DNA of 64,000 bases. Source: Brucella daejeonensis (lineage in GTDB: Bacteria; Pseudomonadota; Alphaproteobacteria; Rhizobiales; Rhizobiaceae). The translations under genes were made by a program, and so were the position numbers. Position 1 is the stretch's first letter. Each line of letters opens with the position of its first letter. A model generated the notes under the pieces. The model saw nothing but the letters and a program-made list of their open reading frames with translations, made no database searches and had not been told where the DNA came from. Where the stretch lies: NCBI RefSeq assembly GCF_014199265.1, contig NZ_JACIJG010000009.1, positions 124,001-188,000 on the forward strand. Reading direction: 5' to 3'. Shown here in pieces: positions 1 through 64,000 of this stretch.

Positions 1-270
1 TATGAGGACAGCGACCTGTGCCTGAAGATAAGGCAACTCGGCTTCGGGATATACTACGAACCCGCCGTCGCTCTTTACCATTTCGAGCGCCGCTCGATCC
101 GCCGCAGCGCGGACTACATGCGCGGCCTCGCCAGCCAATATAATTCCTGGCTCCACACCCAGCGCTGGGACGACGATATTGCCGAACTGATGGTTCCATC
201 GCAAGACGACGATCGGGCGGCCGATCTGTCGAATGTGATCATGACCAAGTCTGAAAGGAACGCCGCTTGA
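1..270 (+). CDS. Glycosyltransferase family 2, C-terminal fragment (5' end outside window)
   Basis: An open frame runs from base 1 to the TGA at 268-270 and gives 89 residues. It opens with YEDSDLCLKIRQLG, the 'ED' catalytic-base motif near the end of GT-A family 2 glycosyltransferases, followed by a Tyr-Glu-Pro stretch and His-Phe-Glu, which match the usual end of that domain. The protein should transfer a sugar from a nucleotide donor at the cytoplasmic face of the membrane. Its stop overlaps the TTG start of the methyltransferase by four bases, so the two are probably co-translated. The donor-binding DXD part lies outside the window, so no specificity can be given. Confidence 0.8.
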   Translation, partial: YEDSDLCLKIRQLGFGIYYEPAVALYHFERRSIRRSADYMRGLASQYNSWLHTQRWDDDIAELMVPSQDDDRAADLSNVIMTKSERNAA

Positions 271-1106
271 CGGATGTGGTAATGCTGAAACAGCCAGCCC
301 CCGAAACCGGACCCGCTATTCCGGATACGCAGATCGACTGGCTGATGCAGTCTGTTCTGAAGAACCGCTTTCTGCCCTCGCCCGACCCGAACAGCGTCTT
401 CGTCGGAGATGGCGATTATCGCGCGGTAGGCGCCGAATTTCTCGGCCATTTCATCCGCAAGGGCGGGCTGCGGCCCGATGCGCGCGTGCTCGACATCGGT
501 TCGGGCATAGGCCGCATGGCCGTGCCGCTGACGCAATATCTCGACCCTGCCAGGGCGCGCTATTCCGGCATCGACCCGGTGGCGGGCGGCGTCAACTGGT
601 GCCGCCAGAACATCGCGTCGCGCTACCCGAACTTCGATTTCCGCCACATCGATATCGCGCACGATCTCTATAATCCGAAGGGGGTGGTCAATGGCATCAG
701 CCTCGTTCTGCCCTTTCAGGACAAGAGCTTCGATTTCGCGATCATGACGTCGGTCGTGACGCATCTGCCGTCGGATGAGGTCAAGGTCTATCTGCGCGAA
801 GTCGCGCGCGTTCTCGCGCCCGGCGGCAGGCTTTTCATGACCGCTTTCGTCGTGGACGATATTGCGGCGCGCGACCGGCATGGCAAGCGTGACAGGCGTC
901 TCGCCTTTGAACGCCATGGCGACGGTCCATGCTGGTTCGTGCCGGATCTGCCGCCCCTTGCCGCAGTCGGCTTTGAAAGCGGCTTTCTCGACCGCGCGCT
1001 GGCGGGTGTCGGCTTGATGCTCGAAACCAAATCTCTCGGCCACTGGCGCGGCGTCGACGCCGATCATTATCAGGATATATTCATTGCCTCGCGAGGTGCC
1101 ATCTGA
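267..1106 (+). CDS. Class I SAM-dependent methyltransferase
   Basis: This 279-residue protein has the class I methyltransferase glycine loop VLDIGSGIGRMAVPL at about residue 76, an acidic residue after the next strand (SGIDPV), and a motif-IV-like region (FDFAIMTSVVTHLPSDEV) followed by VLAPGGRLF, the usual post-motif strand. It most likely O-methylates a sugar or other hydroxyl group of the glycan made by the neighbouring transferases; this role is inferred from context. The start is the TTG at 267, which overlaps the upstream stop; an in-frame ATG at 282 is the alternative. Its stop shares one base with the next gene's ATG, so it sits inside a tight operon. Confidence 0.8.
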   Translation: MTDVVMLKQPAPETGPAIPDTQIDWLMQSVLKNRFLPSPDPNSVFVGDGDYRAVGAEFLGHFIRKGGLRPDARVLDIGSGIGRMAVPLTQYLDPARARYSGIDPVAGGVNWCRQNIASRYPNFDFRHIDIAHDLYNPKGVVNGISLVLPFQDKSFDFAIMTSVVTHLPSDEVKVYLREVARVLAPGGRLFMTAFVVDDIAARDRHGKRDRRLAFERHGDGPCWFVPDLPPLAAVGFESGFLDRALAGVGLMLETKSLGHWRGVDADHYQDIFIASRGAI

Positions 1107-2365
1107 TGGCTCCGCGTGTCCTGATTGCCGCCCATAACCATCCATCGCTGCACCCCGGCGGCACGGAGATATTCGCTCACGACCTTTTCCGCGCCTATCA
1201 GCGTGCGGGGTGCGAAGCGATGTTCATGGGCGCGACCAACAAGGTGCATCGCGAGGCCCGTCCCGGCACAAGCTTCCAGAGCATCGGCAATGGCGGCGAC
1301 GAAATCCTGCTCTGGTCCGGCCATTTCGACCGCTTCTACATGAGCCAGATCGATCTTTACGGCATCGTGCCGGATATCGTCGAACTGCTCAACGATTTCC
1401 GGCCCGATGTCGTGCATCTGCATCATCTGCTTTTGCTTGGCGCGGAATTTCCGCATATCGTGCGCCGCACATTACCAGATTGCCGTATCGTTCTGACTTT
1501 GCACGATTATTATCCAATCTGCCATCATGACGGCCTGATGGTCCGCACCACCGGCAAGGAATTGTGCCATGGGGCTGGCCCCGACCGCTGCCATGCCTGT
1601 TTCAAGGATATTGCACTCGACAAATTCGTGCTGCGCGAACGCCACATCAAGTCGCTGCTGAGCACCGTCGATGCATTCGTTTCGCCGAGCGAATTCCTGA
1701 AACAGCGTTATGTCGAATGGGGCCTGGCGGAAGAACTGGTCAGCGTCATTCCCAACGGCCAGCCCGAGCGCCCCTCAATTCCGACCCGGTCGGCGGAGCG
1801 TAAAAAGCCGGTCTTCGGCTATTTCGGCAATCTCAATCCGTGGAAAGGCACGACGGTTCTGCTCGAAGCCGCCCGGCAGCTCATTTCCGAAGGTTTCGAT
1901 TTCGAATTGCGCGTGCATGGCGCAGCGCCGTTCCAGAGCGAAAGCTTCGTCAACGACCTCGACCGGCTCTTTGCCGAAACATCGCCCTTCGTCCAGCGTC
2001 GCGGCGCCTATCGCCGCGAGGACATTGCGCAACTGATCCAGACGGTCGATTGCGCCGTCATGCCTTCGATCTGGTGGGAAAATGCCCCACTCGTCATTCA
2101 GGAAGCGCAGGGACAGAACTGCCCGGTCATATGCAGCAATATCGGCGGGATGGCCGAAATGATCGAAAACGAGGTCAATGGCCTCACCGTTCCGCCGAAC
2201 GATCCGCTGGCACTCGCACAAGCGATGCGGCGCATGGCGGAAAACCCGGATCTGCGCCGCTCGCTCGGTAGCAATGCGCGTCATCCGGATACCATCGACA
2301 CCACGGCGACACGCTATCTCGATCTCATCGGGAACTTGCGTATCGCCCGTGTCGAGGCAGCATGA
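1106..2365 (+). CDS. Glycosyltransferase family 4 (GT-B), Cys-motif subtype
   Basis: The 419-residue protein has a GT-B fold signature: an N-terminal GGTEIFA acceptor-side loop near residue 18, GYFGNLNPWKG at the start of the donor domain, and IWWENAPLVIQEA followed by SNIGGMAEMI, the E-x7-E donor-binding region of GT4 enzymes. In the acceptor domain, from about residue 139, it carries the pattern C-x14-C-x7-C-x2-C. The same spacing occurs in the paralogue at 5412-6734, so the cysteines may bind a metal or form a structural knot. It starts one base inside the preceding stop. A retaining transfer from a nucleotide sugar to a lipid-linked glycan is expected from the family; donor and acceptor are unknown. 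Confidence 0.87.
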   Translation: MAPRVLIAAHNHPSLHPGGTEIFAHDLFRAYQRAGCEAMFMGATNKVHREARPGTSFQSIGNGGDEILLWSGHFDRFYMSQIDLYGIVPDIVELLNDFRPDVVHLHHLLLLGAEFPHIVRRTLPDCRIVLTLHDYYPICHHDGLMVRTTGKELCHGAGPDRCHACFKDIALDKFVLRERHIKSLLSTVDAFVSPSEFLKQRYVEWGLAEELVSVIPNGQPERPSIPTRSAERKKPVFGYFGNLNPWKGTTVLLEAARQLISEGFDFELRVHGAAPFQSESFVNDLDRLFAETSPFVQRRGAYRREDIAQLIQTVDCAVMPSIWWENAPLVIQEAQGQNCPVICSNIGGMAEMIENEVNGLTVPPNDPLALAQAMRRMAENPDLRRSLGSNARHPDTIDTTATRYLDLIGNLRIARVEAA

Positions 2366-2375
2366 GAGGTAAACC

Positions 2376-3158
2376 ATGAACATCGCGACCAAAGTTCCAT
2401 CTGGGGGGCCATCCGTGGGGGAAGCAAGGCAGGCGACGGCGGCCAATGCCGCAGCCGCGCCTCAAAGGACCGAAGCCATGAAAGGACGCGTTGACGCAAT
2501 CGAGGAAGGGCGGCTCTACGGCTGGGCCTTCGACCCGTCATTTCCGACGGAGAGACTTCTGATCCGTGTCCTTCTGGACGACAAGCCGATCGCCGAGGCC
2601 CCCGCGGACAAGGATCGCCCGGACCTGAAGCGCAACGGCATCGGCGACGGCAAGCACGCTTTTGAAGTGATGCTGCCGCAATTCGCCGCCGCGCGCGCCG
2701 GTGAACTCGTGGTCGTTGCTGCCAATGCGGCGGGGACCGAGCAGAAACTGCGCGTGCCGAAACCCGACGAACAGGCCGCCGAAGCACTGATCGCAGCCCC
2801 GATGGCGCGCATTCTCGACAAGCTCGACATGCTGATGGCCGCACAGCGCCAGTTGCAGGTCAATCAGCGTTCGCTCCAGCGCGTTGCGCCGACACTCGAT
2901 GCATCGGGCAATGCCGCGCCTGCCGAACTGCTTGACATTGCAGGCTCGGTCGATGGGCTGCGAAACGACCTGCATCAACGCATGAGCGAACTTGACGTGC
3001 ATATCATGCGCATGGACGGCGTCGTCGCCGGTCTGGAACAGCGCATGGAGGACGTGCGCAAACGCAGTAATGGCGACATCAAGCTTCTGTTCATGCTGAT
3101 TTTCGTCCTGGCGGGCTTTATAGCCGGCGCGCTTCTGACACTCGCGGTCATGCCCTGA
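2376..3158 (+). CDS. Tail-anchored protein with a GWA-type beta domain
   Basis: This 260-residue protein of no assigned function has three visible parts. Residues 35-110 form a beta-rich module with GRVDAIEEGRLYGWAFDP and an R-x-D-L signature, a module often found in or beside polysaccharide glycosyltransferases. Residues 150-230 are heptad-rich and probably coiled coil. The last 25 residues are a hydrophobic helix (LLFMLIFVLAGFIAGALLTL), so it should be a C-tail-anchored inner-membrane protein with the module in the cytoplasm. A related module appears inside the next protein. It may scaffold the transferases at the membrane, which is inference from position and architecture. AGAGGT lies shortly before the ATG. 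Confidence 0.7.
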   Translation: MNIATKVPSGGPSVGEARQATAANAAAAPQRTEAMKGRVDAIEEGRLYGWAFDPSFPTERLLIRVLLDDKPIAEAPADKDRPDLKRNGIGDGKHAFEVMLPQFAAARAGELVVVAANAAGTEQKLRVPKPDEQAAEALIAAPMARILDKLDMLMAAQRQLQVNQRSLQRVAPTLDASGNAAPAELLDIAGSVDGLRNDLHQRMSELDVHIMRMDGVVAGLEQRMEDVRKRSNGDIKLLFMLIFVLAGFIAGALLTLAVMP

Positions 3159-3162
3159 GGAC

Positions 3163-5415
3163 ATGGCAATGTCGCAGGACGAAAGACCAACCGCACAGCC
3201 CACCGCCAGACTTGCCCGCGCACCGGATCGCCCACCCATGATGATGGAAGGCGAAATGGTCGTCGGCAGCGTGATCGAAGACACGCTGGTTCTGGTGCTG
3301 GGCATCGGCGGCGCCGCCACCGATCAGGTGACGGCCTTCCTCAATGGCGACCCGGCGATGAGTGTGAAGACCAGCCTCATCACCTGGCCGCTCAAGGAAC
3401 CATCGCCCGCAGGAACTCACGGTTTCGTCGCCATCGTGCCGACCAATGCCCTGCGCCGGGGCATTCTGAAGACGATCATGTTCCAGCATCGGGCCAAGGT
3501 CGCGCGCTATAATTTTGCCTCACGCTCCGCCTCCATCGGCGATTTCGTCGCCATGATCGGCGATCTTGCCGGAGCGAGCCTGCCGGGTGTGATCGATGAA
3601 CTGGTGGAAGGGCTGATTTCAGGTCCGATCAGCAGGAAGAAACTCTCCGCCATCACTGTTCTTCTGCAAGCAGGAGCGCGCTCCGACGGCTGTATCGAAC
3701 TCATCGGCGGCAGCGACGAAGGCGAGATTTTCGTGCAGGGCTGGGCGCAGGACCTGGCGCCCGCCGTCACGCGCCTGCTCATCAGCGGGAAGAATCCGTC
3801 GCTCGCCGAATGCGCGATCAGCGTTTTTGCGCGACCCGATCTCAACGATCAGGCATCGGGCTTCGCGGGCCTGTTGCTCGCCAACGAGCCGGTGGAGCCG
3901 ACCGACATCGAAAGGCTGTTGTTTCGCGGACGGCGCGGCTGGCGTTTTACCGAAGTTTATGACCGCAGGATGCTTGCCGGCGCCCGCGAAACGCCGGGAC
4001 ACATTCGCGCCATCCTGCCGCGCGTGCGCAGTTCGACCGACATCCTGCTACGGATGCGCTCGGCCGCCAACCGCTTCGACGGGGCCGACACTGTTTCCGG
4101 CCTGCCTTTCCCCGTGCGCATGGGGATCGACAATGTCTTTCGCGTCGAGGGCAGCGGGTTGCTTGTTTCCGGCTGGCTTCTCGATCCCGACAGCCATGTG
4201 GAAAGCGTGAAGCTGCGCCGTCATCGCGGCGAAATCCAGATCGACACCACATGGACCCGCATCGACCGGCCCGACGTCACCCGCGAATTCGACAACCAGC
4301 CGCCGTTCAATGCGGGTCTCGACCCCAGCCGCCATGCCCATGGTTTCGTTGCCTTCGCACCGGAACTTGCGGGTGACAGCACCGCGCCTTTCTATATCGA
4401 GCTTGCGATCAGCGACGGGCGCCGCGCCTTCTTCCCGCTGACGCCGACCCGCGTAACCTCGCGCGACGCCATCGTGCGTCAGCTCCGTGCGACCGATCCC
4501 AACGCATGGGCGCTGCGCCATATCGTCGACCAGCAACTCGTGCCGTTGCTGCGCGGGGTCAATCGCCCCGCGCCGGAAGTGTTCGGCGTGGTCGATCTCG
4601 GTCCGTTCGAGGATGCGGCAGGCCCCGCGATCATTATCGGCATCGATGAGCGCGTCGAGGAAATCGAGCCTTTGCTCGCGCTGCTGGCGCTCGATCCCGA
4701 AACGCGGATCGCGCCGATCGTCATTGCGGCCGCAACTGAAATCATCGATCGCGTCGGCGTACAGATCAGGCGGCTTGCGGATTTCTATCGCTTGCGCATC
4801 CGTCTCGTATCGGCCAACGGGTCGGAAGACCTTTACGACGCGCTGGAGGTCGGCGCGCGCACGGTTTCCACCGATCAGGTCGTGTTTCTCGCCGGATCGC
4901 TGTTGCCGCGCCGCGCCGGATGGCTGAACAAGCTCGTCACCGCCTACCAAGCGCACAAGGATTGCGTGCTTTCGCCAACCCTTGCCTATGAAGATGACTC
5001 CATCCGCTGGGCGGGAACCTGGGTCGCGGGACCGCAATCGGACCGCGCCCTCATCAGCCGTTATGCCGGATACCCCATCGGGGCCGTATCCGGCATGTCG
5101 CTGACGGAAGTGGCGACGGCCACATTCGAATGCTGCATTCTCCCGCGTGAAGCCCTGTTTTCCGTCGGAGGCTTCACGCGCGGCTATCTCGGCACGCATG
5201 AAAAGGGACTGGATCTCGGCTTGAAACTCAAACAATCGGGCCTGCGCTCCTATTGGCTGCCGTCGGCGCAGATGCTTGGCGCGGACGATGCTTCCGTGAC
5301 GGACAGGGCATCGACCATAGCCCTTATCGAGCGGATCGACCGGCAGGTCTTCGATGCACGCTGGTCTTCCATCCTTGCCGGAAGGCGCAATGTCCAGTTG
5401 GAGGAACCCGCATGA
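3163..5415 (+). CDS. Large glycosyltransferase-2-like protein with degraded catalytic motifs
   Basis: The 750-residue protein has a poorly characterised N-terminal half. A GWL/GWA-type beta module around residue 330 (VFRVEGSGLLVSGWLLDP) resembles that of the upstream gene. The C-terminal third resembles a family 2 glycosyltransferase. There, the strand that normally ends in the DXD metal site reads QVVFLAGSLLPR, without Asp, and the usual 'ED' base motif reads THEKGLDLGLKLKQSG. It may therefore be catalytically dead or use different residues. It lies four bases after the tail-anchored gene, and its TGA overlaps the next ATG. It could be a non-catalytic partner of the neighbouring transferases. 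The family assignment is moderate; loss of activity is inference. Confidence 0.65.
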   Translation: MAMSQDERPTAQPTARLARAPDRPPMMMEGEMVVGSVIEDTLVLVLGIGGAATDQVTAFLNGDPAMSVKTSLITWPLKEPSPAGTHGFVAIVPTNALRRGILKTIMFQHRAKVARYNFASRSASIGDFVAMIGDLAGASLPGVIDELVEGLISGPISRKKLSAITVLLQAGARSDGCIELIGGSDEGEIFVQGWAQDLAPAVTRLLISGKNPSLAECAISVFARPDLNDQASGFAGLLLANEPVEPTDIERLLFRGRRGWRFTEVYDRRMLAGARETPGHIRAILPRVRSSTDILLRMRSAANRFDGADTVSGLPFPVRMGIDNVFRVEGSGLLVSGWLLDPDSHVESVKLRRHRGEIQIDTTWTRIDRPDVTREFDNQPPFNAGLDPSRHAHGFVAFAPELAGDSTAPFYIELAISDGRRAFFPLTPTRVTSRDAIVRQLRATDPNAWALRHIVDQQLVPLLRGVNRPAPEVFGVVDLGPFEDAAGPAIIIGIDERVEEIEPLLALLALDPETRIAPIVIAAATEIIDRVGVQIRRLADFYRLRIRLVSANGSEDLYDALEVGARTVSTDQVVFLAGSLLPRRAGWLNKLVTAYQAHKDCVLSPTLAYEDDSIRWAGTWVAGPQSDRALISRYAGYPIGAVSGMSLTEVATATFECCILPREALFSVGGFTRGYLGTHEKGLDLGLKLKQSGLRSYWLPSAQMLGADDASVTDRASTIALIERIDRQVFDARWSSILAGRRNVQLEEPA

Positions 5416-6734
5416 GCGACAAACTGCGTGTCCTCGTCATCTCCCATGCCCATCCGTCGATCTCGCTCGGCGGCGGGGAGATTGCCTCCTATAATCTGCA
5501 CAAGGGGCTGAACAGCATTCCCGACGTGCAGTCGGTCTATCTGGCGCGGGCTGGCCAGCCGCTGCCGCGCCACGGCACCACGGCGCTGATGAGTATGCGT
5601 CGCGCCAGCGATGAAATCCTGTTTCACGCCGACGAATACGACCATTTCTACCTGTCGAACAAGAACACGGACGAGATACGCCGCGATCTCCTGCGCTTCG
5701 TGCGCGATTTCGACCCGGATATCGTGCATTTCCATCACGTTCTGGGGCTGGGTCTCGAAACGCTCTATGCCATTCGCGAGGCGTTGCCTGACCGGATCAT
5801 CCTGGTCACGTTCCACGAATTTCTGTCCATCTGCAACAATGATGGACAGATGGTGAAGGCGGGCACGTCCAAGCTCTGCAACGAGGCTTCGCCCATCGAT
5901 TGTCATGCCTGCTTCCCGCAGATACCGCCTGCGCGTTTCCTGAAGCGCGAGCGTTTCGTGCGCGGTATGCTCGAACTGGCGGACGCTTTCGTTTCACCCA
6001 GCGATTTTCTTGCAAACCGCTATCTCGAATGGGGGCTCGATCCACAAAAGATGAGCGTGATCGAGAACGGCATCGCCATCCGCGATGTCACGCCCCCGCG
6101 CGAACTGACAGGCCCGAATCCGCGCCGCAGCCGCTTCGCCTTTTTCGGGCAGATCAATCCGTTCAAGGGCATCGACGTCCTGATCGACGCCATTTCACGA
6201 GTGCCGGAACAGGTATGGGGCGAGGATTCACGCCTTATGATCTTCGGCGGAAATCTGGAAAAACAGCCTCCCGCCTTCCAGGAGAGGATGCAGAAACTGA
6301 TCGAGGAGGCCGGGCCGCGCGTGCACTTTTATAGCGCCTACCAGAATGCGGAAATGCCGCGCCTCATGCAGTCGGTCGACTGGGTGGTCATGCCCTCGAT
6401 CTGGTGGGAGAATTCCCCCATCGTCATTCAGGAAGCGCTGCATCACCGCCGCCCGGTCATCTGTTCCAATATAGGCGGCATGGCCGAGAAGATTCGCGAC
6501 GGCGAGGACGGCCTGCATTTTCGTGTGCGCAGCGCCGAAGACCTTGCCGACCGCTTCACCGAAGTGCTGAGCGATCCGAGCATCTGGGACCGGCTGCACC
6601 GCTCCATCCGCAATCCGGTGCACTATGTCGATTGCGCGAAGGAACATCTCGATCTCTATAACCGGCTGCGCGAGGCAAAGCCCCGCAGACAGAAACCGGC
6701 AGTCACAGAAACTGCCCTTTCTCAGGCAAGCTGA
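5412..6734 (+). CDS. Glycosyltransferase family 4 (GT-B), paralogue of the 1106-2365 enzyme
   Basis: I place the start at the ATG at 5412, which overlaps the upstream TGA and gives 440 residues; a longer in-frame extension would run deep into the upstream gene. The protein mirrors the enzyme at 1106: SLGGGEIASYN at the N-terminus, FHHVLGLGLETL, the cysteine pattern C-x14-C-x7-C-x2-C, FFGQINPFKG, and SIWWENSPIVIQEA with SNIGGMAEKI in the donor site. The two probably arose by duplication and may add successive sugars. A palindromic repeat begins two bases after its stop. Confidence 0.87.
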   Translation: MSDKLRVLVISHAHPSISLGGGEIASYNLHKGLNSIPDVQSVYLARAGQPLPRHGTTALMSMRRASDEILFHADEYDHFYLSNKNTDEIRRDLLRFVRDFDPDIVHFHHVLGLGLETLYAIREALPDRIILVTFHEFLSICNNDGQMVKAGTSKLCNEASPIDCHACFPQIPPARFLKRERFVRGMLELADAFVSPSDFLANRYLEWGLDPQKMSVIENGIAIRDVTPPRELTGPNPRRSRFAFFGQINPFKGIDVLIDAISRVPEQVWGEDSRLMIFGGNLEKQPPAFQERMQKLIEEAGPRVHFYSAYQNAEMPRLMQSVDWVVMPSIWWENSPIVIQEALHHRRPVICSNIGGMAEKIRDGEDGLHFRVRSAEDLADRFTEVLSDPSIWDRLHRSIRNPVHYVDCAKEHLDLYNRLREAKPRRQKPAVTETALSQAS

Positions 6735-6736
6735 GC

Positions 6737-6814
6737 CTGGTGGATTGAATTTGGCGTTTGAATCCCGACTGAATGAGATGCTGTTTCAAACGTCAAATCC
6801 GAAAAATCCACCAG
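6737..6814. repeat. 78-bp palindromic repeat, family A, copy 1
   Basis: The element starts CTGGTGGATT and ends AATCCACCAG. It folds as a 10-bp terminal helix, a 4-base bulge on one arm, a second helix of about 16 bp and a 22-base loop. In inverse orientation it matches the element at 46552-46629 with only four differences, two of which form a compensatory pair (positions 3 and 76). It fills most of the gap between a glycosyltransferase and a pyruvyl transferase gene, so it will be transcribed and may act as an mRNA hairpin. It resembles the short palindromic repeats known in Brucella and relatives; the exact family name is not verified. Confidence 0.85.
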
Positions 6815-6844
6815 TTTGCCTGTATCATGAAAAAGGAAAAACGC

Positions 6845-8026
6845 ATGGCACGAGCCCTCGTCATGATCCCTGCGGGAGAAGTCTACGATCACGACAATGT
6901 ACGCTGGTATCGTCATACAGACGTGCAGGGCAGCATCAATCACTACCACAATATCGGCGATGCCTTCGTTTTCGAGTCGTCGCTGAAGCTGATGAATTAC
7001 GAAAAGGCATCCGAACTGCCGATCACCAATTTCTCGCCGGAGAAGATCGATCAGCTGCGTGAAGACTATGATTATGTGATCCTGCGCGGTTCGAACTACG
7101 TCAACAAGGACATGAACTGGCGCGACGCGATCCCGGTGCTGCAACGGCTCAAGCTGCCCGTCATCGCATTCGGCATAGGAGCGCAGGCGCCGGTCAGAGG
7201 GGAAATCCAGCTTTCGGAGGAAACCAAGGCCGTCCTTCGTATTATTGCCGATTCCACCACTTCCATCGGCGTGCGCGGTGCCTATACGGCGCAGGTGCTC
7301 AACGATATAGGCATCCGCAATGTGCGTATCGTCGGCTGTCCGACGGCCTTCCGCCGCAACAACCAGCACCTTCGCATCAAGCTGCCGCCGATCGAAACCG
7401 TGCAGCAGGTGGGTGTCACGGTGCGCCGCGAAGTGTCACCCGCCTATGCGCAGGATATCGAGCAATATCTGACCCGCCACCGCGACCTCGTCAAATCCAT
7501 GGCCGGGCGCTTCGATGTCACCTTGATGGCGCAGGGCGAGATCGAAGAAAAGAAGATGGTTTTCGGCACGCCCGAGCAGAAGGAAGAAGCCATAGCCGCC
7601 CTCAAGGCGCATCGCTGGACCGCCGACTGGTATTTCGACGATGAGATGGAAAACCTCTATCGCCACCGCATGTTCTATTCGGATGTCGTCGCCGATTATG
7701 AAAATCTCGTGCGCAGGCAGCAGCTCGTGCTCGGCTATCGCCTGCACGGCAATCTGATGGCGCTGGCCAATGGCGTACCGTCGATCTATTTCACCTATGA
7801 CAGTCGCACGGCGGAATTTGCCGAAACCTACAAGATTCCGAGCTACGACGTCTTCAGCGACCAGCCTTTCCGGCTGGAGGATTATTGGGATCAGTCGCTG
7901 TTCGACAAATATAACCGCGCCTGGTTCGAGACCTATGCCGAGATGAAGCATTTCCTCGATGAAAACGGCGTCGACAACAAGATGACCGAAACCGGCCTGC
8001 CCATTGCGGAGTTGAAAGTCGCCTGA
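6845..8026 (+). CDS. Polysaccharide pyruvyl transferase family protein
   Basis: I choose the ATG at 6845 because an AAGGA sequence lies eight bases upstream; an in-frame ATG at 6827 and a longer frame that enters the palindromic repeat are less likely. The 393-residue product begins MARALVMIPAGEVYDHDNVR. It shows the GDAF region, DYVILRGSNYV, VIAFGIGAQAP, and a late LVLGYRLHGNLMALANGVPSI block, where Arg and His of YRLHGN are characteristic of the family. Such enzymes move a pyruvyl group from phosphoenolpyruvate to a sugar as a ketal. It is probably the last gene of the left glycan run and is convergent with the AI-2E-family gene. Confidence 0.85.
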   Translation: MARALVMIPAGEVYDHDNVRWYRHTDVQGSINHYHNIGDAFVFESSLKLMNYEKASELPITNFSPEKIDQLREDYDYVILRGSNYVNKDMNWRDAIPVLQRLKLPVIAFGIGAQAPVRGEIQLSEETKAVLRIIADSTTSIGVRGAYTAQVLNDIGIRNVRIVGCPTAFRRNNQHLRIKLPPIETVQQVGVTVRREVSPAYAQDIEQYLTRHRDLVKSMAGRFDVTLMAQGEIEEKKMVFGTPEQKEEAIAALKAHRWTADWYFDDEMENLYRHRMFYSDVVADYENLVRRQQLVLGYRLHGNLMALANGVPSIYFTYDSRTAEFAETYKIPSYDVFSDQPFRLEDYWDQSLFDKYNRAWFETYAEMKHFLDENGVDNKMTETGLPIAELKVA

Positions 8027-8029
8027 CGG

Positions 8030-9094
8030 TCATTCCTTCGGCAGATGGGCGGGATTGCCCTTCTGCTCTTCAGCCAGCAGCGACCATGCGGCGATGAACA
8101 TCGCCGCAATCAACGGACCGATCACGAAGCCGTTGATGCCGATCAGCGATATGCCGCCCACCGTGGAAATCAAAACCACATAGTCCGGCATGCGTGTGCC
8201 TTTTCCGACCAGGGGCGGACGCAGGAGATTATCGACCAGGCCGATCACGAACACGCCGATGAAGACCAGGATTCCACCGCTGATCCAGTCGCCGCTCGCG
8301 AAGAACCAGGCCGCAGCCGGTATCCAGACAAGTGCCGCCCCGACAGCGGGCAGCATGGAGAGGAAGGTCATCATGACGCCCCACAGCAGAGCCGCCTCCA
8401 CGCCGAGGAACCAGAACGTGACGCCGCCTATCATGCCCTGAATGATGGCGATGATGATGTTGCCCTTCACGGTCGCCCGTATGACCGCCGTAAATTTTTC
8501 CAGAAACTGGCGCGTATAATCGTCGTTGAGCGGAATGGCCCGCCTGATCTTTCGTCCCAGTTCCGCTCCGTCGCGGAACAGGAAGAACAGCAGGTAAAGC
8601 ATGATGCCGAAGCCGATGAAGAATTGCAGCGTGTTCTGGCCGAAGCTGACAAGCCTGCCGGCAAAAAGCTGGCTACCCTGCATGATGGCCGAGGAAATGC
8701 GCGAGCGCCATTCCGCGAAATTGCCAAGCTCGAACCGGGTCAGCCATTCCTCAAGCGAATCCGGCAGGGCGCCAAGGATGCGGGAGATATAGCTGTTCAG
8801 GTCGAATTCGCGGCTGCTCAGGCGCTGGAAGAGAGAATTACCCTCCTGAACCAGCGAGCTGAAGATGGCCAGCATCGGAATGATGACGAGACAGATGCAC
8901 ATGAGCACGGAAAGCAGCGCCGCGATGTTTTTACGCCCGCGCAGCAACCGTTCCAGCCCCTGCTGGACCGGATAGAAGATGACGGCCAGAATAACCGCCC
9001 AGAGAACCGCCGTATAATATGGCAGCAGCAACCACGCAAAAGCGATGGTGACCAGAGCCAGTAGGATGTAGAAGCTCGCGCGCTCGACGGACAT
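8030..9094 (-). CDS. AI-2E family transporter (permease-like membrane protein)
   Basis: The product of about 354 residues is very hydrophobic. It has an N-terminal helix pair (FYILLALVTIAFAWLLLPYY, then VLWAVILAVIFYPV), a central soluble segment, and a C-terminal helix block containing LLWGVMMTFLSMLPAVGAAL and IGLVDNLLRPPLVGKGTRMP. The D-N-x-x-R-P-x-x-x-G motif is typical of the AI-2E (formerly UPF0118) family. Members export autoinducer-2 or act as ion antiporters, so the substrate cannot be given. I use the ATG at 9094; a GTG two codons upstream (9100) is the alternative and neither has a clear ribosome site. It is convergent with the pyruvyl transferase, with stops three bases apart. Confidence 0.85.
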   Translation of the reverse strand: MSVERASFYILLALVTIAFAWLLLPYYTAVLWAVILAVIFYPVQQGLERLLRGRKNIAALLSVLMCICLVIIPMLAIFSSLVQEGNSLFQRLSSREFDLNSYISRILGALPDSLEEWLTRFELGNFAEWRSRISSAIMQGSQLFAGRLVSFGQNTLQFFIGFGIMLYLLFFLFRDGAELGRKIRRAIPLNDDYTRQFLEKFTAVIRATVKGNIIIAIIQGMIGGVTFWFLGVEAALLWGVMMTFLSMLPAVGAALVWIPAAAWFFASGDWISGGILVFIGVFVIGLVDNLLRPPLVGKGTRMPDYVVLISTVGGISLIGINGFVIGPLIAAMFIAAWSLLAEEQKGNPAHLPKE

Positions 9095-9217
9095 ATTCAC
9101 CTGTTGGCTCGGGATTTCCGGTTATCTTGGAGCCTGTTCCGGCTTTCGGGAGACATGCCCTATCATGAATCTGCCCGGAAATCTCTTTTTGTTCAATAGC
9201 AACGATGGCGAAGCAGC

Positions 9218-10441
9218 TCACGCCGCTTCCAGCGCGACGGCCTTTTGCTGCGGCAGGGCACGCGCGACCGCGCCCAGAAGATCGGTCTGCGATACCAGCC
9301 CTACGATGCGCCGCATTTCGTCCACGATGACGACGGCGTGGGTAAGCCCGTCGGTCAGGGTCGGCAAAAGGCCGAAAGCCGGATCGTTTTCCGAAGCCGT
9401 CGATGCGCCGACGATATAATTGCGGAAATCGTCGCCTGGATGCATCAGCTCCCTCAGCCCGACGACGCCCCGCAATTGCCCGTCTTCCGCCCGCACCGGC
9501 AGGGTCAGCAAATTGTGCCGCATGATCAGATCGCGTGCATGGCTCGCTGTTTCGCCTTCGTCCACGCTCACGACATCGCGCGACATGATATCGCCGCAGG
9601 TCAGATCGCCATGCGAGCGGATGGTAACTTCAAGCTCCACCTGTCGGAAAAGCCGCGCCAGATCGTTGCGGTCGATATCGAAGCTCTCATCGAGGGCAAG
9701 CAATGCCCGGTCGATGTCGTCCTCACGAATGCCGAGCCTTACCGAGGGCGGCAGGTCTTCGGTCTTGTGCTGGTTCGCAGGCGCTGGCACCGCCGCATGA
9801 GGATATTTCCTGCGTGACAGCTTGTGAAACAGGATGCCGAGCCCGACCAGGAGACAGGAATTGAGCGCCACCGGGACGAGCGGAAACAGCAATCCCCATT
9901 TCGCGACGGCCGAACCGCCGAGAATTGCGGTCAGCGCGGCGGCGCCTCCCGGCGGATGCAGGCTGCGCGTAACGGACATCGCCGCAATCGCCAGCGCGAC
10001 GCCGAGGCCTATGGCCAAAGCCGGATCGCTGACCACATATGTGACCGAGAGTCCGACAAAAGCCGAAATCGTGTTTCCGCCGATAATCGACCATGGCTGT
10101 GCCAGCGGACTGCTCGGTACGGCGAAGAGCAGCACCGCCGAAGCGCCCATCGGCGCAACGATGAGCGGCAGATGCGCACCATTGCCGAGCAGAAGGCTCG
10201 ACACGAGACCGGTCAGCACGATGCCTATCAGCGCGCCGGCACATGCGATCGACCGCTCGCGCAGCGTGGCGCCGGCCAGAACGGGTTTGAACAGCCGAAA
10301 CCTGCGCGGCTGGCCAGAGCCTATCCCGAAAAATGTAAAACGGTTTTCGGACAAGATGCGCTTCAAAAACAAAGAGCTGGAGCGCCGATCTGATGCAATT
10401 GGATCGAAACGCACTTCAGGTTCGGGATCTTTTTCGTTCAT
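9218..10441 (-). CDS. HPP family membrane protein with two CBS domains
   Basis: The 407-residue protein has an HPP transmembrane domain with about four helices (residues 60-200) that includes SLHPPGGAAALTAILGG, the signature that names the family. Two C-terminal CBS domains follow, starting around DIMSRDVVSVDEGE and ending in VIVDEMRRIVGLVSQTDLL. CBS pairs bind adenine nucleotides and usually gate a partner domain; HPP domains have been linked to nitrite or other anion transport. Residues about 11-42 are encoded by a chromosomal repeat (10316-10410) and look like an acquired N-terminal insertion with no domain of its own. An initiation point downstream of the repeat cannot be excluded. Confidence 0.82.
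   Translation of the reverse strand: MNEKDPEPEVRFDPIASDRRSSSLFLKRILSENRFTFFGIGSGQPRRFRLFKPVLAGATLRERSIACAGALIGIVLTGLVSSLLLGNGAHLPLIVAPMGASAVLLFAVPSSPLAQPWSIIGGNTISAFVGLSVTYVVSDPALAIGLGVALAIAAMSVTRSLHPPGGAAALTAILGGSAVAKWGLLFPLVPVALNSCLLVGLGILFHKLSRRKYPHAAVPAPANQHKTEDLPPSVRLGIREDDIDRALLALDESFDIDRNDLARLFRQVELEVTIRSHGDLTCGDIMSRDVVSVDEGETASHARDLIMRHNLLTLPVRAEDGQLRGVVGLRELMHPGDDFRNYIVGASTASENDPAFGLLPTLTDGLTHAVVIVDEMRRIVGLVSQTDLLGAVARALPQQKAVALEAA
10316..10410. repeat. Palindromic repeat, family B, copy inside a coding sequence
   Basis: The segment contains ATCCCGAAAAATG, CGGTTTTCGGACAAGATG and AAAAACAAAGAGCTGGAGCG. These align with the repeat at 22894-22989 (ATCCCAAAAAGTGGG, CGGTTTTGGGG, AAACAAAGAGTTAGATCG). 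It belongs to the same common alphaproteobacterial repeat type. This copy is degenerate, and its frame stays open through the N-terminus of the HPP/CBS protein, adding about 32 residues. Confidence 0.75.
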
Positions 10442-10565
10442 TCCGTCAATCAGGGCCGATGATAGGGGCGGTTCAGCGAAACACGCTGAAACCGCGAACT
10501 GTCTCTTGGGGGTGAGACACTATCCTGCCCTTGACGCTTTCGAACAAGAAAGCAAATCCGTATCT

Positions 10566-10630
10566 GGCAAGCGGAACGGGAAAATCGTTCCGCTGCCGTG
10601 AGCCCGCCGAGAATAACGGTTCCGGCGGGC
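10566..10630 (-). terminator. Tandem hairpins after xylH, probable transcription end
   Basis: Two stem-loops lie just past the xylH stop. GCCCGCCG pairs with CGGCGGGC (10602-10609 with 10623-10630), and GCGGAACG pairs with CGTTCCGC (10571-10578 with 10586-10593), the second extended by TGCC/GGCA with one bulged base. There is no clean uridine run, so this could be a Rho-assisted or mRNA-stabilising end rather than a classic intrinsic terminator. Confidence 0.5.
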
Positions 10631-10632
10631 AG

Positions 10633-11802
10633 CTATCCGCGCCTCGTACCCGACGAAACGATATCGAGATAGACCGCCAGCACGAGAATGCTGCCCTTGA
10701 TGATCTGCTGCCAGAACGTATCGACGCCGAGCATCGACATGCCGTTGTCGAGGCTGGACATGATGAGCGCGCCGACCAGCGCACCGATCACCGAGCCGAC
10801 GCCGCCGCGCATGGATGTTCCGCCGATGAAACAGGAAGCGATGGCGTCCAGTTCCCCGCCCATGCCCGCCGATGGCGTTCCTGCCGCCAGACGCGACGTT
10901 GTCGTGAGCCCCGCCACCGCGGCCATCAGGCCCATGAGCGCAAAGACCGCCATCTTGACGAAATTGACATTGACGCCGGAAAAGCGGGTTGCCTCCATAT
11001 TGGAGCCGACGGCATAGATATGACGGCCGAACACGGTCTGCTTCGCGACGACGGTGAAGACACCGAGAATGACCAGCAGGATGAGAACCGGAACCGGCAC
11101 GCCCTGATAGTTGTTCAGGATCAGGATGAAAGCCAGGATCAGCGCCCCCATGCCGAGAAGCCTCGCGACTTCCATGGCGTATGAGAGCGTCTGCAGATTG
11201 TGCTTGCGCTTGCTGGCGCGGGTGCGCAGCGCTATCAGGATCAGCACGCCGAAAAGCGCTATCGCACAAAGATTGCCAAGCCAGCCCGGCAGATAGCCCT
11301 GCCCGATATATTTGAACCCCGGCGAAATCGGCGCGATGGTGACGCCGCCCATGATGCCGAGCACGATGCCACGAAAGACAAGCTGCCCGCCAAGCGTGAC
11401 GATGAAAGACGGTATGCCGAGATAGGCGGTCAGCCAGCCATTGAACGCGCCGAACGCCACGCCGAGCGCCAGAACCGTGACCACCGTGGCCCAGAGTGGC
11501 CATCCGTAGATCACGTCGAGAACGGCGGCGATGCCGCCCAGAAGCCCCAGAAGCGCGCCGACTGAGAGGTCGATCTCGCCCGCGACGATGACGAACACCA
11601 TCGCCGATGCGAGCATTCCCGTGATCGCCATCTGGCGCAGCAGATTGGAGAAATTGCGCGCGGTCAGGAACTGCGAGCGCCCCATCTCCGGATCGTAGGT
11701 CAGGATCGCGAAAAAGGCCCAGATGAGCGCCACCACGATCAAAAGGGCGACAATCTTGTATTCCGCCAGAAACTTTCGAAGGCTTTTGCCTGTCAACGTC
11801 AT
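10633..11802 (-). CDS. xylH: Xylose ABC transporter permease XylH
   Basis: The 389-residue inner-membrane protein belongs to the ribose/xylose permease family. It shows many hydrophobic helices, the family signature ITGMLASAMVFVIVAGEIDL followed by SVGALLGLLGG, and a late ALVGALIMSSLDNGMSMLGV. The length suits XylH, which is longer than RbsC. It forms the membrane channel for XylF-delivered sugar and is powered by XylG. I use the ATG at 11802; a GTG three codons upstream (11811) is possible. It lies about 28 bases after xylG in the same operon and is followed by two hairpins. Confidence 0.9.
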   Translation of the reverse strand: MTLTGKSLRKFLAEYKIVALLIVVALIWAFFAILTYDPEMGRSQFLTARNFSNLLRQMAITGMLASAMVFVIVAGEIDLSVGALLGLLGGIAAVLDVIYGWPLWATVVTVLALGVAFGAFNGWLTAYLGIPSFIVTLGGQLVFRGIVLGIMGGVTIAPISPGFKYIGQGYLPGWLGNLCAIALFGVLILIALRTRASKRKHNLQTLSYAMEVARLLGMGALILAFILILNNYQGVPVPVLILLVILGVFTVVAKQTVFGRHIYAVGSNMEATRFSGVNVNFVKMAVFALMGLMAAVAGLTTTSRLAAGTPSAGMGGELDAIASCFIGGTSMRGGVGSVIGALVGALIMSSLDNGMSMLGVDTFWQQIIKGSILVLAVYLDIVSSGTRRG

Positions 11803-11830
11803 ATCATGCACCGGTCAGATTTATTGCGGA

Positions 11831-13366
11831 TCAGGCCGCATTGGTTGCGGGCTTGCCGATTGCTGCGGCAAGCACCTTCTCCTGTGTGAGATTCTCGTTG
11901 GGAAAATCGCCGCGCAGCCTGCCCTCGCCGATGACGAGAACCCGGTCGCTGATACCCAGCACCTCCGGCATTTCCGAAGATACCATCAGCACCGCGACGC
12001 CCTGCTTCGCGAGCGCGAAAATGAGCTTGTAGATTTCGTATTTCGCCCCGACATCGACGCCGCGCGTGGGCTCGTCCAGAATGAGCACTCTCGGTTCCGG
12101 CAGCATCATTTTCGACAGCACGGCCTTCTGCTGGTTGCCGCCGGAAAGCGCCGCGATTTCAAGCATCGGGTCGGCCGTCTTGACCTTGAGGCGCAGGATT
12201 TCACGCTGGATCGCAGCAAGTTCCGCCTCCTTGTCGAGCAGTCCGCGCAAGGAAAAACGCTCCAGCACCGAGATCGTCATGTTGTGGCCGACCGGCATGA
12301 TCGGCAGGATACCGTCGCGCTTGCGGTCTTCCGGCACCATGCATATACCCTCGCGCACCGCATCGCGCGGCGTGCGGATTTTCAGTTCCCGGCCTTCCAG
12401 AAAGACCTTGCCCCCATGCGCTCCGGGCCAGACACCGAACAGGCTCGACACGAGTTCCGTGCGTCCCGCGCCCACCAGTCCGGCGATGCCGAGGATTTCG
12501 CCACTCCGCAGCGCAAACGAGACATCATCGACCACCTTGCGGTCGGGATTGGTCACGTCCCAGCAATTGATATTGCGCGCCTCGAAAATGACCTCGCCAA
12601 TATCGTGCGGCTCACGCGGGAAAAGGTTCTTCATCTCGCGTCCCACCATCATCGTGATAATGGCAGGCGTCGTCAGTTCGGCCATCGGCCTCGTGCCGAT
12701 ATGCGTCCCGTCGCGGATAACCGTCACCGTGTCGGAAATTTCCGCCACTTCGTCCAGCTTGTGGGAGATATAGACGCAGGCCATCCCTTGCGCCTTGAAA
12801 TCCTTCACCAGATCGAGAAGCACGCGCGTTTCGGATGCCGTCAGCGCCGATGTCGGCTCGTCCAGAATGAGAAGTTTTGCATTCTTGTTGATCGCCTTGG
12901 CAATTTCGATGAGCTGCTGCTTGCCGCCCGAATAGTGATAGACCGGAAGCGCGACATTGATGTCGTGAATCTTGAGGCGCGCCAGAAGCTCCGTCGCGCG
13001 CGCATTCATCTGGTCATAGTCGATAAAACCGCCGCTGGTCGGCTCCGATCCGAGGAAGATGTTCTCCGCAACGGAGAGATGCGGCACCATCATGAGTTCC
13101 TGATGGATGATGACGATACCCGCCGCCTCGGTATCGCGAATGCCGCTGGCCTTGAGTTCCCGCCCTTCCCAGAAAATCTCCCCGGTCCAGCTACCGTGCG
13201 GATAGACGCCGGAAAGCACTTTCATCAACGTGGATTTGCCCGCGCCGTTTTCACCGCAAAGCCCGACGCATTCGCCCGCGCGCACCTTGATATGGATTCC
13301 ATCCAGCGCTTTCACGCCATTGAAATCCTTGCCGATATTGCGCATTTCCAGAAGATATTCCGACAT
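11831..13366 (-). CDS. xylG: Xylose ABC transporter ATP-binding protein XylG
   Basis: Starting at the ATG at 13366, the 511-residue protein has two ABC cassettes. The first has Walker [10 protein letters not shown] near residue 37, the signature HYSGGKQQL and Walker [12 protein letters not shown]. The second has a degenerate Walker A-like GLVGAGRTE, then LSGGNQQK and [13 protein letters not shown]. This asymmetric twin arrangement is typical of the carbohydrate uptake transporter-2 class, and the sequence is XylG/GguA-like. It energises import through XylH. A 276-base gap containing a GC-rich hairpin separates it from xylF upstream. Confidence 0.92.
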
Positions 13367-13541
13367 CGCATGTGACCTTGCAGTAATGCAGCAGGATGAG
13401 CCGCCCGGAGCCGAAGCGCGCAGTCTTTGAGCGGAAATATTCCAGACAACGCTGTCAGTGACAGATTCAAAAATCTGGCAGGCCGGAGATCGGAGAGTGA
13501 CATCCATATCTCCGGCCCCACTGCCCCCCGGCCGTGTTCCG

Positions 13542-13577
13542 GAGCGGTTCCTGTCCCGAGGGAAGTCGGAACCGCTC
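13542..13577 (-). promoter_or_regulatory. Intercistronic hairpin between xylF and xylG
   Basis: GAGCGGTTCC (13542-13551) pairs perfectly with GGAACCGCTC (13568-13577) across a 16-base loop. It lies downstream of xylF on the transcribed strand. In sugar ABC operons such a hairpin often protects the upstream mRNA, so more binding protein than ATPase is made; that role is inference here. Nothing else is recognisable in the 13367-13642 gap. Confidence 0.55.
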
Positions 13578-13642
13578 TGTCCGTTGATCGTATTTCCAGA
13601 CGCAAAGCCGCATCGCCTTGGCTGGAAACACTGCGGGAAGGC

Positions 13643-14662
13643 TTACTTCCCGTAGATCTGCTCCTTGGTGTAGAAGCCGTCCTGAACGTAGATGTCGATA
13701 TTGTCCTTCGTCACCGCAGTCGGCGTCAGCAGAAGCGTGTCGACCTGCTTGCCGCCATTATCCAGCTTGGTGTTGAATTCCGGCGTTTCGCCCTTGACCA
13801 TCTGGACCGTCAGCTTGGCGGCTTCGGTCGCGATCAGCTTCAATGGTTTGTAGACCGTCACCGTCTGCGTGCCGTCGATCAGCCGCTTGACGGCGGCAAG
13901 GTCGCTGTCCTGGCCGGAAACCGCTGTCTTGCCAGCCAGCCCCTGCGCGGCAAGGGCCTGAATGGCGCCGCCGGCAGTGCCGTCATTCGAAGCAACGACG
14001 GCATCGATCTTGTTCTGCGCGGCGGTCAATGCGTTTTCCATGATGGAAAGCGCCTCGGTCGGGCTCCACTCCTTGACCCACTGCGAGCCGACGACCTTCA
14101 CCTTGCCGGAATCCATAGCTTCCTTGAGCGCCTTTTCCTGACCGGCGCGCAACAGCTTGGCATTGTTGTCGGTCGGCGATCCGCCGAGGAGGTAATAATT
14201 GCCTTCCGGCTTGGCCTTCAGCACGGCTTCGGCCTGCATGAAGCCGACGCGCTCGTTATCGAACGAAATATAGGCGTCGATATCGGCATTGAGGATCAGG
14301 CGGTCATAGGACAGGACCTTGATGCCGGATGCCTTCGCATCGGCGACAACCGCATCGAAAACCTTGGAGTTCATCGGCACGATGACGATGGCGTCCACGC
14401 CCTGCGCGATCAGGTTTTCAACCTGCTTGACCTGCTTTTCCTCATTGCCGTCAGCCGACTGGACATTGACCTTGGCACCCAGCTTTCCCGCCGCCTCGAT
14501 AAAATAATCGCGGTCGCGCGCCCAGCGCTCGACACGCAGATCGTCGATGGAAAAACCGATGACCGGGTTTTCCGGTGAAGCATAAACTGGCGTAGACGCC
14601 ATCGCGCCAACACCCATAGCGGCGGCAACCAGTGCGCCGGTCAGAAAATTACGACGTTTCAT
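13643..14662 (-). CDS. xylF: Periplasmic xylose-binding protein XylF
   Basis: The ATG at 14662 follows a strong GGAGGAG site and gives 339 residues. The N-terminus MKRRNFLTGALVAAAMGVG has an RRxFL twin-arginine-like motif before the hydrophobic region, with probable cleavage near PVYAS. The mature part begins ENPVIGFSIDDLRVERWARD and contains DAIVIVPMNS, SYDRLILNADIDAYISFDN and AVVASNDGTAGG, matching D-xylose/multiple-sugar (XylF/ChvE-like) binding proteins. It delivers sugar to XylH-XylG. If the signal is genuinely Tat-dependent, the protein folds before export, which is unusual for this family in enterics. Confidence 0.92.
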   Translation of the reverse strand: MKRRNFLTGALVAAAMGVGAMASTPVYASPENPVIGFSIDDLRVERWARDRDYFIEAAGKLGAKVNVQSADGNEEKQVKQVENLIAQGVDAIVIVPMNSKVFDAVVADAKASGIKVLSYDRLILNADIDAYISFDNERVGFMQAEAVLKAKPEGNYYLLGGSPTDNNAKLLRAGQEKALKEAMDSGKVKVVGSQWVKEWSPTEALSIMENALTAAQNKIDAVVASNDGTAGGAIQALAAQGLAGKTAVSGQDSDLAAVKRLIDGTQTVTVYKPLKLIATEAAKLTVQMVKGETPEFNTKLDNGGKQVDTLLLTPTAVTKDNIDIYVQDGFYTKEQIYGK

Positions 14663-14869
14663 GCACTCCTCCTCCAAACACTGCCGGCTCGTTGCCGGCT
14701 GATACCAAACTTCGCCCCCGAACGTGTTCCGCCCCCGGAGTTCGGCACGACAAAACAGCCCCGCATGGAGCCGTTTTCTTTTGAATGGACAATCCTCCCA
14801 TGGCGCCCGCGCCAGGATCACTCCATCGAGGGCAATGCGAAAAACACACCGCCCCATCCTCCGACATCA

Positions 14870-14897
14870 TTGATACGTGAAGAAAAACGAATGGCAA
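14870..14897 (-). promoter_or_regulatory. Candidate promoter of xylF
   Basis: On the minus strand TTGCCA (14897-14892) and TATCAA (14875-14870) are 16 bases apart, a plausible sigma-70 type promoter pointing at xylF. The shared 13-bp operator-like motif lies 12 bases upstream of the -35. A GCCGGC-TCGTT-GCCGGC hairpin (14683-14699) sits in the predicted leader just before the ribosome site. None of this is confirmed beyond sequence inspection. Confidence 0.4.
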
Positions 14898-14908
14898 GCA
14901 TTTTTTGA

Positions 14909-14921
14909 TTTACGTACCTCA
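14909..14921. promoter_or_regulatory. Operator-like motif TTTACGTACCTCA, copy 1
   Basis: The 13-bp sequence lies between divergent xylF and the LacI regulator gene. Its exact reverse complement, TGAGGTACGTAAA, occurs at 26737-26749, between the second sugar ABC operon and its GntR gene. The core TACGTA is palindromic. Identical 13-mers in two sugar-uptake control regions suggest one regulator binding both; whether that is the LacI protein, the GntR protein or a third factor cannot be decided from sequence. Confidence 0.55.
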
Positions 14922-14955
14922 TTTTTGCTCTTATGGTCCGCTGCAAGGAGCAGGG

Positions 14956-15987
14956 ATGAAACCTACAGTCCATGATATAGCCAGAACAGCGGGTGTCAGC
15001 CTTGCCACGGTGGATCGCGTTCTGAACGACCGCCCGGGCGTCCGGGCCAAGACGCGCGACCGGGTGACGGCCGCCATGAGCACGCTCGGCTATGTGCGCG
15101 ATGTAGGCGCGGCAAATCTTGCGCGCGGCAGGCTCTATCAGTTCGTCTTCATCCTGCCGGACAATGAAAACACCTTCATGCTGAGCCTGCGCGCGGAACT
15201 GGAATCCGCGACCGAGCGCGCGCTTGCCGAACGCGTTCTCGTCAATGTCGTGCTCGTTCCCGCGTTCGATGAAGCGGCATTGGTCGCCGCGCTCGACGAG
15301 TGCGTCGCCCGCAAGCCCGATGGCGTTGCCTTCGTGGCGGTCGATACCGATCCCGTGCGCGAAGCCTGCGCGCGTCTCGGCGAACAGGGCATTCATGCGG
15401 TGACGCTCGTTTCCGATCTCGGCCACTCGTCGCGGGCGCATTATGTCGGCGTCGACAACGGCGCGGCGGGCCGCACGGCGGCGCGGCTTCTCGGCCTTTT
15501 CGCCAATGGCACCGAAGGCGCGTTCGCAGTCGTCGCCGGTTCGCTCAAAGTGCGCGATCACCAGGAGCGCTTCGACGGCTTCAAGGCCGCCATGTCGTCC
15601 GACTTTCCCGGCCGCGAAATCCTGCCGGTTCTGGAAGGGTTCGACGAAGGACCGCGCGTGGAAAAGCTCGTCGGCAAGCTTCTCGATGAACGCGACGACA
15701 TAGCGGGCATCTACAGTCTCGGCGCCGGCAATAGCGGTCTGGTGAAGGCGCTCGAGGCGCATTCGGCCAACCGACCCCTGGTCATCGCCCATGAGCGCGA
15801 CAGCGTGACCTCCAAAGCACTCGAAGAGGGAACCATCCATGCGGTTCTGGCGCAGGATGCGGGCCATGAAATCCGCAGCGCCATCCGGGTTCTGAAGGCG
15901 TCGGCGGACCGTCTGGCCATCGTGCCGGGCCAGGAACATATCCGCATTGAAATCTTCCTCAAAGACAACCTGCCGCATTTCGACTGA
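14956..15987 (+). CDS. LacI family transcriptional regulator of the xylose operon
   Basis: The ATG at 14956 follows AAGGAG and yields 343 residues. The N-terminal helix-turn-helix TVHDIARTAGVSLATVDRVL and the hinge AANLARGRLY are standard for LacI proteins. The rest is a periplasmic-binding-like sensor domain (YVGVDNGAAGRTAARLLG, IAGIYSLGAGNSGLVKAL). It is divergent from xylFGH and sits directly before xylB-xylA, so it most likely represses xylose uptake and catabolism until xylose or a derivative binds. Enterics use an AraC-type XylR instead, whereas rhizobia-type bacteria often use a LacI protein. The ligand is inferred from context. Confidence 0.85.
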   Translation: MKPTVHDIARTAGVSLATVDRVLNDRPGVRAKTRDRVTAAMSTLGYVRDVGAANLARGRLYQFVFILPDNENTFMLSLRAELESATERALAERVLVNVVLVPAFDEAALVAALDECVARKPDGVAFVAVDTDPVREACARLGEQGIHAVTLVSDLGHSSRAHYVGVDNGAAGRTAARLLGLFANGTEGAFAVVAGSLKVRDHQERFDGFKAAMSSDFPGREILPVLEGFDEGPRVEKLVGKLLDERDDIAGIYSLGAGNSGLVKALEAHSANRPLVIAHERDSVTSKALEEGTIHAVLAQDAGHEIRSAIRVLKASADRLAIVPGQEHIRIEIFLKDNLPHFD

Positions 15988-16023
15988 TGCGCGGGAGATG
16001 ACGATCATCCGACAGGAGCAAGC

Positions 16024-17475
16024 ATGTATCTCGGGCTCGATCTAGGAACATCCGGTGTCAAGGCGCTGCTGATCGATGACGGGCAGGCGGTGATCGGTTT
16101 CGCCCATGGCGAACTGGACGTTTCCCGCCCACATCCCGGCTGGAGCGAACAGGACCCCGCGCAGTGGATCGAGGCCTGCCGCATGGCGATCGAGGCCTTG
16201 CGCGCAGCGCATCCCAAAGCGTTTTCCGCCGTTGCCGGTATCGGTCTTTCCGGCCAGATGCATGGCGCGACCCTGCTGGACGAACAAGACCGGGTGCTGC
16301 GCCCCTGCATCCTCTGGAACGATACGCGCAGCTATCGCGAAGCAGCCGAACTTGACGCCGATCCGGCCTTTCGCGCCATCACCGGCAATATCGTTTTTCC
16401 CGGCTTCACCGCGCCGAAACTGGTCTGGGTTGCAAACAACGAACCCGATATCTTCGCCCGTACCCGCAAGGTACTGTTGCCAAAGGATTATCTGCGCCTC
16501 TGGCTGACCGGCGAATATGTGTCGGATATGTCGGACTCGGCGGGCACGAGCTGGCTCGATACGGGTGCCCGCCGCTGGTCGGGCGAACTTCTGGACAAGA
16601 CGGGCCTGAGCGAAGACCAGATGCCGCGCCTTGCCGAAGGCACCGACACAACCGGGCTTTTGCGTGCCGAACTTGCCGCCGAATGGGGCATTGCGGGCCA
16701 GCCGGTCGTGGCGGGCGGCGCTGGCGACAATGCGGCTTCCGCCTGCGGCATGGGCACGGTCAGGCCCGGACAGGCTTTCGTTTCGCTCGGCACGTCGGGC
16801 GTGCTTTTCGCGGCCAACGGCTCCTACCAGCCGAAGCCTGAAAGCGCCGTGCACGCATTTTGCCATGCCTTGCCCGGCACATGGCACCAGATGGGCGTGA
16901 TCCTGTCAGCGGCAAGCGCCCTCGACTGGTATGCGAAGCTCGTCGGCAAAACCCCGCACGAACTCGACCGGGCGCTCGGCGAAACGCTGAAGGCGCCGGG
17001 CGGCGCGACCTTCCTGCCTTATCTCTCCGGTGAACGCACGCCGTATAATGACGCAAAGATCCGCGGCGTCTTCGCCGGTCTGGAACATGAAACCGATCAG
17101 TGCGCTCTCACCCAGGCCGTGCTGGAAGGCGTCGCCTTCGCGATCCGTGACAATCTCGCGGCTCTGCAATCGGCAGGCACCGAAATCCATTCGCTCATCG
17201 CCGTCGGCGGCGGCTCACGTTCCGCCTACTGGCTGAAAGCAATTGCGACAGCGCTCAACGTGCCGGTTTCGCTGCCGGAAGAAGGCGATTTCGGCGCTGC
17301 CTTCGGTGCTGCCCGCCTCGGCCTCATCGCGGCAACCGGGGCCGACCCGTTCGCCATCTGCACGCCGCCGCGTACGGACCGCACCATCGAACCGGAGCAG
17401 GCCCTGCGCCCGGCCTATGACGAAGCCTATCAGCGTTATCACGCCCTTTATCCGGCGCTTCACGCACTTGCCTGA
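16024..17475 (+). CDS. xylB: Xylulokinase XylB
   Basis: The 483-residue FGGY-family kinase begins MYLGLDLGTSGVKALLIDD, the phosphate-1 ATP motif. It continues with GIGLSGQMHG, PCILWNDTRS, GGAGDNAASACGMG and PYLSGERTPYND, all typical of xylulokinase, and ends with an ALIAVGGGSRS-like adenosine motif (LIAVGGGSRSAYWLK). It phosphorylates D-xylulose to xylulose 5-phosphate for the pentose phosphate pathway. It lies 36 bases after the regulator gene and 51 before xylA, so the three are probably one transcript. An AGGAGC site precedes the ATG. Confidence 0.95.
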   Translation: MYLGLDLGTSGVKALLIDDGQAVIGFAHGELDVSRPHPGWSEQDPAQWIEACRMAIEALRAAHPKAFSAVAGIGLSGQMHGATLLDEQDRVLRPCILWNDTRSYREAAELDADPAFRAITGNIVFPGFTAPKLVWVANNEPDIFARTRKVLLPKDYLRLWLTGEYVSDMSDSAGTSWLDTGARRWSGELLDKTGLSEDQMPRLAEGTDTTGLLRAELAAEWGIAGQPVVAGGAGDNAASACGMGTVRPGQAFVSLGTSGVLFAANGSYQPKPESAVHAFCHALPGTWHQMGVILSAASALDWYAKLVGKTPHELDRALGETLKAPGGATFLPYLSGERTPYNDAKIRGVFAGLEHETDQCALTQAVLEGVAFAIRDNLAALQSAGTEIHSLIAVGGGSRSAYWLKAIATALNVPVSLPEEGDFGAAFGAARLGLIAATGADPFAICTPPRTDRTIEPEQALRPAYDEAYQRYHALYPALHALA

Positions 17476-17526
17476 AGCCGCCGTCACGTACAACCGGACA
17501 GACAATACTGGAATGGGAGGACAGGA

Positions 17527-18834
17527 ATGAGCACCGGGTTTTTCGGCGACACCCAGAAGATTAGATATGAAGGGCCGGACAGCGACAACCCGCTCGCCTT
17601 CCGCCACTACAATCCCGACGAAATCGTCCTCGGCAAACGCATGGAGGATCACCTGCGTTTCGCCGTCGCTTACTGGCACAGCTTTGCATGGGAGGGCGGC
17701 GATCCCTTCGGCGGGCGCACTTTCGACCGGCCATGGTATTCCAATGAACTCGATGCCGCAAAGCTCAAGGCGGACGTCGCCTTCGAATGCTTTTCCCTGC
17801 TCGGCACGCCCTATTACTGCTTTCACGACGCCGATGTGCGCCCGGAAGGCCGTAATTTCGCGGAAAACACGAAATACCTCAACGAAATCGTTGATATCTT
17901 TGAGAAAAAGCAGGCAGAAACCGGCATCAAGCTCCTGTGGGGAACCGCCAATCTGTTTTCGCAGCGGCGTTATATGAGCGGTGCCGCCACCAATCCAGAC
18001 CCCGATGTGTTCGCTTTCGCGGCCGCCACGGTCAAGAGTTGCATCGACGCCACCAAACGGCTCGGCGGCGAGAATTATGTGCTCTGGGGCGGTCGCGAAG
18101 GTTATGAAACGCTGCTCAACACCGATCTTTCACGCGAACTGGACCAGATGGGACGTTTCCTCAATCTGGTGGTCGAGTACAAGCACAAGATCGGCTTCAA
18201 GGGTACGATCCTGATCGAACCGAAGCCGCAGGAGCCGACCAAGCATCAGTATGACTACGACGTCGCCACGGTTTACGGCTTCCTCAAGCGTTACGGCCTC
18301 GAAAACGAGGTGAAGCTCAATATCGAACAGGGCCATGCCATTCTGGCCGGGCATTCCTTCGAGCACGAGCTGGCGCTCGCCCGCACGCTCGGCATTTTCG
18401 GTTCCATCGACATGAACCGCAACGACTACCAGTCGGGCTGGGACACGGACCAGTTCCCGAACAATGTGCCGGAAATGGCGCTTGCCTATTATCAGGTCCT
18501 GCTTGCAGGCGGCTTCACCACCGGCGGTACGAATTTCGACGCCAAGCTGCGCCGCCAGTCGCTCGATCCGCAGGATCTGCTGATCGGTCATATCGGCGGA
18601 ATGGATTGCTGCGCGCGCGGATTGAAAGCGGCAGCCGCAATGCTGGAAGATGGCGCATTGTCCAGGCCGCTCGATGAGCGCTATGCGGGCTGGGAGGGCG
18701 ATTTCGGCAGGAAGCTTTTGACCGGCCTGTCGCTGGAACAGATCACGGCTGAAGTTGAAACGAGGGACATCAATCCACAGCCGAAATCCGGCCGGCAGGA
18801 ATATCTGGAAAACGTGGTCAACCGTTACGTTTGA
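17527..18834 (+). CDS. xylA: Xylose isomerase XylA
   Basis: The 435-residue protein is the right size for a class II xylose isomerase. It shows [10 protein letters not shown] with the catalytic His, [32 protein letters not shown] with metal-binding Glu, and [17 protein letters not shown] with further metal ligands. It converts D-xylose to D-xylulose, the step before XylB, using two divalent cations. GGGAGG lies just upstream of the ATG. An intrinsic terminator follows immediately after the stop, so this is the last gene of the regulator-xylB-xylA transcript. Confidence 0.96.
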
Positions 18835-18840
18835 ACGTTA

Positions 18841-18869
18841 CCCCGCTTGGTCAAAGCGGGGTTTTCGTC
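18841..18869 (+). terminator. Intrinsic terminator after xylA
   Basis: CCCCGCTT pairs with AAGCGGGG around a short loop, followed by TTTTCG. It begins six bases after the xylA stop. The hairpin overlaps the last codons of the convergent phosphoethanolamine transferase gene, which end at 18851, and may also slow transcription from that side. Confidence 0.85.
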
Positions 18870-20503
18870 TCATTCGACGCTACATTATGCGGTGTGCGGC
18901 AGGCCGCGAAACGGTCGAGCTTCCCGTCATACGCCGTCGTTTTGACCGCCATCATTCCCAGCACCGTATGGAACAGGTTGTCATGGGAAGACGGCTCGGA
19001 AACCGTCTTCTTCAGGCAATCGAGATCAAGCCCCGTATCGGATGCATAATCGGGCGCGAACCAGGCGACAAAAGGCACGTGGGTCTGCTGCGACGGTGCG
19101 ATGAAGTAAGGCGCGGCATGGAGATAGAGACCGTCCTCTCCCAGAGACTCGCCATGATCCGACATATAGATCATCGCCGAGGCGAACCTGTCTTCATGCG
19201 CTTTCAGCATGTCGATGATTTCCGACAAGATGTGATCCGTATAAAGGATTGAATTATCATAGGCATTGACGATTTCGTCTTGCGAGCATTTGGCGAAATC
19301 ATTGCTGCGGCAATCGGGCTTGAACTGTGCGAGCGCTTCGGGATAGCGGCGATAATAGGCCGGGCCGTGGCTCCCGGTCATATGCAGGACGATGGTTGCA
19401 TTGCCGGTTGTTGCGTCGAGTTCCCTTGCCAGACTGTCGACCAGAATCTGGTCCTTGCACTCGCCGCCCTCGCAATAGCGTGTATCGCCGGAATCCTGCA
19501 GATCGACCTGCTTGATACGGTCCGCGACACCCTTGCTGCCCGTGTTGTTTTCGTACCACGAAACCTGCACGCCCGCGTGGCGAAGCACATCCATCAGGTT
19601 TTCTGAGCCGCGGAACTTGGTCGATGAATATTCGCTACGGGTAAAGGGCGAAAACATGCACGGCACGGAGACCGAGGTTTCGGTGCCGCAACTGGTCGTA
19701 TCTGTAAAGGCTATGACGCCGCGTTGCTTCAGTTCCGGGTTGGTTTCACGCGCATAGCCATTGAGGCTGAAATTTTGTGCGCGCGCCGTTTCGCCCACGG
19801 CCACCACCGTCACCAGTTTCCTGGCCGACGGCAACTGCGTCACCGTCTGGCGCGCATCCAGGCCCAGCGGCTGCATCGGAATGTCCCGGTTCTTGAAGGT
19901 GTGCGCCGCATATTGGATCGTGCTGGCAATGGGCGTGGCAGGCATGAGCTTCTGCATGATGTCCGGGCCGTGCTCACGAAACATGGAGGAATAGGCCGCG
20001 AAATTCGTACCAAGGACGACCACCGCCGCCATAAGGCAGGAGAAGATGACGCCGGTATTGACCATGACCTTGCGCAGCAAGGGCCGGTGTTTGACACGCA
20101 CCCACGCAATCAGCAGCGAGGGCACAACACCGTAAACGAGCATATGCCAGGCAAAGCTTGGCGTCAGCAATGCGCCGCCTTCCGCCTGTGTCGTCGTCAA
20201 CGCCGCTTCCACGACGTATTTGTCGATGATGGTGCCGAATGTATCGGTGAAATAGGAACCGCCCGCCGCGATGAAAACGAACAGGATCAACGCCGGCTTG
20301 ATGACGTATTTGGCCGAAAACGTCACGAGCAGCGATACATAAAGCAGCAGAAGCGTGAGCGCTATTCCCGCGAGTTTCCACGGTGCGTCGGCGTAATAGG
20401 TACCGATTGCGTGCCAGAACGAAGCATTGGTGAAAACAAGAACATAGAGCGCCGTCAAAAGGCACAGAGGCCCACTGGCAATCACGGGACGGAATTTCTG
20501 CAT
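18851..20503 (-). CDS. eptA: Lipid A phosphoethanolamine transferase-like (EptA family)
   Basis: With the ATG at 20503 the product is 550 residues, the usual EptA size. Five N-terminal transmembrane helices precede a periplasmic alkaline-phosphatase-like domain. The domain has VAVGETARAQNFSLNGY (metal Glu), SCGTETSVSVPCMFSPF (nucleophile Thr), VLHMTGSHGPAYYRRYP and YMSDHGESLGEDGLYLH, all diagnostic of phosphoethanolamine transferases. Cys residues suited to periplasmic disulfides are present. It should move phosphoethanolamine from phosphatidylethanolamine to lipid A or the LPS core, changing surface charge and cationic-peptide resistance. Two upstream in-frame ATGs (20539 and beyond) are possible but add only non-hydrophobic residues. 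Confidence 0.9.
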   Translation of the reverse strand: MQKFRPVIASGPLCLLTALYVLVFTNASFWHAIGTYYADAPWKLAGIALTLLLLYVSLLVTFSAKYVIKPALILFVFIAAGGSYFTDTFGTIIDKYVVEAALTTTQAEGGALLTPSFAWHMLVYGVVPSLLIAWVRVKHRPLLRKVMVNTGVIFSCLMAAVVVLGTNFAAYSSMFREHGPDIMQKLMPATPIASTIQYAAHTFKNRDIPMQPLGLDARQTVTQLPSARKLVTVVAVGETARAQNFSLNGYARETNPELKQRGVIAFTDTTSCGTETSVSVPCMFSPFTRSEYSSTKFRGSENLMDVLRHAGVQVSWYENNTGSKGVADRIKQVDLQDSGDTRYCEGGECKDQILVDSLARELDATTGNATIVLHMTGSHGPAYYRRYPEALAQFKPDCRSNDFAKCSQDEIVNAYDNSILYTDHILSEIIDMLKAHEDRFASAMIYMSDHGESLGEDGLYLHAAPYFIAPSQQTHVPFVAWFAPDYASDTGLDLDCLKKTVSEPSSHDNLFHTVLGMMAVKTTAYDGKLDRFAACRTPHNVASNETKTPL

Positions 20504-20637
20504 AGAGGCTTCTTGATACGGCTTTGAATGGGTGCCCATCGCAAAGCCGCATATCGGCGCTGGGACAATGCGTCCCAAAAGGCGCATTGCCCCAGACATA
20601 CTACTAAAATGGCTTTTCTACGGCGAACGCGACCTCA

Positions 20638-21810
20638 TCAAAGCGCCACCCAGGCACCGTTTCTCTTCGATGAACGGACGCAGGCATCGATGAAGGCGAC
20701 CCCCTTCACGCCATCATCCACCGTCGGATAGATGACGGCGCGGTCCCGCTCGCGCCCGTCGCGATGGGCCGCGATGGCATTGGCCGCTTCCGAGTAGATC
20801 GTGGCGAAGGCTTCGAGATAGCCTTCCGGGTGGCCTGCCGGGATACGCGTCACGCGCGCCGCGTCGCTTCCGGTTCCCGCCCCGCCCCGCGTGACGAGAC
20901 GCTTCTGCTCGCCGAACGGCGTGAACCAGAGCCGGTTCGGATCTTCCTGCGCCCATTCAATGCCGCCCCTGGTACCATAGACGCGCAGACGCAGCGCATT
21001 CTCGTTGCCGGGCGCAACCTGGCTGCACCACAGCATCCCCTTCGCACCGCCCGCGAAACGCAGCATCACATGGGCGTTGTCGTCGAGGCGGCGTCCCGGA
21101 ACGAAACTGTCGAGATCGGCGGCGAGCCTATCGAGCGTCAGGCCGGTCACGAAGGATGCGAGATTGAAGGCATGGGTACCGATGTCGCCCGTCGCGCCGC
21201 CAAGGCCGGACTGGGCCGGATCGGTACGCCAGACAGCCCCCTTCGCGCCGGTGGCCTCCACCGCTTCGGTGAGCCAGTCCTGCGCATATTCCACCTGCAC
21301 CACGCGCAACGCGCCAAGCTCGCCATTGGCGATCATCTCCCGCGCCTGCCGGACCATCGGGTAGCCGGTGTAATTATGGGCCAGGACGAAGAGCGCGCCG
21401 CTTTCGTCGGCCACCTTTTTCAGCTTTTTCGCATCCGCAAGCGTCGAAGTCAGCGGCTTGTCGCAGATGACATGAATGCCGCGCTTCAAAAACTCCTTCG
21501 CCGCATCATAATGCACATGGTTTGGCGTCACGATGGAGACGGCTTCGATACCGTTTTTCAGCCGCGCCTCGCGGATCGCCATATCCTTGTAGCTGGAATA
21601 GATGCGGGTCTCCGCAAGCCCCAGTTCACGACCGGAAGCCTGCGCCTTTTCCGGCGAGGCGGACAGCGCGCCCGCCACCAGTTCGAAACGGTTGTCGAGC
21701 CGCGCCGCCATGCGGTGCACCCCGCCGATGAATGCGCCCGCACCGCCGCCCACCATGCCGAGACGGATGCGGGGGGCTGCGGTTTCCGTGGTTTTGGCTT
21801 CAATCGTCAT
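20638..21810 (-). CDS. Gfo/Idh/MocA family oxidoreductase
   Basis: The 390-residue protein begins with a Rossmann motif RLGMVGGGAGAFIGGVHR. It contains SIVTPNHVHYDAA and VICDKPLTSTLADAKKL, whose Lys in the C-D-K-P motif is catalytic in this family. The C-terminal half is the alpha/beta substrate domain, with GLGGATGDIGTHAFNLA. Such enzymes oxidise inositols, sugars or sugar acids with NAD(P). It is the last gene of the second sugar ABC operon, seven bases after the TIM-barrel gene, so the imported compound is probably oxidised here. The substrate is unknown; inositol-like or keto-sugar chemistry is plausible. Confidence 0.87.
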   Translation of the reverse strand: MTIEAKTTETAAPRIRLGMVGGGAGAFIGGVHRMAARLDNRFELVAGALSASPEKAQASGRELGLAETRIYSSYKDMAIREARLKNGIEAVSIVTPNHVHYDAAKEFLKRGIHVICDKPLTSTLADAKKLKKVADESGALFVLAHNYTGYPMVRQAREMIANGELGALRVVQVEYAQDWLTEAVEATGAKGAVWRTDPAQSGLGGATGDIGTHAFNLASFVTGLTLDRLAADLDSFVPGRRLDDNAHVMLRFAGGAKGMLWCSQVAPGNENALRLRVYGTRGGIEWAQEDPNRLWFTPFGEQKRLVTRGGAGTGSDAARVTRIPAGHPEGYLEAFATIYSEAANAIAAHRDGRERDRAVIYPTVDDGVKGVAFIDACVRSSKRNGAWVAL

Positions 21811-21817
21811 TGCGTCC

Positions 21818-22870
21818 TCACAATCCCAGCATACGTCGGTTGGCGGCTTCGTCGGTACCGCCGGAGGCGAAATCGTCGAATGCCTTTTCGGTGACGCGGA
21901 TGATATGCGCCTTCACGAATTCCGCGCCTTCGCGCGCGCCGTCCTCCGGGTGCTTCAGTGCGCATTCCCATTCGACCACGGCCCAGCCATCGAAATCGTT
22001 CGCCGCCATTTTCGAGAATATGGCGCCGAAATCAATCTGACCGTCGCCCGGAGAGCGGAAGCGCCCCGCACGATTGACCCAGCCCTGATAGCCGCCATAG
22101 ACACCCTGCCGTCCGGTCGGGTTGAACTCCGCATCCTTGACGTGGAACATCCTGATGCGGTCCTTGTAGATATCGATATTGTCGAGATAATCGAGGCATT
22201 GCAGCACGTAATGCGACGGATCGTAGAGCATGTTGGCGCGCTTGTGGTTCTTCACCCGCTCCAGAAACATCTCGAAGGTCACGCCGTCGTGCAGGTCTTC
22301 GCCCGGATGGATTTCGTAGCAGATGTCGACGCCGTGCTCCTCTGCATGGTCGAGGATCGGCGTCCAGCGGCGCGCAAGCTCGTCGAACGCGGTTTCCACC
22401 AGACCGGCGGGCCGCTGCGGCCACGGATAGATGAACGGCCAGGCCAGCGCGCCCGAAAACGTGGCATGGGCGCCAATGCCAAGATTGCGCGAGGCCCGGA
22501 TTGCCATCTTCACCTGTTCGACGGCCCATTCCTGCCGCGCCTTTGGATTGCCGCGCACTTCGGGCACGGCAAAGCCGTCGAATGCCTCGTCATAGGCCGG
22601 ATGCACCGCCACGAGTTGCCCCTGAAGATGGGTCGAAAGCTCCGTTACCTCGACACCGTTCTGGCGCGCCACGCCGGCGAATTCGTCGCAATAATCCTTC
22701 GATTCGGAAGCCTTCTTCAGATCGATCAACTGGCTCGCCCATGTGGGAACCTGCACCCCCACATAGCCTTTTTCGGCAGCCCATCTGGTGATGCCATCCC
22801 ACGTGTTGAACGGCGCTTCATCGCCCGCGAACTGTCCGAGAAAAATCCCCGGCCCCTTGATCGTTTTCAT
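21818..22870 (-). CDS. Sugar phosphate isomerase/epimerase-like TIM-barrel protein
   Basis: The ATG at 22870 follows a GGAG site and gives 350 residues; a longer frame upstream enters a chromosomal repeat and is rejected. The sequence fits the xylose-isomerase-like TIM barrel (AP endonuclease 2) family: VDICYEIHPGEDLHDG, NMLYDPSHYVLQ, IRMFHVKDAEF and DFDGWAVVEWECAL carry the Glu, Asp, His and Glu metal ligands. It should isomerise or epimerise a sugar or keto-inositol. It lies between the binding-protein gene and the oxidoreductase in one operon, so the two enzymes probably act in sequence on the imported substrate. Confidence 0.85.
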   Translation of the reverse strand: MKTIKGPGIFLGQFAGDEAPFNTWDGITRWAAEKGYVGVQVPTWASQLIDLKKASESKDYCDEFAGVARQNGVEVTELSTHLQGQLVAVHPAYDEAFDGFAVPEVRGNPKARQEWAVEQVKMAIRASRNLGIGAHATFSGALAWPFIYPWPQRPAGLVETAFDELARRWTPILDHAEEHGVDICYEIHPGEDLHDGVTFEMFLERVKNHKRANMLYDPSHYVLQCLDYLDNIDIYKDRIRMFHVKDAEFNPTGRQGVYGGYQGWVNRAGRFRSPGDGQIDFGAIFSKMAANDFDGWAVVEWECALKHPEDGAREGAEFVKAHIIRVTEKAFDDFASGGTDEAANRRMLGL

Positions 22871-22893
22871 AGAAACTCCTCCAGAACGAATTA

Positions 22894-22989
22894 GAGCATG
22901 ATCCCAAAAAGTGGGAATCGGTTTTGGGGAAAAATCATGCTCAAACAAAGAGTTAGATCGGGATGATTCAACTTGAAATCATCCCGATC
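22894..22989. repeat. Palindromic repeat, family B, with adjoining perfect hairpin
   Basis: GAGCATGAT (22894-22902) pairs with ATCATGCTC (22934-22942), enclosing ATCCCAAAAAGTGGG and CGGTTTTGGGG. After AAACAAAGAGTTA comes a perfect 13-bp stem, GATCGGGATGATT with AATCATCCCGATC (22956-22989, 8-base loop). The element lies between the binding-protein gene and the isomerase gene and will be transcribed. It matches a repeat type common in rhizobia-related genomes and may modulate expression between the two genes. Confidence 0.8.
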
Positions 22990-23025
22990 CAGGGCGCGCC
23001 CCTGATGAGGCGCGCCAGACCGTGA

Positions 23026-23988
23026 TCAGAACGGCGAATCCGGGAAATAAAAGTCCTTGGCATTGTCCTTCGTCACGAGTGTCGCATCGAGGATGTAGCT
23101 GCCGCTCACCGGAATCTGATCGTAGAAGTGACCCGCGGCCAGTTCCATGGCGGTGGAAACCATTGCCGGTGGATAAAGCACATCGACCGGCACCAGCTTG
23201 TCGCCGTCCATGACCTTCTTGATCATGTCCTTCGAACCCGCGCCGCCAACGATATACTGGATATCGGAACGGTTGGCCTGCTTGATGGCTTCGAGCACGC
23301 CGACGGCCATATCGTCATCCTGACACCAGACCACATCGATTTTCGGATATTTGGTCAGGAAATCCTGCATCACGCGGAAGGCGTCATCGCGATTCCAGTT
23401 GCCGTACTGACGATCCAGAACCTTGACATTGGAGCCCTCTATGCCCTTGTCGAACCCGTCCTGACGCTGCTGGTCGATGGGGATCGGCAGGCCACGAATG
23501 ACGACGACCTGTGCGTCGGGCGTGGTCTCCTTGATATATTCACCGGCAACCTGCCCGAGCGCCGGATTGTTTCCGGCGACATAGAGATCGCGGATGGAGT
23601 TGTCGTTGGTGCTCGGCGCGCGGTCCACCAGCGCGACGAAGGTGCCCTTGTCCTTGACCTCCCTGATGGCATTGACGAGCGGATCGGGATCGGTCGGCAG
23701 AACGACCAGACCGTCCAGCCCCTGCACCGCCAGGTCCTGCAACGCATTGGCCTGCGATGCCGCGTCGGGCGACGTCTTGACGATGACGTTGAGGCCCGGA
23801 TGCTCTTCCATCAGAAGTTTCGCCACACGTTCGGCGTGATAGACCACGCCTGCCGTCCAGCCGTGGTCGGCGGCCGGAATGGAAACGCCGATCGTTACTT
23901 TTTTGTCCTGTGCGCTTGCCGCGCCGGAAAAAGCCAGCGTGCCCGCCGTCAATGCGGCGAAAGCAAGCTTCATCAAATTCCCTCGCAT
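23026..23988 (-). CDS. Periplasmic sugar-binding protein (ribose type)
   Basis: The ATG at 23988 follows GGAGGAAG and gives 320 residues. A Sec signal (MKLAFAALTAGTLAFSGAAS) ends at SAQ. The mature protein has KKVTIGVSIPAADHGWTAGV, GLDGLVVLPTDPDPL, DRAPSTNDNSIRDLYVAGNN and WCQDDDMAVGVLEAI, as in ribose/allose-type binding proteins. It captures the substrate of the neighbouring permease and ATPase. The ligand is not deducible, though the two downstream enzymes suggest a sugar or polyol. It lies about 80 bases after the permease gene; the family B repeat follows. Confidence 0.9.
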   Translation of the reverse strand: MRGNLMKLAFAALTAGTLAFSGAASAQDKKVTIGVSIPAADHGWTAGVVYHAERVAKLLMEEHPGLNVIVKTSPDAASQANALQDLAVQGLDGLVVLPTDPDPLVNAIREVKDKGTFVALVDRAPSTNDNSIRDLYVAGNNPALGQVAGEYIKETTPDAQVVVIRGLPIPIDQQRQDGFDKGIEGSNVKVLDRQYGNWNRDDAFRVMQDFLTKYPKIDVVWCQDDDMAVGVLEAIKQANRSDIQYIVGGAGSKDMIKKVMDGDKLVPVDVLYPPAMVSTAMELAAGHFYDQIPVSGSYILDATLVTKDNAKDFYFPDSPF

Positions 23989-24068
23989 GATCTTCCTCCC
24001 GTTATATTTGCGGGGCTCTTCTCCCATTCTGGCCGGAATCGCCCCACCAATCCCGCCAATCCGTAAAT

Positions 24069-25070
24069 CTATCTCCTCGACAAGGACCGCTGCACCAGCA
24101 TCGCGATAATGATGATAGCACCCTGAATGGCGCCGATGAGATATTCGCTGACGAAATTCGACAGCAGCATGATGTTGCCGATGATCTCCAGAATGAAGGC
24201 GCCGCAGATCGTGCCCCATACGCGCCCGACGCCGCCACGCAGCGCCGTGCCGCCCACGACCACGGCGGTAATCGCCTGCAATTCCCACATCAGGCCGGTC
24301 GTGGCCGAGGTGGAACCGAGGCGCGGCACATAGAGAAGCACCGCGACGGCCACGCAAAGCCCCTGAATGATAAAGGCGATGGTGCGTACCTTTTTCACCG
24401 AAATGCCGGAATAACGCGCCACGTCCTCATTCGATCCGACCGCGATGACATGACGGCCATAGCTCGTGCGATAAAGCACGAAGGCTGCGAGCGCCGCCGT
24501 CACGAAAATCACGATGACCGGCACCGGCACGCCGAGCACGGAGCCGAAATAGGCCGGGCGATAAAGCGCCTGTATGTCGGGATTGCGCAGCGTGATCGCG
24601 CCGCCCTGCGACAGCCAGGTGGTCAGCCCGCGATAGATGCCCATCGTGCCGAGCGTGGCGATGAACGGTTCGATACCGCCGACGGTGGTTATGACACCGT
24701 TGAGCAGGCCGCAGGCCGCACCGACAATGACCGCCAGCATGACGGCGGCGATCAGCATCATCGCCGGATCGGCGATGACCCCGCTATTCATGAACAGGAT
24801 CATGATGCTGGCAACGAATGCCACCATGGCGCCCACCGACAGGTCCAGCCCGCCCGACGAAATCACATAGGTCGCGCCGAGCGCGATGATCGCGATGAAG
24901 GCGCTGCGCGTCGCGACATTGAGAAGATTGTCGATGCCGATGAAATTCGGATTGGCAACGGCACCGAGAATGAGCAGCAGAGCGAGCGCGATAAAGGGCG
25001 CAATCGCCCTCAGGTCCCAGTCCTTCGATGTCTTCAGCGCTGTGCTTTTGTCGGTCGCAACCTGTGTCAT
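24069..25070 (-). CDS. Sugar ABC transporter permease (ribose type)
   Basis: The 333-residue protein has eight to ten hydrophobic segments and the signatures AIIALGATYVISSGGLDLSV and VVVGGTALRGGVGRVWGT, followed by a C-terminal helix pair, typical of RbsC-like permeases. It forms the channel for the binding protein encoded downstream. It lies between the ATPase gene (21-base gap) and the binding-protein gene, the order usual in this transporter class in rhizobia. No substrate can be read from the sequence. Confidence 0.9.
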   Translation of the reverse strand: MTQVATDKSTALKTSKDWDLRAIAPFIALALLLILGAVANPNFIGIDNLLNVATRSAFIAIIALGATYVISSGGLDLSVGAMVAFVASIMILFMNSGVIADPAMMLIAAVMLAVIVGAACGLLNGVITTVGGIEPFIATLGTMGIYRGLTTWLSQGGAITLRNPDIQALYRPAYFGSVLGVPVPVIVIFVTAALAAFVLYRTSYGRHVIAVGSNEDVARYSGISVKKVRTIAFIIQGLCVAVAVLLYVPRLGSTSATTGLMWELQAITAVVVGGTALRGGVGRVWGTICGAFILEIIGNIMLLSNFVSEYLIGAIQGAIIIIAMLVQRSLSRR

Positions 25071-25091
25071 CTACTTCCCACTTTATTGTTC

Positions 25092-26618
25092 TTATGCGGC
25101 ATTTTCGGCATCAACGCCGGTTGCCAGTACGACGATGTCGTGTTCCGTCATGCGGTCGCCGGTCACCTCGCCTGCGATCCGCCCTTCCCGCATCACGACG
25201 ATGCGGTCGCAGATGCCGATCAGCTCCGGCATTTCCGACGAAACCACGATAATGGATTTTCCGGCCTCGGCCAGGTTTGCGATAAACTGGTAGATCTGCT
25301 CCTTCGTGCCCACATCGATGCCGCGCGTCGGCTCGTCTATGATGACGATGGACGGATCGAGCATCATCATCTTGGCAAGAAGCAGCTTCTGCTGGTTGCC
25401 GCCGGAAAGCTGACCGGCCAGAATGTCCTTGCGCCCCGTGCGGATATCGAATTCGCGGATCGCATCGTCGAGCGCCGCCCGTTCCCGGTTGCGGTCGATC
25501 TGCAATCCGCTGACGAATTTCTTCAGCGAGGCGAGCGTCAGGTTGACGCCGATATCCTTGGACAGAAGCAGGCCCTTGCCCTTCCGGTCTTCGCTCAGAT
25601 AAACGATCCCCGCCATCTGGCTTTCATGCGCGTTGCGAAAATGAACCGGCCTGCCATCGTGGCGCACTTCGCCCTTGCCGGGACGCAGGCCCGTGACCCC
25701 TTCCATCAGTTCCGTGCGCCCCGCGCCCACGAGACCGGCAAAGCCGAGTATCTCGCCGCGGCTCAGGCGAAAGCTTGCATCCCGGACGAAACCCGGCACG
25801 TGAAAATGCTCGACTTCCAGAATGGCAGCGTTGTCATGCCTGCTCGCGCGATCGGGATAGAGCTTTGCGACGTCGCGCCCCACCATCAGCCGCGCCATAT
25901 CGGCGGGCTGGAGTTCGGAAGCCGGATGCGAGGAGACAAGCTTGCCGTCGCGCAGCACCGTCACCCGGTCGGATATTTCCTTTACCTCCGGCAAGCGGTG
26001 GGAAATATAGAGAACGGCTACGCCCTTGGCGCGGATGTCGCGGATGACTTTCAGGAGCGCTTCCGTTTCAAACGGGGTCAGCGAAGCGGTCGGCTCATCG
26101 AAGATCACCACGCGATGCGGCACCAGCAGCACGCGCGCGATCTGCACAAGCTGCCGCTGGGCGATCGACAGCGAGCCGACCACCGCATCGGGATCAATAT
26201 CGGCGCCGAGATCGCGGATCGCCTTGCGCGCGCCCTCGCGCATCGACCTGTCATCGACAACCAGCCCGCGATTAAGCTCACGCCCGAGATAGATGTTCTG
26301 CGCCACCGTCAGATCGGGTGCGAGCAGAATTTCCTGATGCACCAGCACGATGCCCTGCGCTTCCGCCTCCACCGGCCCGGAGAAGGCCACGGGCCTGCCA
26401 TCGATGCGGATTTCCCCATCCGTCGGACGCTCGTTGCCCGCAAGGAGCTTCATCAACGTGGATTTTCCGGCTCCGTTCTCGCCTATGACCGCGTGAACCT
26501 CGCCGCCATATACGCGTAGGTCGATATTCTTCAGAACCTGAACCGGCCCGAACGATTTGGAGAGGGAAACAGCTTCCAGAAGTGCCGGCCTGTCGTCTTG
26601 CGCGGGTGAATTCATCAT
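25092..26618 (-). CDS. Sugar ABC transporter ATP-binding protein (twin cassette)
   Basis: The start is the ATG at 26618, with a second ATG at 26615, and gives 508 residues. The first cassette has [16 protein letters not shown] and VVIFDEPTASL. The second has the degenerate [22 protein letters not shown] and IVIIDEPTRGIDVGT. The class is ribose/xylose type. No good ribosome site lies directly upstream. Instead, a 25-codon reading frame with a strong GGGAGGAG site ends in a TGA overlapping this ATG, so translation is probably coupled. It is the first large gene of the 26618-20638 operon. Confidence 0.9.
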   Translation of the reverse strand: MMNSPAQDDRPALLEAVSLSKSFGPVQVLKNIDLRVYGGEVHAVIGENGAGKSTLMKLLAGNERPTDGEIRIDGRPVAFSGPVEAEAQGIVLVHQEILLAPDLTVAQNIYLGRELNRGLVVDDRSMREGARKAIRDLGADIDPDAVVGSLSIAQRQLVQIARVLLVPHRVVIFDEPTASLTPFETEALLKVIRDIRAKGVAVLYISHRLPEVKEISDRVTVLRDGKLVSSHPASELQPADMARLMVGRDVAKLYPDRASRHDNAAILEVEHFHVPGFVRDASFRLSRGEILGFAGLVGAGRTELMEGVTGLRPGKGEVRHDGRPVHFRNAHESQMAGIVYLSEDRKGKGLLLSKDIGVNLTLASLKKFVSGLQIDRNRERAALDDAIREFDIRTGRKDILAGQLSGGNQQKLLLAKMMMLDPSIVIIDEPTRGIDVGTKEQIYQFIANLAEAGKSIIVVSSEMPELIGICDRIVVMREGRIAGEVTGDRMTEHDIVVLATGVDAENAA

Positions 26619-26692
26619 GCGCGACCACCAATAACGGCCAATCGCGCAGGGCGTTTCCCGGACACCTTCCTTCTCGATGCAGTCGCTTGCAC
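26615..26692 (-). CDS. Putative 25-residue leader peptide coupled to the sugar ABC ATPase
   Basis: A GTG at 26692 lies five bases after GGGAGGAG (26705-26698), the best ribosome site in the region. The 25-codon frame is rich in Arg, Lys and Ala (it includes RRKVSGKRPAR), and its TGA (26617-26615) overlaps the ATPase ATG. This arrangement suggests a translated leader that feeds ribosomes into the ATPase gene. No similarity to known leader peptides is recognised, and no attenuator stem is obvious. The alternative is that the ribosome site serves an unrecognised start of the ATPase itself, but it is in a different frame. Confidence 0.45.
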   Translation of the reverse strand: MQATASRRKVSGKRPARLAVIGGRA

Positions 26693-26736
26693 GTGAACTC
26701 CTCCCAAAGCCTCGCATTGAAAGCTTAGCTGTCGTT

Positions 26737-26749
26737 TTGAGGTACGTAA
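26737..26749. promoter_or_regulatory. Operator-like motif TGAGGTACGTAAA, copy 2
   Basis: This 13-bp motif is the exact reverse complement of the motif at 14909-14921. It sits upstream of both the leader/ATPase operon (-) and the GntR gene (+), next to the AT-rich CATAATATG, which could supply a -10 element in either direction. Its position suits an operator. Confidence 0.55.
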
Positions 26750-26924
26750 AGCATAATATGTGCTCTTTTCGGAACCTCGCCCCGCTCCGACCGAAACTGA
26801 ACGTCGATTGGGTCCGAAACGCCTGGGAGTAGTGTCATTCCACCCGAACCGAACGGGATTGATCTTCCATCGGAAATTGCCTAGCTGCTTGATAGGAGCG
26901 CGACAAAAGGCGGAGGCTGGGAGC

Positions 26925-27632
26925 ATGAACGAATTGGCCGACTGGTTATCGGACAAACATCCGATCCAACGGAAGAATGCGGCGGAAGCCGTATTCGACG
27001 ATATACGTTCGGCGATCACATCGGGCCGGCTTGCCATCGGCACCCGCCTGCCCTCTGAAACCCGGCTTGCCGACAGGTTCGGCGTCAGCCGCCCCATCGT
27101 GCGCGAGGCGCTGAGATCGCTCCAGACACTCGGCCTTACCCAGACCCGCACGGGCAGCGGCACTTACGTCCTCAACGCCGTGCCTGCAAGCGAACTGGTC
27201 TATGGCGGTTATTCGGCACGCGATCTGATCGAGGCGCGCCCCTTCATCGAAGTGCCGGCGGCGGGCTGGGCCGCGCTGCGCCGGACCTCTGCGCAACTGG
27301 CGCTGATGCTCCAGCTTTGCGACAAGATGGACCGGCAGACAGACCCTCACAAATGGGAACTGCTCGATTCCCAATTCCATTGCGCCATTGCCGAAGCGTC
27401 GGGCAACACGCTTTTCGCCAAGATCGTGGCCGATGCGCGCGATGCGCTCGTGCAGCAATCGGAACTCGTCAACTTCATGGCGGGGCGGCGCGAGGCATCC
27501 AATGTCGAGCATCGCCGGATTATCGCCGCCATCGAAGCCGGATCGGAAAGCGAGGCGCGACTGGCCATGCAGGACCATCTGGGCAAGGTCAGAACCGCCG
27601 TCGCCTCCATCGTCGGCAAGGAAGATGCATAG
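26925..27632 (+). CDS. GntR family regulator (FadR/FCD type)
   Basis: Starting at the ATG at 26925, preceded by GGAGG, the 235-residue protein has an N-terminal winged helix: AVFDDIRSAITSGRLAIGT, then LPSETRLADRFGVSRPIVRE and the wing TRTGSGTYV. An all-helical FCD ligand domain follows with D-x-x-x-H (DSQFHCAIAEASGN) and EHRRIIAAIEAG, where the His/Asp residues usually hold a metal and a carboxylate ligand. It is divergent from the sugar ABC operon, so it probably represses that operon. A longer upstream frame is rejected because it lacks a ribosome site and crosses the operator motif. Confidence 0.88.
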   Translation: MNELADWLSDKHPIQRKNAAEAVFDDIRSAITSGRLAIGTRLPSETRLADRFGVSRPIVREALRSLQTLGLTQTRTGSGTYVLNAVPASELVYGGYSARDLIEARPFIEVPAAGWAALRRTSAQLALMLQLCDKMDRQTDPHKWELLDSQFHCAIAEASGNTLFAKIVADARDALVQQSELVNFMAGRREASNVEHRRIIAAIEAGSESEARLAMQDHLGKVRTAVASIVGKEDA

Positions 27633-27969
27633 AGCATCATTCCCGTATGCCGGTCGGACTCCACCCGATCAACACCCGGAAAACGCGTTTTCACGACTTT
27701 GTAACGTCCGCAGCTAAGACTTTCTTTCCGCTTTTATATTTGCGTTTCAACGGAAGCGAACCGCTTTCTTGCGGCGGGCGGGATGCCGCGCGATACTTGA
27801 CGCGTCATTTTTTATATGCGTAAACCGCCTCCAAACCTGTCATACAGCTTAACAGCATATCCTTTTAAAGGCGGAAGAATTCGCCGCCCGTCGAATGGTC
27901 CGGTATCGCGTCCGCACAATTGACGCCCCGGATGACCGCCTGTCGAAAACGCGCTCACAGGGAGGAGCA
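27633..27969 (+). other. 337-bp intergenic region before the amino acid permease
   Basis: No gene is visible. The region is AT-richer than its surroundings and should hold the permease promoter; TTGACG near 27797 is a possible -35 but no well-spaced -10 follows. A short GGCGG-AAGAATT-CGCC dyad occurs near 27870. GGGAGGAG immediately precedes the permease ATG. I see no terminator for the GntR gene. Confidence 0.5.
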
Positions 27970-29433
27970 ATGACAATCGAAACCGTGAAAACCGCGCCCG
28001 CCGAACCGGATGTCTTCACCAGGGAAGATGCCGGTTATCACAAGGCGCTCAAACCGCGCCAGATCCAGATGATCGCTATCGGTGGCGCGATCGGCACAGG
28101 CCTGTTTCTGGGTGCCGGAGGACGTCTCGTGCTCGCCGGCCCAGCGCTGGTTTTCGTCTATGCGCTGTGCGGCTTCTTTGCGTTTCTGGTTCTGCGCGCC
28201 CTGGGCGAGCTTATCATGCACCGGCCCAGTTCGGGGTCCTTCGTTTCCTATGCGCGCGAATTCTACGGCGAGAAACTCGCCTTCGCGGCGGGCTGGATGT
28301 ACTGGCTCAACTGGGCGATGACCTCGGTGGCCGACGTCACGGCGGTGGCGCTCTACATGAATTTCTTCAAGCATTATGTGCCGTGGCTGCAAGGCGTCGA
28401 TCAATGGGTGTTCGCGCTGACGGCCCTGTTCATCGTGCTTTCGATGAACCTGATGTCGGTCAAGGTCTTCGGCGAGATGGAATTCTGGTTCAGCCTCGTC
28501 AAGGTGCTTTCGCTCCTGATCTTCCTCGCGCTCGGCATCTATTTCGTCGTTTCCGGCACGCCCATCGACGGCCACGTTCCGGGGTTCGGCCTCGTTCACG
28601 AAAGCGGCTTCTTCCCCAACGGCATATTACCGGCGCTCGTCATCATACAGGGCGTAGTCTTCGCCTATGCATCCGTCGAACTGATCGGCACGACCGCAGG
28701 CGAGACGGAAGACCCGCGCAAGATCATGCCGGGCGCGATCCGCACCGTGGTGTTCCGCCTGCTCGTCTTTTATGTCGGCTCGGTCCTCCTCCTGTCGCTC
28801 CTGCTGCCCTATACGGCCTATAGCGCCGGGGAGAGCCCGTTCGTGACCTTCTTCAGCAAGATCGGCATCGAAGGCGCGGATATCATCATGAATCTCGTGG
28901 TGCTGACGGCCGTTCTTTCCTCGCTGAATGCCGGTCTCTATTCGACAGGCCGCATTCTCCATTCCATGGCGACTTCCGGCTCGGCACCGGCCTGCCTTGC
29001 AAAGATGAACAAGAACGGCGTGCCCTTCGTCGGCATCGCGGTCACGGCGGTCGTGACGGTCATCGGCGTCGTCCTCAACGCCATCATGCCGTCGGCGGCC
29101 TTCGAGATCGCGCTCAACCTCTCCGCTCTCGGCATCATCACGGCCTGGGGCGTCATCGTGCTCTGCCAGCTCAAGCTCTGGTACCTCGCCCGTCGCGGCG
29201 AAATGGAACGCCCGGCCTTCCGCATGTTCGGCGCGCCCTATACCGGCATATTGACGCTGGCCTTCCTGCTTGGCGTGCTGGTTCTCATGGCGTTCGACTA
29301 CCCGGTCGGCACATGGACGATCGCTTCGCTTCTCATCATCATTCCCGCACTCATCCTGGGCTGGTACCTGATGCGCGAGCGCATCTATCGACTTGCCGGA
29401 GAACGTGCGGTAGAGGCAGAAGTGCCGGTCTGA
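27970..29433 (+). CDS. ansP: Amino acid permease, AnsP/APC type (probable asparagine permease)
   Basis: The ATG at 27970 follows GGGAGGAG and gives 487 residues with about twelve transmembrane helices. The APC-superfamily start is clear: [20 protein letters not shown], then [10 protein letters not shown] and [12 protein letters not shown]. Further on are [31 protein letters not shown] and [15 protein letters not shown]. It belongs to the proton-coupled AAT group (AnsP, GabP, AroP). The choice of asparagine rests on the L-asparaginase gene that follows 81 bases later and on general AnsP likeness; it is not proven by sequence. Confidence 0.85.
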
Positions 29434-29514
29434 TTCCATCCGACCGGCGTTCCAGCCGTTTGCTTCGAGGCGCGTTCCGGGCGCGTCTTGAAACTCCGGG
29501 CAAGTGAGGGAATC

Positions 29515-30462
29515 GTGAATAAAGCGCAATCAACGCCCCTGGTGGCGGTTATCGCTACCGGCGGCACCATTGCAAGCAAGCGCGGAGACAATGGCGCGAG
29601 CACGCCGACGCTTTCGGGCAAGGACCTGCTCGCTCTTCTTCCGGACGCCGCAGCCGATCTGCGCGCCATCGAACTGATGGCGAAGGATTCGGCGAGCCTG
29701 ACCCTTGCCGACATGCAGCGGATCAGCAACGCCGTGAAGGCGGAACTGGACGATACCGCCGTGCAGGGCGTTGTCGTGTTGCATGGCACGGATGCGATGG
29801 AAGAGACCGCGCTTCTCGTTCACCTCCAGCACAGGATTGCCAGGCCGGTCGTTTTTACCGGCGCGCAATTCACGGCCGATCATCCCGATGCCGACGGCCC
29901 GGCCAATCTCGCAGCCGCCGTCTCGCTCGCCTGCGACGACGCAAATGCTGACCGGGGCGTCCTTATCGCATTCGGCGGTCGCGTCCTGCCTGTCTGGGGT
30001 GCATTCAAATACAGCAGCGACAGCGCCGACGCGTTCCGCGCCGCCCGCGACGTGCGGAATGCGAAAGGCCCTGACCTCGCAAAGCCGCTCGGCGATATCC
30101 GCATCGACACGGTCGCCATCTATCCCGGCTGCGACGCCACCCATATCGTAGCGAGTCTTGAAGCGGGCGCGCGCGGGCTGGTGCTCGCCGCACTCGGTTC
30201 CGGCAATGCCAATCCTTCCATCGTCGAGGCCGTCAGTGAGTGCACGCGGCGCGGTGTTCCGGTCGTCGTGTCGAGCCGTGTGCCCGTGGGCCTGCTTGCG
30301 CCGGGATATGGCGGCGGCGGCGGCGGACACGACATGGGCGCGGCGGGCGCGATCCATGCCCTCACGCTGCGGCCCGGACAGGCGCGCATTCTGCTTGCCG
30401 CCCTGGTCGCCAGCGGCGCCTCCAGAGAGACGATGGTTCGCGCCTTTGACGATTACCGGTAA
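29515..30462 (+). CDS. ansA: L-asparaginase
   Basis: The 315-residue protein starts at the GTG at 29515, preceded by GAGGGA; a TTG at 29488 is a weaker option. It has both active-site signatures: VAVIATGGTIASK with the nucleophile Thr, and VVVLHGTDAMEETA with the second Thr-Asp pair. It ends with a glycine-rich C-terminal loop, PGYGGGGGGHDMG. It hydrolyses asparagine to aspartate and ammonia. The lack of an obvious signal peptide suggests a cytoplasmic type I enzyme, which fits coupling to the upstream permease. It converges on the anti-sigma gene with six bases between. Confidence 0.9.
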   Translation: MNKAQSTPLVAVIATGGTIASKRGDNGASTPTLSGKDLLALLPDAAADLRAIELMAKDSASLTLADMQRISNAVKAELDDTAVQGVVVLHGTDAMEETALLVHLQHRIARPVVFTGAQFTADHPDADGPANLAAAVSLACDDANADRGVLIAFGGRVLPVWGAFKYSSDSADAFRAARDVRNAKGPDLAKPLGDIRIDTVAIYPGCDATHIVASLEAGARGLVLAALGSGNANPSIVEAVSECTRRGVPVVVSSRVPVGLLAPGYGGGGGGHDMGAAGAIHALTLRPGQARILLAALVASGASRETMVRAFDDYR

Positions 30463-30468
30463 ATCGCC

Positions 30469-31251
30469 TCAGCTCCCGAACTGGCGGTAGCATTCCTCCG
30501 CGACCTGCTGTAGCCGGTCGCGGGAAATTTCGCCGCTCACGGCATAACCGATATCATTGTCGATCCAGTAGAAGGTCTCGACGCCGTCATTCGACGCGAA
30601 GCGGAAACTCGTGTCGCGATTTTCCGGGTTGCGCCCAAGGATGACCGACAGGCGCTTGCCTGCCCCGTCCTCATACATGAACAATGCGCCCGCCTTGCCG
30701 TCGACCGGCAGAAGACGCCCACCGACGAGCCTGAAGTCGAGCGCGGCCAGGTCCGGGATATTAAGCGCGTCCATATCGAGCCGCTTGCCGAGCCATGTCG
30801 CAAGATGCGTCTCCTGATCGGAAAAGACTTCCACCGGATGCCGGACCTCGCTTGCATAGACGAGATAGGCGGCATGCGCCTGCTGCGGCAGGCTCTGGGC
30901 GACGGTTCGCGGCGGCTCCCCAGCGCCAAGAAGGTGCGCACCGCCAAAACCGCCCGCCCCTCCGACCGCGAAAGCCGCGAGAATGGCGGCTGCGATGGCG
31001 CCGCGACGAATACCCGCCTGCCTTTTTCCCGCCGTTTGGATCAAAGCGGCATCTTCCGCCTTCGTCCGCGCATAACCGGAAAAGAGCAGCCTTATGCCTT
31101 CGTTCTGCCTGCGCCATTCCCCGGCCAGCGCGGCCTGTTCGGGATCGTCCCGCAGAAGGGCGGCAACGCGCTCCTGCTCATCATCCGGCAATTGCCCGTC
31201 CACATAGGCGTGCAGTTCCGCTTCGGTGACTGGAGAATTTCGTTCGTTCAT
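30469..31251 (-). CDS. Anti-sigma factor, membrane-anchored
   Basis: The 260-residue protein has an N-terminal soluble anti-sigma region (EAELHAYVDGQLPDDEQERV, typical of RsiW/ChrR-like families although no His-x3-Cys-x2-Cys zinc site is present). One transmembrane helix lies near residues 83-105 (GAIAAAILAAFAVGGAGGFGG), followed by a periplasmic domain with RHPVEVFSDQETHLATWLG. Its ATG overlaps the sigma-factor stop by four bases, as is usual for sigma/anti-sigma pairs. It should hold the ECF sigma factor inactive until an envelope signal arrives; the signal is unknown. Confidence 0.87.
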   Translation of the reverse strand: MNERNSPVTEAELHAYVDGQLPDDEQERVAALLRDDPEQAALAGEWRRQNEGIRLLFSGYARTKAEDAALIQTAGKRQAGIRRGAIAAAILAAFAVGGAGGFGGAHLLGAGEPPRTVAQSLPQQAHAAYLVYASEVRHPVEVFSDQETHLATWLGKRLDMDALNIPDLAALDFRLVGGRLLPVDGKAGALFMYEDGAGKRLSVILGRNPENRDTSFRFASNDGVETFYWIDNDIGYAVSGEISRDRLQQVAEECYRQFGS

Positions 31252-31799
31252 CTGCTTCTCCGAAGCGTTACGACATTGGAGCCGCTCATGTGTTCGGCAA
31301 GACGCTGGCGCGCCCGCGACAGGCGTGACATGACAGTCCCGACCGGAATATCGAGCATCGCCGCCGCCTCGCCATAACTGTAGCCTTCGACCACGACGAG
31401 CATCAGCACGGCGCGATTGTCTTCCGGCAGGGTGTTGATCGCGTTTTCCAGAAGCTCAAGCTGGAAGGGATCGGTCTCCCCGGTGGAGGAACTGACATTT
31501 TCTGCCGCGTCCAGCGTTTCATATCGAACGCGGGCCCGGCTCTTATAGCTGTTGCGATAAAGATTGGTCATCATCGTGAGTATCCACCCACGCAGATTGA
31601 GGCCGCGCCATTGGCCGCGCCGCGCAAGCGCCTTCGCCACACAGTCCTGCAACAGGTCCTCGCCCTCGGCATCGGACTTTGCAAGGCTGCGCGAATAGCG
31701 CCGCATGATCGGCAGGAGGGCCAGAAGCTGGCCCTCGAAACTGTCGGGTACGGACTGGCTCAAGCCGGCCTCATGGCTTTGCTGCGTGCCAGACCCCAT
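31248..31799 (-). CDS. ECF-type RNA polymerase sigma factor
   Basis: The 183-residue protein has sigma region 2 (MRRYSRSLAKSDAEGEDLLQ, then GWILTMMTNLYRN) and region 4 (LPEDNRAVLMLVVVEGYSYG, then AAAMLDIPVGTVMSRLSRAR). It lacks regions 1 and 3, as ECF sigmas do. The ATG at 31799 lies 29 bases inside the upstream secreted-protein gene; a later start would cut into region 2, so I keep it. It is translationally coupled to its anti-sigma factor. It probably transcribes its own operon from the GGGAATAAA promoter at 32196-32225. Confidence 0.9.
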   Translation of the reverse strand: MGSGTQQSHEAGLSQSVPDSFEGQLLALLPIMRRYSRSLAKSDAEGEDLLQDCVAKALARRGQWRGLNLRGWILTMMTNLYRNSYKSRARVRYETLDAAENVSSSTGETDPFQLELLENAINTLPEDNRAVLMLVVVEGYSYGEAAAMLDIPVGTVMSRLSRARQRLAEHMSGSNVVTLRRSR

Positions 31800-32151
31800 T
31801 AACGCCGTCCCCCGTCACGTCGCCGGGCTTCTTGTCCTTGACCCAGTAATAGAGCGGCATTCCGTCCTTTGCCCATTGCTTGCTGCCGTCCTTGCGCTTG
31901 ACGAGCGAATAGCCGCCCGAAGCCTTCGCGCCCTTGCTGGCCATGAAAGGCGGCCAATTCTTCGCGCAGCTATCATAGCAGCTGGACATGCCCTTGCCAT
32001 CCTTGTCGAACGTATAGAGCGTCATTCCCTTGGCGCCGGTGAGGACCTGCCCTTTGGAGCTTTCCATCGTCTTGACGGCAGGCGCCGCCACAGCCGAAGA
32101 CGCAGCCATCGCTGCGATTGCCAGTACGGACATAAAACTTGCGGTTTTCAT
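31771..32151 (-). CDS. Small secreted protein, COG4315-type repeat family
   Basis: The ATG at 32151 follows GAGGCAG and gives 126 residues. A Sec signal (MKTASFMSVLAIAAMAASSA) ends at VAAPA. The mature part has two copies of the family pattern: KGMTLYTFDKDGKGMSSCYD followed by CAKNWPPF, and DGMPLYYWVKDKKPGDVTGD, the YxFDxDxxGxxxC type seen in secreted proteins of unknown function. The two Cys may form a disulfide. It precedes an ECF sigma/anti-sigma pair and overlaps the sigma gene by 29 bases, a context I recall as common for this family in rhizobia. A role in envelope stress or redox sensing is inference. Confidence 0.85.
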   Translation of the reverse strand: MKTASFMSVLAIAAMAASSAVAAPAVKTMESSKGQVLTGAKGMTLYTFDKDGKGMSSCYDSCAKNWPPFMASKGAKASGGYSLVKRKDGSKQWAKDGMPLYYWVKDKKPGDVTGDGVNGVWHAAKP

Positions 32152-32195
32152 GATCTGCCTCACGAGAGTTTCCATCGCGACATGCGATATGGGAG

Positions 32196-32225
32196 TTAGA
32201 CAATCGGAAGGCCCCGTTTATTCCC
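32196..32225 (-). promoter_or_regulatory. Candidate ECF-sigma promoter of the secreted protein/sigma operon
   Basis: On the minus strand GGGAATAAA (32225-32217), the usual ECF -35 pattern with GGAAT and an A-run, is followed after about 15 bases by GTCTAA (32201-32196), a plausible -10. The start codon lies about 45 bases further on. This suggests autoregulation by the sigma factor. Confidence 0.45.
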
Positions 32226-32271
32226 GCTCATGAAATTTTTCCCGGTTTCGGCACCTTTTTTGATTCAGAGC

Positions 32272-32928
32272 CTAAAACAGCCGCAGCTTGCGGGCATGAA
32301 AAGCTTCGGCATAAGTCTCGGGCGCACGGCACTCCATGCCGCGCAGGCGGGCAAGCCCCCTGAACGTTTCCGGGTCGAACCAGTCTTTGGAGCGCTGCGT
32401 GCCGAAATGCTTCATCAGCAGATCGATCTTGCGATCCATCACCGATGCGGGAAGCGCCGAATAAGCGTTGGGCTGGCCCAGATCGCCATCCCATTTCGGT
32501 ATTTCATATTCGAGGATCACCTGATCGCGAAACAGGTTCCATGTCAGCTCGTTCACCGTGCGGTGGTCCTGATGGGCATCGCCATGACAGTGGGTGAATA
32601 CCATGTCCGGCCGGATTCGCCCGCGCTGTTCGATGAGCCATTCCTTGATGGCGCGGCGCTCGGTCGGAAAATAACTGTCCTCGAAGGAGGCCAGTTGGAT
32701 ATTGAAACTGTCTGCCCCGCGCAGGAAATCGCGCGCCGAAGCATCCGCCTCCACACGCCTTTCCCCGTTTCCCGACAGGACGCACCATTCGACATGCAGC
32801 GGCGTCCCCGTTTCGATGAGGCTCAGGAGCGTGCCGCCACAGCCGATCTCGATATCGTCGGAATGGGCACCCAGACACAGGAGTTGAAGCGGCCTGTCAC
32901 GACCGGAGAGCCCGCGCAGGTCGATCAT
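32272..32928 (-). CDS. PIG-L family deacetylase
   Basis: The 218-residue protein carries the PIG-L zinc motif as CLGAHSDDIEIGCGGTL, where Ser replaces the usual Pro of AHPDD, and a later VFTHCHGDAHQDHRTVN with the third ligand His. Family members remove acetyl groups from N-acetylated sugars, for example GlcNAc-PI or GlcNAc-inositol. Its ATG overlaps the stop of the nucleotidyltransferase gene by four bases, so it belongs to the sugar cassette at 32272-35038 and may expose an amine on the unusual sugar or its carrier. The substrate is inference from the neighbourhood. Confidence 0.87.
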   Translation of the reverse strand: MIDLRGLSGRDRPLQLLCLGAHSDDIEIGCGGTLLSLIETGTPLHVEWCVLSGNGERRVEADASARDFLRGADSFNIQLASFEDSYFPTERRAIKEWLIEQRGRIRPDMVFTHCHGDAHQDHRTVNELTWNLFRDQVILEYEIPKWDGDLGQPNAYSALPASVMDRKIDLLMKHFGTQRSKDWFDPETFRGLARLRGMECRAPETYAEAFHARKLRLF

Positions 32929-33734
32929 AGCGCTATCGCGATATTGGCCGCGCGGCGCTCCGCCTTGTGTCTCTTCCAGGGCATGTCGCCCTTTTCGACC
33001 ATGTCTTCCAGCGTCTGCCAGTCGCGCAGCGTATCCATGGACCGCCAGAAGCCTTCATATTTATAGGCCATGAGCTGGTTTTCCGCGATCAGGCGGCTGA
33101 ATGGTTCGAGCACCAGTTCCTCGCCGTCGCGCATATAGTCGAATATCTCCCGGCGGAAGAGGAAGTAACCGCCATTGATCCAGATGTCCGACGTGTTGGA
33201 GGTGCGGAATGCCCGCACGTCGCCACCCTCGGCAATATCGGCCAGGTGATAGGTCAGCGGCGGGCGCACGGCGAGAAAGCAGGCGATCCTGCCGCTGGCG
33301 CGGAAACGTTCCACCATGTCGTCGAGGTCCACGTCGCTCAGCCCATCGCTGTAATTGGCAAGGAAAATTTCCTCGTTCGCCACATGCGACCGCGCGCTCC
33401 ACAGCCGCTCGCCTATATTGCGCCAGATGCCGGTATCGAGCAGCGTCACGCTCCAGTCGCGATCGACCTCCTCCAGCAGTTGCACATTGCGCCCGCCGTC
33501 CGAGACCACGCAATCGGCGAAGGTCTGCGGGCGGATCGTCAGGAAGAAATCCTTCACCACATTGGCCTTGTAGCCGAGGCAGAGAACGAAATCGTTGTGG
33601 CCGTAATCGCTGTAATATTCCATGACATGGTGCAGGATCGGCTGGTGGCCGAGCGGGATCATCGGTTTCGGTATATTCTCCGAATATTCGCGGATTCTGG
33701 TTCCAAGACCGCCGCAGAACAGAACGACTTTCAT
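32925..33734 (-). CDS. rfbF: Sugar nucleotidyltransferase, glucose-1-phosphate cytidylyltransferase-like
   Basis: With the ATG at 33734 the product is 269 residues. The N-terminus MKVVLFCGGLGTRIREYSEN is followed by PKPMIPLGHQPILHHVMEYY, the nucleotidyltransferase signature in the form seen in RfbF. GYKANVVKDFF and ANYSDGLSDVDLDDMV (metal Asp) also match CDP-glucose synthases. It should activate a sugar 1-phosphate with CTP, although UTP or GTP cannot be excluded. It lies two bases after the methyltransferase gene and overlaps the PIG-L gene, forming a three-gene operon. No CDP-glucose 4,6-dehydratase gene is recognisable nearby. Confidence 0.82.
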   Translation of the reverse strand: MKVVLFCGGLGTRIREYSENIPKPMIPLGHQPILHHVMEYYSDYGHNDFVLCLGYKANVVKDFFLTIRPQTFADCVVSDGGRNVQLLEEVDRDWSVTLLDTGIWRNIGERLWSARSHVANEEIFLANYSDGLSDVDLDDMVERFRASGRIACFLAVRPPLTYHLADIAEGGDVRAFRTSNTSDIWINGGYFLFRREIFDYMRDGEELVLEPFSRLIAENQLMAYKYEGFWRSMDTLRDWQTLEDMVEKGDMPWKRHKAERRAANIAIAL

Positions 33735-33736
33735 GA

Positions 33737-35038
33737 TTACCGCTCCTCTGTAAGTAGTGCCGGATCGATCAATGTGACGTGCGGGATCGGAATGATGAAC
33801 TTCGCGCCCCATTCGACCACATGCTGCATCTGCCGGATGATCTCGTCCTTGAAGTTCCACGGCAGAATGAGGATGTAATCGGGCCGGTATTTGTCGATCG
33901 CCGAAACGTCGTAGATCGGTATGTGCATTCCCGGCGTGAAACGCCCGTGCTTGTAGGGATTGCGGTCGACCGTGAAATCGAGGAAATCAGTGCCGATGCC
34001 GCAATAGTTCAAGAGCGTGTTGCCCTTGCCCGGCGCGCCATAGCCGCAGATGCGTTTTCCCGCATTCTTGGCCGCGATGAGGAAGGACAGGAGATCGCGC
34101 TTGGTGCGCCGCGTCTTCTCCGCGAACTGTTCGTAGGTCGCCATCTCATTGAGGCCGAAACTCTCCTCGCGCTTGAGAAGCGCGGCAACGCGCGGCCCCG
34201 CCTTTCGCCTGCTGCCGTTACGCGCCAGATAGACCCGCAGCGACCCCCCATGGGTCGGAAGCTCCTCCACGTCGATGATCTTCAGATGATGGCGGTGCGC
34301 CATGAAGCGGATCGTCAGCAGCGAGAAATAGGAAAAATGCTCGTGATAGATAGTGTCGAACTGATTGTACTCGATCAGGTTGGCGAGATGCGGAAACTCC
34401 AGCGTGATCACGCCTTCGGGCTTGAGCAACAATTGCATACCGCGCACAAAGTCATTGAGATCAGGCACTTGCGCCAGAACATTGTTACCGATGATGAGAT
34501 CGGCCCGTCGCCCGGATGCGACCATTTCGGCGGCAAGCTCGGAGCCGAAGAAATCCACATGCGTGGGCACCCCCTTGGCGATTGCCGCTTCGGCGACATT
34601 GGCCGCCGGTTCGATCCCCAGAACCGGAATGCCCTTCGGCAGGAAATGCTGGAGCAGATAGCCGTCATTGCTGGCGATCTCGACCACGAAACTGTCGCCG
34701 TTCAGCTCCAGCTTTTCCGTGATGTCGTCGACATAGTTCCTCGCGTGGCTGACCCAGCTCGTGGCGAAGGACGAGAAATAGGCATATTCGGTGAAGATTT
34801 CGGCGGGCGTGAAATATTCCTTGAGCTGCACGAGGTAACAATGATCGCAGACGAGCGCATAGAGCGGATAATAAGGCTCCATGCGGTCGAGATGGTCCGC
34901 CGTGACGAAGCTTTCGCAAGGCGGCGACATTCCGAGATCGACGAAAGTGTGCTTGAGCAGTTTACCGCACAGGCGACAGCCGGTCTGTTCTTGCGCCATG
35001 CTCGTACTCCGCGAAATAGCCGGCGTCTGGATGGTCAT
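33737..35038 (-). CDS. Sugar C-methyltransferase-like SAM enzyme (NovU/TylCIII type)
   Basis: The 433-residue protein has the three-part layout of sugar C-methyltransferases: an N-terminal zinc domain (CRLCGKLLKHTFVDLG and CDHCYLVQL), a central SAM fold (VVEIASNDGYLLQHF, GIEPAANVAEAA, EFPHLANLIEYNQFDTIYHE) and a C-terminal domain with ICGYGAPGKGNTLLNYCGIG. NovU, TylCIII and relatives place a methyl group on carbon 3 or 5 of a nucleotide-linked keto-sugar. The start may be 35038 (AGGCGAGG upstream) or 34999 (CGGAG upstream). It heads the operon with the nucleotidyltransferase and PIG-L genes and suggests a branched-chain sugar. Confidence 0.85.
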   Translation of the reverse strand: MTIQTPAISRSTSMAQEQTGCRLCGKLLKHTFVDLGMSPPCESFVTADHLDRMEPYYPLYALVCDHCYLVQLKEYFTPAEIFTEYAYFSSFATSWVSHARNYVDDITEKLELNGDSFVVEIASNDGYLLQHFLPKGIPVLGIEPAANVAEAAIAKGVPTHVDFFGSELAAEMVASGRRADLIIGNNVLAQVPDLNDFVRGMQLLLKPEGVITLEFPHLANLIEYNQFDTIYHEHFSYFSLLTIRFMAHRHHLKIIDVEELPTHGGSLRVYLARNGSRRKAGPRVAALLKREESFGLNEMATYEQFAEKTRRTKRDLLSFLIAAKNAGKRICGYGAPGKGNTLLNYCGIGTDFLDFTVDRNPYKHGRFTPGMHIPIYDVSAIDKYRPDYILILPWNFKDEIIRQMQHVVEWGAKFIIPIPHVTLIDPALLTEER

Positions 35039-35360
35039 GCGTCATACCTCGCCTGTCCCGTCCCGTCAGGGCCAAGGGTTGTTTCCGATCCCGTCGGATG
35101 ACCAAAACTACTAAGCGGTCTAAAAATTTCCGAGACTGTCATGGGGGGCGAGCCATACATACCATCGGGCGCAACCTTCACCGGACGGACTAGCGGGGAC
35201 AGATACCCGATCTGCGCCCTATGGCGACGCAGGCGTAGGAACTTAAGCCTTTTGGTCGAGACGGCATCGCCATGGGGTGGGCCATATGCTTCGAAGAAGG
35301 TTCTATCGCCGCGTTTTCCCGCTGTCAGAATGCGCCGATACCGCAATCGGGGCGAGTTCC
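35039..35360. other. 322-bp divergent control region
   Basis: The gap separates the C-methyltransferase operon (-) from the RmlC-like epimerase gene (+). No gene is convincing; a frame extending the epimerase upstream of 35361 is Arg-rich and unlike the family. GGCGAGTTCC provides a weak ribosome site before 35361. I find no clear palindrome or promoter pair. Confidence 0.5.
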
Positions 35361-35885
35361 ATGCGTTTCCATCCGCTCGATATAGACGGCGCCTGGTTCA
35401 TCGAGCCTGACCGGCTCGAGGACGAACGCGGCTGGTTCGCGCGCGCCTATTGCGAAGCCGCCTTTGCCGAGCGGCGTATGGAAACCCGTTTTCCCCAGCA
35501 CAGCCTTTCCTTCTCCCGCAGGAAGGGAACGCTGCGCGGCCTGCATTATCAAAGCGAACCGCATTCGGAGACCAAGCTCGTCGCCTGCCTGCAAGGGGCG
35601 ATCTGGGACGTTCTGGTCGATCTTCGCCCGCATTCGCCAACCTTCCGGCGCTGGACCGGAATGGAGCTTTCAGCGAATAATGGCGTCCAGCTCTATATTC
35701 CCGAAGGCTGCGCGCACGGTTTCCAGACGCTTACGCCGGATGTGCTCATGCGGTACATGATCTCGAAACCTTATGCGCCTGATCATGCAACGGGTCTGCG
35801 CTATGACGACCCAGCGCTCGGCATCGCGTGGCCGAACAAGCCAAGCGTCATTTCCGACAGGGATCTGGCGTGGCCGCCGCTTTGA
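35361..35885 (+). CDS. RmlC-like nucleotide-sugar 3,5-epimerase
   Basis: Starting at the ATG at 35361, the 174-residue cupin has DERGWFARAYCEAAF, KGTLRGLHYQ with the catalytic His, GAIWDVLVDLRPHSPTF and YIPEGCAHGFQTL, followed by GLRYDDPALGIAWP, all hallmarks of dTDP-4-dehydrorhamnose 3,5-epimerases. It epimerises a 4-keto sugar nucleotide. Next to a cytidylyltransferase-like gene and a C-methyltransferase it may act on a CDP-linked intermediate rather than on dTDP. Its 3' end overlaps the convergent DUF4910 gene by 38 bases. Confidence 0.87.
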   Translation: MRFHPLDIDGAWFIEPDRLEDERGWFARAYCEAAFAERRMETRFPQHSLSFSRRKGTLRGLHYQSEPHSETKLVACLQGAIWDVLVDLRPHSPTFRRWTGMELSANNGVQLYIPEGCAHGFQTLTPDVLMRYMISKPYAPDHATGLRYDDPALGIAWPNKPSVISDRDLAWPPL

Positions 35886-37200
35886 GGAGATCGGCAGCGC
35901 GAAGCCGGTCGGCAGCATCGGCAAGCACTGCAAATGGCAGTTTCGACCGCTCCGCCATGTCGAGTATGGAACAGGCGCCATCTGCCAGATTGAGCACCCA
36001 GAGCATCGCCATCGCGTCTCGCGCCGCACGCCCGTCGCCGCCCGTGCTGCCATAAAGACCGCGCCGCCCAAGCTGCGGCTCGCCCTTTGGAGAAGTGTTC
36101 AGTGGATTCCAGTTTCTCTCTGCGATTTCAATGGCCTGCATAATCATGTTGAAAGACTGATCGAGACAGTCCGGCCGGATGAAATCCAGATTGTCGGCTG
36201 ACGTATGATATTCGGGAAAAGCACCGTAGAGACTGCGCTGGAACATACCGACCGGCAGGTTGAACCCCGGCGAGCAGAATTGCCGCTCGTCATATCCATA
36301 GGGCCAGAAGTCGTGCATCGCCGCGCCGGGAAGCCCGCATTCCGCGAGCACATGGCCCATGATACGGTCGATCCCGGCATCGCCGCGACGACTGCGCTTG
36401 TAATTGGGCCCGCCTGCATCGCCGACGCAAGCGAGCACCAGCCCGTGCCGCACGCGGTCCAGCCCGCCCTCGTTTTGCCTGAGCCATGCCAGCGCGCCGA
36501 ATGTCGCCGGGCCGAAAAGCAGGCGATAGGTAAGGCGCGTGCGCCGCGATTGCAGCACCTCCCCCAGCCGGGTCAGAAGCGCCAGTCCCGAGCAATTGTC
36601 GTTGGCAAGCGACGGGTGACAGAGATGCGCGGAGAGGATGAAGGTTTCGTCCGTTTCGCCCCGATGAACGAACTCCCCGAAGGCGAGAAAGCCGTCGCGG
36701 CGCTCCGCATCGATCATGACGTCATATTCGCCGTCCGGCATTGCGACAAGGGCGTCATGCGCCATGCAGAAGCCCCACCCTTCCGTGTGATAGCAGGTGC
36801 GATAAGGAATGAGGTCCGGCTGGTCCGGCAGCGTGTGAATATGATCCTTCAGCGCGCCAAGCGGCATCCGCGCCCTGACCGGCATGCTGAAATTCACCAC
36901 ATGCAGGTTGTGACGGGCGAAATCGACGATGCGATTGCCCTGCATGTCCGCGATATAGGCTTCGCGGACAGACCATTCCTGCGGCGCCTTCCAGTCGTAA
37001 AGCTGCGTGCCGCTGGCAACCTCATGGATCGCCAGCGGCAGATGCTCCGCGATGATGGCAAGCGTTTCGCGCACGCCCTCGCCGGCAAGGCTGCGGCAGA
37101 GCGGATAGAGCCGTGCGGCGAGATCGTAAATGACCACCCCGTTCGACGGAGGCGAAGCCCCCGCCTCGCCCGTTGCGCGATCTGCCCGCCTGTCCATCAT
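35848..37200 (-). CDS. DUF4910 aminopeptidase-fold protein
   Basis: The 450-residue protein belongs to a poorly characterised family related in fold to M28 zinc peptidases. [16 protein letters not shown] (His192, His195, Asp201) and PEYHTSADN (His332) supply metal ligands. Where M28 peptidases have the catalytic Glu pair, this protein reads [12 protein letters not shown], with no acid. A C-terminal winged-helix-like tail follows. The gene overlaps the epimerase gene downstream on the opposite strand, and its ATG overlaps the stop of the NAD-epimerase gene by four bases. In this setting it may hydrolyse an amide on a sugar rather than a peptide; this is inference, and no such reaction is established to my knowledge. 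Confidence 0.78.
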
Positions 37201-38258
37201 GCCGTTGCCCGTAGCGGCTGCGCATCTTCCTCCACCCGCCGCAGGGCGCCGTCCAGAACGCCCTCGGCGATGAGCTTTCGTATATGCGCGATGCGCTGGA
37301 AACGCGGGCCTTCGAATTCCTCAAGCGTGAGCGTCGAGCGGCTATAGGCGGCGAGAAGTTCGCGAGCGCCCGCCACCGCATCCCATTCGGGTTTCGCTTC
37401 GGGAAGCACCCGCGCCAGCTTTTCGAAACTGACCCGATAGGAACGCGTGTCCGGCCCGGCATCCTCGGCATATTCCAGACGGCAGTCCGGCACATTGTCG
37501 GCGACAATCCGGGCAATATCGCGGATACGATAATTATGCGCCGTGGTGCCGACATTGAAGGCCTCGTTCCACACCTTGTCGCGCGGGGCTTCCATCGCGG
37601 CCATGAAGGCGCGCGAAATGTCCCTTATATGGACGATGGGCCGCCATGGCGTACCGTCCGATTTGAGATAGATCAGCCCCTTGGTCACCGCCCAGGCCAC
37701 GAGATTGTTGAGCACGATATCGAAGCGCAGGAAGGGCGAAACGCCATAGGCGGTCGCCGGGCGCAGGTAGACCGGGCAGAAGCTCGCATCCGCCAGTTCT
37801 CGGATTTCCTGCTCGGCCCGCACCTTCGAGCGGCCATAGGCCGTGACCGGCTTCAATTCGCCGGTCTCATCGATCAGCTCGGCATCGCTGACACCGTAAT
37901 TGCTGCACGAGGAGGCAAGGAGAAAGCGTCCGACGCCTGCCTCCCTGGCGGCTTTGGCCATGGCGACGCTTGCCCGGTGATTGATGTCGTAGGTCAGTTC
38001 TTCGTTGAGATTGCCCAGCGGATCGTTGGACAGGGCGGCGAGATGGATGACGGCATCCAGCCCCTCCAGATCGCGCGGCGACACATCGCGCACATCCTTG
38101 CGGATGGTCGGCACATTCATGACCGCGCCGCCCTGTTCAAAAAGACAATGTTCGTAAAGACCGATGTCGTAGCCGTACACCTCATGCCCCGCATCGATCA
38201 GCACCGGCACCATGACCGACCCGATATAGCCCTGATTTCCCGTCACCAGCACTTTCAT
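37197..38258 (-). CDS. NAD-dependent sugar epimerase/dehydratase
   Basis: The ATG at 38258 follows GAGGAGTC and gives 353 residues. The extended short-chain dehydrogenase features are [44 protein letters not shown] and the catalytic Tyr-x3-Lys in [28 protein letters not shown] is a common family motif. It could supply a dehydratase, epimerase or reductase step on the nucleotide sugar made by the cytidylyltransferase-like enzyme, perhaps filling the place of the missing 4,6-dehydratase. It is the first gene of a two-gene operon with DUF4910. Confidence 0.85.
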
Positions 38259-38377
38259 GTCCGACTCCTCAAGCTTCAGTAAATGTATGTTAGCGAGCAC
38301 CAATGAGGGCGGCGAGTTGACCGAAGGCATGTCCGGTTAGGACAAGCGTTTATGAGAGGCGCGAAAGGGCGTATCGC

Positions 38378-39703
38378 CTACCCCTTTCGGATGGGCTGCA
38401 ATCGCGCGGCGTCCCCGATCAGAAGCAGCCAGTCGCTGCGTTGGGCGTAGGGACGGTCCGGCGGCGGCGTAAAGTGGAGCACTCCCCCGTCATTCACGAC
38501 GACCGGCTGCGCCTGCCTTATCCCGCCCGAGGCAGGATCGAACCAGAGCGCCTGCCGGTCGCCGCGCACCGCGCTCTTCCTCACCCGGAAATCGTCCCCT
38601 TCACCATAGATGACGGTCAGGCTGCGGTCGGGCAGCGCCGCCGCATAGCCCTTCCCGTCGGCGAGGATGTCGTTCTCGCTATCCGGTTCGAGCTGCGGCC
38701 AGGGAAGCCTGTCGAACAGCCGCTTCAGTACCGTCATCGACCGCGCACCCGGACTGTTCAGCGCCTCGCGCCAGCTTTGATCGGCGGTAAAGACACCGGG
38801 ACCGGTGAAATGCCAGACCGGATTATTGCCGAAGAACTGTCCCGCCGCGCCCGCCAGGAGCGCGCCATAGGCGTTGCGCCGGACCATGCGCGCAGTCGTA
38901 TCCCGCTCGAATTCATAGGCACTTTCCAGCAGAATGACGGGCATTGCCGCCGCCTGCCGCCGTGCGGCCAGCACCGCATGAACGTCGCCATAGCTATAGA
39001 CCGTGTCCAGGCCGAACCATGGCTCGCCGCGCCAGATTTCCGCTGTATTGCTGTCGCGGCCCGAATGAACAGTCTGGAGAACGCCCGGCGCACCGCGCGC
39101 AATGCCTTGGGCAAGGCTTGAGACGAGCCGCCGGTCGGGCGCATCGAAGTCGCCGCCCATCACCCAGACGATGTTTCGAAACTGTGCGAAGCGCTGGGCC
39201 ACCGCCTCGCCATAAGCGCGCATCGCGTCCGGCCCTGCGGCTTCCGCTTCCGAAAACCAGCCCTGATCGCCACCGTTCACGCCGAGATAGGCCGGGGCGA
39301 GGAAGACCGCCAGCCCAAGCTTCTGCGCTTCGCCGATCACCCCGGCGGCATGATCGAAATAGGCCGGATCGAGCCTGCCGAAGGCCTTTCCCGCGAAAGG
39401 CCGATCGCCATAGGCGTTCGCGGGCGGATTGCTGGAAAAACGCTTCTCGATCAGATTGACCAGAATGGTGTTGAAACCCCTCGCCTTCCGGTCGCGCAGA
39501 TAGGTTTCGGCATCCTCGCGCTTCAGTTCCGCGATGAGGGACCAGGCCGTGTCGCCCTGCAACAGGAATGGCGCGCCGGTCGCATCCTCGAAAAAGCGAT
39601 GACTGCGGCTGACGCGGAGCGGAAACGCGACGTCGGCAAGTGCCGCGCCGGCCGTCGCGACGGACACCATGCCCGCGATGAGCGCCACGACGAGAAATCT
39701 CAT
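38378..39703 (-). CDS. Secreted DUF4038 glycoside hydrolase-like protein
   Basis: The 441-residue protein has a Sec signal (FLVVALIAGMVSVATAGAAL, cut near ALADV). Its TIM-barrel has DTAWSLIAELKREDAETYL and RKARGFNTILVNLIEKR, with NIVWVMGGDFD later, as in DUF4038 proteins, which include GH140 apiosidases. A C-terminal beta domain (collagen-binding-like, QALWFDPASGG) follows. It is probably periplasmic and could trim or release the polysaccharide built by this locus. Its ATG overlaps the aminotransferase stop, so it is co-expressed. The exact glycosidic bond is unknown. Confidence 0.8.
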   Translation of the reverse strand: MRFLVVALIAGMVSVATAGAALADVAFPLRVSRSHRFFEDATGAPFLLQGDTAWSLIAELKREDAETYLRDRKARGFNTILVNLIEKRFSSNPPANAYGDRPFAGKAFGRLDPAYFDHAAGVIGEAQKLGLAVFLAPAYLGVNGGDQGWFSEAEAAGPDAMRAYGEAVAQRFAQFRNIVWVMGGDFDAPDRRLVSSLAQGIARGAPGVLQTVHSGRDSNTAEIWRGEPWFGLDTVYSYGDVHAVLAARRQAAAMPVILLESAYEFERDTTARMVRRNAYGALLAGAAGQFFGNNPVWHFTGPGVFTADQSWREALNSPGARSMTVLKRLFDRLPWPQLEPDSENDILADGKGYAAALPDRSLTVIYGEGDDFRVRKSAVRGDRQALWFDPASGGIRQAQPVVVNDGGVLHFTPPPDRPYAQRSDWLLLIGDAARLQPIRKG

Positions 39704-41055
39704 CGCATTGTCTGCGGATAGGCGGTCGCCTCGTTGAAACGGCGATAGACCACCTGCGACGGGCGCCCGGTCAGGTAGGTATGGACGCCGTCATCGAGCG
39801 CCCTTGCATAAATGCCGAGCGCGCCGTCGATGGCGTCCACCGTGCGGGCGATGTCCGTGTCGCTATGGGTGTAGCTCACCACCAGCGACGGCATCAGCAC
39901 GCCGCGGCGGATCGTTTCCTGAAGGAACAGCGTGCGGAAGGCCTGCGAAGGCTCACCCTTCCGGTCAAGCGTCGCATAGGCAAGGCAGCAGGGCCGCCCG
40001 GACAGGCGGACATGGTCCTGAAGGCCATGACGCGCAATGGCCTCGTTCACCCCTTCGGCGAGTTTCGCCCCCTGTTCGTAGAGCCGTTCGATCACCGGTT
40101 CGTCGCGATAGATCGCGATGGTCGCCATTGCCGCCGCAAGGGAATGGGTTTCCGCGCCATGCGTGGTCGAGAGCAGGAATACGCGCGGATGGTCGGTCTG
40201 GATCAGCCCGCCAAGCTGCATATATTCCGCCTTGCCAGCCAGCGCGGAAATGGCGAAGCCGTTGCCCATCGCCTTGCCGAAACAGGACAGGTCCGGCACG
40301 ATCCCGTAGAGCTTTTGCGCCCCGCGCCGGTGCCAGCGAAAGCCCGTGATCATCTCGTCCAGAATGAATAGCGCGCCGTTTTCATGCGCGATGCGTCTTG
40401 CTTCATGCAAAAAATCGCCACGCGGCTCGTCGGCGCGCGCAGGTTCCAGGATGATCGCCGCAATGCGTCCGGGATAGTCGTCGAACAGCGCCTGCACACT
40501 GGCGATGTCGTTGTAGCGGAATGTCGCAGTCAGGGCTGAAACGGTGGCCGGAATGCCCGCATTCATCTTCGTCGTGCCGATAAACCAGTCATCCGTCGAA
40601 AAGAACGGATGATCGGCGCAACAGGCGATCATGTCGCGCCCCGTATAGGCGCGGGCGAGCCGGACCGCGCCGGACGTCGCGTCCGAGCCGTCCTTGCAGA
40701 ACTTCACCATTTCCGCGCCATCGATCAGGTCCAGAAAGCTTTCGGCACATTCGACCTCCATGGCGCCGGGGCGCGTGAAATTGCAGCCGTCCTGCAACGC
40801 GTCGCGCACGGCGCGCAGCACCGGCGGATAGGCATGGCCCAGCCCAACGGCGCGATTTCCCATGCCATATTCGATATATTCATTGCCATCGACGTCGAAG
40901 ACATGCGAGCCGGAACCACGCTGGATAAAGCCCGGCGCCAGAACCGGATACTGGTCGTCGCCCTTGGCATAGGTGTGGCACCCGCCCGGAATGAGCGCGT
41001 GGGCCTTGCTTCCCAGAAGCTGGGAATTGCGGAACTGGGATGTGAAAAGGTTCAT
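39700..41055 (-). CDS. Class III PLP aminotransferase, glutamate-1-semialdehyde aminomutase-like
   Basis: The 451-residue protein shows the class III pattern: GSHVFDVDGNEYIEYGMG, KFCKDGSDATSGAVRLARAY for phosphate binding, LFILDEMITGFRW with the Asp that contacts the pyridine nitrogen, and LSCFGKAMGNGFA with the PLP lysine. AAAGGAG precedes the ATG. It is not the housekeeping HemL type by context, because it sits among surface-sugar genes. Such HemL-like enzymes occur in O-antigen loci and may aminate a keto sugar or a substituent. The substrate is unknown. Confidence 0.85.
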   Translation of the reverse strand: MNLFTSQFRNSQLLGSKAHALIPGGCHTYAKGDDQYPVLAPGFIQRGSGSHVFDVDGNEYIEYGMGNRAVGLGHAYPPVLRAVRDALQDGCNFTRPGAMEVECAESFLDLIDGAEMVKFCKDGSDATSGAVRLARAYTGRDMIACCADHPFFSTDDWFIGTTKMNAGIPATVSALTATFRYNDIASVQALFDDYPGRIAAIILEPARADEPRGDFLHEARRIAHENGALFILDEMITGFRWHRRGAQKLYGIVPDLSCFGKAMGNGFAISALAGKAEYMQLGGLIQTDHPRVFLLSTTHGAETHSLAAAMATIAIYRDEPVIERLYEQGAKLAEGVNEAIARHGLQDHVRLSGRPCCLAYATLDRKGEPSQAFRTLFLQETIRRGVLMPSLVVSYTHSDTDIARTVDAIDGALGIYARALDDGVHTYLTGRPSQVVYRRFNEATAYPQTMR

Positions 41056-41067
41056 GCCCGTCTCCTT

Positions 41068-42288
41068 TCAGGCGCCTGCATGGAGGCGTTCGCGCATCTG
41101 CCGCAACCAGTTCTTGACCGGTTTCGGCAGGCGGCTTCTCAAACTCGAATGCAGCGCCGCCGGCATCGCCCATTGCGATAGTGGCAATGGCGACGCTATC
41201 GGCGGGCGGTCCCGCTCCAGATTTTCCAGAAGCGCGGCATAGGTGCGCCCGACCGCATCATTGTCGAAGGTCGTCGCGACTTTTTGCGCCGCCGCATCCG
41301 CCATGCGGGCGCGCAGCGCCGGGTCCGCCGCCAGACGGTCGATATGCGCAGCCGCCTGCCTGCAATTGCCTATGGCGAACAGGAAGCCGTCCTCGCCGTC
41401 GCGGACAATGGTGTCGGTTACGCCCGCAATCCTCGACGCCACGGCGGGACAGCCCTCGCTCATCGCCTCGATCAGCGTCATGCCGAAACCTTCATAGCGC
41501 GACGGCATGACCATCGCATCGTGCTCGCGCGCCAGACGGGGCACGTCGCAAGGCGCGACCCAGCCCCGGAACGAAACCCGCTCGCCGAACGGCGCCAGAC
41601 GGCGGCGCAGTTCGGGCAGGTCCGGCCCGTCTCCCGCGACGGTCAGGTGGTAGCGGCATTTGAGTTCCCGAAGAATATGCGGCAACCAGAACACGCCCTT
41701 GGAACTGTCTTCGATCCGCCCGAAACACAGAATCCGCAGCGGCAATCCGTCGGCGGCACCGCGTTCGGGCACCGGACGGGGGCGGCGCGTCAGCCCGTGC
41801 GGAATGGCGAGCGTGCGCATGGCATCGAAACCGTGCAGCCGCACCAGATCGTCGCGGCAGCGCCGCGAGACGCCGACGGTCGCATGGACATGATCGCGGA
41901 TCGCCCGCGCCGCCGCATAGGTGCCGGGCGTGATGTTGTGGACGATCATGACGCGCAAAATGTCGGCAGGAAGATAGCGTACCAGATTGGTTTCGAAGCG
42001 CTGCGAGAGCACATTGACGAAAACCGCGTCGAAGCGGTTCTCGCGCAGGAAGTCCATCATGCGCCTGGCGCGGGTGCCCTCGTCCAGAACGCCCATCCGG
42101 TCGATTGCGTCTCCGTGGCGCTGCGCATCTTCCAGCCCCGGCCCGTCCGGCAGCATGACCGCATCGCCCGGCGCGCCTGAAGCCAGCCAGCGCAACTCCA
42201 CGCCGGACCGGGCAAGCGACGCGCGCAGATTGGTAAACACCGTATAGGTGCCGCCGATATGCGGACGAACGAAGTAAGCACATTTCAT
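41068..42288 (-). CDS. Glycosyltransferase family 4
   Basis: The ATG at 42288 gives 406 residues with an N-terminal HIGGTYTVFTNLRASLA loop, a middle RILCFGRIEDSSKGVFW and the donor-site SRYEGFGMTLIEAMSEGCP with the E-x7-E pair, a textbook GT4 layout. It transfers a sugar to the growing repeat unit on the cytoplasmic side of the membrane. It lies 12 bases upstream of the aminotransferase gene in the same direction and probably begins that operon. A strong hairpin (42321-42346) lies in its 5' region. Confidence 0.88.
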   Translation of the reverse strand: MKCAYFVRPHIGGTYTVFTNLRASLARSGVELRWLASGAPGDAVMLPDGPGLEDAQRHGDAIDRMGVLDEGTRARRMMDFLRENRFDAVFVNVLSQRFETNLVRYLPADILRVMIVHNITPGTYAAARAIRDHVHATVGVSRRCRDDLVRLHGFDAMRTLAIPHGLTRRPRPVPERGAADGLPLRILCFGRIEDSSKGVFWLPHILRELKCRYHLTVAGDGPDLPELRRRLAPFGERVSFRGWVAPCDVPRLAREHDAMVMPSRYEGFGMTLIEAMSEGCPAVASRIAGVTDTIVRDGEDGFLFAIGNCRQAAAHIDRLAADPALRARMADAAAQKVATTFDNDAVGRTYAALLENLERDRPPIASPLPLSQWAMPAALHSSLRSRLPKPVKNWLRQMRERLHAGA

Positions 42289-42531
42289 GGCCGCAACCCT
42301 GTTGCCTGCGCGGGGAAAGACTTCGAGGGAAAACGCTCCCTCGAAGCCTTCGTCTGGTATATCGGGGGGCAATAGATATACCGCTTGCCAGTGTATCGAA
42401 ATCGCGCCGCCGCGTATTTCGACTATCAGGGGTAGGACCCATCCTACATTAGAGGATGGTGTTCACCCTTCTGCCAGTTTTCCCGCAGGCCCGTCTGGCC
42501 TTAGCCTATCTGCCCAGCGGGAGACACGCGC
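42289..42531. promoter_or_regulatory. Divergent control region with hairpin and palindrome
   Basis: Between a GT4 gene (-) and a pyruvyl transferase gene (+) lie a perfect 10-bp hairpin, CTTCGAGGGA with TCCCTCGAAG (42321-42330 and 42337-42346), and a perfect palindrome, GTAGGA-CCCA-TCCTAC (42432-42447). The hairpin would fold in the GT4 mRNA leader. The palindrome lies about 85-145 bases from both starts, a position suited to a dimeric regulator such as the LuxR-type protein of this locus; that link is inference. Confidence 0.5.
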
Positions 42532-43740
42532 ATGAAGATTGGACTTCTCGGGCAGTTCGGTTCCGGCAATACCGGCAATGACGGTTCACTGGAGGCCATG
42601 CTGCAATTGCTGAAGCGCAATTGTCCCGATGCCAGGATCGTCTGCATCTGCTCGAAGCCCGAAATCGTCGCCAGCAATTTTCGGATCGACGCCCGCCCGG
42701 TCGCGCAGGCGCTCCCCTCGAACCGGCTGCTTGCCGCGATCAACGAGGCGCTGATGCACTATCCCCGCCGGGCGGTTGGCTTCGGCGCCGCGTTCTTGCT
42801 CGCCCGCAGGCTCGACCTCATCATCGTGCCGGGCACCGGCATCCTCGATGATTTCAACGAGAACCCCTTTGGCTGGCCGTTCACCATGCTGCGCTGGTCG
42901 CTTGCGGCGAAACTCGCCGGAACGCGCCTTGCCTTCGTATCCATCGGCGCCGGTCCGGTTCGCCATCCGTTAAGCCGTTTCTTCATCCGGCAGGCCTCGT
43001 CATTATCTCCCTTCCGCTCCTATCGGGATCAGGTTTCCCACGATTTCATGAAGGGGCTTGGCGTCGATTCCAGGCGGGATTTCGTCAGCGCGGACATCGC
43101 CTTCGCCCTGCCGACCGCCCCGGAAAGCCAGCTTGATGAAAACCGGCTTGGCGAAAGCCAGCGCGTCGGCATCGGCGTGATGACCTATCGCGGGTGGAGA
43201 AAGAGCGCGGAGGACGGTGCTGCGATATATGACGGCTATCTGGGCAAGATGACCGCCCTTATCGGCAATCTTCTGGCCGCGGGCCGAAAGGTCCGCCTGC
43301 TGATCGGTGACAAGGGCGATATGGAGGCCGCGAAGGACATACTGGCAAGGCTCGGCCCCGAAGAGGCCGAAAAGGTCATCTTCGAACCGTCTGCCTCCCT
43401 GCACGACCTCATGGACCAGATCGCCAGAACCGACATCGTCGTCGCAAGCCGCTACCACAATATCGTCTGCGCGCTCGCCATGAAACGCCCGGCGATCTCG
43501 GTCGCCTATGCCAGCAAGAACGACGCGCTTTTGCACGATAGCGGCCTCGACGCCTTTTGCCATCATATCGAAAGCTTCGACCCGCAAACCGTGCTTTCCC
43601 AGATCGATGGCATGTTCGAAGAACGGGAAAGGCTCGTCGCAGGCGTAGAGACCGGTGTGGAGCGCTATCGCGACCGGCTGGCGCAACAGGAGGAAACGCT
43701 CCGCGCCGCGTTCTTCGAAAACATCCGTCAGCCTGCCTGA
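42532..43740 (+). CDS. Polysaccharide pyruvyl transferase family protein
   Basis: The 402-residue protein begins MKIGLLGQFGSGNTGNDGSL, the family's glycine-rich start. It has LIIVPGTGILDDFNENPFGW, RLAFVSIGAGPVRHPLSRFF and VVASRYHNIVCALAMKRPAI, whose Arg-x-His pattern is conserved in CsaB-like enzymes. It should add a pyruvate ketal from phosphoenolpyruvate to a sugar, giving the polymer negative charge. This is the second such gene in the window and differs clearly from the one at 6845. It is convergent with the next GT2 gene, ten bases apart, over a GGGGTTC-T-GAACCCC dyad. Confidence 0.88.
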   Translation: MKIGLLGQFGSGNTGNDGSLEAMLQLLKRNCPDARIVCICSKPEIVASNFRIDARPVAQALPSNRLLAAINEALMHYPRRAVGFGAAFLLARRLDLIIVPGTGILDDFNENPFGWPFTMLRWSLAAKLAGTRLAFVSIGAGPVRHPLSRFFIRQASSLSPFRSYRDQVSHDFMKGLGVDSRRDFVSADIAFALPTAPESQLDENRLGESQRVGIGVMTYRGWRKSAEDGAAIYDGYLGKMTALIGNLLAAGRKVRLLIGDKGDMEAAKDILARLGPEEAEKVIFEPSASLHDLMDQIARTDIVVASRYHNIVCALAMKRPAISVAYASKNDALLHDSGLDAFCHHIESFDPQTVLSQIDGMFEERERLVAGVETGVERYRDRLAQQEETLRAAFFENIRQPA

Positions 43741-43750
43741 TCGCGATCCG

Positions 43751-44740
43751 TCACGGCTGGGGTTCTGAACCCCCACGCCGAACGGAGCGCATCAGCAGAT
43801 AATCGACGGGCGGCACAACCGCCAACAAGGGCCTGCGCTTCAGCGCGAAGCGCATCAGCGAAGCCGCGCCCTTCTCCCGCCGCAGCAGATTGGAGACGGC
43901 TGACCAGTAGGCGCGCTTGGTCAGGCAGTTCCGCGCCAGAGCGAACAGGCGCCGCCGGTCGGGCATGTCCGCGCCTTCATGCTCGAAGAAAGAGCGGAAT
44001 CCCGCCTCGAACTCCCGGTTCCAGTGCAGGATGCCATCGACGGTCGCCGACTGGTTGTGCGGATGGGAACGCGCATAAGCCTGTATCCGGCGGGTCGTGG
44101 CGACCGAACCGTGCAGCGCGATGCGCAGCCACATTTCCAGATCGTCCGTATGGGATAGCGAGGGACGGTAATGTCCGGCAGCTTTCTGGACCACGGTCCT
44201 CACCACCGCCGTCGGGCCAGTGACCGGATTGAAAGCGTGACGGCAGGCGAATTCGATGAATTCGCTTCCCGATCTTATCCGCCAATCCTCCTCCGCCGCT
44301 GTCTCGTCCGCCACTGGAAGCGCGCTGCCTTCGCCCGCCAGCCGGCCCGCCGCGCCATGCGCCAGATGAACATCGGGCCGCAGGGACAGGAGCCGCGCCG
44401 CCCGCTCCAGCGCGCCTTTTGCCAGAAGATCGTCCGAGCACAGGATCAGGAAATAATCGGCCCGCGCCCAGTCCACTCCGTCATTGAACGAGGCATGGGG
44501 GCCGAGATTTTTCGGACGCAACAGCAGTTCGACACGGGCGTCGCCCGCCGCAAGCTCGTTGGCGACCTCACGGCTGTTGTCGGTCGAGGCATTATCGATG
44601 ATGAGCAGGCGGACATCGACGCCCGATTGCTGCAACACGCTGTCCGCGCAGGCGGCGAGATAGCGGCCATAGTTGAAATTGGGAATGACGACATCGATTG
44701 CCAGCCGTTCCCCTTCGCGCTTGTCCGTGAGCCTCCGCAT
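43751..44740 (-). CDS. Glycosyltransferase family 2
   Basis: The ATG at 44740, with AGGG upstream, gives 329 residues. AIDVVIPNFNYGRYLAACAD, LIIDNASTDNSREV, FNDGVDWARADYFLILCSDD (the metal site) and SHTDDLEMWLRIALHG, whose Asp-Asp stands in for the usual Glu-Asp base, define a GT-A family 2 enzyme. It probably adds an internal sugar of the repeat unit. It lies ten bases after the flippase gene and is therefore co-transcribed with it. A much longer frame reaching 44971 overlaps the flippase and is rejected. Confidence 0.88.
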   Translation of the reverse strand: MRRLTDKREGERLAIDVVIPNFNYGRYLAACADSVLQQSGVDVRLLIIDNASTDNSREVANELAAGDARVELLLRPKNLGPHASFNDGVDWARADYFLILCSDDLLAKGALERAARLLSLRPDVHLAHGAAGRLAGEGSALPVADETAAEEDWRIRSGSEFIEFACRHAFNPVTGPTAVVRTVVQKAAGHYRPSLSHTDDLEMWLRIALHGSVATTRRIQAYARSHPHNQSATVDGILHWNREFEAGFRSFFEHEGADMPDRRRLFALARNCLTKRAYWSAVSNLLRREKGAASLMRFALKRRPLLAVVPPVDYLLMRSVRRGGSEPQP

Positions 44741-44750
44741 GAAAGTCGCC

Positions 44751-46247
44751 CTATTCCGCCGGGGTGGACGCCGCATGGCGCGCGCGTCCTGGAGAGCGCC
44801 GTGAAAGAAGCCAGCCCAATACCGAAGCAATCTCGGAAGCGAACGGGTGCCGGAGCATGAAGACGGCGCCGAGCCAGCCGAACAGCGCGACGATGCCCAT
44901 CGCGATGCCGGTCGCCCAGTGGATTTCCAGCGAGAAACCGTTGGCGGCGACCAGCGCAAGCGGCGCGGCAAGGGCTGCGAGCGTCACGAGACCGCTCGTC
45001 AGCAGCGCCCTCGCCAGCACCGCATAGGAAAAGGCCACATGCCTGCGCACGAAGACGATGGCGATGACCATCTGGATCGGCAGGCTGATGAACTGGCTGA
45101 GCGCGACGGCGAGCAGGCCATGAAAGGCAGCTGTGCAAATGACCGTCGCGGCAACGGTTCGCGACAGGAAATTGGACAGGAACGCTTCGCGATTGGCTCC
45201 AAGCGCCATCAGCAACGGATAGGTCAGGATGACCGGGAACCAGAAAAGGCAGGCAAGGCTGAGGATCGCCAGTATGGGCGCCGCCTCCGACCAGTCGGGG
45301 CCGAGGACGATAGTCACTGCCGGGTGGGCGAGCAGGGCCAGCAGCGCCTGCGCCGGCCAGTAGACCACCGTGATATAGGACAAGGCGCGAATATAGGACT
45401 GGCTGATATCCGCTCCGGCGCGGACCTGCGCGGAAAGCATCGGAAAAGCGACCGTAAAAACGGCGGACAGGATGATGCGGTCGGGCAGGCCGCTCAGCGT
45501 ATCCGCACGATTATAGATTCCGACCGACGAGACCGGCATGAAACGCCCCAGCAGAAGCTGCGGCATCGTCGTGCAGATCTTGTTCAGCCCCGCATTGCCG
45601 CCAAGATAGATGCCGAACCTCCAGGCCGTATAGAAACTGGCGAGCGACGGACGCATCAGCCGCCCGAGCGGATGGCCGGTGATCGCAAGGCCGGTCGTCG
45701 CCAGCGCGCTGGCCAGAAGCCCGAAGGCGAAGCACATATGGCCGAAGCCGAAAAACGCCATGGCAATGGTGACCAGCGCGCCGAAGCCTGACCCGGCGGT
45801 GCGGATGCGGGCCAGTGCGCCAAAGGCCATTTCGCGCCGCAAAAGCGCTACGACGGGAAGCGACAGGCTTTCCACCAGAGCGGCGGCGATCGTCACATTG
45901 AGGAAGAGCGTCAGCTTCGGATCGTTATAGGACCGGGCGAAATAATCCTGTGCCAGATAGAGCGCCAGCGCCAGAACAAGTGTAACCCCCATGAGGAAGG
46001 TGAGCGCGGTGCGGACATCCTGATCGCGCACCCGGTCGATCTTTATGAGAAATTCCGGGCTTGCGAATTCACGCAGTGAAAAAACGATAGCCGTGATGCT
46101 GAGGCCGATAACGCCCATGCCGGTTTCCGTCGGCCCCAGAAAACGGGAGACCACGGCCACGGTGATGAAATTGAAGAGCAGCCCCGCATATTGCTCCAGC
46201 GCCGCCATCAGGAAGCCTCTGCGGAAGCCCTTGCGAGCGCTATTCAT
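44751..46247 (-). CDS. wzx: Polysaccharide flippase (Wzx-like, MOP superfamily)
   Basis: The 498-residue integral membrane protein has about twelve to fourteen hydrophobic helices and begins with MAALEQYAGLLFNFITVAVV, then SRFLGPTETGMGVI, typical of lipopolysaccharide-type flippases. FMPVSSVGIYNRADTLSGLP matches the conserved region around helix 7. It should flip undecaprenyl-linked repeat units to the periplasm for polymerisation. GGAGCG lies upstream of the ATG. The gene is divergent from the WecA-like gene across a repeat-containing region. Confidence 0.88.
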   Translation of the reverse strand: MNSARKGFRRGFLMAALEQYAGLLFNFITVAVVSRFLGPTETGMGVIGLSITAIVFSLREFASPEFLIKIDRVRDQDVRTALTFLMGVTLVLALALYLAQDYFARSYNDPKLTLFLNVTIAAALVESLSLPVVALLRREMAFGALARIRTAGSGFGALVTIAMAFFGFGHMCFAFGLLASALATTGLAITGHPLGRLMRPSLASFYTAWRFGIYLGGNAGLNKICTTMPQLLLGRFMPVSSVGIYNRADTLSGLPDRIILSAVFTVAFPMLSAQVRAGADISQSYIRALSYITVVYWPAQALLALLAHPAVTIVLGPDWSEAAPILAILSLACLFWFPVILTYPLLMALGANREAFLSNFLSRTVAATVICTAAFHGLLAVALSQFISLPIQMVIAIVFVRRHVAFSYAVLARALLTSGLVTLAALAAPLALVAANGFSLEIHWATGIAMGIVALFGWLGAVFMLRHPFASEIASVLGWLLSRRSPGRARHAASTPAE

Positions 46248-46462
46248 GATGCGCTCCGGTTGCGGGCGCGGTCAGTGCCTTTTCTCTCATCCTCATCCTC
46301 TCCGAAAACCGGCGCGCCGGTCATTCCCGACGGAACCGAGGATAAGCTTTTGACGCGGACGTGAAATGTCGCCGTTGGTGTTAGCCCCTGCCCTGAAAGG
46401 CGTAAGCGGCACGCTCTATAGCCAAGTCGTGGCCGCACCGGCTTGGCGGTAAAAATTTCCTT

Positions 46463-46538
46463 CTAGTGGTCTGATTCCGACATTTGCATCCCTCTGATAC
46501 GGGCGCCGAGCAAATGTCGGAATCGAAAAGACCACTAG
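46463..46538. repeat. 76-bp palindromic repeat of the same architecture as family A
   Basis: CTAGTGGTCT and AGACCACTAG form a 10-bp terminal helix. A GAAA bulge on the right arm precedes a 14-bp helix, GATTCCGACATTTG with CAAATGTCGGAATC, around a 24-base loop. The layout (CTAGTGG ends, 10-bp helix, 4-base bulge TTTC/GAAA, inner helix starting GA) is the same as in the 78-bp elements although most bases differ. It lies 13 bases from the next copy, between divergent wzx and the WecA-like gene. Confidence 0.8.
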
Positions 46539-46551
46539 CAACTTTATGTAT

Positions 46552-46629
46552 CTAGTGGATTTTTCGAATTTGACGTTTGAAACAGCATCTCATTCAGTCG
46601 GGATTCAAACGTCAAATTCAATCCACTAG
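46552..46629. repeat. 78-bp palindromic repeat, family A, copy 2
   Basis: This copy begins CTAGTGGATT, has the TTTC bulge, then GAATTTGACGTTTGAA pairing perfectly with TTCAAACGTCAAATTC across a 22-base loop, and ends AATCCACTAG. The 22-base loop is identical to that of the copy at 6737-6814, which is inserted in the opposite orientation. It ends 28 bases before the WecA-like start codon, so it will affect the leader of that mRNA. Confidence 0.85.
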
Positions 46630-46657
46630 GATATTTCGAACGCGCCTTGGAGGAGAC

Positions 46658-47842
46658 ATGACAGCAGGTCTTTCCTGGATCACGCTTCTGGCTTTTGCCA
46701 TGTCGGTGGGCTTCTGCCTGTTTTTTCGCGGGCTGGCGCGCGAGTGGTATCTCGTGGACATCCCGGATGCGCGCAAGAAGCACGAGGGTTCGGTGCCCCT
46801 GTGCGGTGGCATCGCCATCTTTCTTTCGTTTGCGGTCGCCGCCTGCTTCGCCCTTGGCGCGCCTGGACACGACAATGCGGTGGCGCTGCTGCCGGGGCTG
46901 GCCGTGATCCTCGCAGTGGGCGTGATGGACGACCGCTTCAACCTGCCGGTCATGCCGCGCCTTGCGATCCAGCTTCTGGCCGCGCTCCTGATCATTGGCC
47001 TGAGCGGCATCCACCACCTCTATCTCGGCCTTGCATCCGGCCTGCCCGATGCAGCGACGCAGTTGCCGGAAACCATGTCCGGTGCCCTGACCGAAACACT
47101 GGCTGAAACATGGGCTGAAACGATCAGGGAACCACTTTTCCTGTTGCTGTCGCTCGCCTTCGTGGTCGGGCTGGTCAATGCCGTCAATATGAGCGACGGC
47201 GTGGACGGTCTCGCCGGTTCGTCCAGCGCCGCCGCCTTCTTCTGGCTGGCGGTGATCGGCTTCGGTGTGGGAGAACACCGCCTCGGCATCCAGTCGCTGG
47301 CGCTTTCCGCAGCCTGCCTCGGCTTCCTCGTCTTCAACATGCGCCATCGCTGGCGCGGCACGGCAAGTCTCTTCCTCGGCGATGGCGGCAGCACGCTTCT
47401 GGGCGCGGCGCTTGCCGGGATCGTCCTCAATCTCGCAAGCGGAGCCGATGCCATCGCCTTTCCGGTTCTGCTATGGGTCGTTATCGTTCCCGTCATCGAC
47501 ACGCTGAGCCTCATCGTGCGCCGTCTGGCTCAGCGCAGAAGCCCGTTCTCGCCGGACCGCCAGCACCTGCATCACCTGCTGATGGATGCGGGACTGAACT
47601 GCGGGCAAACCGCCGTTCTCGTAATGGCGTTCAACTTTATAGCGGGCGCGATCGCATGGGCCGCGGTGCGGTTCGGCCTGCCGACATGGGCCATGCTGTC
47701 GGCGCTTCTCGTTCCGGCTGCGGCGCACATGCTGTTCGTCTATCGCATGACGAGGGGCGCGCGCCCAGTCGCCACCGCGCCGAAGGCCGACACCGCACAG
47801 GCCGGCAAACCGAAAATCACGCTTCCGGGAGCCACGTCATGA
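46658..47842 (+). CDS. WecA/MraY-family undecaprenyl-phosphate sugar-1-phosphate transferase
   Basis: The ATG at 46658 follows GGAGGAG and gives 394 residues with about ten transmembrane helices. All family motifs are visible: VMDDRFNLPV near residue 90, GLVNAVNMSDGVDGLAG, SLFLGDGGSTLLG and RSPFSPDRQHLHHLLMDAGL. It should transfer GlcNAc-1-phosphate or a similar sugar phosphate to undecaprenyl phosphate and so start each repeat unit. It heads the + strand operon 46658-51270, with stop/start overlaps between successive genes. The family is certain; the exact sugar is not. Confidence 0.88.
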   Translation: MTAGLSWITLLAFAMSVGFCLFFRGLAREWYLVDIPDARKKHEGSVPLCGGIAIFLSFAVAACFALGAPGHDNAVALLPGLAVILAVGVMDDRFNLPVMPRLAIQLLAALLIIGLSGIHHLYLGLASGLPDAATQLPETMSGALTETLAETWAETIREPLFLLLSLAFVVGLVNAVNMSDGVDGLAGSSSAAAFFWLAVIGFGVGEHRLGIQSLALSAACLGFLVFNMRHRWRGTASLFLGDGGSTLLGAALAGIVLNLASGADAIAFPVLLWVVIVPVIDTLSLIVRRLAQRRSPFSPDRQHLHHLLMDAGLNCGQTAVLVMAFNFIAGAIAWAAVRFGLPTWAMLSALLVPAAAHMLFVYRMTRGARPVATAPKADTAQAGKPKITLPGATS

Positions 47843-48720
47843 GCGTTTCCGTCCTCATCATGACCTTGAACGAGGAAATCAACCTGCCCGCCTGCCTCGC
47901 CTCGCTGGACTGGTGCGACGACATTGTCGTTCTCGATTCCTTCAGCACCGACCGCACGGTGGAAATCGCACGGGCCGCAGGCGCGCGGGTATTCCAGAGG
48001 GCCTATGACACGGAAGACCGCCAGCGCATGTATGGTCTCTCCGAAATCCGGTTCAGGCATGGCTGGGTCTATACGCCGGATGCCGACGAGATCACGCCAC
48101 CGGACCTGCGCGACGAGATGCTGGCCATCGCCGCCGATCCGTCGCGGCCCGAGGTCTTTTTCAAGGCCCGCTACAAGAATATGTTCATGGGGCGCTGGAT
48201 TCGCCATGCGAGCCTTTATCCGACCTGGATAACCCGCCTCGTGCGGCCCGACCGCGTCCGCTTCGAACGCTCCGTGCACTCGCGCGCAAGCGGCGGACCG
48301 GAAGGAGCCTTGCAGGCGCATTTCATCCATTACAGCTTCAACAAGGGCCTTGAGGCCTGGTATGACAAGCACAACCGCTATTCCTCCGCCGAGGCGAACC
48401 TGTCGGCGGCGAGGCTTCCCGAACGCAGGATCGACTGGCCGGGCATCCTGTCGGCGGCGCCCGAGCGGCGGCGGCGCGCGCTGAAGTCCCTCTCCTACCA
48501 CATGCCCTTCCGTCCGGCCCTGCGGTTTTTCTATATGTATGTGCTGCGCGGCGGGTTTCTCGACGGCAAGCCCGGCTATCTCTACTGCCGCCTGCTTGCC
48601 GCCTACGAATTCATGATCGTCGTCAAGATGGAAGAGCAGCGCCAGCGCCTGGCGGCGGCGGAAAAATCCCCGGCGGATCATGCGCCCGAAACGGAAGCGC
48701 GGGAACGGCGCATGGTATGA
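47839..48720 (+). CDS. Glycosyltransferase family 2 (WaaE/KdtX-like)
   Basis: The start is the ATG at 47839, which overlaps the upstream TGA by four bases, and the product has 293 residues. VSVLIMTLNEEINLPACLAS, DIVVLDSFSTDRTVEIA and GWVYTPDADEITPPDLRDEM (with the D-A-D metal site) resemble the WaaE/KdtX branch of family 2. The C-terminal part has YMYVLRGGFLDGKPGYLYCR, a common membrane-contact motif there. It probably adds the second sugar of the repeat unit after the WecA-like step, judged only from gene order. Confidence 0.88.
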   Translation: MSVSVLIMTLNEEINLPACLASLDWCDDIVVLDSFSTDRTVEIARAAGARVFQRAYDTEDRQRMYGLSEIRFRHGWVYTPDADEITPPDLRDEMLAIAADPSRPEVFFKARYKNMFMGRWIRHASLYPTWITRLVRPDRVRFERSVHSRASGGPEGALQAHFIHYSFNKGLEAWYDKHNRYSSAEANLSAARLPERRIDWPGILSAAPERRRRALKSLSYHMPFRPALRFFYMYVLRGGFLDGKPGYLYCRLLAAYEFMIVVKMEEQRQRLAAAEKSPADHAPETEARERRMV

Positions 48721-49340
48721 TGCTCCTGATTTTCGTGCCATGCGCCCTGCTCGTCGGGCTTGCCGCCATGTTCTTCTCCGAACCCGTCCTCACCCTTGCG
48801 GACGACGGCAGCAAGGCCGATGTGATCGTCGTGCCGGGCGGGGACGGCCCGCCCCGGGCGGCGCAGGCCGCCCGCCTCTGGAAAGAGGGTCGCTCGCCGC
48901 TCATCCTCGTCACCGGCGACGGTGACTGCCTCTTCAACAAAAGGATCATGGTGCGCGACGGGGTGAAGCCCTCCGCCATTTTCGTGGAATGCCGCTCCGG
49001 CAGCACGTGGCAGAATGCGCTTTTTTCCGCGCCCATGATGCAGCAAATGCAGGCGCGGAGCGCCCTCGTCGTCACCAACTGGTATCATTCGCGCCGGGCC
49101 ATCGCGAGCTTTCGCACCGCCTGCCCGCAGATGCATTTCGTCTCCTCCCCGATCGGCGGCAGCGGAAAGCCGGGCTTCCCGGCGACGCCTGCCGATATGG
49201 AACTGGTCGCCAGGGAATATGTGAAACTCGGCTGGTATCTCGTTTCCGGCCGCATCTATCCGCCGGAACTGTTCGGTGAAAGCGTCGTCGCGTCCCCCCT
49301 GTCGGGCGCTGCGGAAACCTGCGGGGAGAGCGACCGATGA
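48717..49340 (+). CDS. YdcF/SanA-like DUF218 protein
   Basis: The 207-residue protein has one N-terminal transmembrane helix (LLIFVPCALLVGLAAMFF) and a DUF218 domain: ADVIVVPGGDGPPRAAQAAR, ILVTGDG, SGSTWQNALFS and VTNWYHSRRAI. DUF218 proteins (YdcF, SanA, ElyC) act in envelope polysaccharide or undecaprenyl-lipid metabolism, but their chemistry is uncertain. It overlaps its neighbours by four bases on each side within the polymerisation operon, which supports a role with lipid-linked glycan. Confidence 0.82.
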   Translation: MMLLIFVPCALLVGLAAMFFSEPVLTLADDGSKADVIVVPGGDGPPRAAQAARLWKEGRSPLILVTGDGDCLFNKRIMVRDGVKPSAIFVECRSGSTWQNALFSAPMMQQMQARSALVVTNWYHSRRAIASFRTACPQMHFVSSPIGGSGKPGFPATPADMELVAREYVKLGWYLVSGRIYPPELFGESVVASPLSGAAETCGESDR

Positions 49341-50632
49341 ACGCCTCGCTCGCCTGGATTTTCGCCGGTGTGGTCTTCCTGTTCCTGCTGCACGGCCTCC
49401 TGTTCCGCCCCGAGCGGATGTACCAGTTTCCGTTTCTGGCGGGCGTGATCACATTCGGCTTTCTGCTGCCGCAGATACCGGCCCTCGTTCACGATCCCTT
49501 CCTGCCGTCCGACGCCTTTGCCAAGACGATGGTCATGGGCACCCTGTCGCTCGCCATGCTGGCGCTCGGCTGGCGCATGGCAAGCCGCCCCATCGGTTTT
49601 CTCACCATGAGCTTCAGCGAGCGGCGGCTGCGATGGGCGGCGGCGGGACTGTCGGCTTTCGGCGCAATATTCTATTTTCTCCTGAGCCGCCTGCCCGGCG
49701 ACGTGTCCATCGGCACGCAGATGAGCGGCATGCCGGTGGTCTACCTGTTCTTCGCCCAGCTCATGCCCTACGGGCTTGCGATTGCCGCGCTCTGCTTCGC
49801 GCGCAGGCCGTCATGGTTCGTGCTCGCCATCATATGTTTCGATCTCGTCTTCTATCTCGACCGTATCCTCGTGACCGGAAAGCGGGCGGAAGCGATCCAG
49901 CTTTTCCTGATATTCCTGCTGGCCTTCTGGTTCTACCGGCGCATCGTCGTGCCGCGCGCCGTCATGGCCTTCGGCATTCTGGCCGGAACGTTTCTGATGA
50001 CCAGCATGGGCGATTACCGGCAGGTGACGCGCACCGATGCCAGCTTCGAACTCGACCAGATCATGGAGATCGACTACGCCGAAAATTTCCGCGCCACGCT
50101 GGAACGCGGCGGGCCTGAAATGCGTAATGCCGTGCAGCGCATCGATGAAATCGACCGGCGGCTCGAATTCGACTACGGCAAATATCACTGGAACCGCATC
50201 GTCTTCACCTTCGTCCCCGCGCAGATCGTCGGCGGCAATGTGAAGGAAGCGCTGCGCCTCGACATTCCGATGCCCGGCCGCGACTACAATCCACTGACCG
50301 GGACGACCGAAACCGGCCTCGTCGATGCATTCGCCTCGTTCTGGTATTTCGGGGCGCTGAAATTCATGCTTCTCGCCTGGGCGATGCGGCGGCTCTGGGA
50401 AACCGCCATGGCCGGTGAAATGCTGGGGCAGCTCGTCTACATGCTTTCCATCGTCCCGGCCATGCACGCCATTTCCCACCAGACCGACTGGGTGGTGCCA
50501 GTATGGATTCACATGGCGCTATTCCTCATTCCCGTCCTGTCGTTCTGCGTCATCCGCAACCGTTCCATCCATCTGCCGGTAACGCCGCCGCACCGTCCTG
50601 CAACCGGCATTCAGGAAAGGTGGTCCACATGA
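49337..50632 (+). CDS. Candidate Wzy-type polysaccharide polymerase
   Basis: The 431-residue membrane protein has about ten to eleven helices (MNASLAWIFAGVVFLFLLHG at the start, SLSLAMLALG-like repeats, AFWFYRRIVV), with a large loop between about residues 225 and 330 rich in Arg, Asp and Glu (TRTDASFELDQIMEIDY). This topology, and its place after an initiating transferase and before an acetyltransferase, fit an O-antigen polymerase. Wzy proteins have little sequence conservation, so the call depends on topology and context. Start and stop overlap the adjacent genes by four bases. Confidence 0.68.
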   Translation: MNASLAWIFAGVVFLFLLHGLLFRPERMYQFPFLAGVITFGFLLPQIPALVHDPFLPSDAFAKTMVMGTLSLAMLALGWRMASRPIGFLTMSFSERRLRWAAAGLSAFGAIFYFLLSRLPGDVSIGTQMSGMPVVYLFFAQLMPYGLAIAALCFARRPSWFVLAIICFDLVFYLDRILVTGKRAEAIQLFLIFLLAFWFYRRIVVPRAVMAFGILAGTFLMTSMGDYRQVTRTDASFELDQIMEIDYAENFRATLERGGPEMRNAVQRIDEIDRRLEFDYGKYHWNRIVFTFVPAQIVGGNVKEALRLDIPMPGRDYNPLTGTTETGLVDAFASFWYFGALKFMLLAWAMRRLWETAMAGEMLGQLVYMLSIVPAMHAISHQTDWVVPVWIHMALFLIPVLSFCVIRNRSIHLPVTPPHRPATGIQERWST

Positions 50633-51270
50633 CTTCAACCCCGAACCACGTCGCCCCGCCGGCAGGCAATAGCAACGGCAACGGCCGCGCCTCGCGCTGC
50701 CGGTCGCCCATCGCGGGCACGAAGAGCGCATCGCGACCGCTCGAAGGCGAAGCCACCTTCACCTTCGGCCACCGCCTGCAACGCCTTTGCTGGCAGATCG
50801 CCTGGCTTGCGCTTGCCGCCTGGACGCCGTCTTTCCTGTGGCGCTGGCGGGGAACCGTATTGCGCGCATTCGGCGCCAAGCTGCACCGCACCGCGATTGT
50901 GCGCGCCAGCGCCCGCATCTGGTGGCCGGGTCATCTCACCATGGGCGCGCATTCCTCGCTCGGTCCCCGCGCCACCTGCTACAATGTCGCCCCGGTGACG
51001 CTCGCGCCCTTCGCAATCGTCTCGCAGGGCGCACATCTGTGCACGGCGGGACACGACATCGACAGGCCCGACTTCCCGCTGACCGCCGCCCCCATCGCCA
51101 TCGGCCCGCATGGCTGGGTGGCGGCAGAAGCCTTTGTCGGGCCGGGTGTGACGGTCGGCGAAGGTGCGGTTCTGGGTGCGCGCGCGGTCGGCTTCCGCGA
51201 TCTTGCCCCGTGGACGGTCTATGCGGGCAATCCGGCGGAGGCCGTGCGCGAAAGACGAAAATCCGTGTGA
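50629..51270 (+). CDS. WcaF-like sugar O-acetyltransferase
   Basis: The ATG at 50629 overlaps the polymerase stop and gives 213 residues. After a Ser/Arg-rich start, FLWRWRGTVLRAFGAKLH leads into a left-handed beta-helix with the hexapeptide pattern (ARIWWPGHLTMGAHSSLG, AFVGPGVTVGEGAVLGARAV) and HDIDRPDFPLTAAPI, typical of WcaF/colanic acid acetyltransferases. It should acetylate a hydroxyl of the repeat unit using acetyl-CoA. Its last 52 bases overlap the 3' end of the convergent GT4 gene. Confidence 0.87.
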   Translation: MTSTPNHVAPPAGNSNGNGRASRCRSPIAGTKSASRPLEGEATFTFGHRLQRLCWQIAWLALAAWTPSFLWRWRGTVLRAFGAKLHRTAIVRASARIWWPGHLTMGAHSSLGPRATCYNVAPVTLAPFAIVSQGAHLCTAGHDIDRPDFPLTAAPIAIGPHGWVAAEAFVGPGVTVGEGAVLGARAVGFRDLAPWTVYAGNPAEAVRERRKSV

Positions 51271-52400
51271 GCGTCATAGGCGCCGATGGTCTGCGCAGCG
51301 ATGCGCGGCCAGGTGTAGTTTTCCCGCACCAGCCTGCTCCCGGCCTCTCCCATGCGCGCCGCGCGCGCCGGGTCGGCAAGCAGTTCCGCCAATCCATTCG
51401 CGACGGATTCCGGCTCCAGCGCCGAGACGATGCCCGCACCGGCCCCGGCAACTTCGGGAAAATGGCAGGCGGTGGTGATCACGACCGGCACACCGCAGGC
51501 AAGCGCCTCGGTAATGGCGACGCTGAACCCTTCCTGACGGCTCGGCAGGCAGAAACATGCCGCCCGCTTCAGCGCCGCGATCTTCTCCGTTCCGTAAAGA
51601 CCGCCGACCATATGGACGCGGCCTGCAAGACCGCTGGCTTCTATTTGTTCGCAAAACGCCTGTTCCGCCCCGCCATCCGGTCCCGCCACCACCAGATCCA
51701 CGCCGGGAAAGCGCTCTGCGATCCGGCGAAAGGCATCGGCCAGAATATCGAGTCCCTTTTTATAATGCAGCCGCGACAGAAACAGCACATAGGGTCGGTC
51801 CGGCAGGCCGGAAACGGCCCCGCCGCCGCCCTCCACCTCGTCGAGGAAAATGCCGTTCGGGATGATGACCGTCGGCGGCTTCAGGCCAAGCGGCTGCATC
51901 AGCGCGATCTCGTCGCCGTTCAGCGCGTGAATGAAGGCCGCGCCATCGAGCATTCGGCGAAAGCCGAACAGGAGCGCGAGTTTCTTTTTCACGGCGCTCT
52001 GCCGCATACTCCACACATCCAGCATACCGCAGCAGCACACGCAGTAAGGCACCCGGTAGCGGCGGCAAAGCATCGAGGCGCGCAGCAGACTGGTTTCCCA
52101 AACGCCGTGCAGATGGACAAAATCCGCCGCGCGGATCAGCCTGTCCATGGCGTGGGCGGCGGCCTGCCCGAACAATGTTTCGCGCAGATCGGGCATGGGC
52201 AGAAGCAACGTGCGCACCTCGTCGAAACCGGGGATGGAAGCGGTGGCGATGGCGGCGCGCGCGCCCACCTCGGCATCGCTGTAGCTGACGATGGTCACCG
52301 CATGGCCAAGCGAAGCCTGTGCCGCCGCCAGCCGCACCACCACGGCCTGCGGCCCGCCCTTGGCCGGATCGTAGGAACCGATGACATGGACGATATTCAT
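51219..52400 (-). CDS. Glycosyltransferase family 4
   Basis: From the ATG at 52400 the 393-residue protein reads MNIVHVIGSYDPAKGGPQAV at the N-terminus, YVLFLSRLHYKKGLDILADA at the start of the donor domain and PSRQEGFSVAITEALACGVP with the E-x7-E pair. A cluster VCCCGMLD near residue 120 lies in the acceptor domain. It belongs to the GT4 group often found in exopolysaccharide loci. It is the last of three co-directed GT4 genes (54967-51219) and overlaps the acetyltransferase gene tail-to-tail. Confidence 0.88.
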   Translation of the reverse strand: MNIVHVIGSYDPAKGGPQAVVVRLAAAQASLGHAVTIVSYSDAEVGARAAIATASIPGFDEVRTLLLPMPDLRETLFGQAAAHAMDRLIRAADFVHLHGVWETSLLRASMLCRRYRVPYCVCCCGMLDVWSMRQSAVKKKLALLFGFRRMLDGAAFIHALNGDEIALMQPLGLKPPTVIIPNGIFLDEVEGGGGAVSGLPDRPYVLFLSRLHYKKGLDILADAFRRIAERFPGVDLVVAGPDGGAEQAFCEQIEASGLAGRVHMVGGLYGTEKIAALKRAACFCLPSRQEGFSVAITEALACGVPVVITTACHFPEVAGAGAGIVSALEPESVANGLAELLADPARAARMGEAGSRLVRENYTWPRIAAQTIGAYDAHTDFRLSRTASAGLPA

Positions 52401-52448
52401 GCTGCCCGCTCCATCCGTTTGGTTTTGCCGCATTTCCGGCAAACCGTT

Positions 52449-53687
52449 TCATATTTTTGCTGGAAATGCCCGATGTCGCGACAGCGCGGCCATCAGCCGC
52501 TCGCCATAGCGCGAAACGGTGAATTCGCTTGCCCTTTCGCGCGCGCTTTCGCTCATCCGGGCAAGCATTGCCGGATTTCCGGCAAGCTGGCGCAGGATTT
52601 CAGCGGTTTCGCGCACATCGCGAACGGGAACGATATAGCCGTCCAGACCATGCCGGACGACGCTGCCGGTATTTTCCGTGCAGATGACCGGAAGCCCGGC
52701 GGCGAGCGCTTCATAGACCGCCGTCGCGGACCCCTCGCAGAGCGAGGGCAGCAGAAACACGTCCGCCCATTCGAACTGCGTCCGCATTTCGCTGCGCGGG
52801 ATAGGTCCGGTCAGTTCCACGCTCGCGGCAAGTTTCGTCCGCGCTTGCGGCAGGATATCGACCGGGCCGACCATGCGGAAATGCGCCTTGTCTTCCAGCG
52901 CCCGCGCCACGGCGCCGACATAGGGCGACCCCTTGCGCAAGCCGACCGCGCCGACCGTCAGAACGCGCAGCCGCCCCGGCAGGCGCGGACACGGGTCGAG
53001 CAGGAAACGGTCGTCAACGCCATAGGGCACCACCACCAGCTTTTCCGGCGCGCAGCCGGCCTCCACCGCGTGATGCGCCACGAACTCCGAAGGGCAAACC
53101 ACGACATCGGCAATGCGCCATTCGGCCCGCTCGCGACCGGCAAAGGCCGGGGCGTGAACATCGTCGGCGACCGGCTGCTGCCAGCCCGGATTTAGCGCCT
53201 CTTCTTCACGGGCGAGCCTGTCCACGACGGTGCGCGGAGCGATCATCTGCTCCACCGCCGTCCATAGCCCCCGCCCCTTGGCAGCCGTCAGCATTTCCAG
53301 CGCTTCGCCGCTGAAGGCATAGACGCCGCTTGCGCCGTGGAAACCGCTATCGGCAACCAGTTTTCCAAACGTTTCTCCGGCCCATATGGCGTTGGCGGTG
53401 GATTTCGGCCCGGTCTGGTTCGCAAGCCTTCTCATGGCCGAATGCAGGCCGAACCCCGGAAAGGTCGTCATGCGTTCCCGCGGTATCCCTTGCGGCGCGC
53501 GCCCGACCAGCCGGCGCACCGAAGCGGGCAGCGCGGCGGGCGGCAGGCCGTTCAACAGGCGCGGCCAGCCCTGAAGCGCGCATATGTCGGTATAGAAATG
53601 CGCGAGCCTTTCGCGGCTGGCGAAGATGCGCGGCACCGCATAATGCATCCGCGCGCCCAACTGGCTGACCACCACGGAACCGTCCAT
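52449..53687 (-). CDS. Glycosyltransferase family 4
   Basis: The ATG at 53687 shares its first base with the TGA of the preceding gene, and the product has 412 residues. It has RLRVLTVGAVGLRKGSPYVG in the donor domain and SLCEGSATAVYEALAAGLPV with the E-x7-E pair; the N-terminal half is unusual for GT4 (MHYAVPRIFASRERLAHFYT), as in some fucosyl- or rhamnosyl-type enzymes of exopolysaccharide loci. It is coupled to the gene at 53687-54967. The very long upstream frame is an artefact of overlap with that gene. Confidence 0.85.
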   Translation of the reverse strand: MDGSVVVSQLGARMHYAVPRIFASRERLAHFYTDICALQGWPRLLNGLPPAALPASVRRLVGRAPQGIPRERMTTFPGFGLHSAMRRLANQTGPKSTANAIWAGETFGKLVADSGFHGASGVYAFSGEALEMLTAAKGRGLWTAVEQMIAPRTVVDRLAREEEALNPGWQQPVADDVHAPAFAGRERAEWRIADVVVCPSEFVAHHAVEAGCAPEKLVVVPYGVDDRFLLDPCPRLPGRLRVLTVGAVGLRKGSPYVGAVARALEDKAHFRMVGPVDILPQARTKLAASVELTGPIPRSEMRTQFEWADVFLLPSLCEGSATAVYEALAAGLPVICTENTGSVVRHGLDGYIVPVRDVRETAEILRQLAGNPAMLARMSESARERASEFTVSRYGERLMAALSRHRAFPAKI

Positions 53688-54967
53688 CACATTTCCCTCG
53701 GACGAAAACGGCGGTCCAGAACCGGCATTGTCGGGGGGATCGCCTCTTCCTCCAGCCTGCCGATGGCCGATTGCCACATGGCGGTTCCGTATTCGCGCGA
53801 ATAGGCGGTTTCCATCAGATAGCGCGCATTGTGGCCCATCGTGGTGCGGCTCACCCGCGAATGCCTCAGATGCAGGATGGCCATCACCAGCGCATCGACC
53901 TCGCCGGGACGCAGCGCGATGCCGCATTCGAAATCGCGCACGATGGCGCCGATCTCGCCCTCGGTATCGCCGATGAAGATCGTCGGGCGCGCCGCCGCCA
54001 GAACGCCGTAAAACTTGCTCGGTACGATGCAATGTTCCAGTTCCGGCTTCAGCGAGACCAGATGGACATTGGCCGCGCAAAGGCTCTCGGACAGTTTTTC
54101 GACCGGCTGGAACGGCTTCATGACGACATTGCTCAGCCCGCGCCGCTTCACCTCGCTTTCGACATATCCGCGCTGCTGGCCCTCGCCCACCATGAGAAAA
54201 ACGATGCTTTTCATATGCTTGAGGCGCTCGGCTGCATCGAGAACCGTTGCAAATTCATGCGCGCGACCGAAATTGCCGGAATAGCCGACGACGAATTTAT
54301 GTCCCAGACCCCAGGCCCGGCGCAGCGGATTGCGCGCCGGTTCGACGGGCATGATCTCGTTGCGGTCGGCCCAGTGATGCACCACGCTCAGGCTTTCCGC
54401 CGGAATGTCCCGGCTCGCCAGATAGCGCGCCATGCGATCTATCGGGCAGATCGTCAGCGCCGAACGGCGCATCGACCAGTCGCGCAGGGCAATCGTCAGC
54501 TTGCCGGAAAAGGCATCCGGGCTGACGAGGCCGAGTTCCATCGCGGTTTCGGGGAAGAGATCCATCACCCAGTTGACCATTCTGGCCCCGCGAAAGCGGA
54601 TCGGCAGCGCAGCGGAAACCGAAAGCAGCGGCGGATCGGTGCAGATCACGCAGATATCGTCCTTGCGGGCATTGGCCGCAAACCATGCCGCCGCCGACAG
54701 GTGGAAGGTGGCATAATCGACCGCGCGCCCGACAAGCCTGCTTCGCCCGAAACCGGAGGTGCGGATGCGGTGCACCTCGATGCCGTCCACCGTTTCGCGC
54801 GCAGGCAGGGCCTCGTTGCGGCGGTCATGATAGGAGCGGCTCGCCAGCACCACGGTCTCGATGCCTTCGCGGACAAGCGTCCGGGCAAGGCTCGTCACCA
54901 TCCGGCTCGTCGCCGACTGGTCAGGATGGAAATATCGATTGGCAAGCACCACGCGCATGGTCCGCAT
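53687..54967 (-). CDS. Glycosyltransferase family 4 (WbuB-like)
   Basis: The 426-residue protein starts MRTMRVVLANRYFHPDQSAT (a second start lies at 54958). It contains YSGNFGRAHEFATVLDAAER, VFLMVGEGQQRGYVE and LVSLKPELEHCIVPSKFYGV followed by AAARPTIFIGDTEGEIG. These are features of WbuB-like GT4 enzymes that transfer fucosamine- or hexose-type sugars in O-antigen and capsule loci. It is the first gene of a three-transferase operon and is divergent from gmd. Confidence 0.87.
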   Translation of the reverse strand: MRTMRVVLANRYFHPDQSATSRMVTSLARTLVREGIETVVLASRSYHDRRNEALPARETVDGIEVHRIRTSGFGRSRLVGRAVDYATFHLSAAAWFAANARKDDICVICTDPPLLSVSAALPIRFRGARMVNWVMDLFPETAMELGLVSPDAFSGKLTIALRDWSMRRSALTICPIDRMARYLASRDIPAESLSVVHHWADRNEIMPVEPARNPLRRAWGLGHKFVVGYSGNFGRAHEFATVLDAAERLKHMKSIVFLMVGEGQQRGYVESEVKRRGLSNVVMKPFQPVEKLSESLCAANVHLVSLKPELEHCIVPSKFYGVLAAARPTIFIGDTEGEIGAIVRDFECGIALRPGEVDALVMAILHLRHSRVSRTTMGHNARYLMETAYSREYGTAMWQSAIGRLEEEAIPPTMPVLDRRFRPREM

Positions 54968-55215
54968 CCCGTATTGATCCGCTCGCGGTCAGGATCGCAA
55001 CAGGGCGCGCGATACCGCAAGAAACCCAAAGGCATGGGACGCCCCCACAGCGGTCGAACACCCTACCTCTTTCGGCGAAACCGGACATGCCGACCGCGCC
55101 CCGAGGCTCATCCGAACAGGGATGCTTCGCGCCGCGATTGCCGTTTTGGAGCCGTTCTGCCCGCGCGTGAAATCGCTAACATGGTCTCAACGAAACTCTC
55201 GTCGGAGGGAAGACC

Positions 55216-56286
55216 TTGCAGGAAAAAACGGCTCTCATCGTCGGCGTGACCGGACAGGACGGCGCTTATCTGAGCGAACTTCTGCTCAACAAGGGCTATC
55301 GCGTGCACGGGCTGAAACGGCGTTCCTCCTCGTTCAACACGGCCCGTATCGACCATCTCTATCAGGACCCGCACGAGGAGAATGTCCGCTTCCGTCTCCA
55401 TTTCGGCGACCTGACGGATGCCACCAATCTGTGCCGCGTCATTCAGGAAGTGCGCCCGGACGAAATCTACAACCTCGGCGCCCAGAGCCATGTGCAGGTG
55501 AGTTTTGAAACCCCGGAATATACCGCCAATGCCGACGCGCTCGGCACGTTGCGGCTTCTGGAGGCCCTGCGCATTCTGGGCCTGGGAAAAACCTGCCGCT
55601 TCTATCAGGCCTCGACATCCGAACTGTTCGGCAACAGTTCGCCGCACGCCCAGAACGAGCATACCCCCTTTGCGCCGCGTAGCCCCTATGCGACGGCGAA
55701 GCTCTATGCCTACTGGACGACGGTCAATTATCGCGACGCCTATGGCTTTCACGCCTCGAACGGCATCCTGTTCAACCATGAAAGCCCGCTGCGCGGCGAG
55801 ACATTCGTGACGCGCAAGATCACGCGCGCGGTCGCCGCCATCGAACGCGGATTGCAGGACAGGCTGCGGCTCGGCAATCTCGATTCCCGCCGCGACTGGG
55901 GCCATGCCCGCGACTATGTGGAGGGCATGTGGCGCATCCTGCAGGAAGACACGCCCGACGATTACGTTCTCGCGACCGGCGAGACGCATACGGTGCGCGA
56001 ATTCGTCGAACATGCCTTCAGGGCCGTCGACCGGGAGATCGAATGGTGCGGCGACGGTGCAGGGGAGACGGGCATCGACCGCAAGACCGGCAATTGCCTG
56101 ATCGAGATCGATCCGCGTTATTTCCGTCCGAACGAGGTCGATTTCCTGCTCGGCGACGCCTCCAAGGCAAAGGCCCGCCTCGGCTGGCAGCACAGGACCG
56201 GCTTTGAAAGCCTCGTCGCGGAAATGATGGACTGGGACCTGCGCAACATCATGCGGGAGGCCGGGCGCAATGACTTCTACGGCTGA
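55216..56286 (+). CDS. gmd: GDP-mannose 4,6-dehydratase
   Basis: The start is the TTG at 55216, after GGAGGGAA, giving 356 residues, the normal Gmd length. [20 protein letters not shown] is the NADP site; [26 protein letters not shown] and [11 protein letters not shown] (Tyr-x3-Lys) follow, with [20 protein letters not shown] at the GDP site. It converts GDP-D-mannose to GDP-4-keto-6-deoxymannose, the first step to GDP-L-fucose. It overlaps fcl by 17 bases. The genes for GDP-mannose synthesis are not in the window. Confidence 0.96.
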
Positions 56287-57250
56287 AACGGGACCGGAGC
56301 GGATCTATTCGCTCGAAGGCAAGAAAGTCTTCATCGCCGGGCATGGCGGCATGGTCGGATCGGCGATCCTGCGCCGGCTCAGGCGCGAGAATTGCGATAT
56401 CATTACCGCCGCTCGCAGCGCGCTCGACCTGACCCGACAGGGACCGACCGAGAACTTCATCACCGGCCGCAAGCCGGATGTCATCATCGTCGCCGCCGCC
56501 CGCGTCGGCGGCATTCTCGCCAATGCGCAGTCCCCGGCCGACTTTCTCTACGACAATCTCGCCATCGGCATGAATATCATCCACGCCGCGCATCAGGCGG
56601 GCGTGGAGCGCCTGCTCTGGCTCGGCTCGAGCTGCATCTATCCGCGCGACGCGGCGCAGCCGCTTGCCGAACAAAGCCTCCTGACCGGACCGCTGGAAGC
56701 GACCAACGAAGCCTATGCGATCGCCAAGATCGCCGGGCTGAAATATGCCGAAGCCTGCGCGCGCCAGCATGGCGACCGCTTCATCACCGCCATGCCGACC
56801 AATCTCTACGGGCCGAACGACAATTTCGACCCCGACACCTCGCATGTCTTGCCGGCCCTGATGCGGCGCATCCATGAAGCGAAGACCGGAGGGGCGGATA
56901 AGGTCACGCTGTGGGGAAGCGGCACGCCGCTGCGCGAATTCCTGCATGTGGACGACCTTGCCGATGCCTGCCTGCACCTCCTGCAATTCCATGACGGCAT
57001 CGAGCCGGTCAATATAGGCTCCGGCGAGGAAATCCCGATCCGTGAACTGGCGCTGACCATCGCCCGCATCGTCGGTTATGAAGGCCGCTTCGAGCACGAT
57101 CTCGACAAGCCGGACGGCACGCCGCGCAAGCTTCTCGACACCTCGCGGATGCGCGCGCTCGGCTGGCGGCCCCGCATCGCTCTCGAAGACGGACTGCGTG
57201 CCGTCTATCGCGACTGGCTGGAAAGAACCGCCGATCCCGTCGCGGCATGA
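56270..57250 (+). CDS. fcl: GDP-L-fucose synthase
   Basis: The 326-residue protein has [39 protein letters not shown] with the catalytic Ser and Cys region, [17 protein letters not shown] (Tyr-x3-Lys), [20 protein letters not shown] and [14 protein letters not shown], all diagnostic for the GDP-4-keto-6-deoxymannose 3,5-epimerase-reductase. It completes GDP-L-fucose synthesis after Gmd. The two genes overlap by 17 bases and are surely co-translated. Fucose, or a derivative of it, is therefore a likely component of the polymer. It is convergent with the Wza-family gene. Confidence 0.95.
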
Positions 57251-57272
57251 AGGCAAACGGAAACAGCTTCGG

Positions 57273-58520
57273 TCAGGATGGCGAAGCGCCGATCCTGCTC
57301 ATGTCCAGCTCCACGCGCAATATGTCGCCCGGCAGGATTTCGCTGCGCTCGCTGGCGGCGATTTCCTGAAACGTGCCGTCAACACTGCGACTGATGGTGA
57401 AAATCAGCTTCCTGCGCATGTCGGACGAGGAAATATTGCCTGATGACCTGGCGATTTCCGCCATGGTCTGAAGCTGGGCGGCGCTGCGGCGCTCCATGCG
57501 GGCGACATTGAGATCCACTTCCTGAAGGCTGGTCGCCGCCTCGCTGCGCCGCGTCTCTTCGAGACCGGCGATGCGCTGCTGCACGGCAAGCTGGTTCTGC
57601 CTGGCGCGGGCGAGAAAGGAAGCAAGCTCCAGTGCCGCGCGACGGGTCGCCGAAAGGTCGCGCTCCATGTCGCGCAGGCTCGATCGTGCCGCCAGCCCCT
57701 TCTCGACCAGCGATTTGCTGGAATCGACATTCTCCTGCAAAAGCCCGATTTCCGCATCATGCAGCCTGATGCTCTGCTGCAAGGTCCGGATTTCGTCCGC
57801 ATAGCTCTGGGCCTGCGCTTCCAGCCCCTGTCTTTCGGCGGCAAGATTGTTGCGGCGGACGTCGAACAGCGTCTTTTCACCATCGAGCATATGCCCGGTC
57901 AGCGCCGCCGTCTCCTTGTCGGCGGGCGACTTCGCGGCGAGGTCGTAGCTGAAATCGGTTCCGTTAAGCTCGGCTTCGAGCCGTGCGCGCCGTATCGACA
58001 TCGCAACGAGCTGCATTTGCAGGTCTGCATATTCCTGCTGGACCGAGATAAGCTGCATACCCGCCGTGACGGCGGGCGCTTCGCCCTTCCCCGCCCCGCC
58101 GCCAAGCACCATCAATTGAAGCGCCACCATGCCGGGGCGGAACTCGTACTTGCCCGGCAGCTTGACGTCGCCGACCACGTAAACCGGCGCATACTGGCTG
58201 ATTGTCGCCGTGACCGTCAGGCCGGGAATATGCTGCGACAGGGCATTGGCGATCCTTTCGCCGATTTCGGGCGTACTGAGACCGCTGACGGAAATATTGC
58301 CGACCACCGGATAGCCGATATTGCCGTCCACATCGACGGGATAAAGTCCCGTCAGCGAGGGCTGGCCGTAAACCGTCACCTGAAGCACGTCGTTTGCGCC
58401 GACCTTATAGAGCTGTCCGGCAGCAAATGCGCCGCCGATACCGCTTCCCATGAGAATGAGGCCGGAAACCGCCATTCGCAGCCACACAAGACGCGTTTTG
58501 GAACAGGCTCTTATTGTCAT
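57273..58520 (-). CDS. Polysaccharide export protein (Wza/OtnA family) with coiled-coil insert
   Basis: From the ATG at 58520 the product has 415 residues. A Sec-type signal (LRMAVSGLILMGSGIGGAFA) precedes a poly-export domain, AGQLYKVGANDVLQVTVYGQ and VYVVGDVKLPGKYEFRPGM. Then comes a long Gln/Glu/Arg-rich coiled coil (residues 200-360), and a second export-type beta motif, EILPGDILRVELD, ends the protein. The layout fits ExoF-like proteins of rhizobia rather than classic Wza, and no lipobox Cys is evident. It should form the periplasmic or outer-membrane part of the export path. It lies ten bases after the Wzc-like gene in one operon. Confidence 0.87.
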   Translation of the reverse strand: MTIRACSKTRLVWLRMAVSGLILMGSGIGGAFAAGQLYKVGANDVLQVTVYGQPSLTGLYPVDVDGNIGYPVVGNISVSGLSTPEIGERIANALSQHIPGLTVTATISQYAPVYVVGDVKLPGKYEFRPGMVALQLMVLGGGAGKGEAPAVTAGMQLISVQQEYADLQMQLVAMSIRRARLEAELNGTDFSYDLAAKSPADKETAALTGHMLDGEKTLFDVRRNNLAAERQGLEAQAQSYADEIRTLQQSIRLHDAEIGLLQENVDSSKSLVEKGLAARSSLRDMERDLSATRRAALELASFLARARQNQLAVQQRIAGLEETRRSEAATSLQEVDLNVARMERRSAAQLQTMAEIARSSGNISSSDMRRKLIFTISRSVDGTFQEIAASERSEILPGDILRVELDMSRIGASPS

Positions 58521-58530
58521 GCCATCCCCC

Positions 58531-60768
58531 TCAAACCTGTTCCCGCGCCCTGTCCGCCGGCTCCTTGCGGCGCAACGCAAATGCCGTGCGGAAAAACCGC
58601 CCGACCCGCCCCAACCCGTCGCGCAACGCCTCCGCCGGTCCCGTTATCCATGTGCGATAGGACGATGAAAGCTGGTTCACCACGGCAAGCGCCGGTTTCC
58701 TGCCGAAAGACGCCATGGTCTGGATCAGCGCATTGGTGGCGCCGGGGTCCTGCTGGTCGGCCTGCACGACGAGAAGCGCCGTATCGGTCGCGCGCGCCAG
58801 AAGCACGGAGCGCTTGTCTTCCCGCACCGGCGGCAAGTCCACGAGAATGATCTTGTGATCGGCGCGAAGCTGCGCGATCAGTTCCGCCAGCCAGTCGCCT
58901 TCACGCCGCGACCGGCCGGGCGTGATGATATCGATGCCAGAACCGTGGTCGTGCACCAGCGTCGCGCCGGTCAGCTGGCGCCCGGCGGGTGGAATGTCCG
59001 GCTCGTTATACGGCACGCCGAAGGCCTCCGACAGGCTCGACCGGCGGGCAAGCTTGCCTGTTTCCTGCTCCGGCACGCCAAAGCCGCTATTCGTCGCATC
59101 GATAACCGCAACCGTCACGCCAGTCGCCGCGAATTGCTGGGCAAGCGCGGTGATGAGCAGGGTCTTGCCCTCACCGTCGGTCAGGGAAATGACCGAAAGC
59201 GCCAGTGAATCGCGCCCGCGCGCCAGCATCCGCAGGCGATCGTGCACCGATCTGACGGCACGTCCGAAGGCGCTCGCGGGGTCGAGGCCGCGTGTCACGA
59301 GCTGCGGCACGGTCAGCCGCGGAGAGACCGGAAGCAGGGTCGCCGCCGGAAGGCCCGGCAGCACCAGCGAAGCCGTCTGCGCCGGACGTATCTTGTCGAA
59401 GGTCTCTTTCAGCATGGTGCCCGCGAACGCCACGAGGCCGCCAAGCCCGAACCCCAGCAGCAGCCAGTTTGCGAGCCGGGGGCTGGCCTTGGCCATGGCC
59501 GGTTCGGCGCTGGAAATCATCTGCGCTTCCGGCGCGGCGATGCCGTCCTGCTCGATAAGCTGTTTGTAGCGGGTCAGATAGCTTTCATAGACGGTGCGGC
59601 TGGCATTCGCCTCGCGGTCCAGTTGCCCCGCCTTCACCTGTGCCTGATTGGCATTGGCGAGATCGACTTCAGCGACCCGCAATGCGTCCTCAAGACCGGC
59701 CCGCCGCTGGCGCGCGATCTGGATTTCATTGCCCAGGCTTTCGACGATCTCGCCGACCTGCGCCGAAATCTGCTGTCTCAGTGCCTCCCTCTCCGCCGTC
59801 AGAATGGGAATTTCAGCGCTTTTCAGCGCACCGTTGGAGCGTAGCTCGTCAAGCTGGCGCGCCACGCGCGCCTCCTCGTTGCGCAAATTCTGGATGGTGG
59901 GTGAAGCCAGAACTTCCGACAGGGCCGGCGCCCCGTTGCCGCGCTTCAGTTCTTCCGCCGTGCGCAGCCGCGCCTCGGCAAGCGAAACCGCGCCGGTTGC
60001 CGCCACGATCTCATTGTTCAGCGCGGCCACGCGCTGCGCCTGAAAGCTGATCTGCCCCTGCTCGCCCGCCAGACGCGATTTCTGGCGGAATTCCTCTGCC
60101 GCCCGCTCCGCGCCCTCAAGGTCGCTGCGAAGCGTGACCAGCTTGTCGCCCAGCCATTCGCTCACGCGCCGCGCCGCCGACTGCTGCACATCGATCTGAT
60201 GCTCCAGATAAGCCGCCGCAAACGCATTGGCCACCTTCGCCGCATAGGCCGGATCGGGCGCGCGATAGGAAATGAAGATCGTGTAGGAGCGCCCGTCATT
60301 CGTAACGCGCAGGCGCGACAGGAGAAGGTCGATCTGCTGGCGTTCGCGCGCTGCCGGATCGACAGCGCGCGCGCCCTTCGGCTCCGGCGGCGCCGCCGCG
60401 GCGGACGACAGCACGGTGCGGGAATGCAAGGCCGTCGGCACGGCGATATTGTCCGCTTTCAGAATGTCGATGACCTTGCGCGCCATCATGCGCGAACTGA
60501 TGATATCGAGCTCCGATCGCAGGACGGGACTGTCCTGCGGCAGCGGCGTTATAGCGCTTTCGCTCGGCAGGGCCTGAAGACGCCGCATATCCAGCACCAG
60601 AACGGATTCGGAAACATAGCTCACCGGCGAAACGAGATAGCCCGCAAAGCCGATGCCGATACCCGCGAGCACCGGTATGGCCAGCAGCATCTTTCTGCGC
60701 CTTGCCATGTCGAGCAGGTCGGCCACCGGCTGCCGCCCGCCTGCTGTCGAAACATCGGAGATGATCAC
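58531..60768 (-). CDS. Wzc/ExoP-like polysaccharide co-polymerase with degraded kinase site
   Basis: The 745-residue protein has a Wzz-type N-terminus with a helix at residues 28-48, a long periplasmic coiled coil (190-410), a second helix near 435-455 (WLLLGFGLGGLVAFAGTML) and a cytoplasmic P-loop domain. Walker A is SLTDGEGKTLL near 528-537. The Walker A' strand reads VAVIDATNSGFG, lacking the second Asp and the Arg of the usual D-x-D-x-R. Walker B is IILVDLPPV. The C-terminal tail has only one Tyr (in SSSYRTW) instead of the Tyr cluster of BY-kinases. It probably sets chain length without tyrosine autophosphorylation. It is the first gene of its operon. Confidence 0.88.
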   Translation of the reverse strand: MIISDVSTAGGRQPVADLLDMARRRKMLLAIPVLAGIGIGFAGYLVSPVSYVSESVLVLDMRRLQALPSESAITPLPQDSPVLRSELDIISSRMMARKVIDILKADNIAVPTALHSRTVLSSAAAAPPEPKGARAVDPAARERQQIDLLLSRLRVTNDGRSYTIFISYRAPDPAYAAKVANAFAAAYLEHQIDVQQSAARRVSEWLGDKLVTLRSDLEGAERAAEEFRQKSRLAGEQGQISFQAQRVAALNNEIVAATGAVSLAEARLRTAEELKRGNGAPALSEVLASPTIQNLRNEEARVARQLDELRSNGALKSAEIPILTAEREALRQQISAQVGEIVESLGNEIQIARQRRAGLEDALRVAEVDLANANQAQVKAGQLDREANASRTVYESYLTRYKQLIEQDGIAAPEAQMISSAEPAMAKASPRLANWLLLGFGLGGLVAFAGTMLKETFDKIRPAQTASLVLPGLPAATLLPVSPRLTVPQLVTRGLDPASAFGRAVRSVHDRLRMLARGRDSLALSVISLTDGEGKTLLITALAQQFAATGVTVAVIDATNSGFGVPEQETGKLARRSSLSEAFGVPYNEPDIPPAGRQLTGATLVHDHGSGIDIITPGRSRREGDWLAELIAQLRADHKIILVDLPPVREDKRSVLLARATDTALLVVQADQQDPGATNALIQTMASFGRKPALAVVNQLSSSYRTWITGPAEALRDGLGRVGRFFRTAFALRRKEPADRAREQV

Positions 60769-60915
60769 GGAAACTCTCCTCTACGGACGATTTCGTCCGC
60801 CTGCAAACCGCTGCATTTTTTGCCGGAAGGCCCTGGTCTCATCGAAGCGGGACTGGAAGTCAGTCCAGCGGACTGATTTTCCCGCGTAGGCGGCCCCCAC
60901 ATCGGGGAACATGCT

Positions 60916-61692
60916 TTATTGCAGATCGGAAAATGACGTTTCCGAGGGAAAAAGCTCGTTGATGATGCAGGCCACTTCCGTCCGGTTGGAAGCCTTCAGC
61001 TTCTTCATGATGTTGCGAATGTGAACCTTCACCGTGCTTTCGCGCAGTTTCAGTTCATAGGCGATGATCTTGTTCGCCTTGCCGCGCCGCAGCGCGTTGA
61101 CGACCTCGGCCTGACGCTGGGTAAACATGCCGCCAAGCGGCTGGAGCCTGTGGGAATTGGGGTCGGTCGCATGACGCAGCGCAAGCACGCTGCTGGCCGG
61201 AACGAAGGTCCCTCCCGCCATGGCGAGGCGCAGGGCTTCCACACAGACATTCACATTGACCGAAGTCGGGATATATCCCTTCACGCCGTGATCGAGCGCC
61301 TTGAGGACCTGCGAGATTTCCTCCTTGTCGGCAAGGAGGATGACCGGCGCCGGGGCGCAGTCGTTGACGATGCGATTGAGATAATTGCCCACCGCCGGGT
61401 CGGAAACCTTCTGCCCGCCAATGTTGAACAGCACCGCGCCAGCCGTGCGGCCCCGCCGCTGGTGCTGCCATTGTTCGAAAGAGCTGAACGTGGCGATGGA
61501 CATATCGATACTGTGGTTGTTCAGTCCATGGGCCAGACATTCCCTGTCCAGCGCCCGGTTGTCGATGATGACCAGAAGAGGTTGTGCATTCTCGCCCCCA
61601 TCCTCAGGTTTAATTGAAGCATCTTTCGGCGTATCAAGCCGGCTGCTTTTTATTTCATTGGCCGTGCTGCCAAACTGCGGAGAAATGTTCAT
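60916..61692 (-). CDS. LuxR-family regulator with pseudo-receiver domain
   Basis: The 258-residue protein has a response-regulator-like N-terminal part, QPLLVIIDNRALDRECLAHG, with only one acidic residue (Asp44) in the pocket. The phosphoacceptor position reads VLFNIGG, with Asn90 in place of Asp. GVKGYIPTS matches the later receiver Lys region. The C-terminal HTH is intact: MFTQRQAEVVNALRRGKANK, then LRESTVKVHIRNIMKKLKA. It probably responds to a ligand or protein partner rather than to phosphorylation. Its place next to the export genes suggests that it controls the exopolysaccharide locus. The product has no obvious membrane segment. Confidence 0.87.
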   Translation of the reverse strand: MNISPQFGSTANEIKSSRLDTPKDASIKPEDGGENAQPLLVIIDNRALDRECLAHGLNNHSIDMSIATFSSFEQWQHQRRGRTAGAVLFNIGGQKVSDPAVGNYLNRIVNDCAPAPVILLADKEEISQVLKALDHGVKGYIPTSVNVNVCVEALRLAMAGGTFVPASSVLALRHATDPNSHRLQPLGGMFTQRQAEVVNALRRGKANKIIAYELKLRESTVKVHIRNIMKKLKASNRTEVACIINELFPSETSFSDLQ

Positions 61693-62104
61693 TTTTTCGC
61701 CCTCTAATTCTACTTATGCGCAATACTCCATTAGCTGCACACCACGTTTAATGGACGCGCGCACGTTGCCTTCTCCAGAACTTCATGAGATGTATTTCCG
61801 CCCGCGGAAACTTGCTTATTTTTGTTCTTGTTTTCAGCAAAAGATTGCCCGAAATTTCCAGGAGTGTCATTAACCTGGATTAAGGGGCCGGGCCAAATAT
61901 GGTTTAGTAGAAGATGATATATATACCCAATTAGTGGTAGAAATTACTCTCTTGTCAAAACGGGAAGGCTGGCCGACACTCTTTCTTTTCGGGATGTGCG
62001 CTAAATGTTCAGGCTTTCGAGGAAAACGAGGCCGGCCCCGGGGTGGTTGGCGGACCGCTTTAGAACTCATTTTCCTTCGCCGGACGGAGCCGCGGGGAGG
62101 CCCA
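61693..62104. other. 412-bp AT-rich divergent control region
   Basis: The region lies between the LuxR-type gene (-) and the Crp-type gene (+) and is clearly richer in A and T than the genes, notably around 61905-61945 (GATGATATATATACCC). A frame could extend the Crp-type gene upstream to 61934, but that stretch is basic and Cys-containing, unlike the family, and the good GGGGAGG site favours 62105. I see no repeat copy or clear operator dyad. Confidence 0.5.
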
Positions 62105-62863
62105 ATGGTGGGAAGTGCCGAAGACGCAAGGACGCTACGCCATTTTCTCGAAAACCCGCCGATCGGTGCGGTCTTCGACGATGCCGATCTCGGAGTCCTC
62201 GACGCGTTGCCCGCATCCTCGAAAACCTATGCTCCCCACACGATCGTCACCAGCCAGGGCTACTGGGCCAACACCGTCCATATCATAAAGAGCGGCTGGG
62301 GCTGCATTTATCGGGATCTGCCCGACGGAGACCGCCAGATTCTCGACTTCCCCATGAAGGGCGATTTTCTGGGTTTCCGCACCGGGTTGGGCTTCAATTA
62401 CTATACGCTGATTTCCGTCACCGAACTGTCGGTCCTCGAAATCTCGCTCGATCATCTGACGGAAAGCCTCATCAAATCGCCTCGCCTTGCCGTGACATTC
62501 ATGGAACTCATGGCGCGGCAGCGGGCCATTCTCATCGAACATCTCATCAGCATCGGACGGCGCAGCGCCTTTGTGCGCATCGCGCACCTGCTGCTCGAAC
62601 TCGGTCATCGCGCGCGAACCAGCGGGACCGGCGACGAAAACAGTTTCTTCTGCCCGCTGACCCAGACCGAACTCGCCGATGCGCTCGGCCTCACGCCGAT
62701 CCATATCAACCGGATGCTGCGCGAATTGCGCGAGGAATCGCTGCTCGTCTTCCGCAATAACGAAGTCGAGTTCCTGAACCGCCCGGCCCTCGTTCACCTC
62801 GCGAGTTTCGACGAACATTACCTGACGATGGAAATCTTTCCGCGTGTCCGTATAACCCCTTGA
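62105..62863 (+). CDS. Crp/Fnr-family transcriptional regulator
   Basis: The ATG at 62105 follows GGGGAGG and gives 252 residues. The N-terminal cyclic-nucleotide-like beta roll is recognisable (TIVTSQGYWANTVHIIKSGW, DGDRQILDFPMKGDFLGFRT). A dimer helix and a Crp-type HTH follow: CPLTQTELADALGLTPIHIN, then RMLRELREESLLVF. The N-terminal Cys cluster of Fnr is absent, so it is not an oxygen-sensing iron-sulfur type. It may control the polysaccharide genes or the LuxR-type gene, from which it diverges. The ligand is unknown. Confidence 0.87.
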   Translation: MVGSAEDARTLRHFLENPPIGAVFDDADLGVLDALPASSKTYAPHTIVTSQGYWANTVHIIKSGWGCIYRDLPDGDRQILDFPMKGDFLGFRTGLGFNYYTLISVTELSVLEISLDHLTESLIKSPRLAVTFMELMARQRAILIEHLISIGRRSAFVRIAHLLLELGHRARTSGTGDENSFFCPLTQTELADALGLTPIHINRMLRELREESLLVFRNNEVEFLNRPALVHLASFDEHYLTMEIFPRVRITP

Positions 62864-63077
62864 AATATATACGATTTTCGTTGACGCTACCGAAAAAGAC
62901 GGTACAAAGTATATCGAAAATATATTCTGATATTTGAAGTAATTTTTCTCTAAATCCAAGGAAACAGGAATATTGATCAATTAATCCACAAGCTTTCTCT
63001 ATTACATCTATACGGGACTTCTTTCTGTCGTAATGATCGTTAATCTGGGCGAGCGCACCGCTTCGGTGGAATCAGGC

Positions 63078-63128
63078 GCGGGCCTCGGTATGATTATGCT
63101 ATAACCACACATACCGAGGCTTTCCCGC
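63078..63128. other. Strong bipartite hairpin, possible terminator or small RNA end
   Basis: CCTCGGTATG (63083-63092) pairs with CATACCGAGG (63110-63119). After a CTTT bulge, GCGGG (63078-63082) pairs with CCCGC (63124-63128). The loop has 17 bases. A CACCG-CTT-CGGTG hairpin lies just before it. No flanking coding gene ends close by, so it may terminate an unannotated transcript or the Crp-type mRNA. Confidence 0.5.
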
Positions 63129-63310
63129 CCTGCTTGCAGAACTGATCTGCTTGCCTTTATTCCGCCACTATTTCGCCGCCCGCTTCACAAAACAGCCACA
63201 TATTTGCCACAACATTTGGCCCTGTAAACGCGCCAAATACACCCGCGAACGCAGTTTTTGCGCGAAAAAGGTGCCGAAACCGCATTTGCCTTAATTTGAA
63301 AACCGCCCCA

Positions 63311-63365
63311 AAGCATGTCTCCCGAAAGTGGGATAAAGACATGCATCAAACAAAAACTTTAAGCG
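63311..63365. repeat. Palindromic repeat, family B, short copy
   Basis: GCATGTCT (63313-63320) pairs with AGACATGC (63337-63344), enclosing TCCC-GAAAG-TGGGA, and is followed by ATCAAACAAAAACTTTAAGCG. The order of parts (GCATG.., TCCCGAAA.., GTGGGA.., CATGC, CAAACAAA) matches the copy at 22894-22989 in shortened form. Confidence 0.65.
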
Positions 63366-63556
63366 TCGGAATCGAAAAACAGCAGGCCGTGGCGAGAATG
63401 GTGTTTTTGCGAGTCCCGGAGCAAGGCGTACTTCCGGGTACGCAAGGGCCTGTGCGAGGCACTCTTTTAGAGACCGAGAGGCTGAATCGAAAAGCGGCAG
63501 ACCGCAACCACGCATTTGCAGCCACCACAACACATGACGGCTTTCGGAACAGGCAC

Positions 63557-64000
63557 TCAGGACAGGTCGAGATGCGCCTTGAGCGGCATGTCGTCGTGAA
63601 CCGGAACGGTCTGCCTTTCGATCATGCGATGGACGATCGGCGGCTCGCTTCCCTTGTGCAAGGCCAACAGCCTTTCGGAGACTTCCGCATCCGCCTGGGT
63701 GCGCCGCTGGTTATGGCGGACATATTCGACCCAGGTCGGGACGTGATAGCTTTCCGTCCATGTTTCGGGATTTTCCAGATCGCGCAGCAGCACCCATTGC
63801 CGCGCGCCGTCGCGGATGCGGATGCGCCGCCTGTGCGCCATGGCCGCCAGGAAGGCGGGAACATCCTCCTGCACAATCCTGTAATCGACCATGATCATGA
63901 TCGGGCCGCTGCGCGACCGCAGGTCGAGCCGAAGCTGCGGTTCGCTGAACCGGTTGAGCGGATCGAGATTGAGGGATTCGAATTCAGGCTGCGGAAACAG
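63557..64000 (-). CDS. MFS transporter (MFS_3 type), C-terminal fragment (5' end outside window)
   Basis: The frame is open on the minus strand from 64000 to the stop at 63557 and gives 147 residues. It reads GPIMIMVDYRIVQEDVPAFL, RRRIRIRDGARQWVLLRDLE, ETWTESYHVPTWVEYVRHNQ, then RRTQADAEV and EPPIVHRMI, which is the conserved soluble C-terminal extension of MFS_3 transporters (the EntS-like 'transmembrane secretion effector' family). No transmembrane helix is in view because those lie upstream, outside the window. An internal ATG at 63898 would give only an isolated tail and is not a real start. The substrate is unknown. Confidence 0.8.
   Translation of the reverse strand: MFPQPEFESLNLDPLNRFSEPQLRLDLRSRSGPIMIMVDYRIVQEDVPAFLAAMAHRRRIRIRDGARQWVLLRDLENPETWTESYHVPTWVEYVRHNQRRTQADAEVSERLLALHKGSEPPIVHRMIERQTVPVHDDMPLKAHLDLS

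Follow-up and report, generated by a model that had tools for sequence, protein, structure and literature searches.

Gene Organization of the Locus

The window analysed here is a stretch of 64,000 nucleotides from the Brucella daejeonensis genome (contig NZ_JACIJG010000009.1). The segment between positions 32272 and 41055 contains seven genes whose families were assigned with Pfam and NCBIfam, together with an accessory apiosidase-like gene:

32272-32928, minus strand: PIG-L family deacetylase-like protein, 218 aa (PF02585, E=1.8e-15)
32925-33734, minus strand: RfbF-like sugar-1-phosphate cytidylyltransferase, 269 aa (TIGR02623, 207.6 bits; PDB 1TZF, E=8e-50)
33737-35038, minus strand: SAM-dependent sugar C-methyltransferase (C-MT) with Methyltransf_13/23/14 domains, 433 aa (PF08484, E=5e-68)
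35361-35885, plus strand: RmlC-type NDP-4-keto-sugar 3,5-epimerase (TIGR01221, 169 bits, above the cut-off)
35848-37200, minus strand: DUF4910, DUF2172 and HTH_47 protein, 450 aa, a relative of CA_C2195 (PF16254, E=2e-104; PF09940; PF16221)
37197-38258, minus strand: extended SDR, 353 aa, candidate CDP-sugar C4 oxidase in place of RfbG (nearest solved structure, Cj1427)
38378-39703, minus strand: apiosidase-like protein (PF13204, DUF4038), 441 aa, with a hydrophobic N-terminus, probably an exported glycoside hydrolase of accessory role
39700-41055, minus strand: class III aminotransferase, GSA-like, 451 aa, not HemL (NF004856, 830.7 bits)

The preliminary description of this DNA spoke of seven adjacent genes. 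All seven are present, but the RmlC gene lies on the plus strand outside the minus-strand run, convergent with the DUF4910 gene and overlapping its end, and the apiosidase-like gene, which was not listed, sits between the SDR and aminotransferase genes. The overlapping stops and starts reported earlier are found between the aminotransferase and apiosidase-like genes (39700-39703), the SDR and DUF4910 genes (37197-37200) and the RfbF-like and PIG-L genes (32925-32928); 2 bases separate the C-MT and RfbF-like genes. No RNA families were found within the window, and scans of it for promoters and terminators gave no more matches than shuffled sequence.

The genes beyond the aminotransferase belong to an exopolysaccharide locus:

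41068-42372, minus strand: GT4 glycosyltransferase, found in several related loci
42532-43740, plus strand: polysaccharide pyruvyl transferase (PF04230, E=2e-38), also in alphaproteobacterial and Streptomyces loci
43751-44971, minus strand: GT2 glycosyltransferase that may use the sugar, shared by 9 of 25 loci
44751-46247, minus strand: Wzx-type flippase (PF13440, E=6e-44)
55216-57250, plus strand: region kept in Shinella, Qingshengfaniella and Azospirillum loci
57273-61692, minus strand: Wza-like export protein, Wzc-like chain-length/kinase protein and LuxR-family regulator

The GT2 enzyme is the best shared transferase, with 33-54% identity across the compared loci, and the Wza-like, Wzc-like and LuxR-family neighbours recur in Qingshengfaniella, Shinella and Neorhizobium.

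Enzymes of the Putative Pathway

Among 298 genomes of the order, close relatives of the DUF4910 protein are confined to 15, the core genomes, and the C-MT has its close relatives in precisely these; RfbF-like orthologues (at least 62% identity) occur in these 15 and in one more, G286; the identity thresholds were set after the gap in the score lists had been seen. The conserved co-occurrence of these three genes, suggested earlier as a check, is thus observed.

The RfbF-like protein matches the glucose-1-phosphate cytidylyltransferase structure 1TZF but scores 207.6 bits against the TIGR02623 cut-off of 300.25, as a related but separate subfamily; since it falls below this curated cut-off, its sugar may differ. 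The C-MT contains zinc-binding, SAM and C-terminal domains, its YHEH motif is present in 37 of 37 aligned sequences, and its nearest structures are the sugar 3-C-methyltransferases MtmC (4RV9) and TcaB9 (3NDI). The PIG-L metal motif AHxDD is found in all 33 aligned sequences (AHSDD in 30, AHADD in 3), and the AHQDH motif is kept in all the variants listed. The RmlC of the locus is not the only one in the genome, since a second rmlC adjoins a dehydratase gene on contig 17, which weakens assignment of the locus copy to rhamnose. The aminotransferase passes NF004856 (cut-off 486 bits); assignment as the haem enzyme HemL was rejected, with 219.6 bits against the TIGR00713 cut-off of 527.3. That it adds nitrogen to the sugar, as first suggested, is plausible, but amination would be optional because the gene is missing from three of the 15 core genomes.

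The SDR as Candidate Replacement of RfbG

The absence of an RfbG-type 4,6-dehydratase, noted from the window alone, extends to the whole genome, in which the best TIGR02622 match is 79 bits against a cut-off of 278. Among 16 genomes this cut-off is passed only in G053. The SDR is found in 14 of the 15 core genomes and G053 is the exception; there, a true CDP-glucose 4,6-dehydratase RfbG (404 bits) occupies the SDR slot. The nearest structure to the SDR by sequence is Cj1427 (6VO6, 6VO8; E=7.5e-33, the next being 4e-18), and a fold search with the SDR model (pLDDT 87) returned Cj1427 chains as the top six matches, with GalE-type structures scoring close behind. The SDR retains the Ser-Tyr-Lys triad in the motifs SSCS[NIV]YG and YxxSK. 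At the position of the dehydratase Thr-Asp-Glu/Asp-Lys, 39 of 40 SDR homologues have Ser-Cys-Ser or Thr-Cys-Ser, and the dehydratase acid/base pair (Asp-Glu or Asp-Lys after Thr) is absent from all 40; the same site reads TDK or SDK in the RfbG of loci L024 and L082, and TSE in GMD. SDR homologues also adjoin RfbF-like genes, and are fused to a C-MT (L069, L070) or a DegT aminotransferase (L075) or followed by RmlC (L077).

The missing acid/base pair, the proximity to Cj1427, the fusions with C-MT and aminotransferase and the exchange in G053 suggest that the SDR probably replaces the CDP-glucose 4,6-dehydratase, forming the 4-ketone while keeping O-6. The earlier proposal that the NAD-dependent enzyme carries out an unusual first step agrees with this assignment.

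That the SDR is instead an unrecognised 4,6-dehydratase, the product being an ordinary CDP-6-deoxy-3-C-methyl sugar as in RfbF-RfbG-C-MT-RmlC operons, is unlikely. Such classical operons are known in Methylocystis (L093), S. meliloti (SMb21416-21418, PMC4053727) and L082, the title of a reference in PMC5644692 places 3-C-methyl-D-rhamnose in Phyllobacterium trifolii, and the remaining pathway is unchanged in G053, where RfbG stands for the SDR. However, the active-site motif of the homologues disfavours a dehydratase, and the SDR scores 32.6 bits with the dTDP-glucose dehydratase model against a cut-off of 365.

The closeness of GalE-type structures to Cj1427 in the fold search means that the SDR homologues could be 4-epimerases, and extended SDRs with Ser-Tyr-Lys are usually epimerases or reductases. 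The SDR would then be a CDP-sugar 4-epimerase or a terminal 4-ketoreductase, with the keto substrate of the C-MT coming from another dehydratase of the genome. This seems quite improbable, as the fusions beside RfbF and the RfbG swap of G053 suggest that the SDR forms a ketone on a CDP-sugar, and no other dehydratase is linked with the set across the loci.

Conservation across Genomes

The co-occurring set spans six families, with a gene order that differs between genomes, and in G167 the pathway pieces are spread over three contigs. The p values for co-occurrence among the 298 genomes range from 5e-17 to 1e-25, uncorrected for phylogeny. The GSA-type aminotransferase has matches in 14 of the 298 genomes, each of which also has a DUF4910 gene. 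The seven families are the only ones common to most of the 24 other loci recruited with DUF4910; with the window locus included, PIG-L is present in 20 of 25 loci and the apiosidase-like gene in 8, as well as in Qingshengfaniella, S. fredii and Neorhizobium. In Actinomycetota, the Streptomyces KN37 and NBC_01483 plasmids hold all seven genes together, and Nonomuraea has five in a row plus RmlC. The set is modular, as indicated by the partial sets of G286 (RfbF-PIG-L-SDR-RmlC with neither C-MT nor DUF4910) and of Tsukamurella and Gordonia, which have no DUF4910. Mirror-tree correlations are positive but uneven (0.18-0.87) in a comparison that included no control gene, and no weight is placed on them.

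The seven genes are one real unit, grouped far beyond chance, and many soil and plant-associated bacteria keep them together, in support of the earlier reading of a single nucleotide-sugar pathway with a carbon-branching (C-methylation) step. It is very improbable that they came together by accident in a polysaccharide island, with RmlC serving rhamnose and the aminotransferase and PIG-L serving unrelated amino sugars: polysaccharide loci are mosaics and most alphaproteobacterial loci carry RmlC on the opposite strand, but the families are shared among loci with near perfect co-occurrence, the set is also kept in Actinomycetota, the genome has its second rmlC elsewhere, and in the same loci the seven genes (mostly 53-78% identity) are better conserved than those for glycosyltransferases, flippase and export (mostly 23-54%).

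The DUF4910 Protein

The DUF4910 protein matches PDB 3K9T (E=2e-131) and shares the three-domain architecture, zinc ligands and surface-carbohydrate context described for the DUF4910/CA_C2195 family in the main text of PMC4000134. The His/Asp/His ligands of the single zinc are conserved, but the catalytic Asp and Glu of M28 are replaced by Ser/Gly/Ala and Pro, as in 3K9T (PMC4000134). With the zinc ligands kept and the catalytic residues lost, the protein probably does not act as an ordinary amide hydrolase, the role first proposed for it. It was also described as having no established sugar chemistry; no reaction was found in the literature searched, more than 10 years after the surface-sugar link and with a crystal structure in hand, but its association with surface-carbohydrate operons, Brucella named among them, was published in 2014 (PMC4000134). 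The main text of that paper links DUF4910 with epimerase, nucleotidyltransferase, methylase and N-acetyltransferase genes without defining a pathway. More distant DUF4910 loci, of which 24 were compared, most often have a NeuB-like gene as partner (12 of 24), not the seven-gene set.

Proposed Pathway and Comparison with Known Systems

Gene identities, co-conservation, active-site signatures and the SDR/RfbG exchange in one genome are the observed basis of the pathway, from which we infer its substrates, step order, methyl position and product. It seems reasonably likely that the seven genes constitute a dedicated route to a CDP-activated, C-methyl-branched and possibly aminated sugar for a Wzx/Wza/Wzc-type exopolysaccharide. 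The RfbF-like enzyme would couple a hexose-1-phosphate, most likely glucose-1-phosphate, with CMP, and the SDR would oxidize C4 to the ketone with retention of the C6 oxygen, a step that classical RfbG performs with dehydration. The C-MT would then place a methyl group adjacent to the ketone, probably at C3, and the RmlC-type enzyme would epimerize C5 and/or C3. The SDR itself may afterwards reduce the C4 ketone, or the GSA-type aminotransferase may remove it in genomes that carry the gene, while PIG-L and the single-zinc DUF4910 protein may perform acyl or other tailoring. Only tentatively can it be suggested that Alphaproteobacteria and Actinomycetota have this route in common, with Cj1427-like C4 oxidation, C-methylation, epimerization and amination or acylation aided by DUF4910 yielding a branched hexose or amino hexose that has not been described before and retains its C6 hydroxyl.

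The classical operons of RfbF (DdhA), RfbG (DdhB), NDP-hexose 3-C-methyltransferase and RmlC (S. meliloti SMb21416-21418, Methylocystis MJC1 plasmid) use the same cytidylyltransferase family and a homologous C-MT and work via a CDP-4-keto sugar, as proposed here; RmlC is present in the Methylocystis operon, as in the window locus. The window locus differs in the divergent RfbF subfamily, the Cj1427-like SDR instead of RfbG, and the extra PIG-L, DUF4910 and GSA-type aminotransferase genes, while a separate ketoreductase is absent from the shared genes. In Campylobacter jejuni, Cj1427 produces a 4-keto GDP-heptose, on which RmlC-like epimerases subsequently act (PMC10680097). This formation of a 4-keto NDP-sugar without 6-deoxygenation resembles the proposed SDR and RmlC steps, but the C. 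jejuni pathways employ GDP-heptose, lack C-methylation and have a separate C4-reductase (PMC10680097).

The window C-MT shares its three-part enzyme family with the antibiotic-pathway C-methyltransferases TylC3, MtmC, TcaB9 and NovU. The substrates of the latter are TDP-2-deoxy or 6-deoxy sugars of secondary metabolism. Kansosamine is a 6-deoxy 3-C-methyl 4-amino sugar. The Mycobacterium kansasii cluster for the N-acyl kansosamine lipooligosaccharide has species-specific annotations for glucose-1-phosphate cytidylyltransferase, NAD-dependent epimerase/dehydratase, rhamnose epimerase and methyltransferase, a likeness at the level of annotation, and among the entries of its gene table considered here there is neither PIG-L nor DUF4910 (PMC4403928).

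The earlier suggestion of a new system holds to the extent that no description of the seven-gene set was found in the literature searched, where there are partial overlaps and the supplementary tables of PMC4000134 may list some neighbourhoods; the idea is not wholly new, since the main text of that paper linked DUF4910 to surface carbohydrates in 2014.

The presence of the set is a marker for an exopolysaccharide type that recurs among rhizobia and their relatives, Sinorhizobium fredii NGR234 included. The replacement of RfbG by the SDR, if true, would be a clean case in which a 4-keto CDP-sugar arises with no deoxygenation. Because the enzyme set is defined and recurring and a CDP-4-keto-C-methyl intermediate is proposed for it, the function of DUF4910 becomes open to direct testing, and if the new route is true, it would provide the first enzymatic role for DUF4910, one other than peptide hydrolysis.

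Organization of the Locus

The 4.64 Mb genome holding the window is alphaproteobacterial, and its closest named relatives at the locus are Brucella/Ochrobactrum species. The genes are laid out as follows.

30469-32175: beside the cluster, ECF sigma factor, probable anti-sigma protein and secreted-repeat lipoprotein
32272-41055, minus strand: GSA-type aminotransferase (GSA), apiosidase-like protein, extended SDR, DUF4910, C-methyltransferase (C-MT), RfbF-like nucleotidyltransferase and PIG-L
32272-41055, plus strand: RmlC, flanked by DUF4910 and C-MT and convergent with DUF4910
38378-39703: the apiosidase-like exported protein, inside the cluster and retained in several alphaproteobacterial loci
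Past 41055: GT4, pyruvyl transferase, GT2, Wzx-type flippase, GDP-mannose dehydratase, GDP-fucose synthase, Wza-like and Wzc-like genes and a LuxR-family regulator

All genes named in the preliminary description are present, but it had left out the apiosidase-like gene and the convergent, plus-strand position of RmlC. Because transferase, flippase and Wza-/Wzc-like genes lie beyond 41055, the seven-gene set appears to serve an exopolysaccharide-type locus.

Conservation of the Seven Genes

DUF4910 loci were gathered from the order, the phylum and named genomes. When all predicted proteins of 25 loci (the window and 24 others) were clustered, seven families occurred in most of them, namely DUF4910 (25), SDR (21), PIG-L (20), C-MT (19), GSA (18), RfbF (18) and RmlC (17), and the next commonest was found in only 9 of the 25. 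As choosing loci by DUF4910 biases these counts, 298 genomes of the order were searched genome-wide with single proteins, which is free of that bias. With an identity of at least 62%, C-MT was found in 15 genomes, the next match falling to 53%, and RfbF in 16, the next falling to 42%. The 15 C-MT genomes are exactly those with a close DUF4910 (about 55% or more), and RfbF occurs in these core genomes plus G286, so that the genes which the preliminary description singled out do keep together. RmlC is in every core genome, mostly inside the cluster, SDR in 14 and GSA in 12; all 14 genomes with a close GSA hold some DUF4910. The hypergeometric p values for co-occurrence (5e-17 to 1e-25) are uncorrected, ignore phylogeny and use thresholds set after the gaps were seen. 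Even so, the core genomes span six families with differing gene order, and in genome G167 the genes are scattered across three contigs.

The set extends to other taxa. Plasmids of Streptomyces sp. KN37 and NBC_01483 carry all seven genes co-directionally in ~10 kb, with a pyruvyl transferase, and in Nonomuraea five of them are adjacent to one another and RmlC is present as well; these actinomycete proteins are 39-56% identical to those of the window. Sinorhizobium fredii NGR234, Shinella, Neorhizobium and Qingshengfaniella have the set plus much of the surrounding exopolysaccharide locus, in which the seven proteins are better conserved than most transport and transferase proteins. In Tsukamurella and Gordonia a second C-MT-like gene stands where DUF4910 would be.

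L094:3600-10338 and L095:3587-10329 (Tsukamurella and Gordonia plasmids): C-MT, RfbF, PIG-L, SDR, RmlC, GSA and second C-MT-like gene
L068:8073-12729 (G286): RfbF, PIG-L, SDR and RmlC orthologues, then a DRL_cat/SAF reductoisomerase-like gene replacing C-MT and DUF4910, possibly an alternative way to a branched sugar

Proposed Replacement of RfbG by the SDR

The preliminary description saw no RfbG-type dehydratase in the window, and no CDP-glucose 4,6-dehydratase above the family cut-off was found in its genome or in 14 of 15 other genomes tested. The exception is G053: it lacks the SDR, and the slot directly upstream of DUF4910 that the SDR fills elsewhere is taken there by a full RfbG (404 bits). 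SDR homologues are fused to C-MT in loci L069 and L070, a similar SDR/C-MT reading frame occurs in Leisingera, and in L077 the homologue precedes RmlC beside an RfbF-like gene. Enzymes of the C-MT, sugar aminotransferase and RmlC types generally use 4-keto nucleotide sugars, and the SDR, whose homologues are fused to or followed by such enzymes, is therefore most likely the ketone-forming enzyme. In one genus of the order, an SDR homologue is also fused to a DegT/DnrJ/EryC1 aminotransferase beside an RfbF-like gene (L075:9464-11767, with Pfam support, and L076).

In 39 of 40 sequences the active-site loop of the SDR reads SSCS[NIV]YG or STCSVYG; it contains neither an Asp-Glu nor an Asp-Lys pair, whereas RfbG proteins have TDK/SDK. 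The closest solved structure by sequence is Cj1427 of Campylobacter jejuni (E=7.5e-33; next 4e-18), and all six Cj1427 chains are the top fold matches of the SDR model (mean pLDDT 87), with GalE-type epimerases close behind. Cj1427 acts as a C4-dehydrogenase, forming a 4-keto product that RmlC-like epimerases then use (PMC10680097). From this likeness and the missing dehydratase pair, we propose that the SDR oxidises C4 and that the C6 oxygen is kept. The unusual first step suggested earlier for the NAD-dependent enzyme thus gains from the G053 replacement, the fusions and the motif, with C4 oxidation as a proposal. Since no separate ketoreductase is among the genes common to the loci, the SDR may also carry out the final reduction.

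Other Enzymes of the Set

By type, C-MT belongs with the 3-C-methyltransferases MtmC and TcaB9, and its YHEH motif is intact. The RfbF-like protein is a relative of glucose-1-phosphate cytidylyltransferase but scores under the curated cut-off, so glucose is put as its likely sugar; the true RfbG of G053 supports CDP-glucose. PIG-L retains its metal motifs and the GSA-type protein its PLP lysine motif; assignment of the latter as HemL was rejected, its score being under the family cut-off. DUF4910 matches the family structure 3K9T over its whole length, keeping the single-zinc ligands with the M28 catalytic residues replaced (PMC4000134). A role as peptidase or ordinary amidase is therefore unlikely, which speaks against the amide hydrolysis first suggested for it. 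Among more distant DUF4910 genes (L026-L049) the seven-gene set is mostly missing and a NeuB-type nonulosonate synthase lies nearby in 12 of 24 loci, so DUF4910 appears to work in at least two sugar contexts.

Relation to Known Pathways

The preliminary description knew of no established sugar chemistry for DUF4910; a 2014 study already describes its neighbourhoods with epimerases, nucleotidyltransferases and methylases in many phyla, Brucella being named, and proposes a role in modified surface carbohydrates (PMC4000134). Annotated RfbF-RfbG-C-MT operons of S. meliloti (PMC4053727) and Methylocystis share RfbF and C-MT with the window but have RfbG where it has the SDR. A 3-C-methyl-rhamnose is reported from Phyllobacterium, according to a reference title in PMC5644692, and the M. 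kansasii lipooligosaccharide cluster, which makes N-acyl kansosamine, has genes with annotations similar to the set (PMC4403928). The literature searched, mostly outside subscription papers, contained no description of the seven-gene pathway, the replacement of RfbG by the SDR, or the product. We infer all functional steps of the pathway from sequence. Candidates for the product are a plain branched hexose, a branched amino hexose and a 6-deoxy sugar, and the apiosidase-like protein may act on the polymer bearing the branched sugar.
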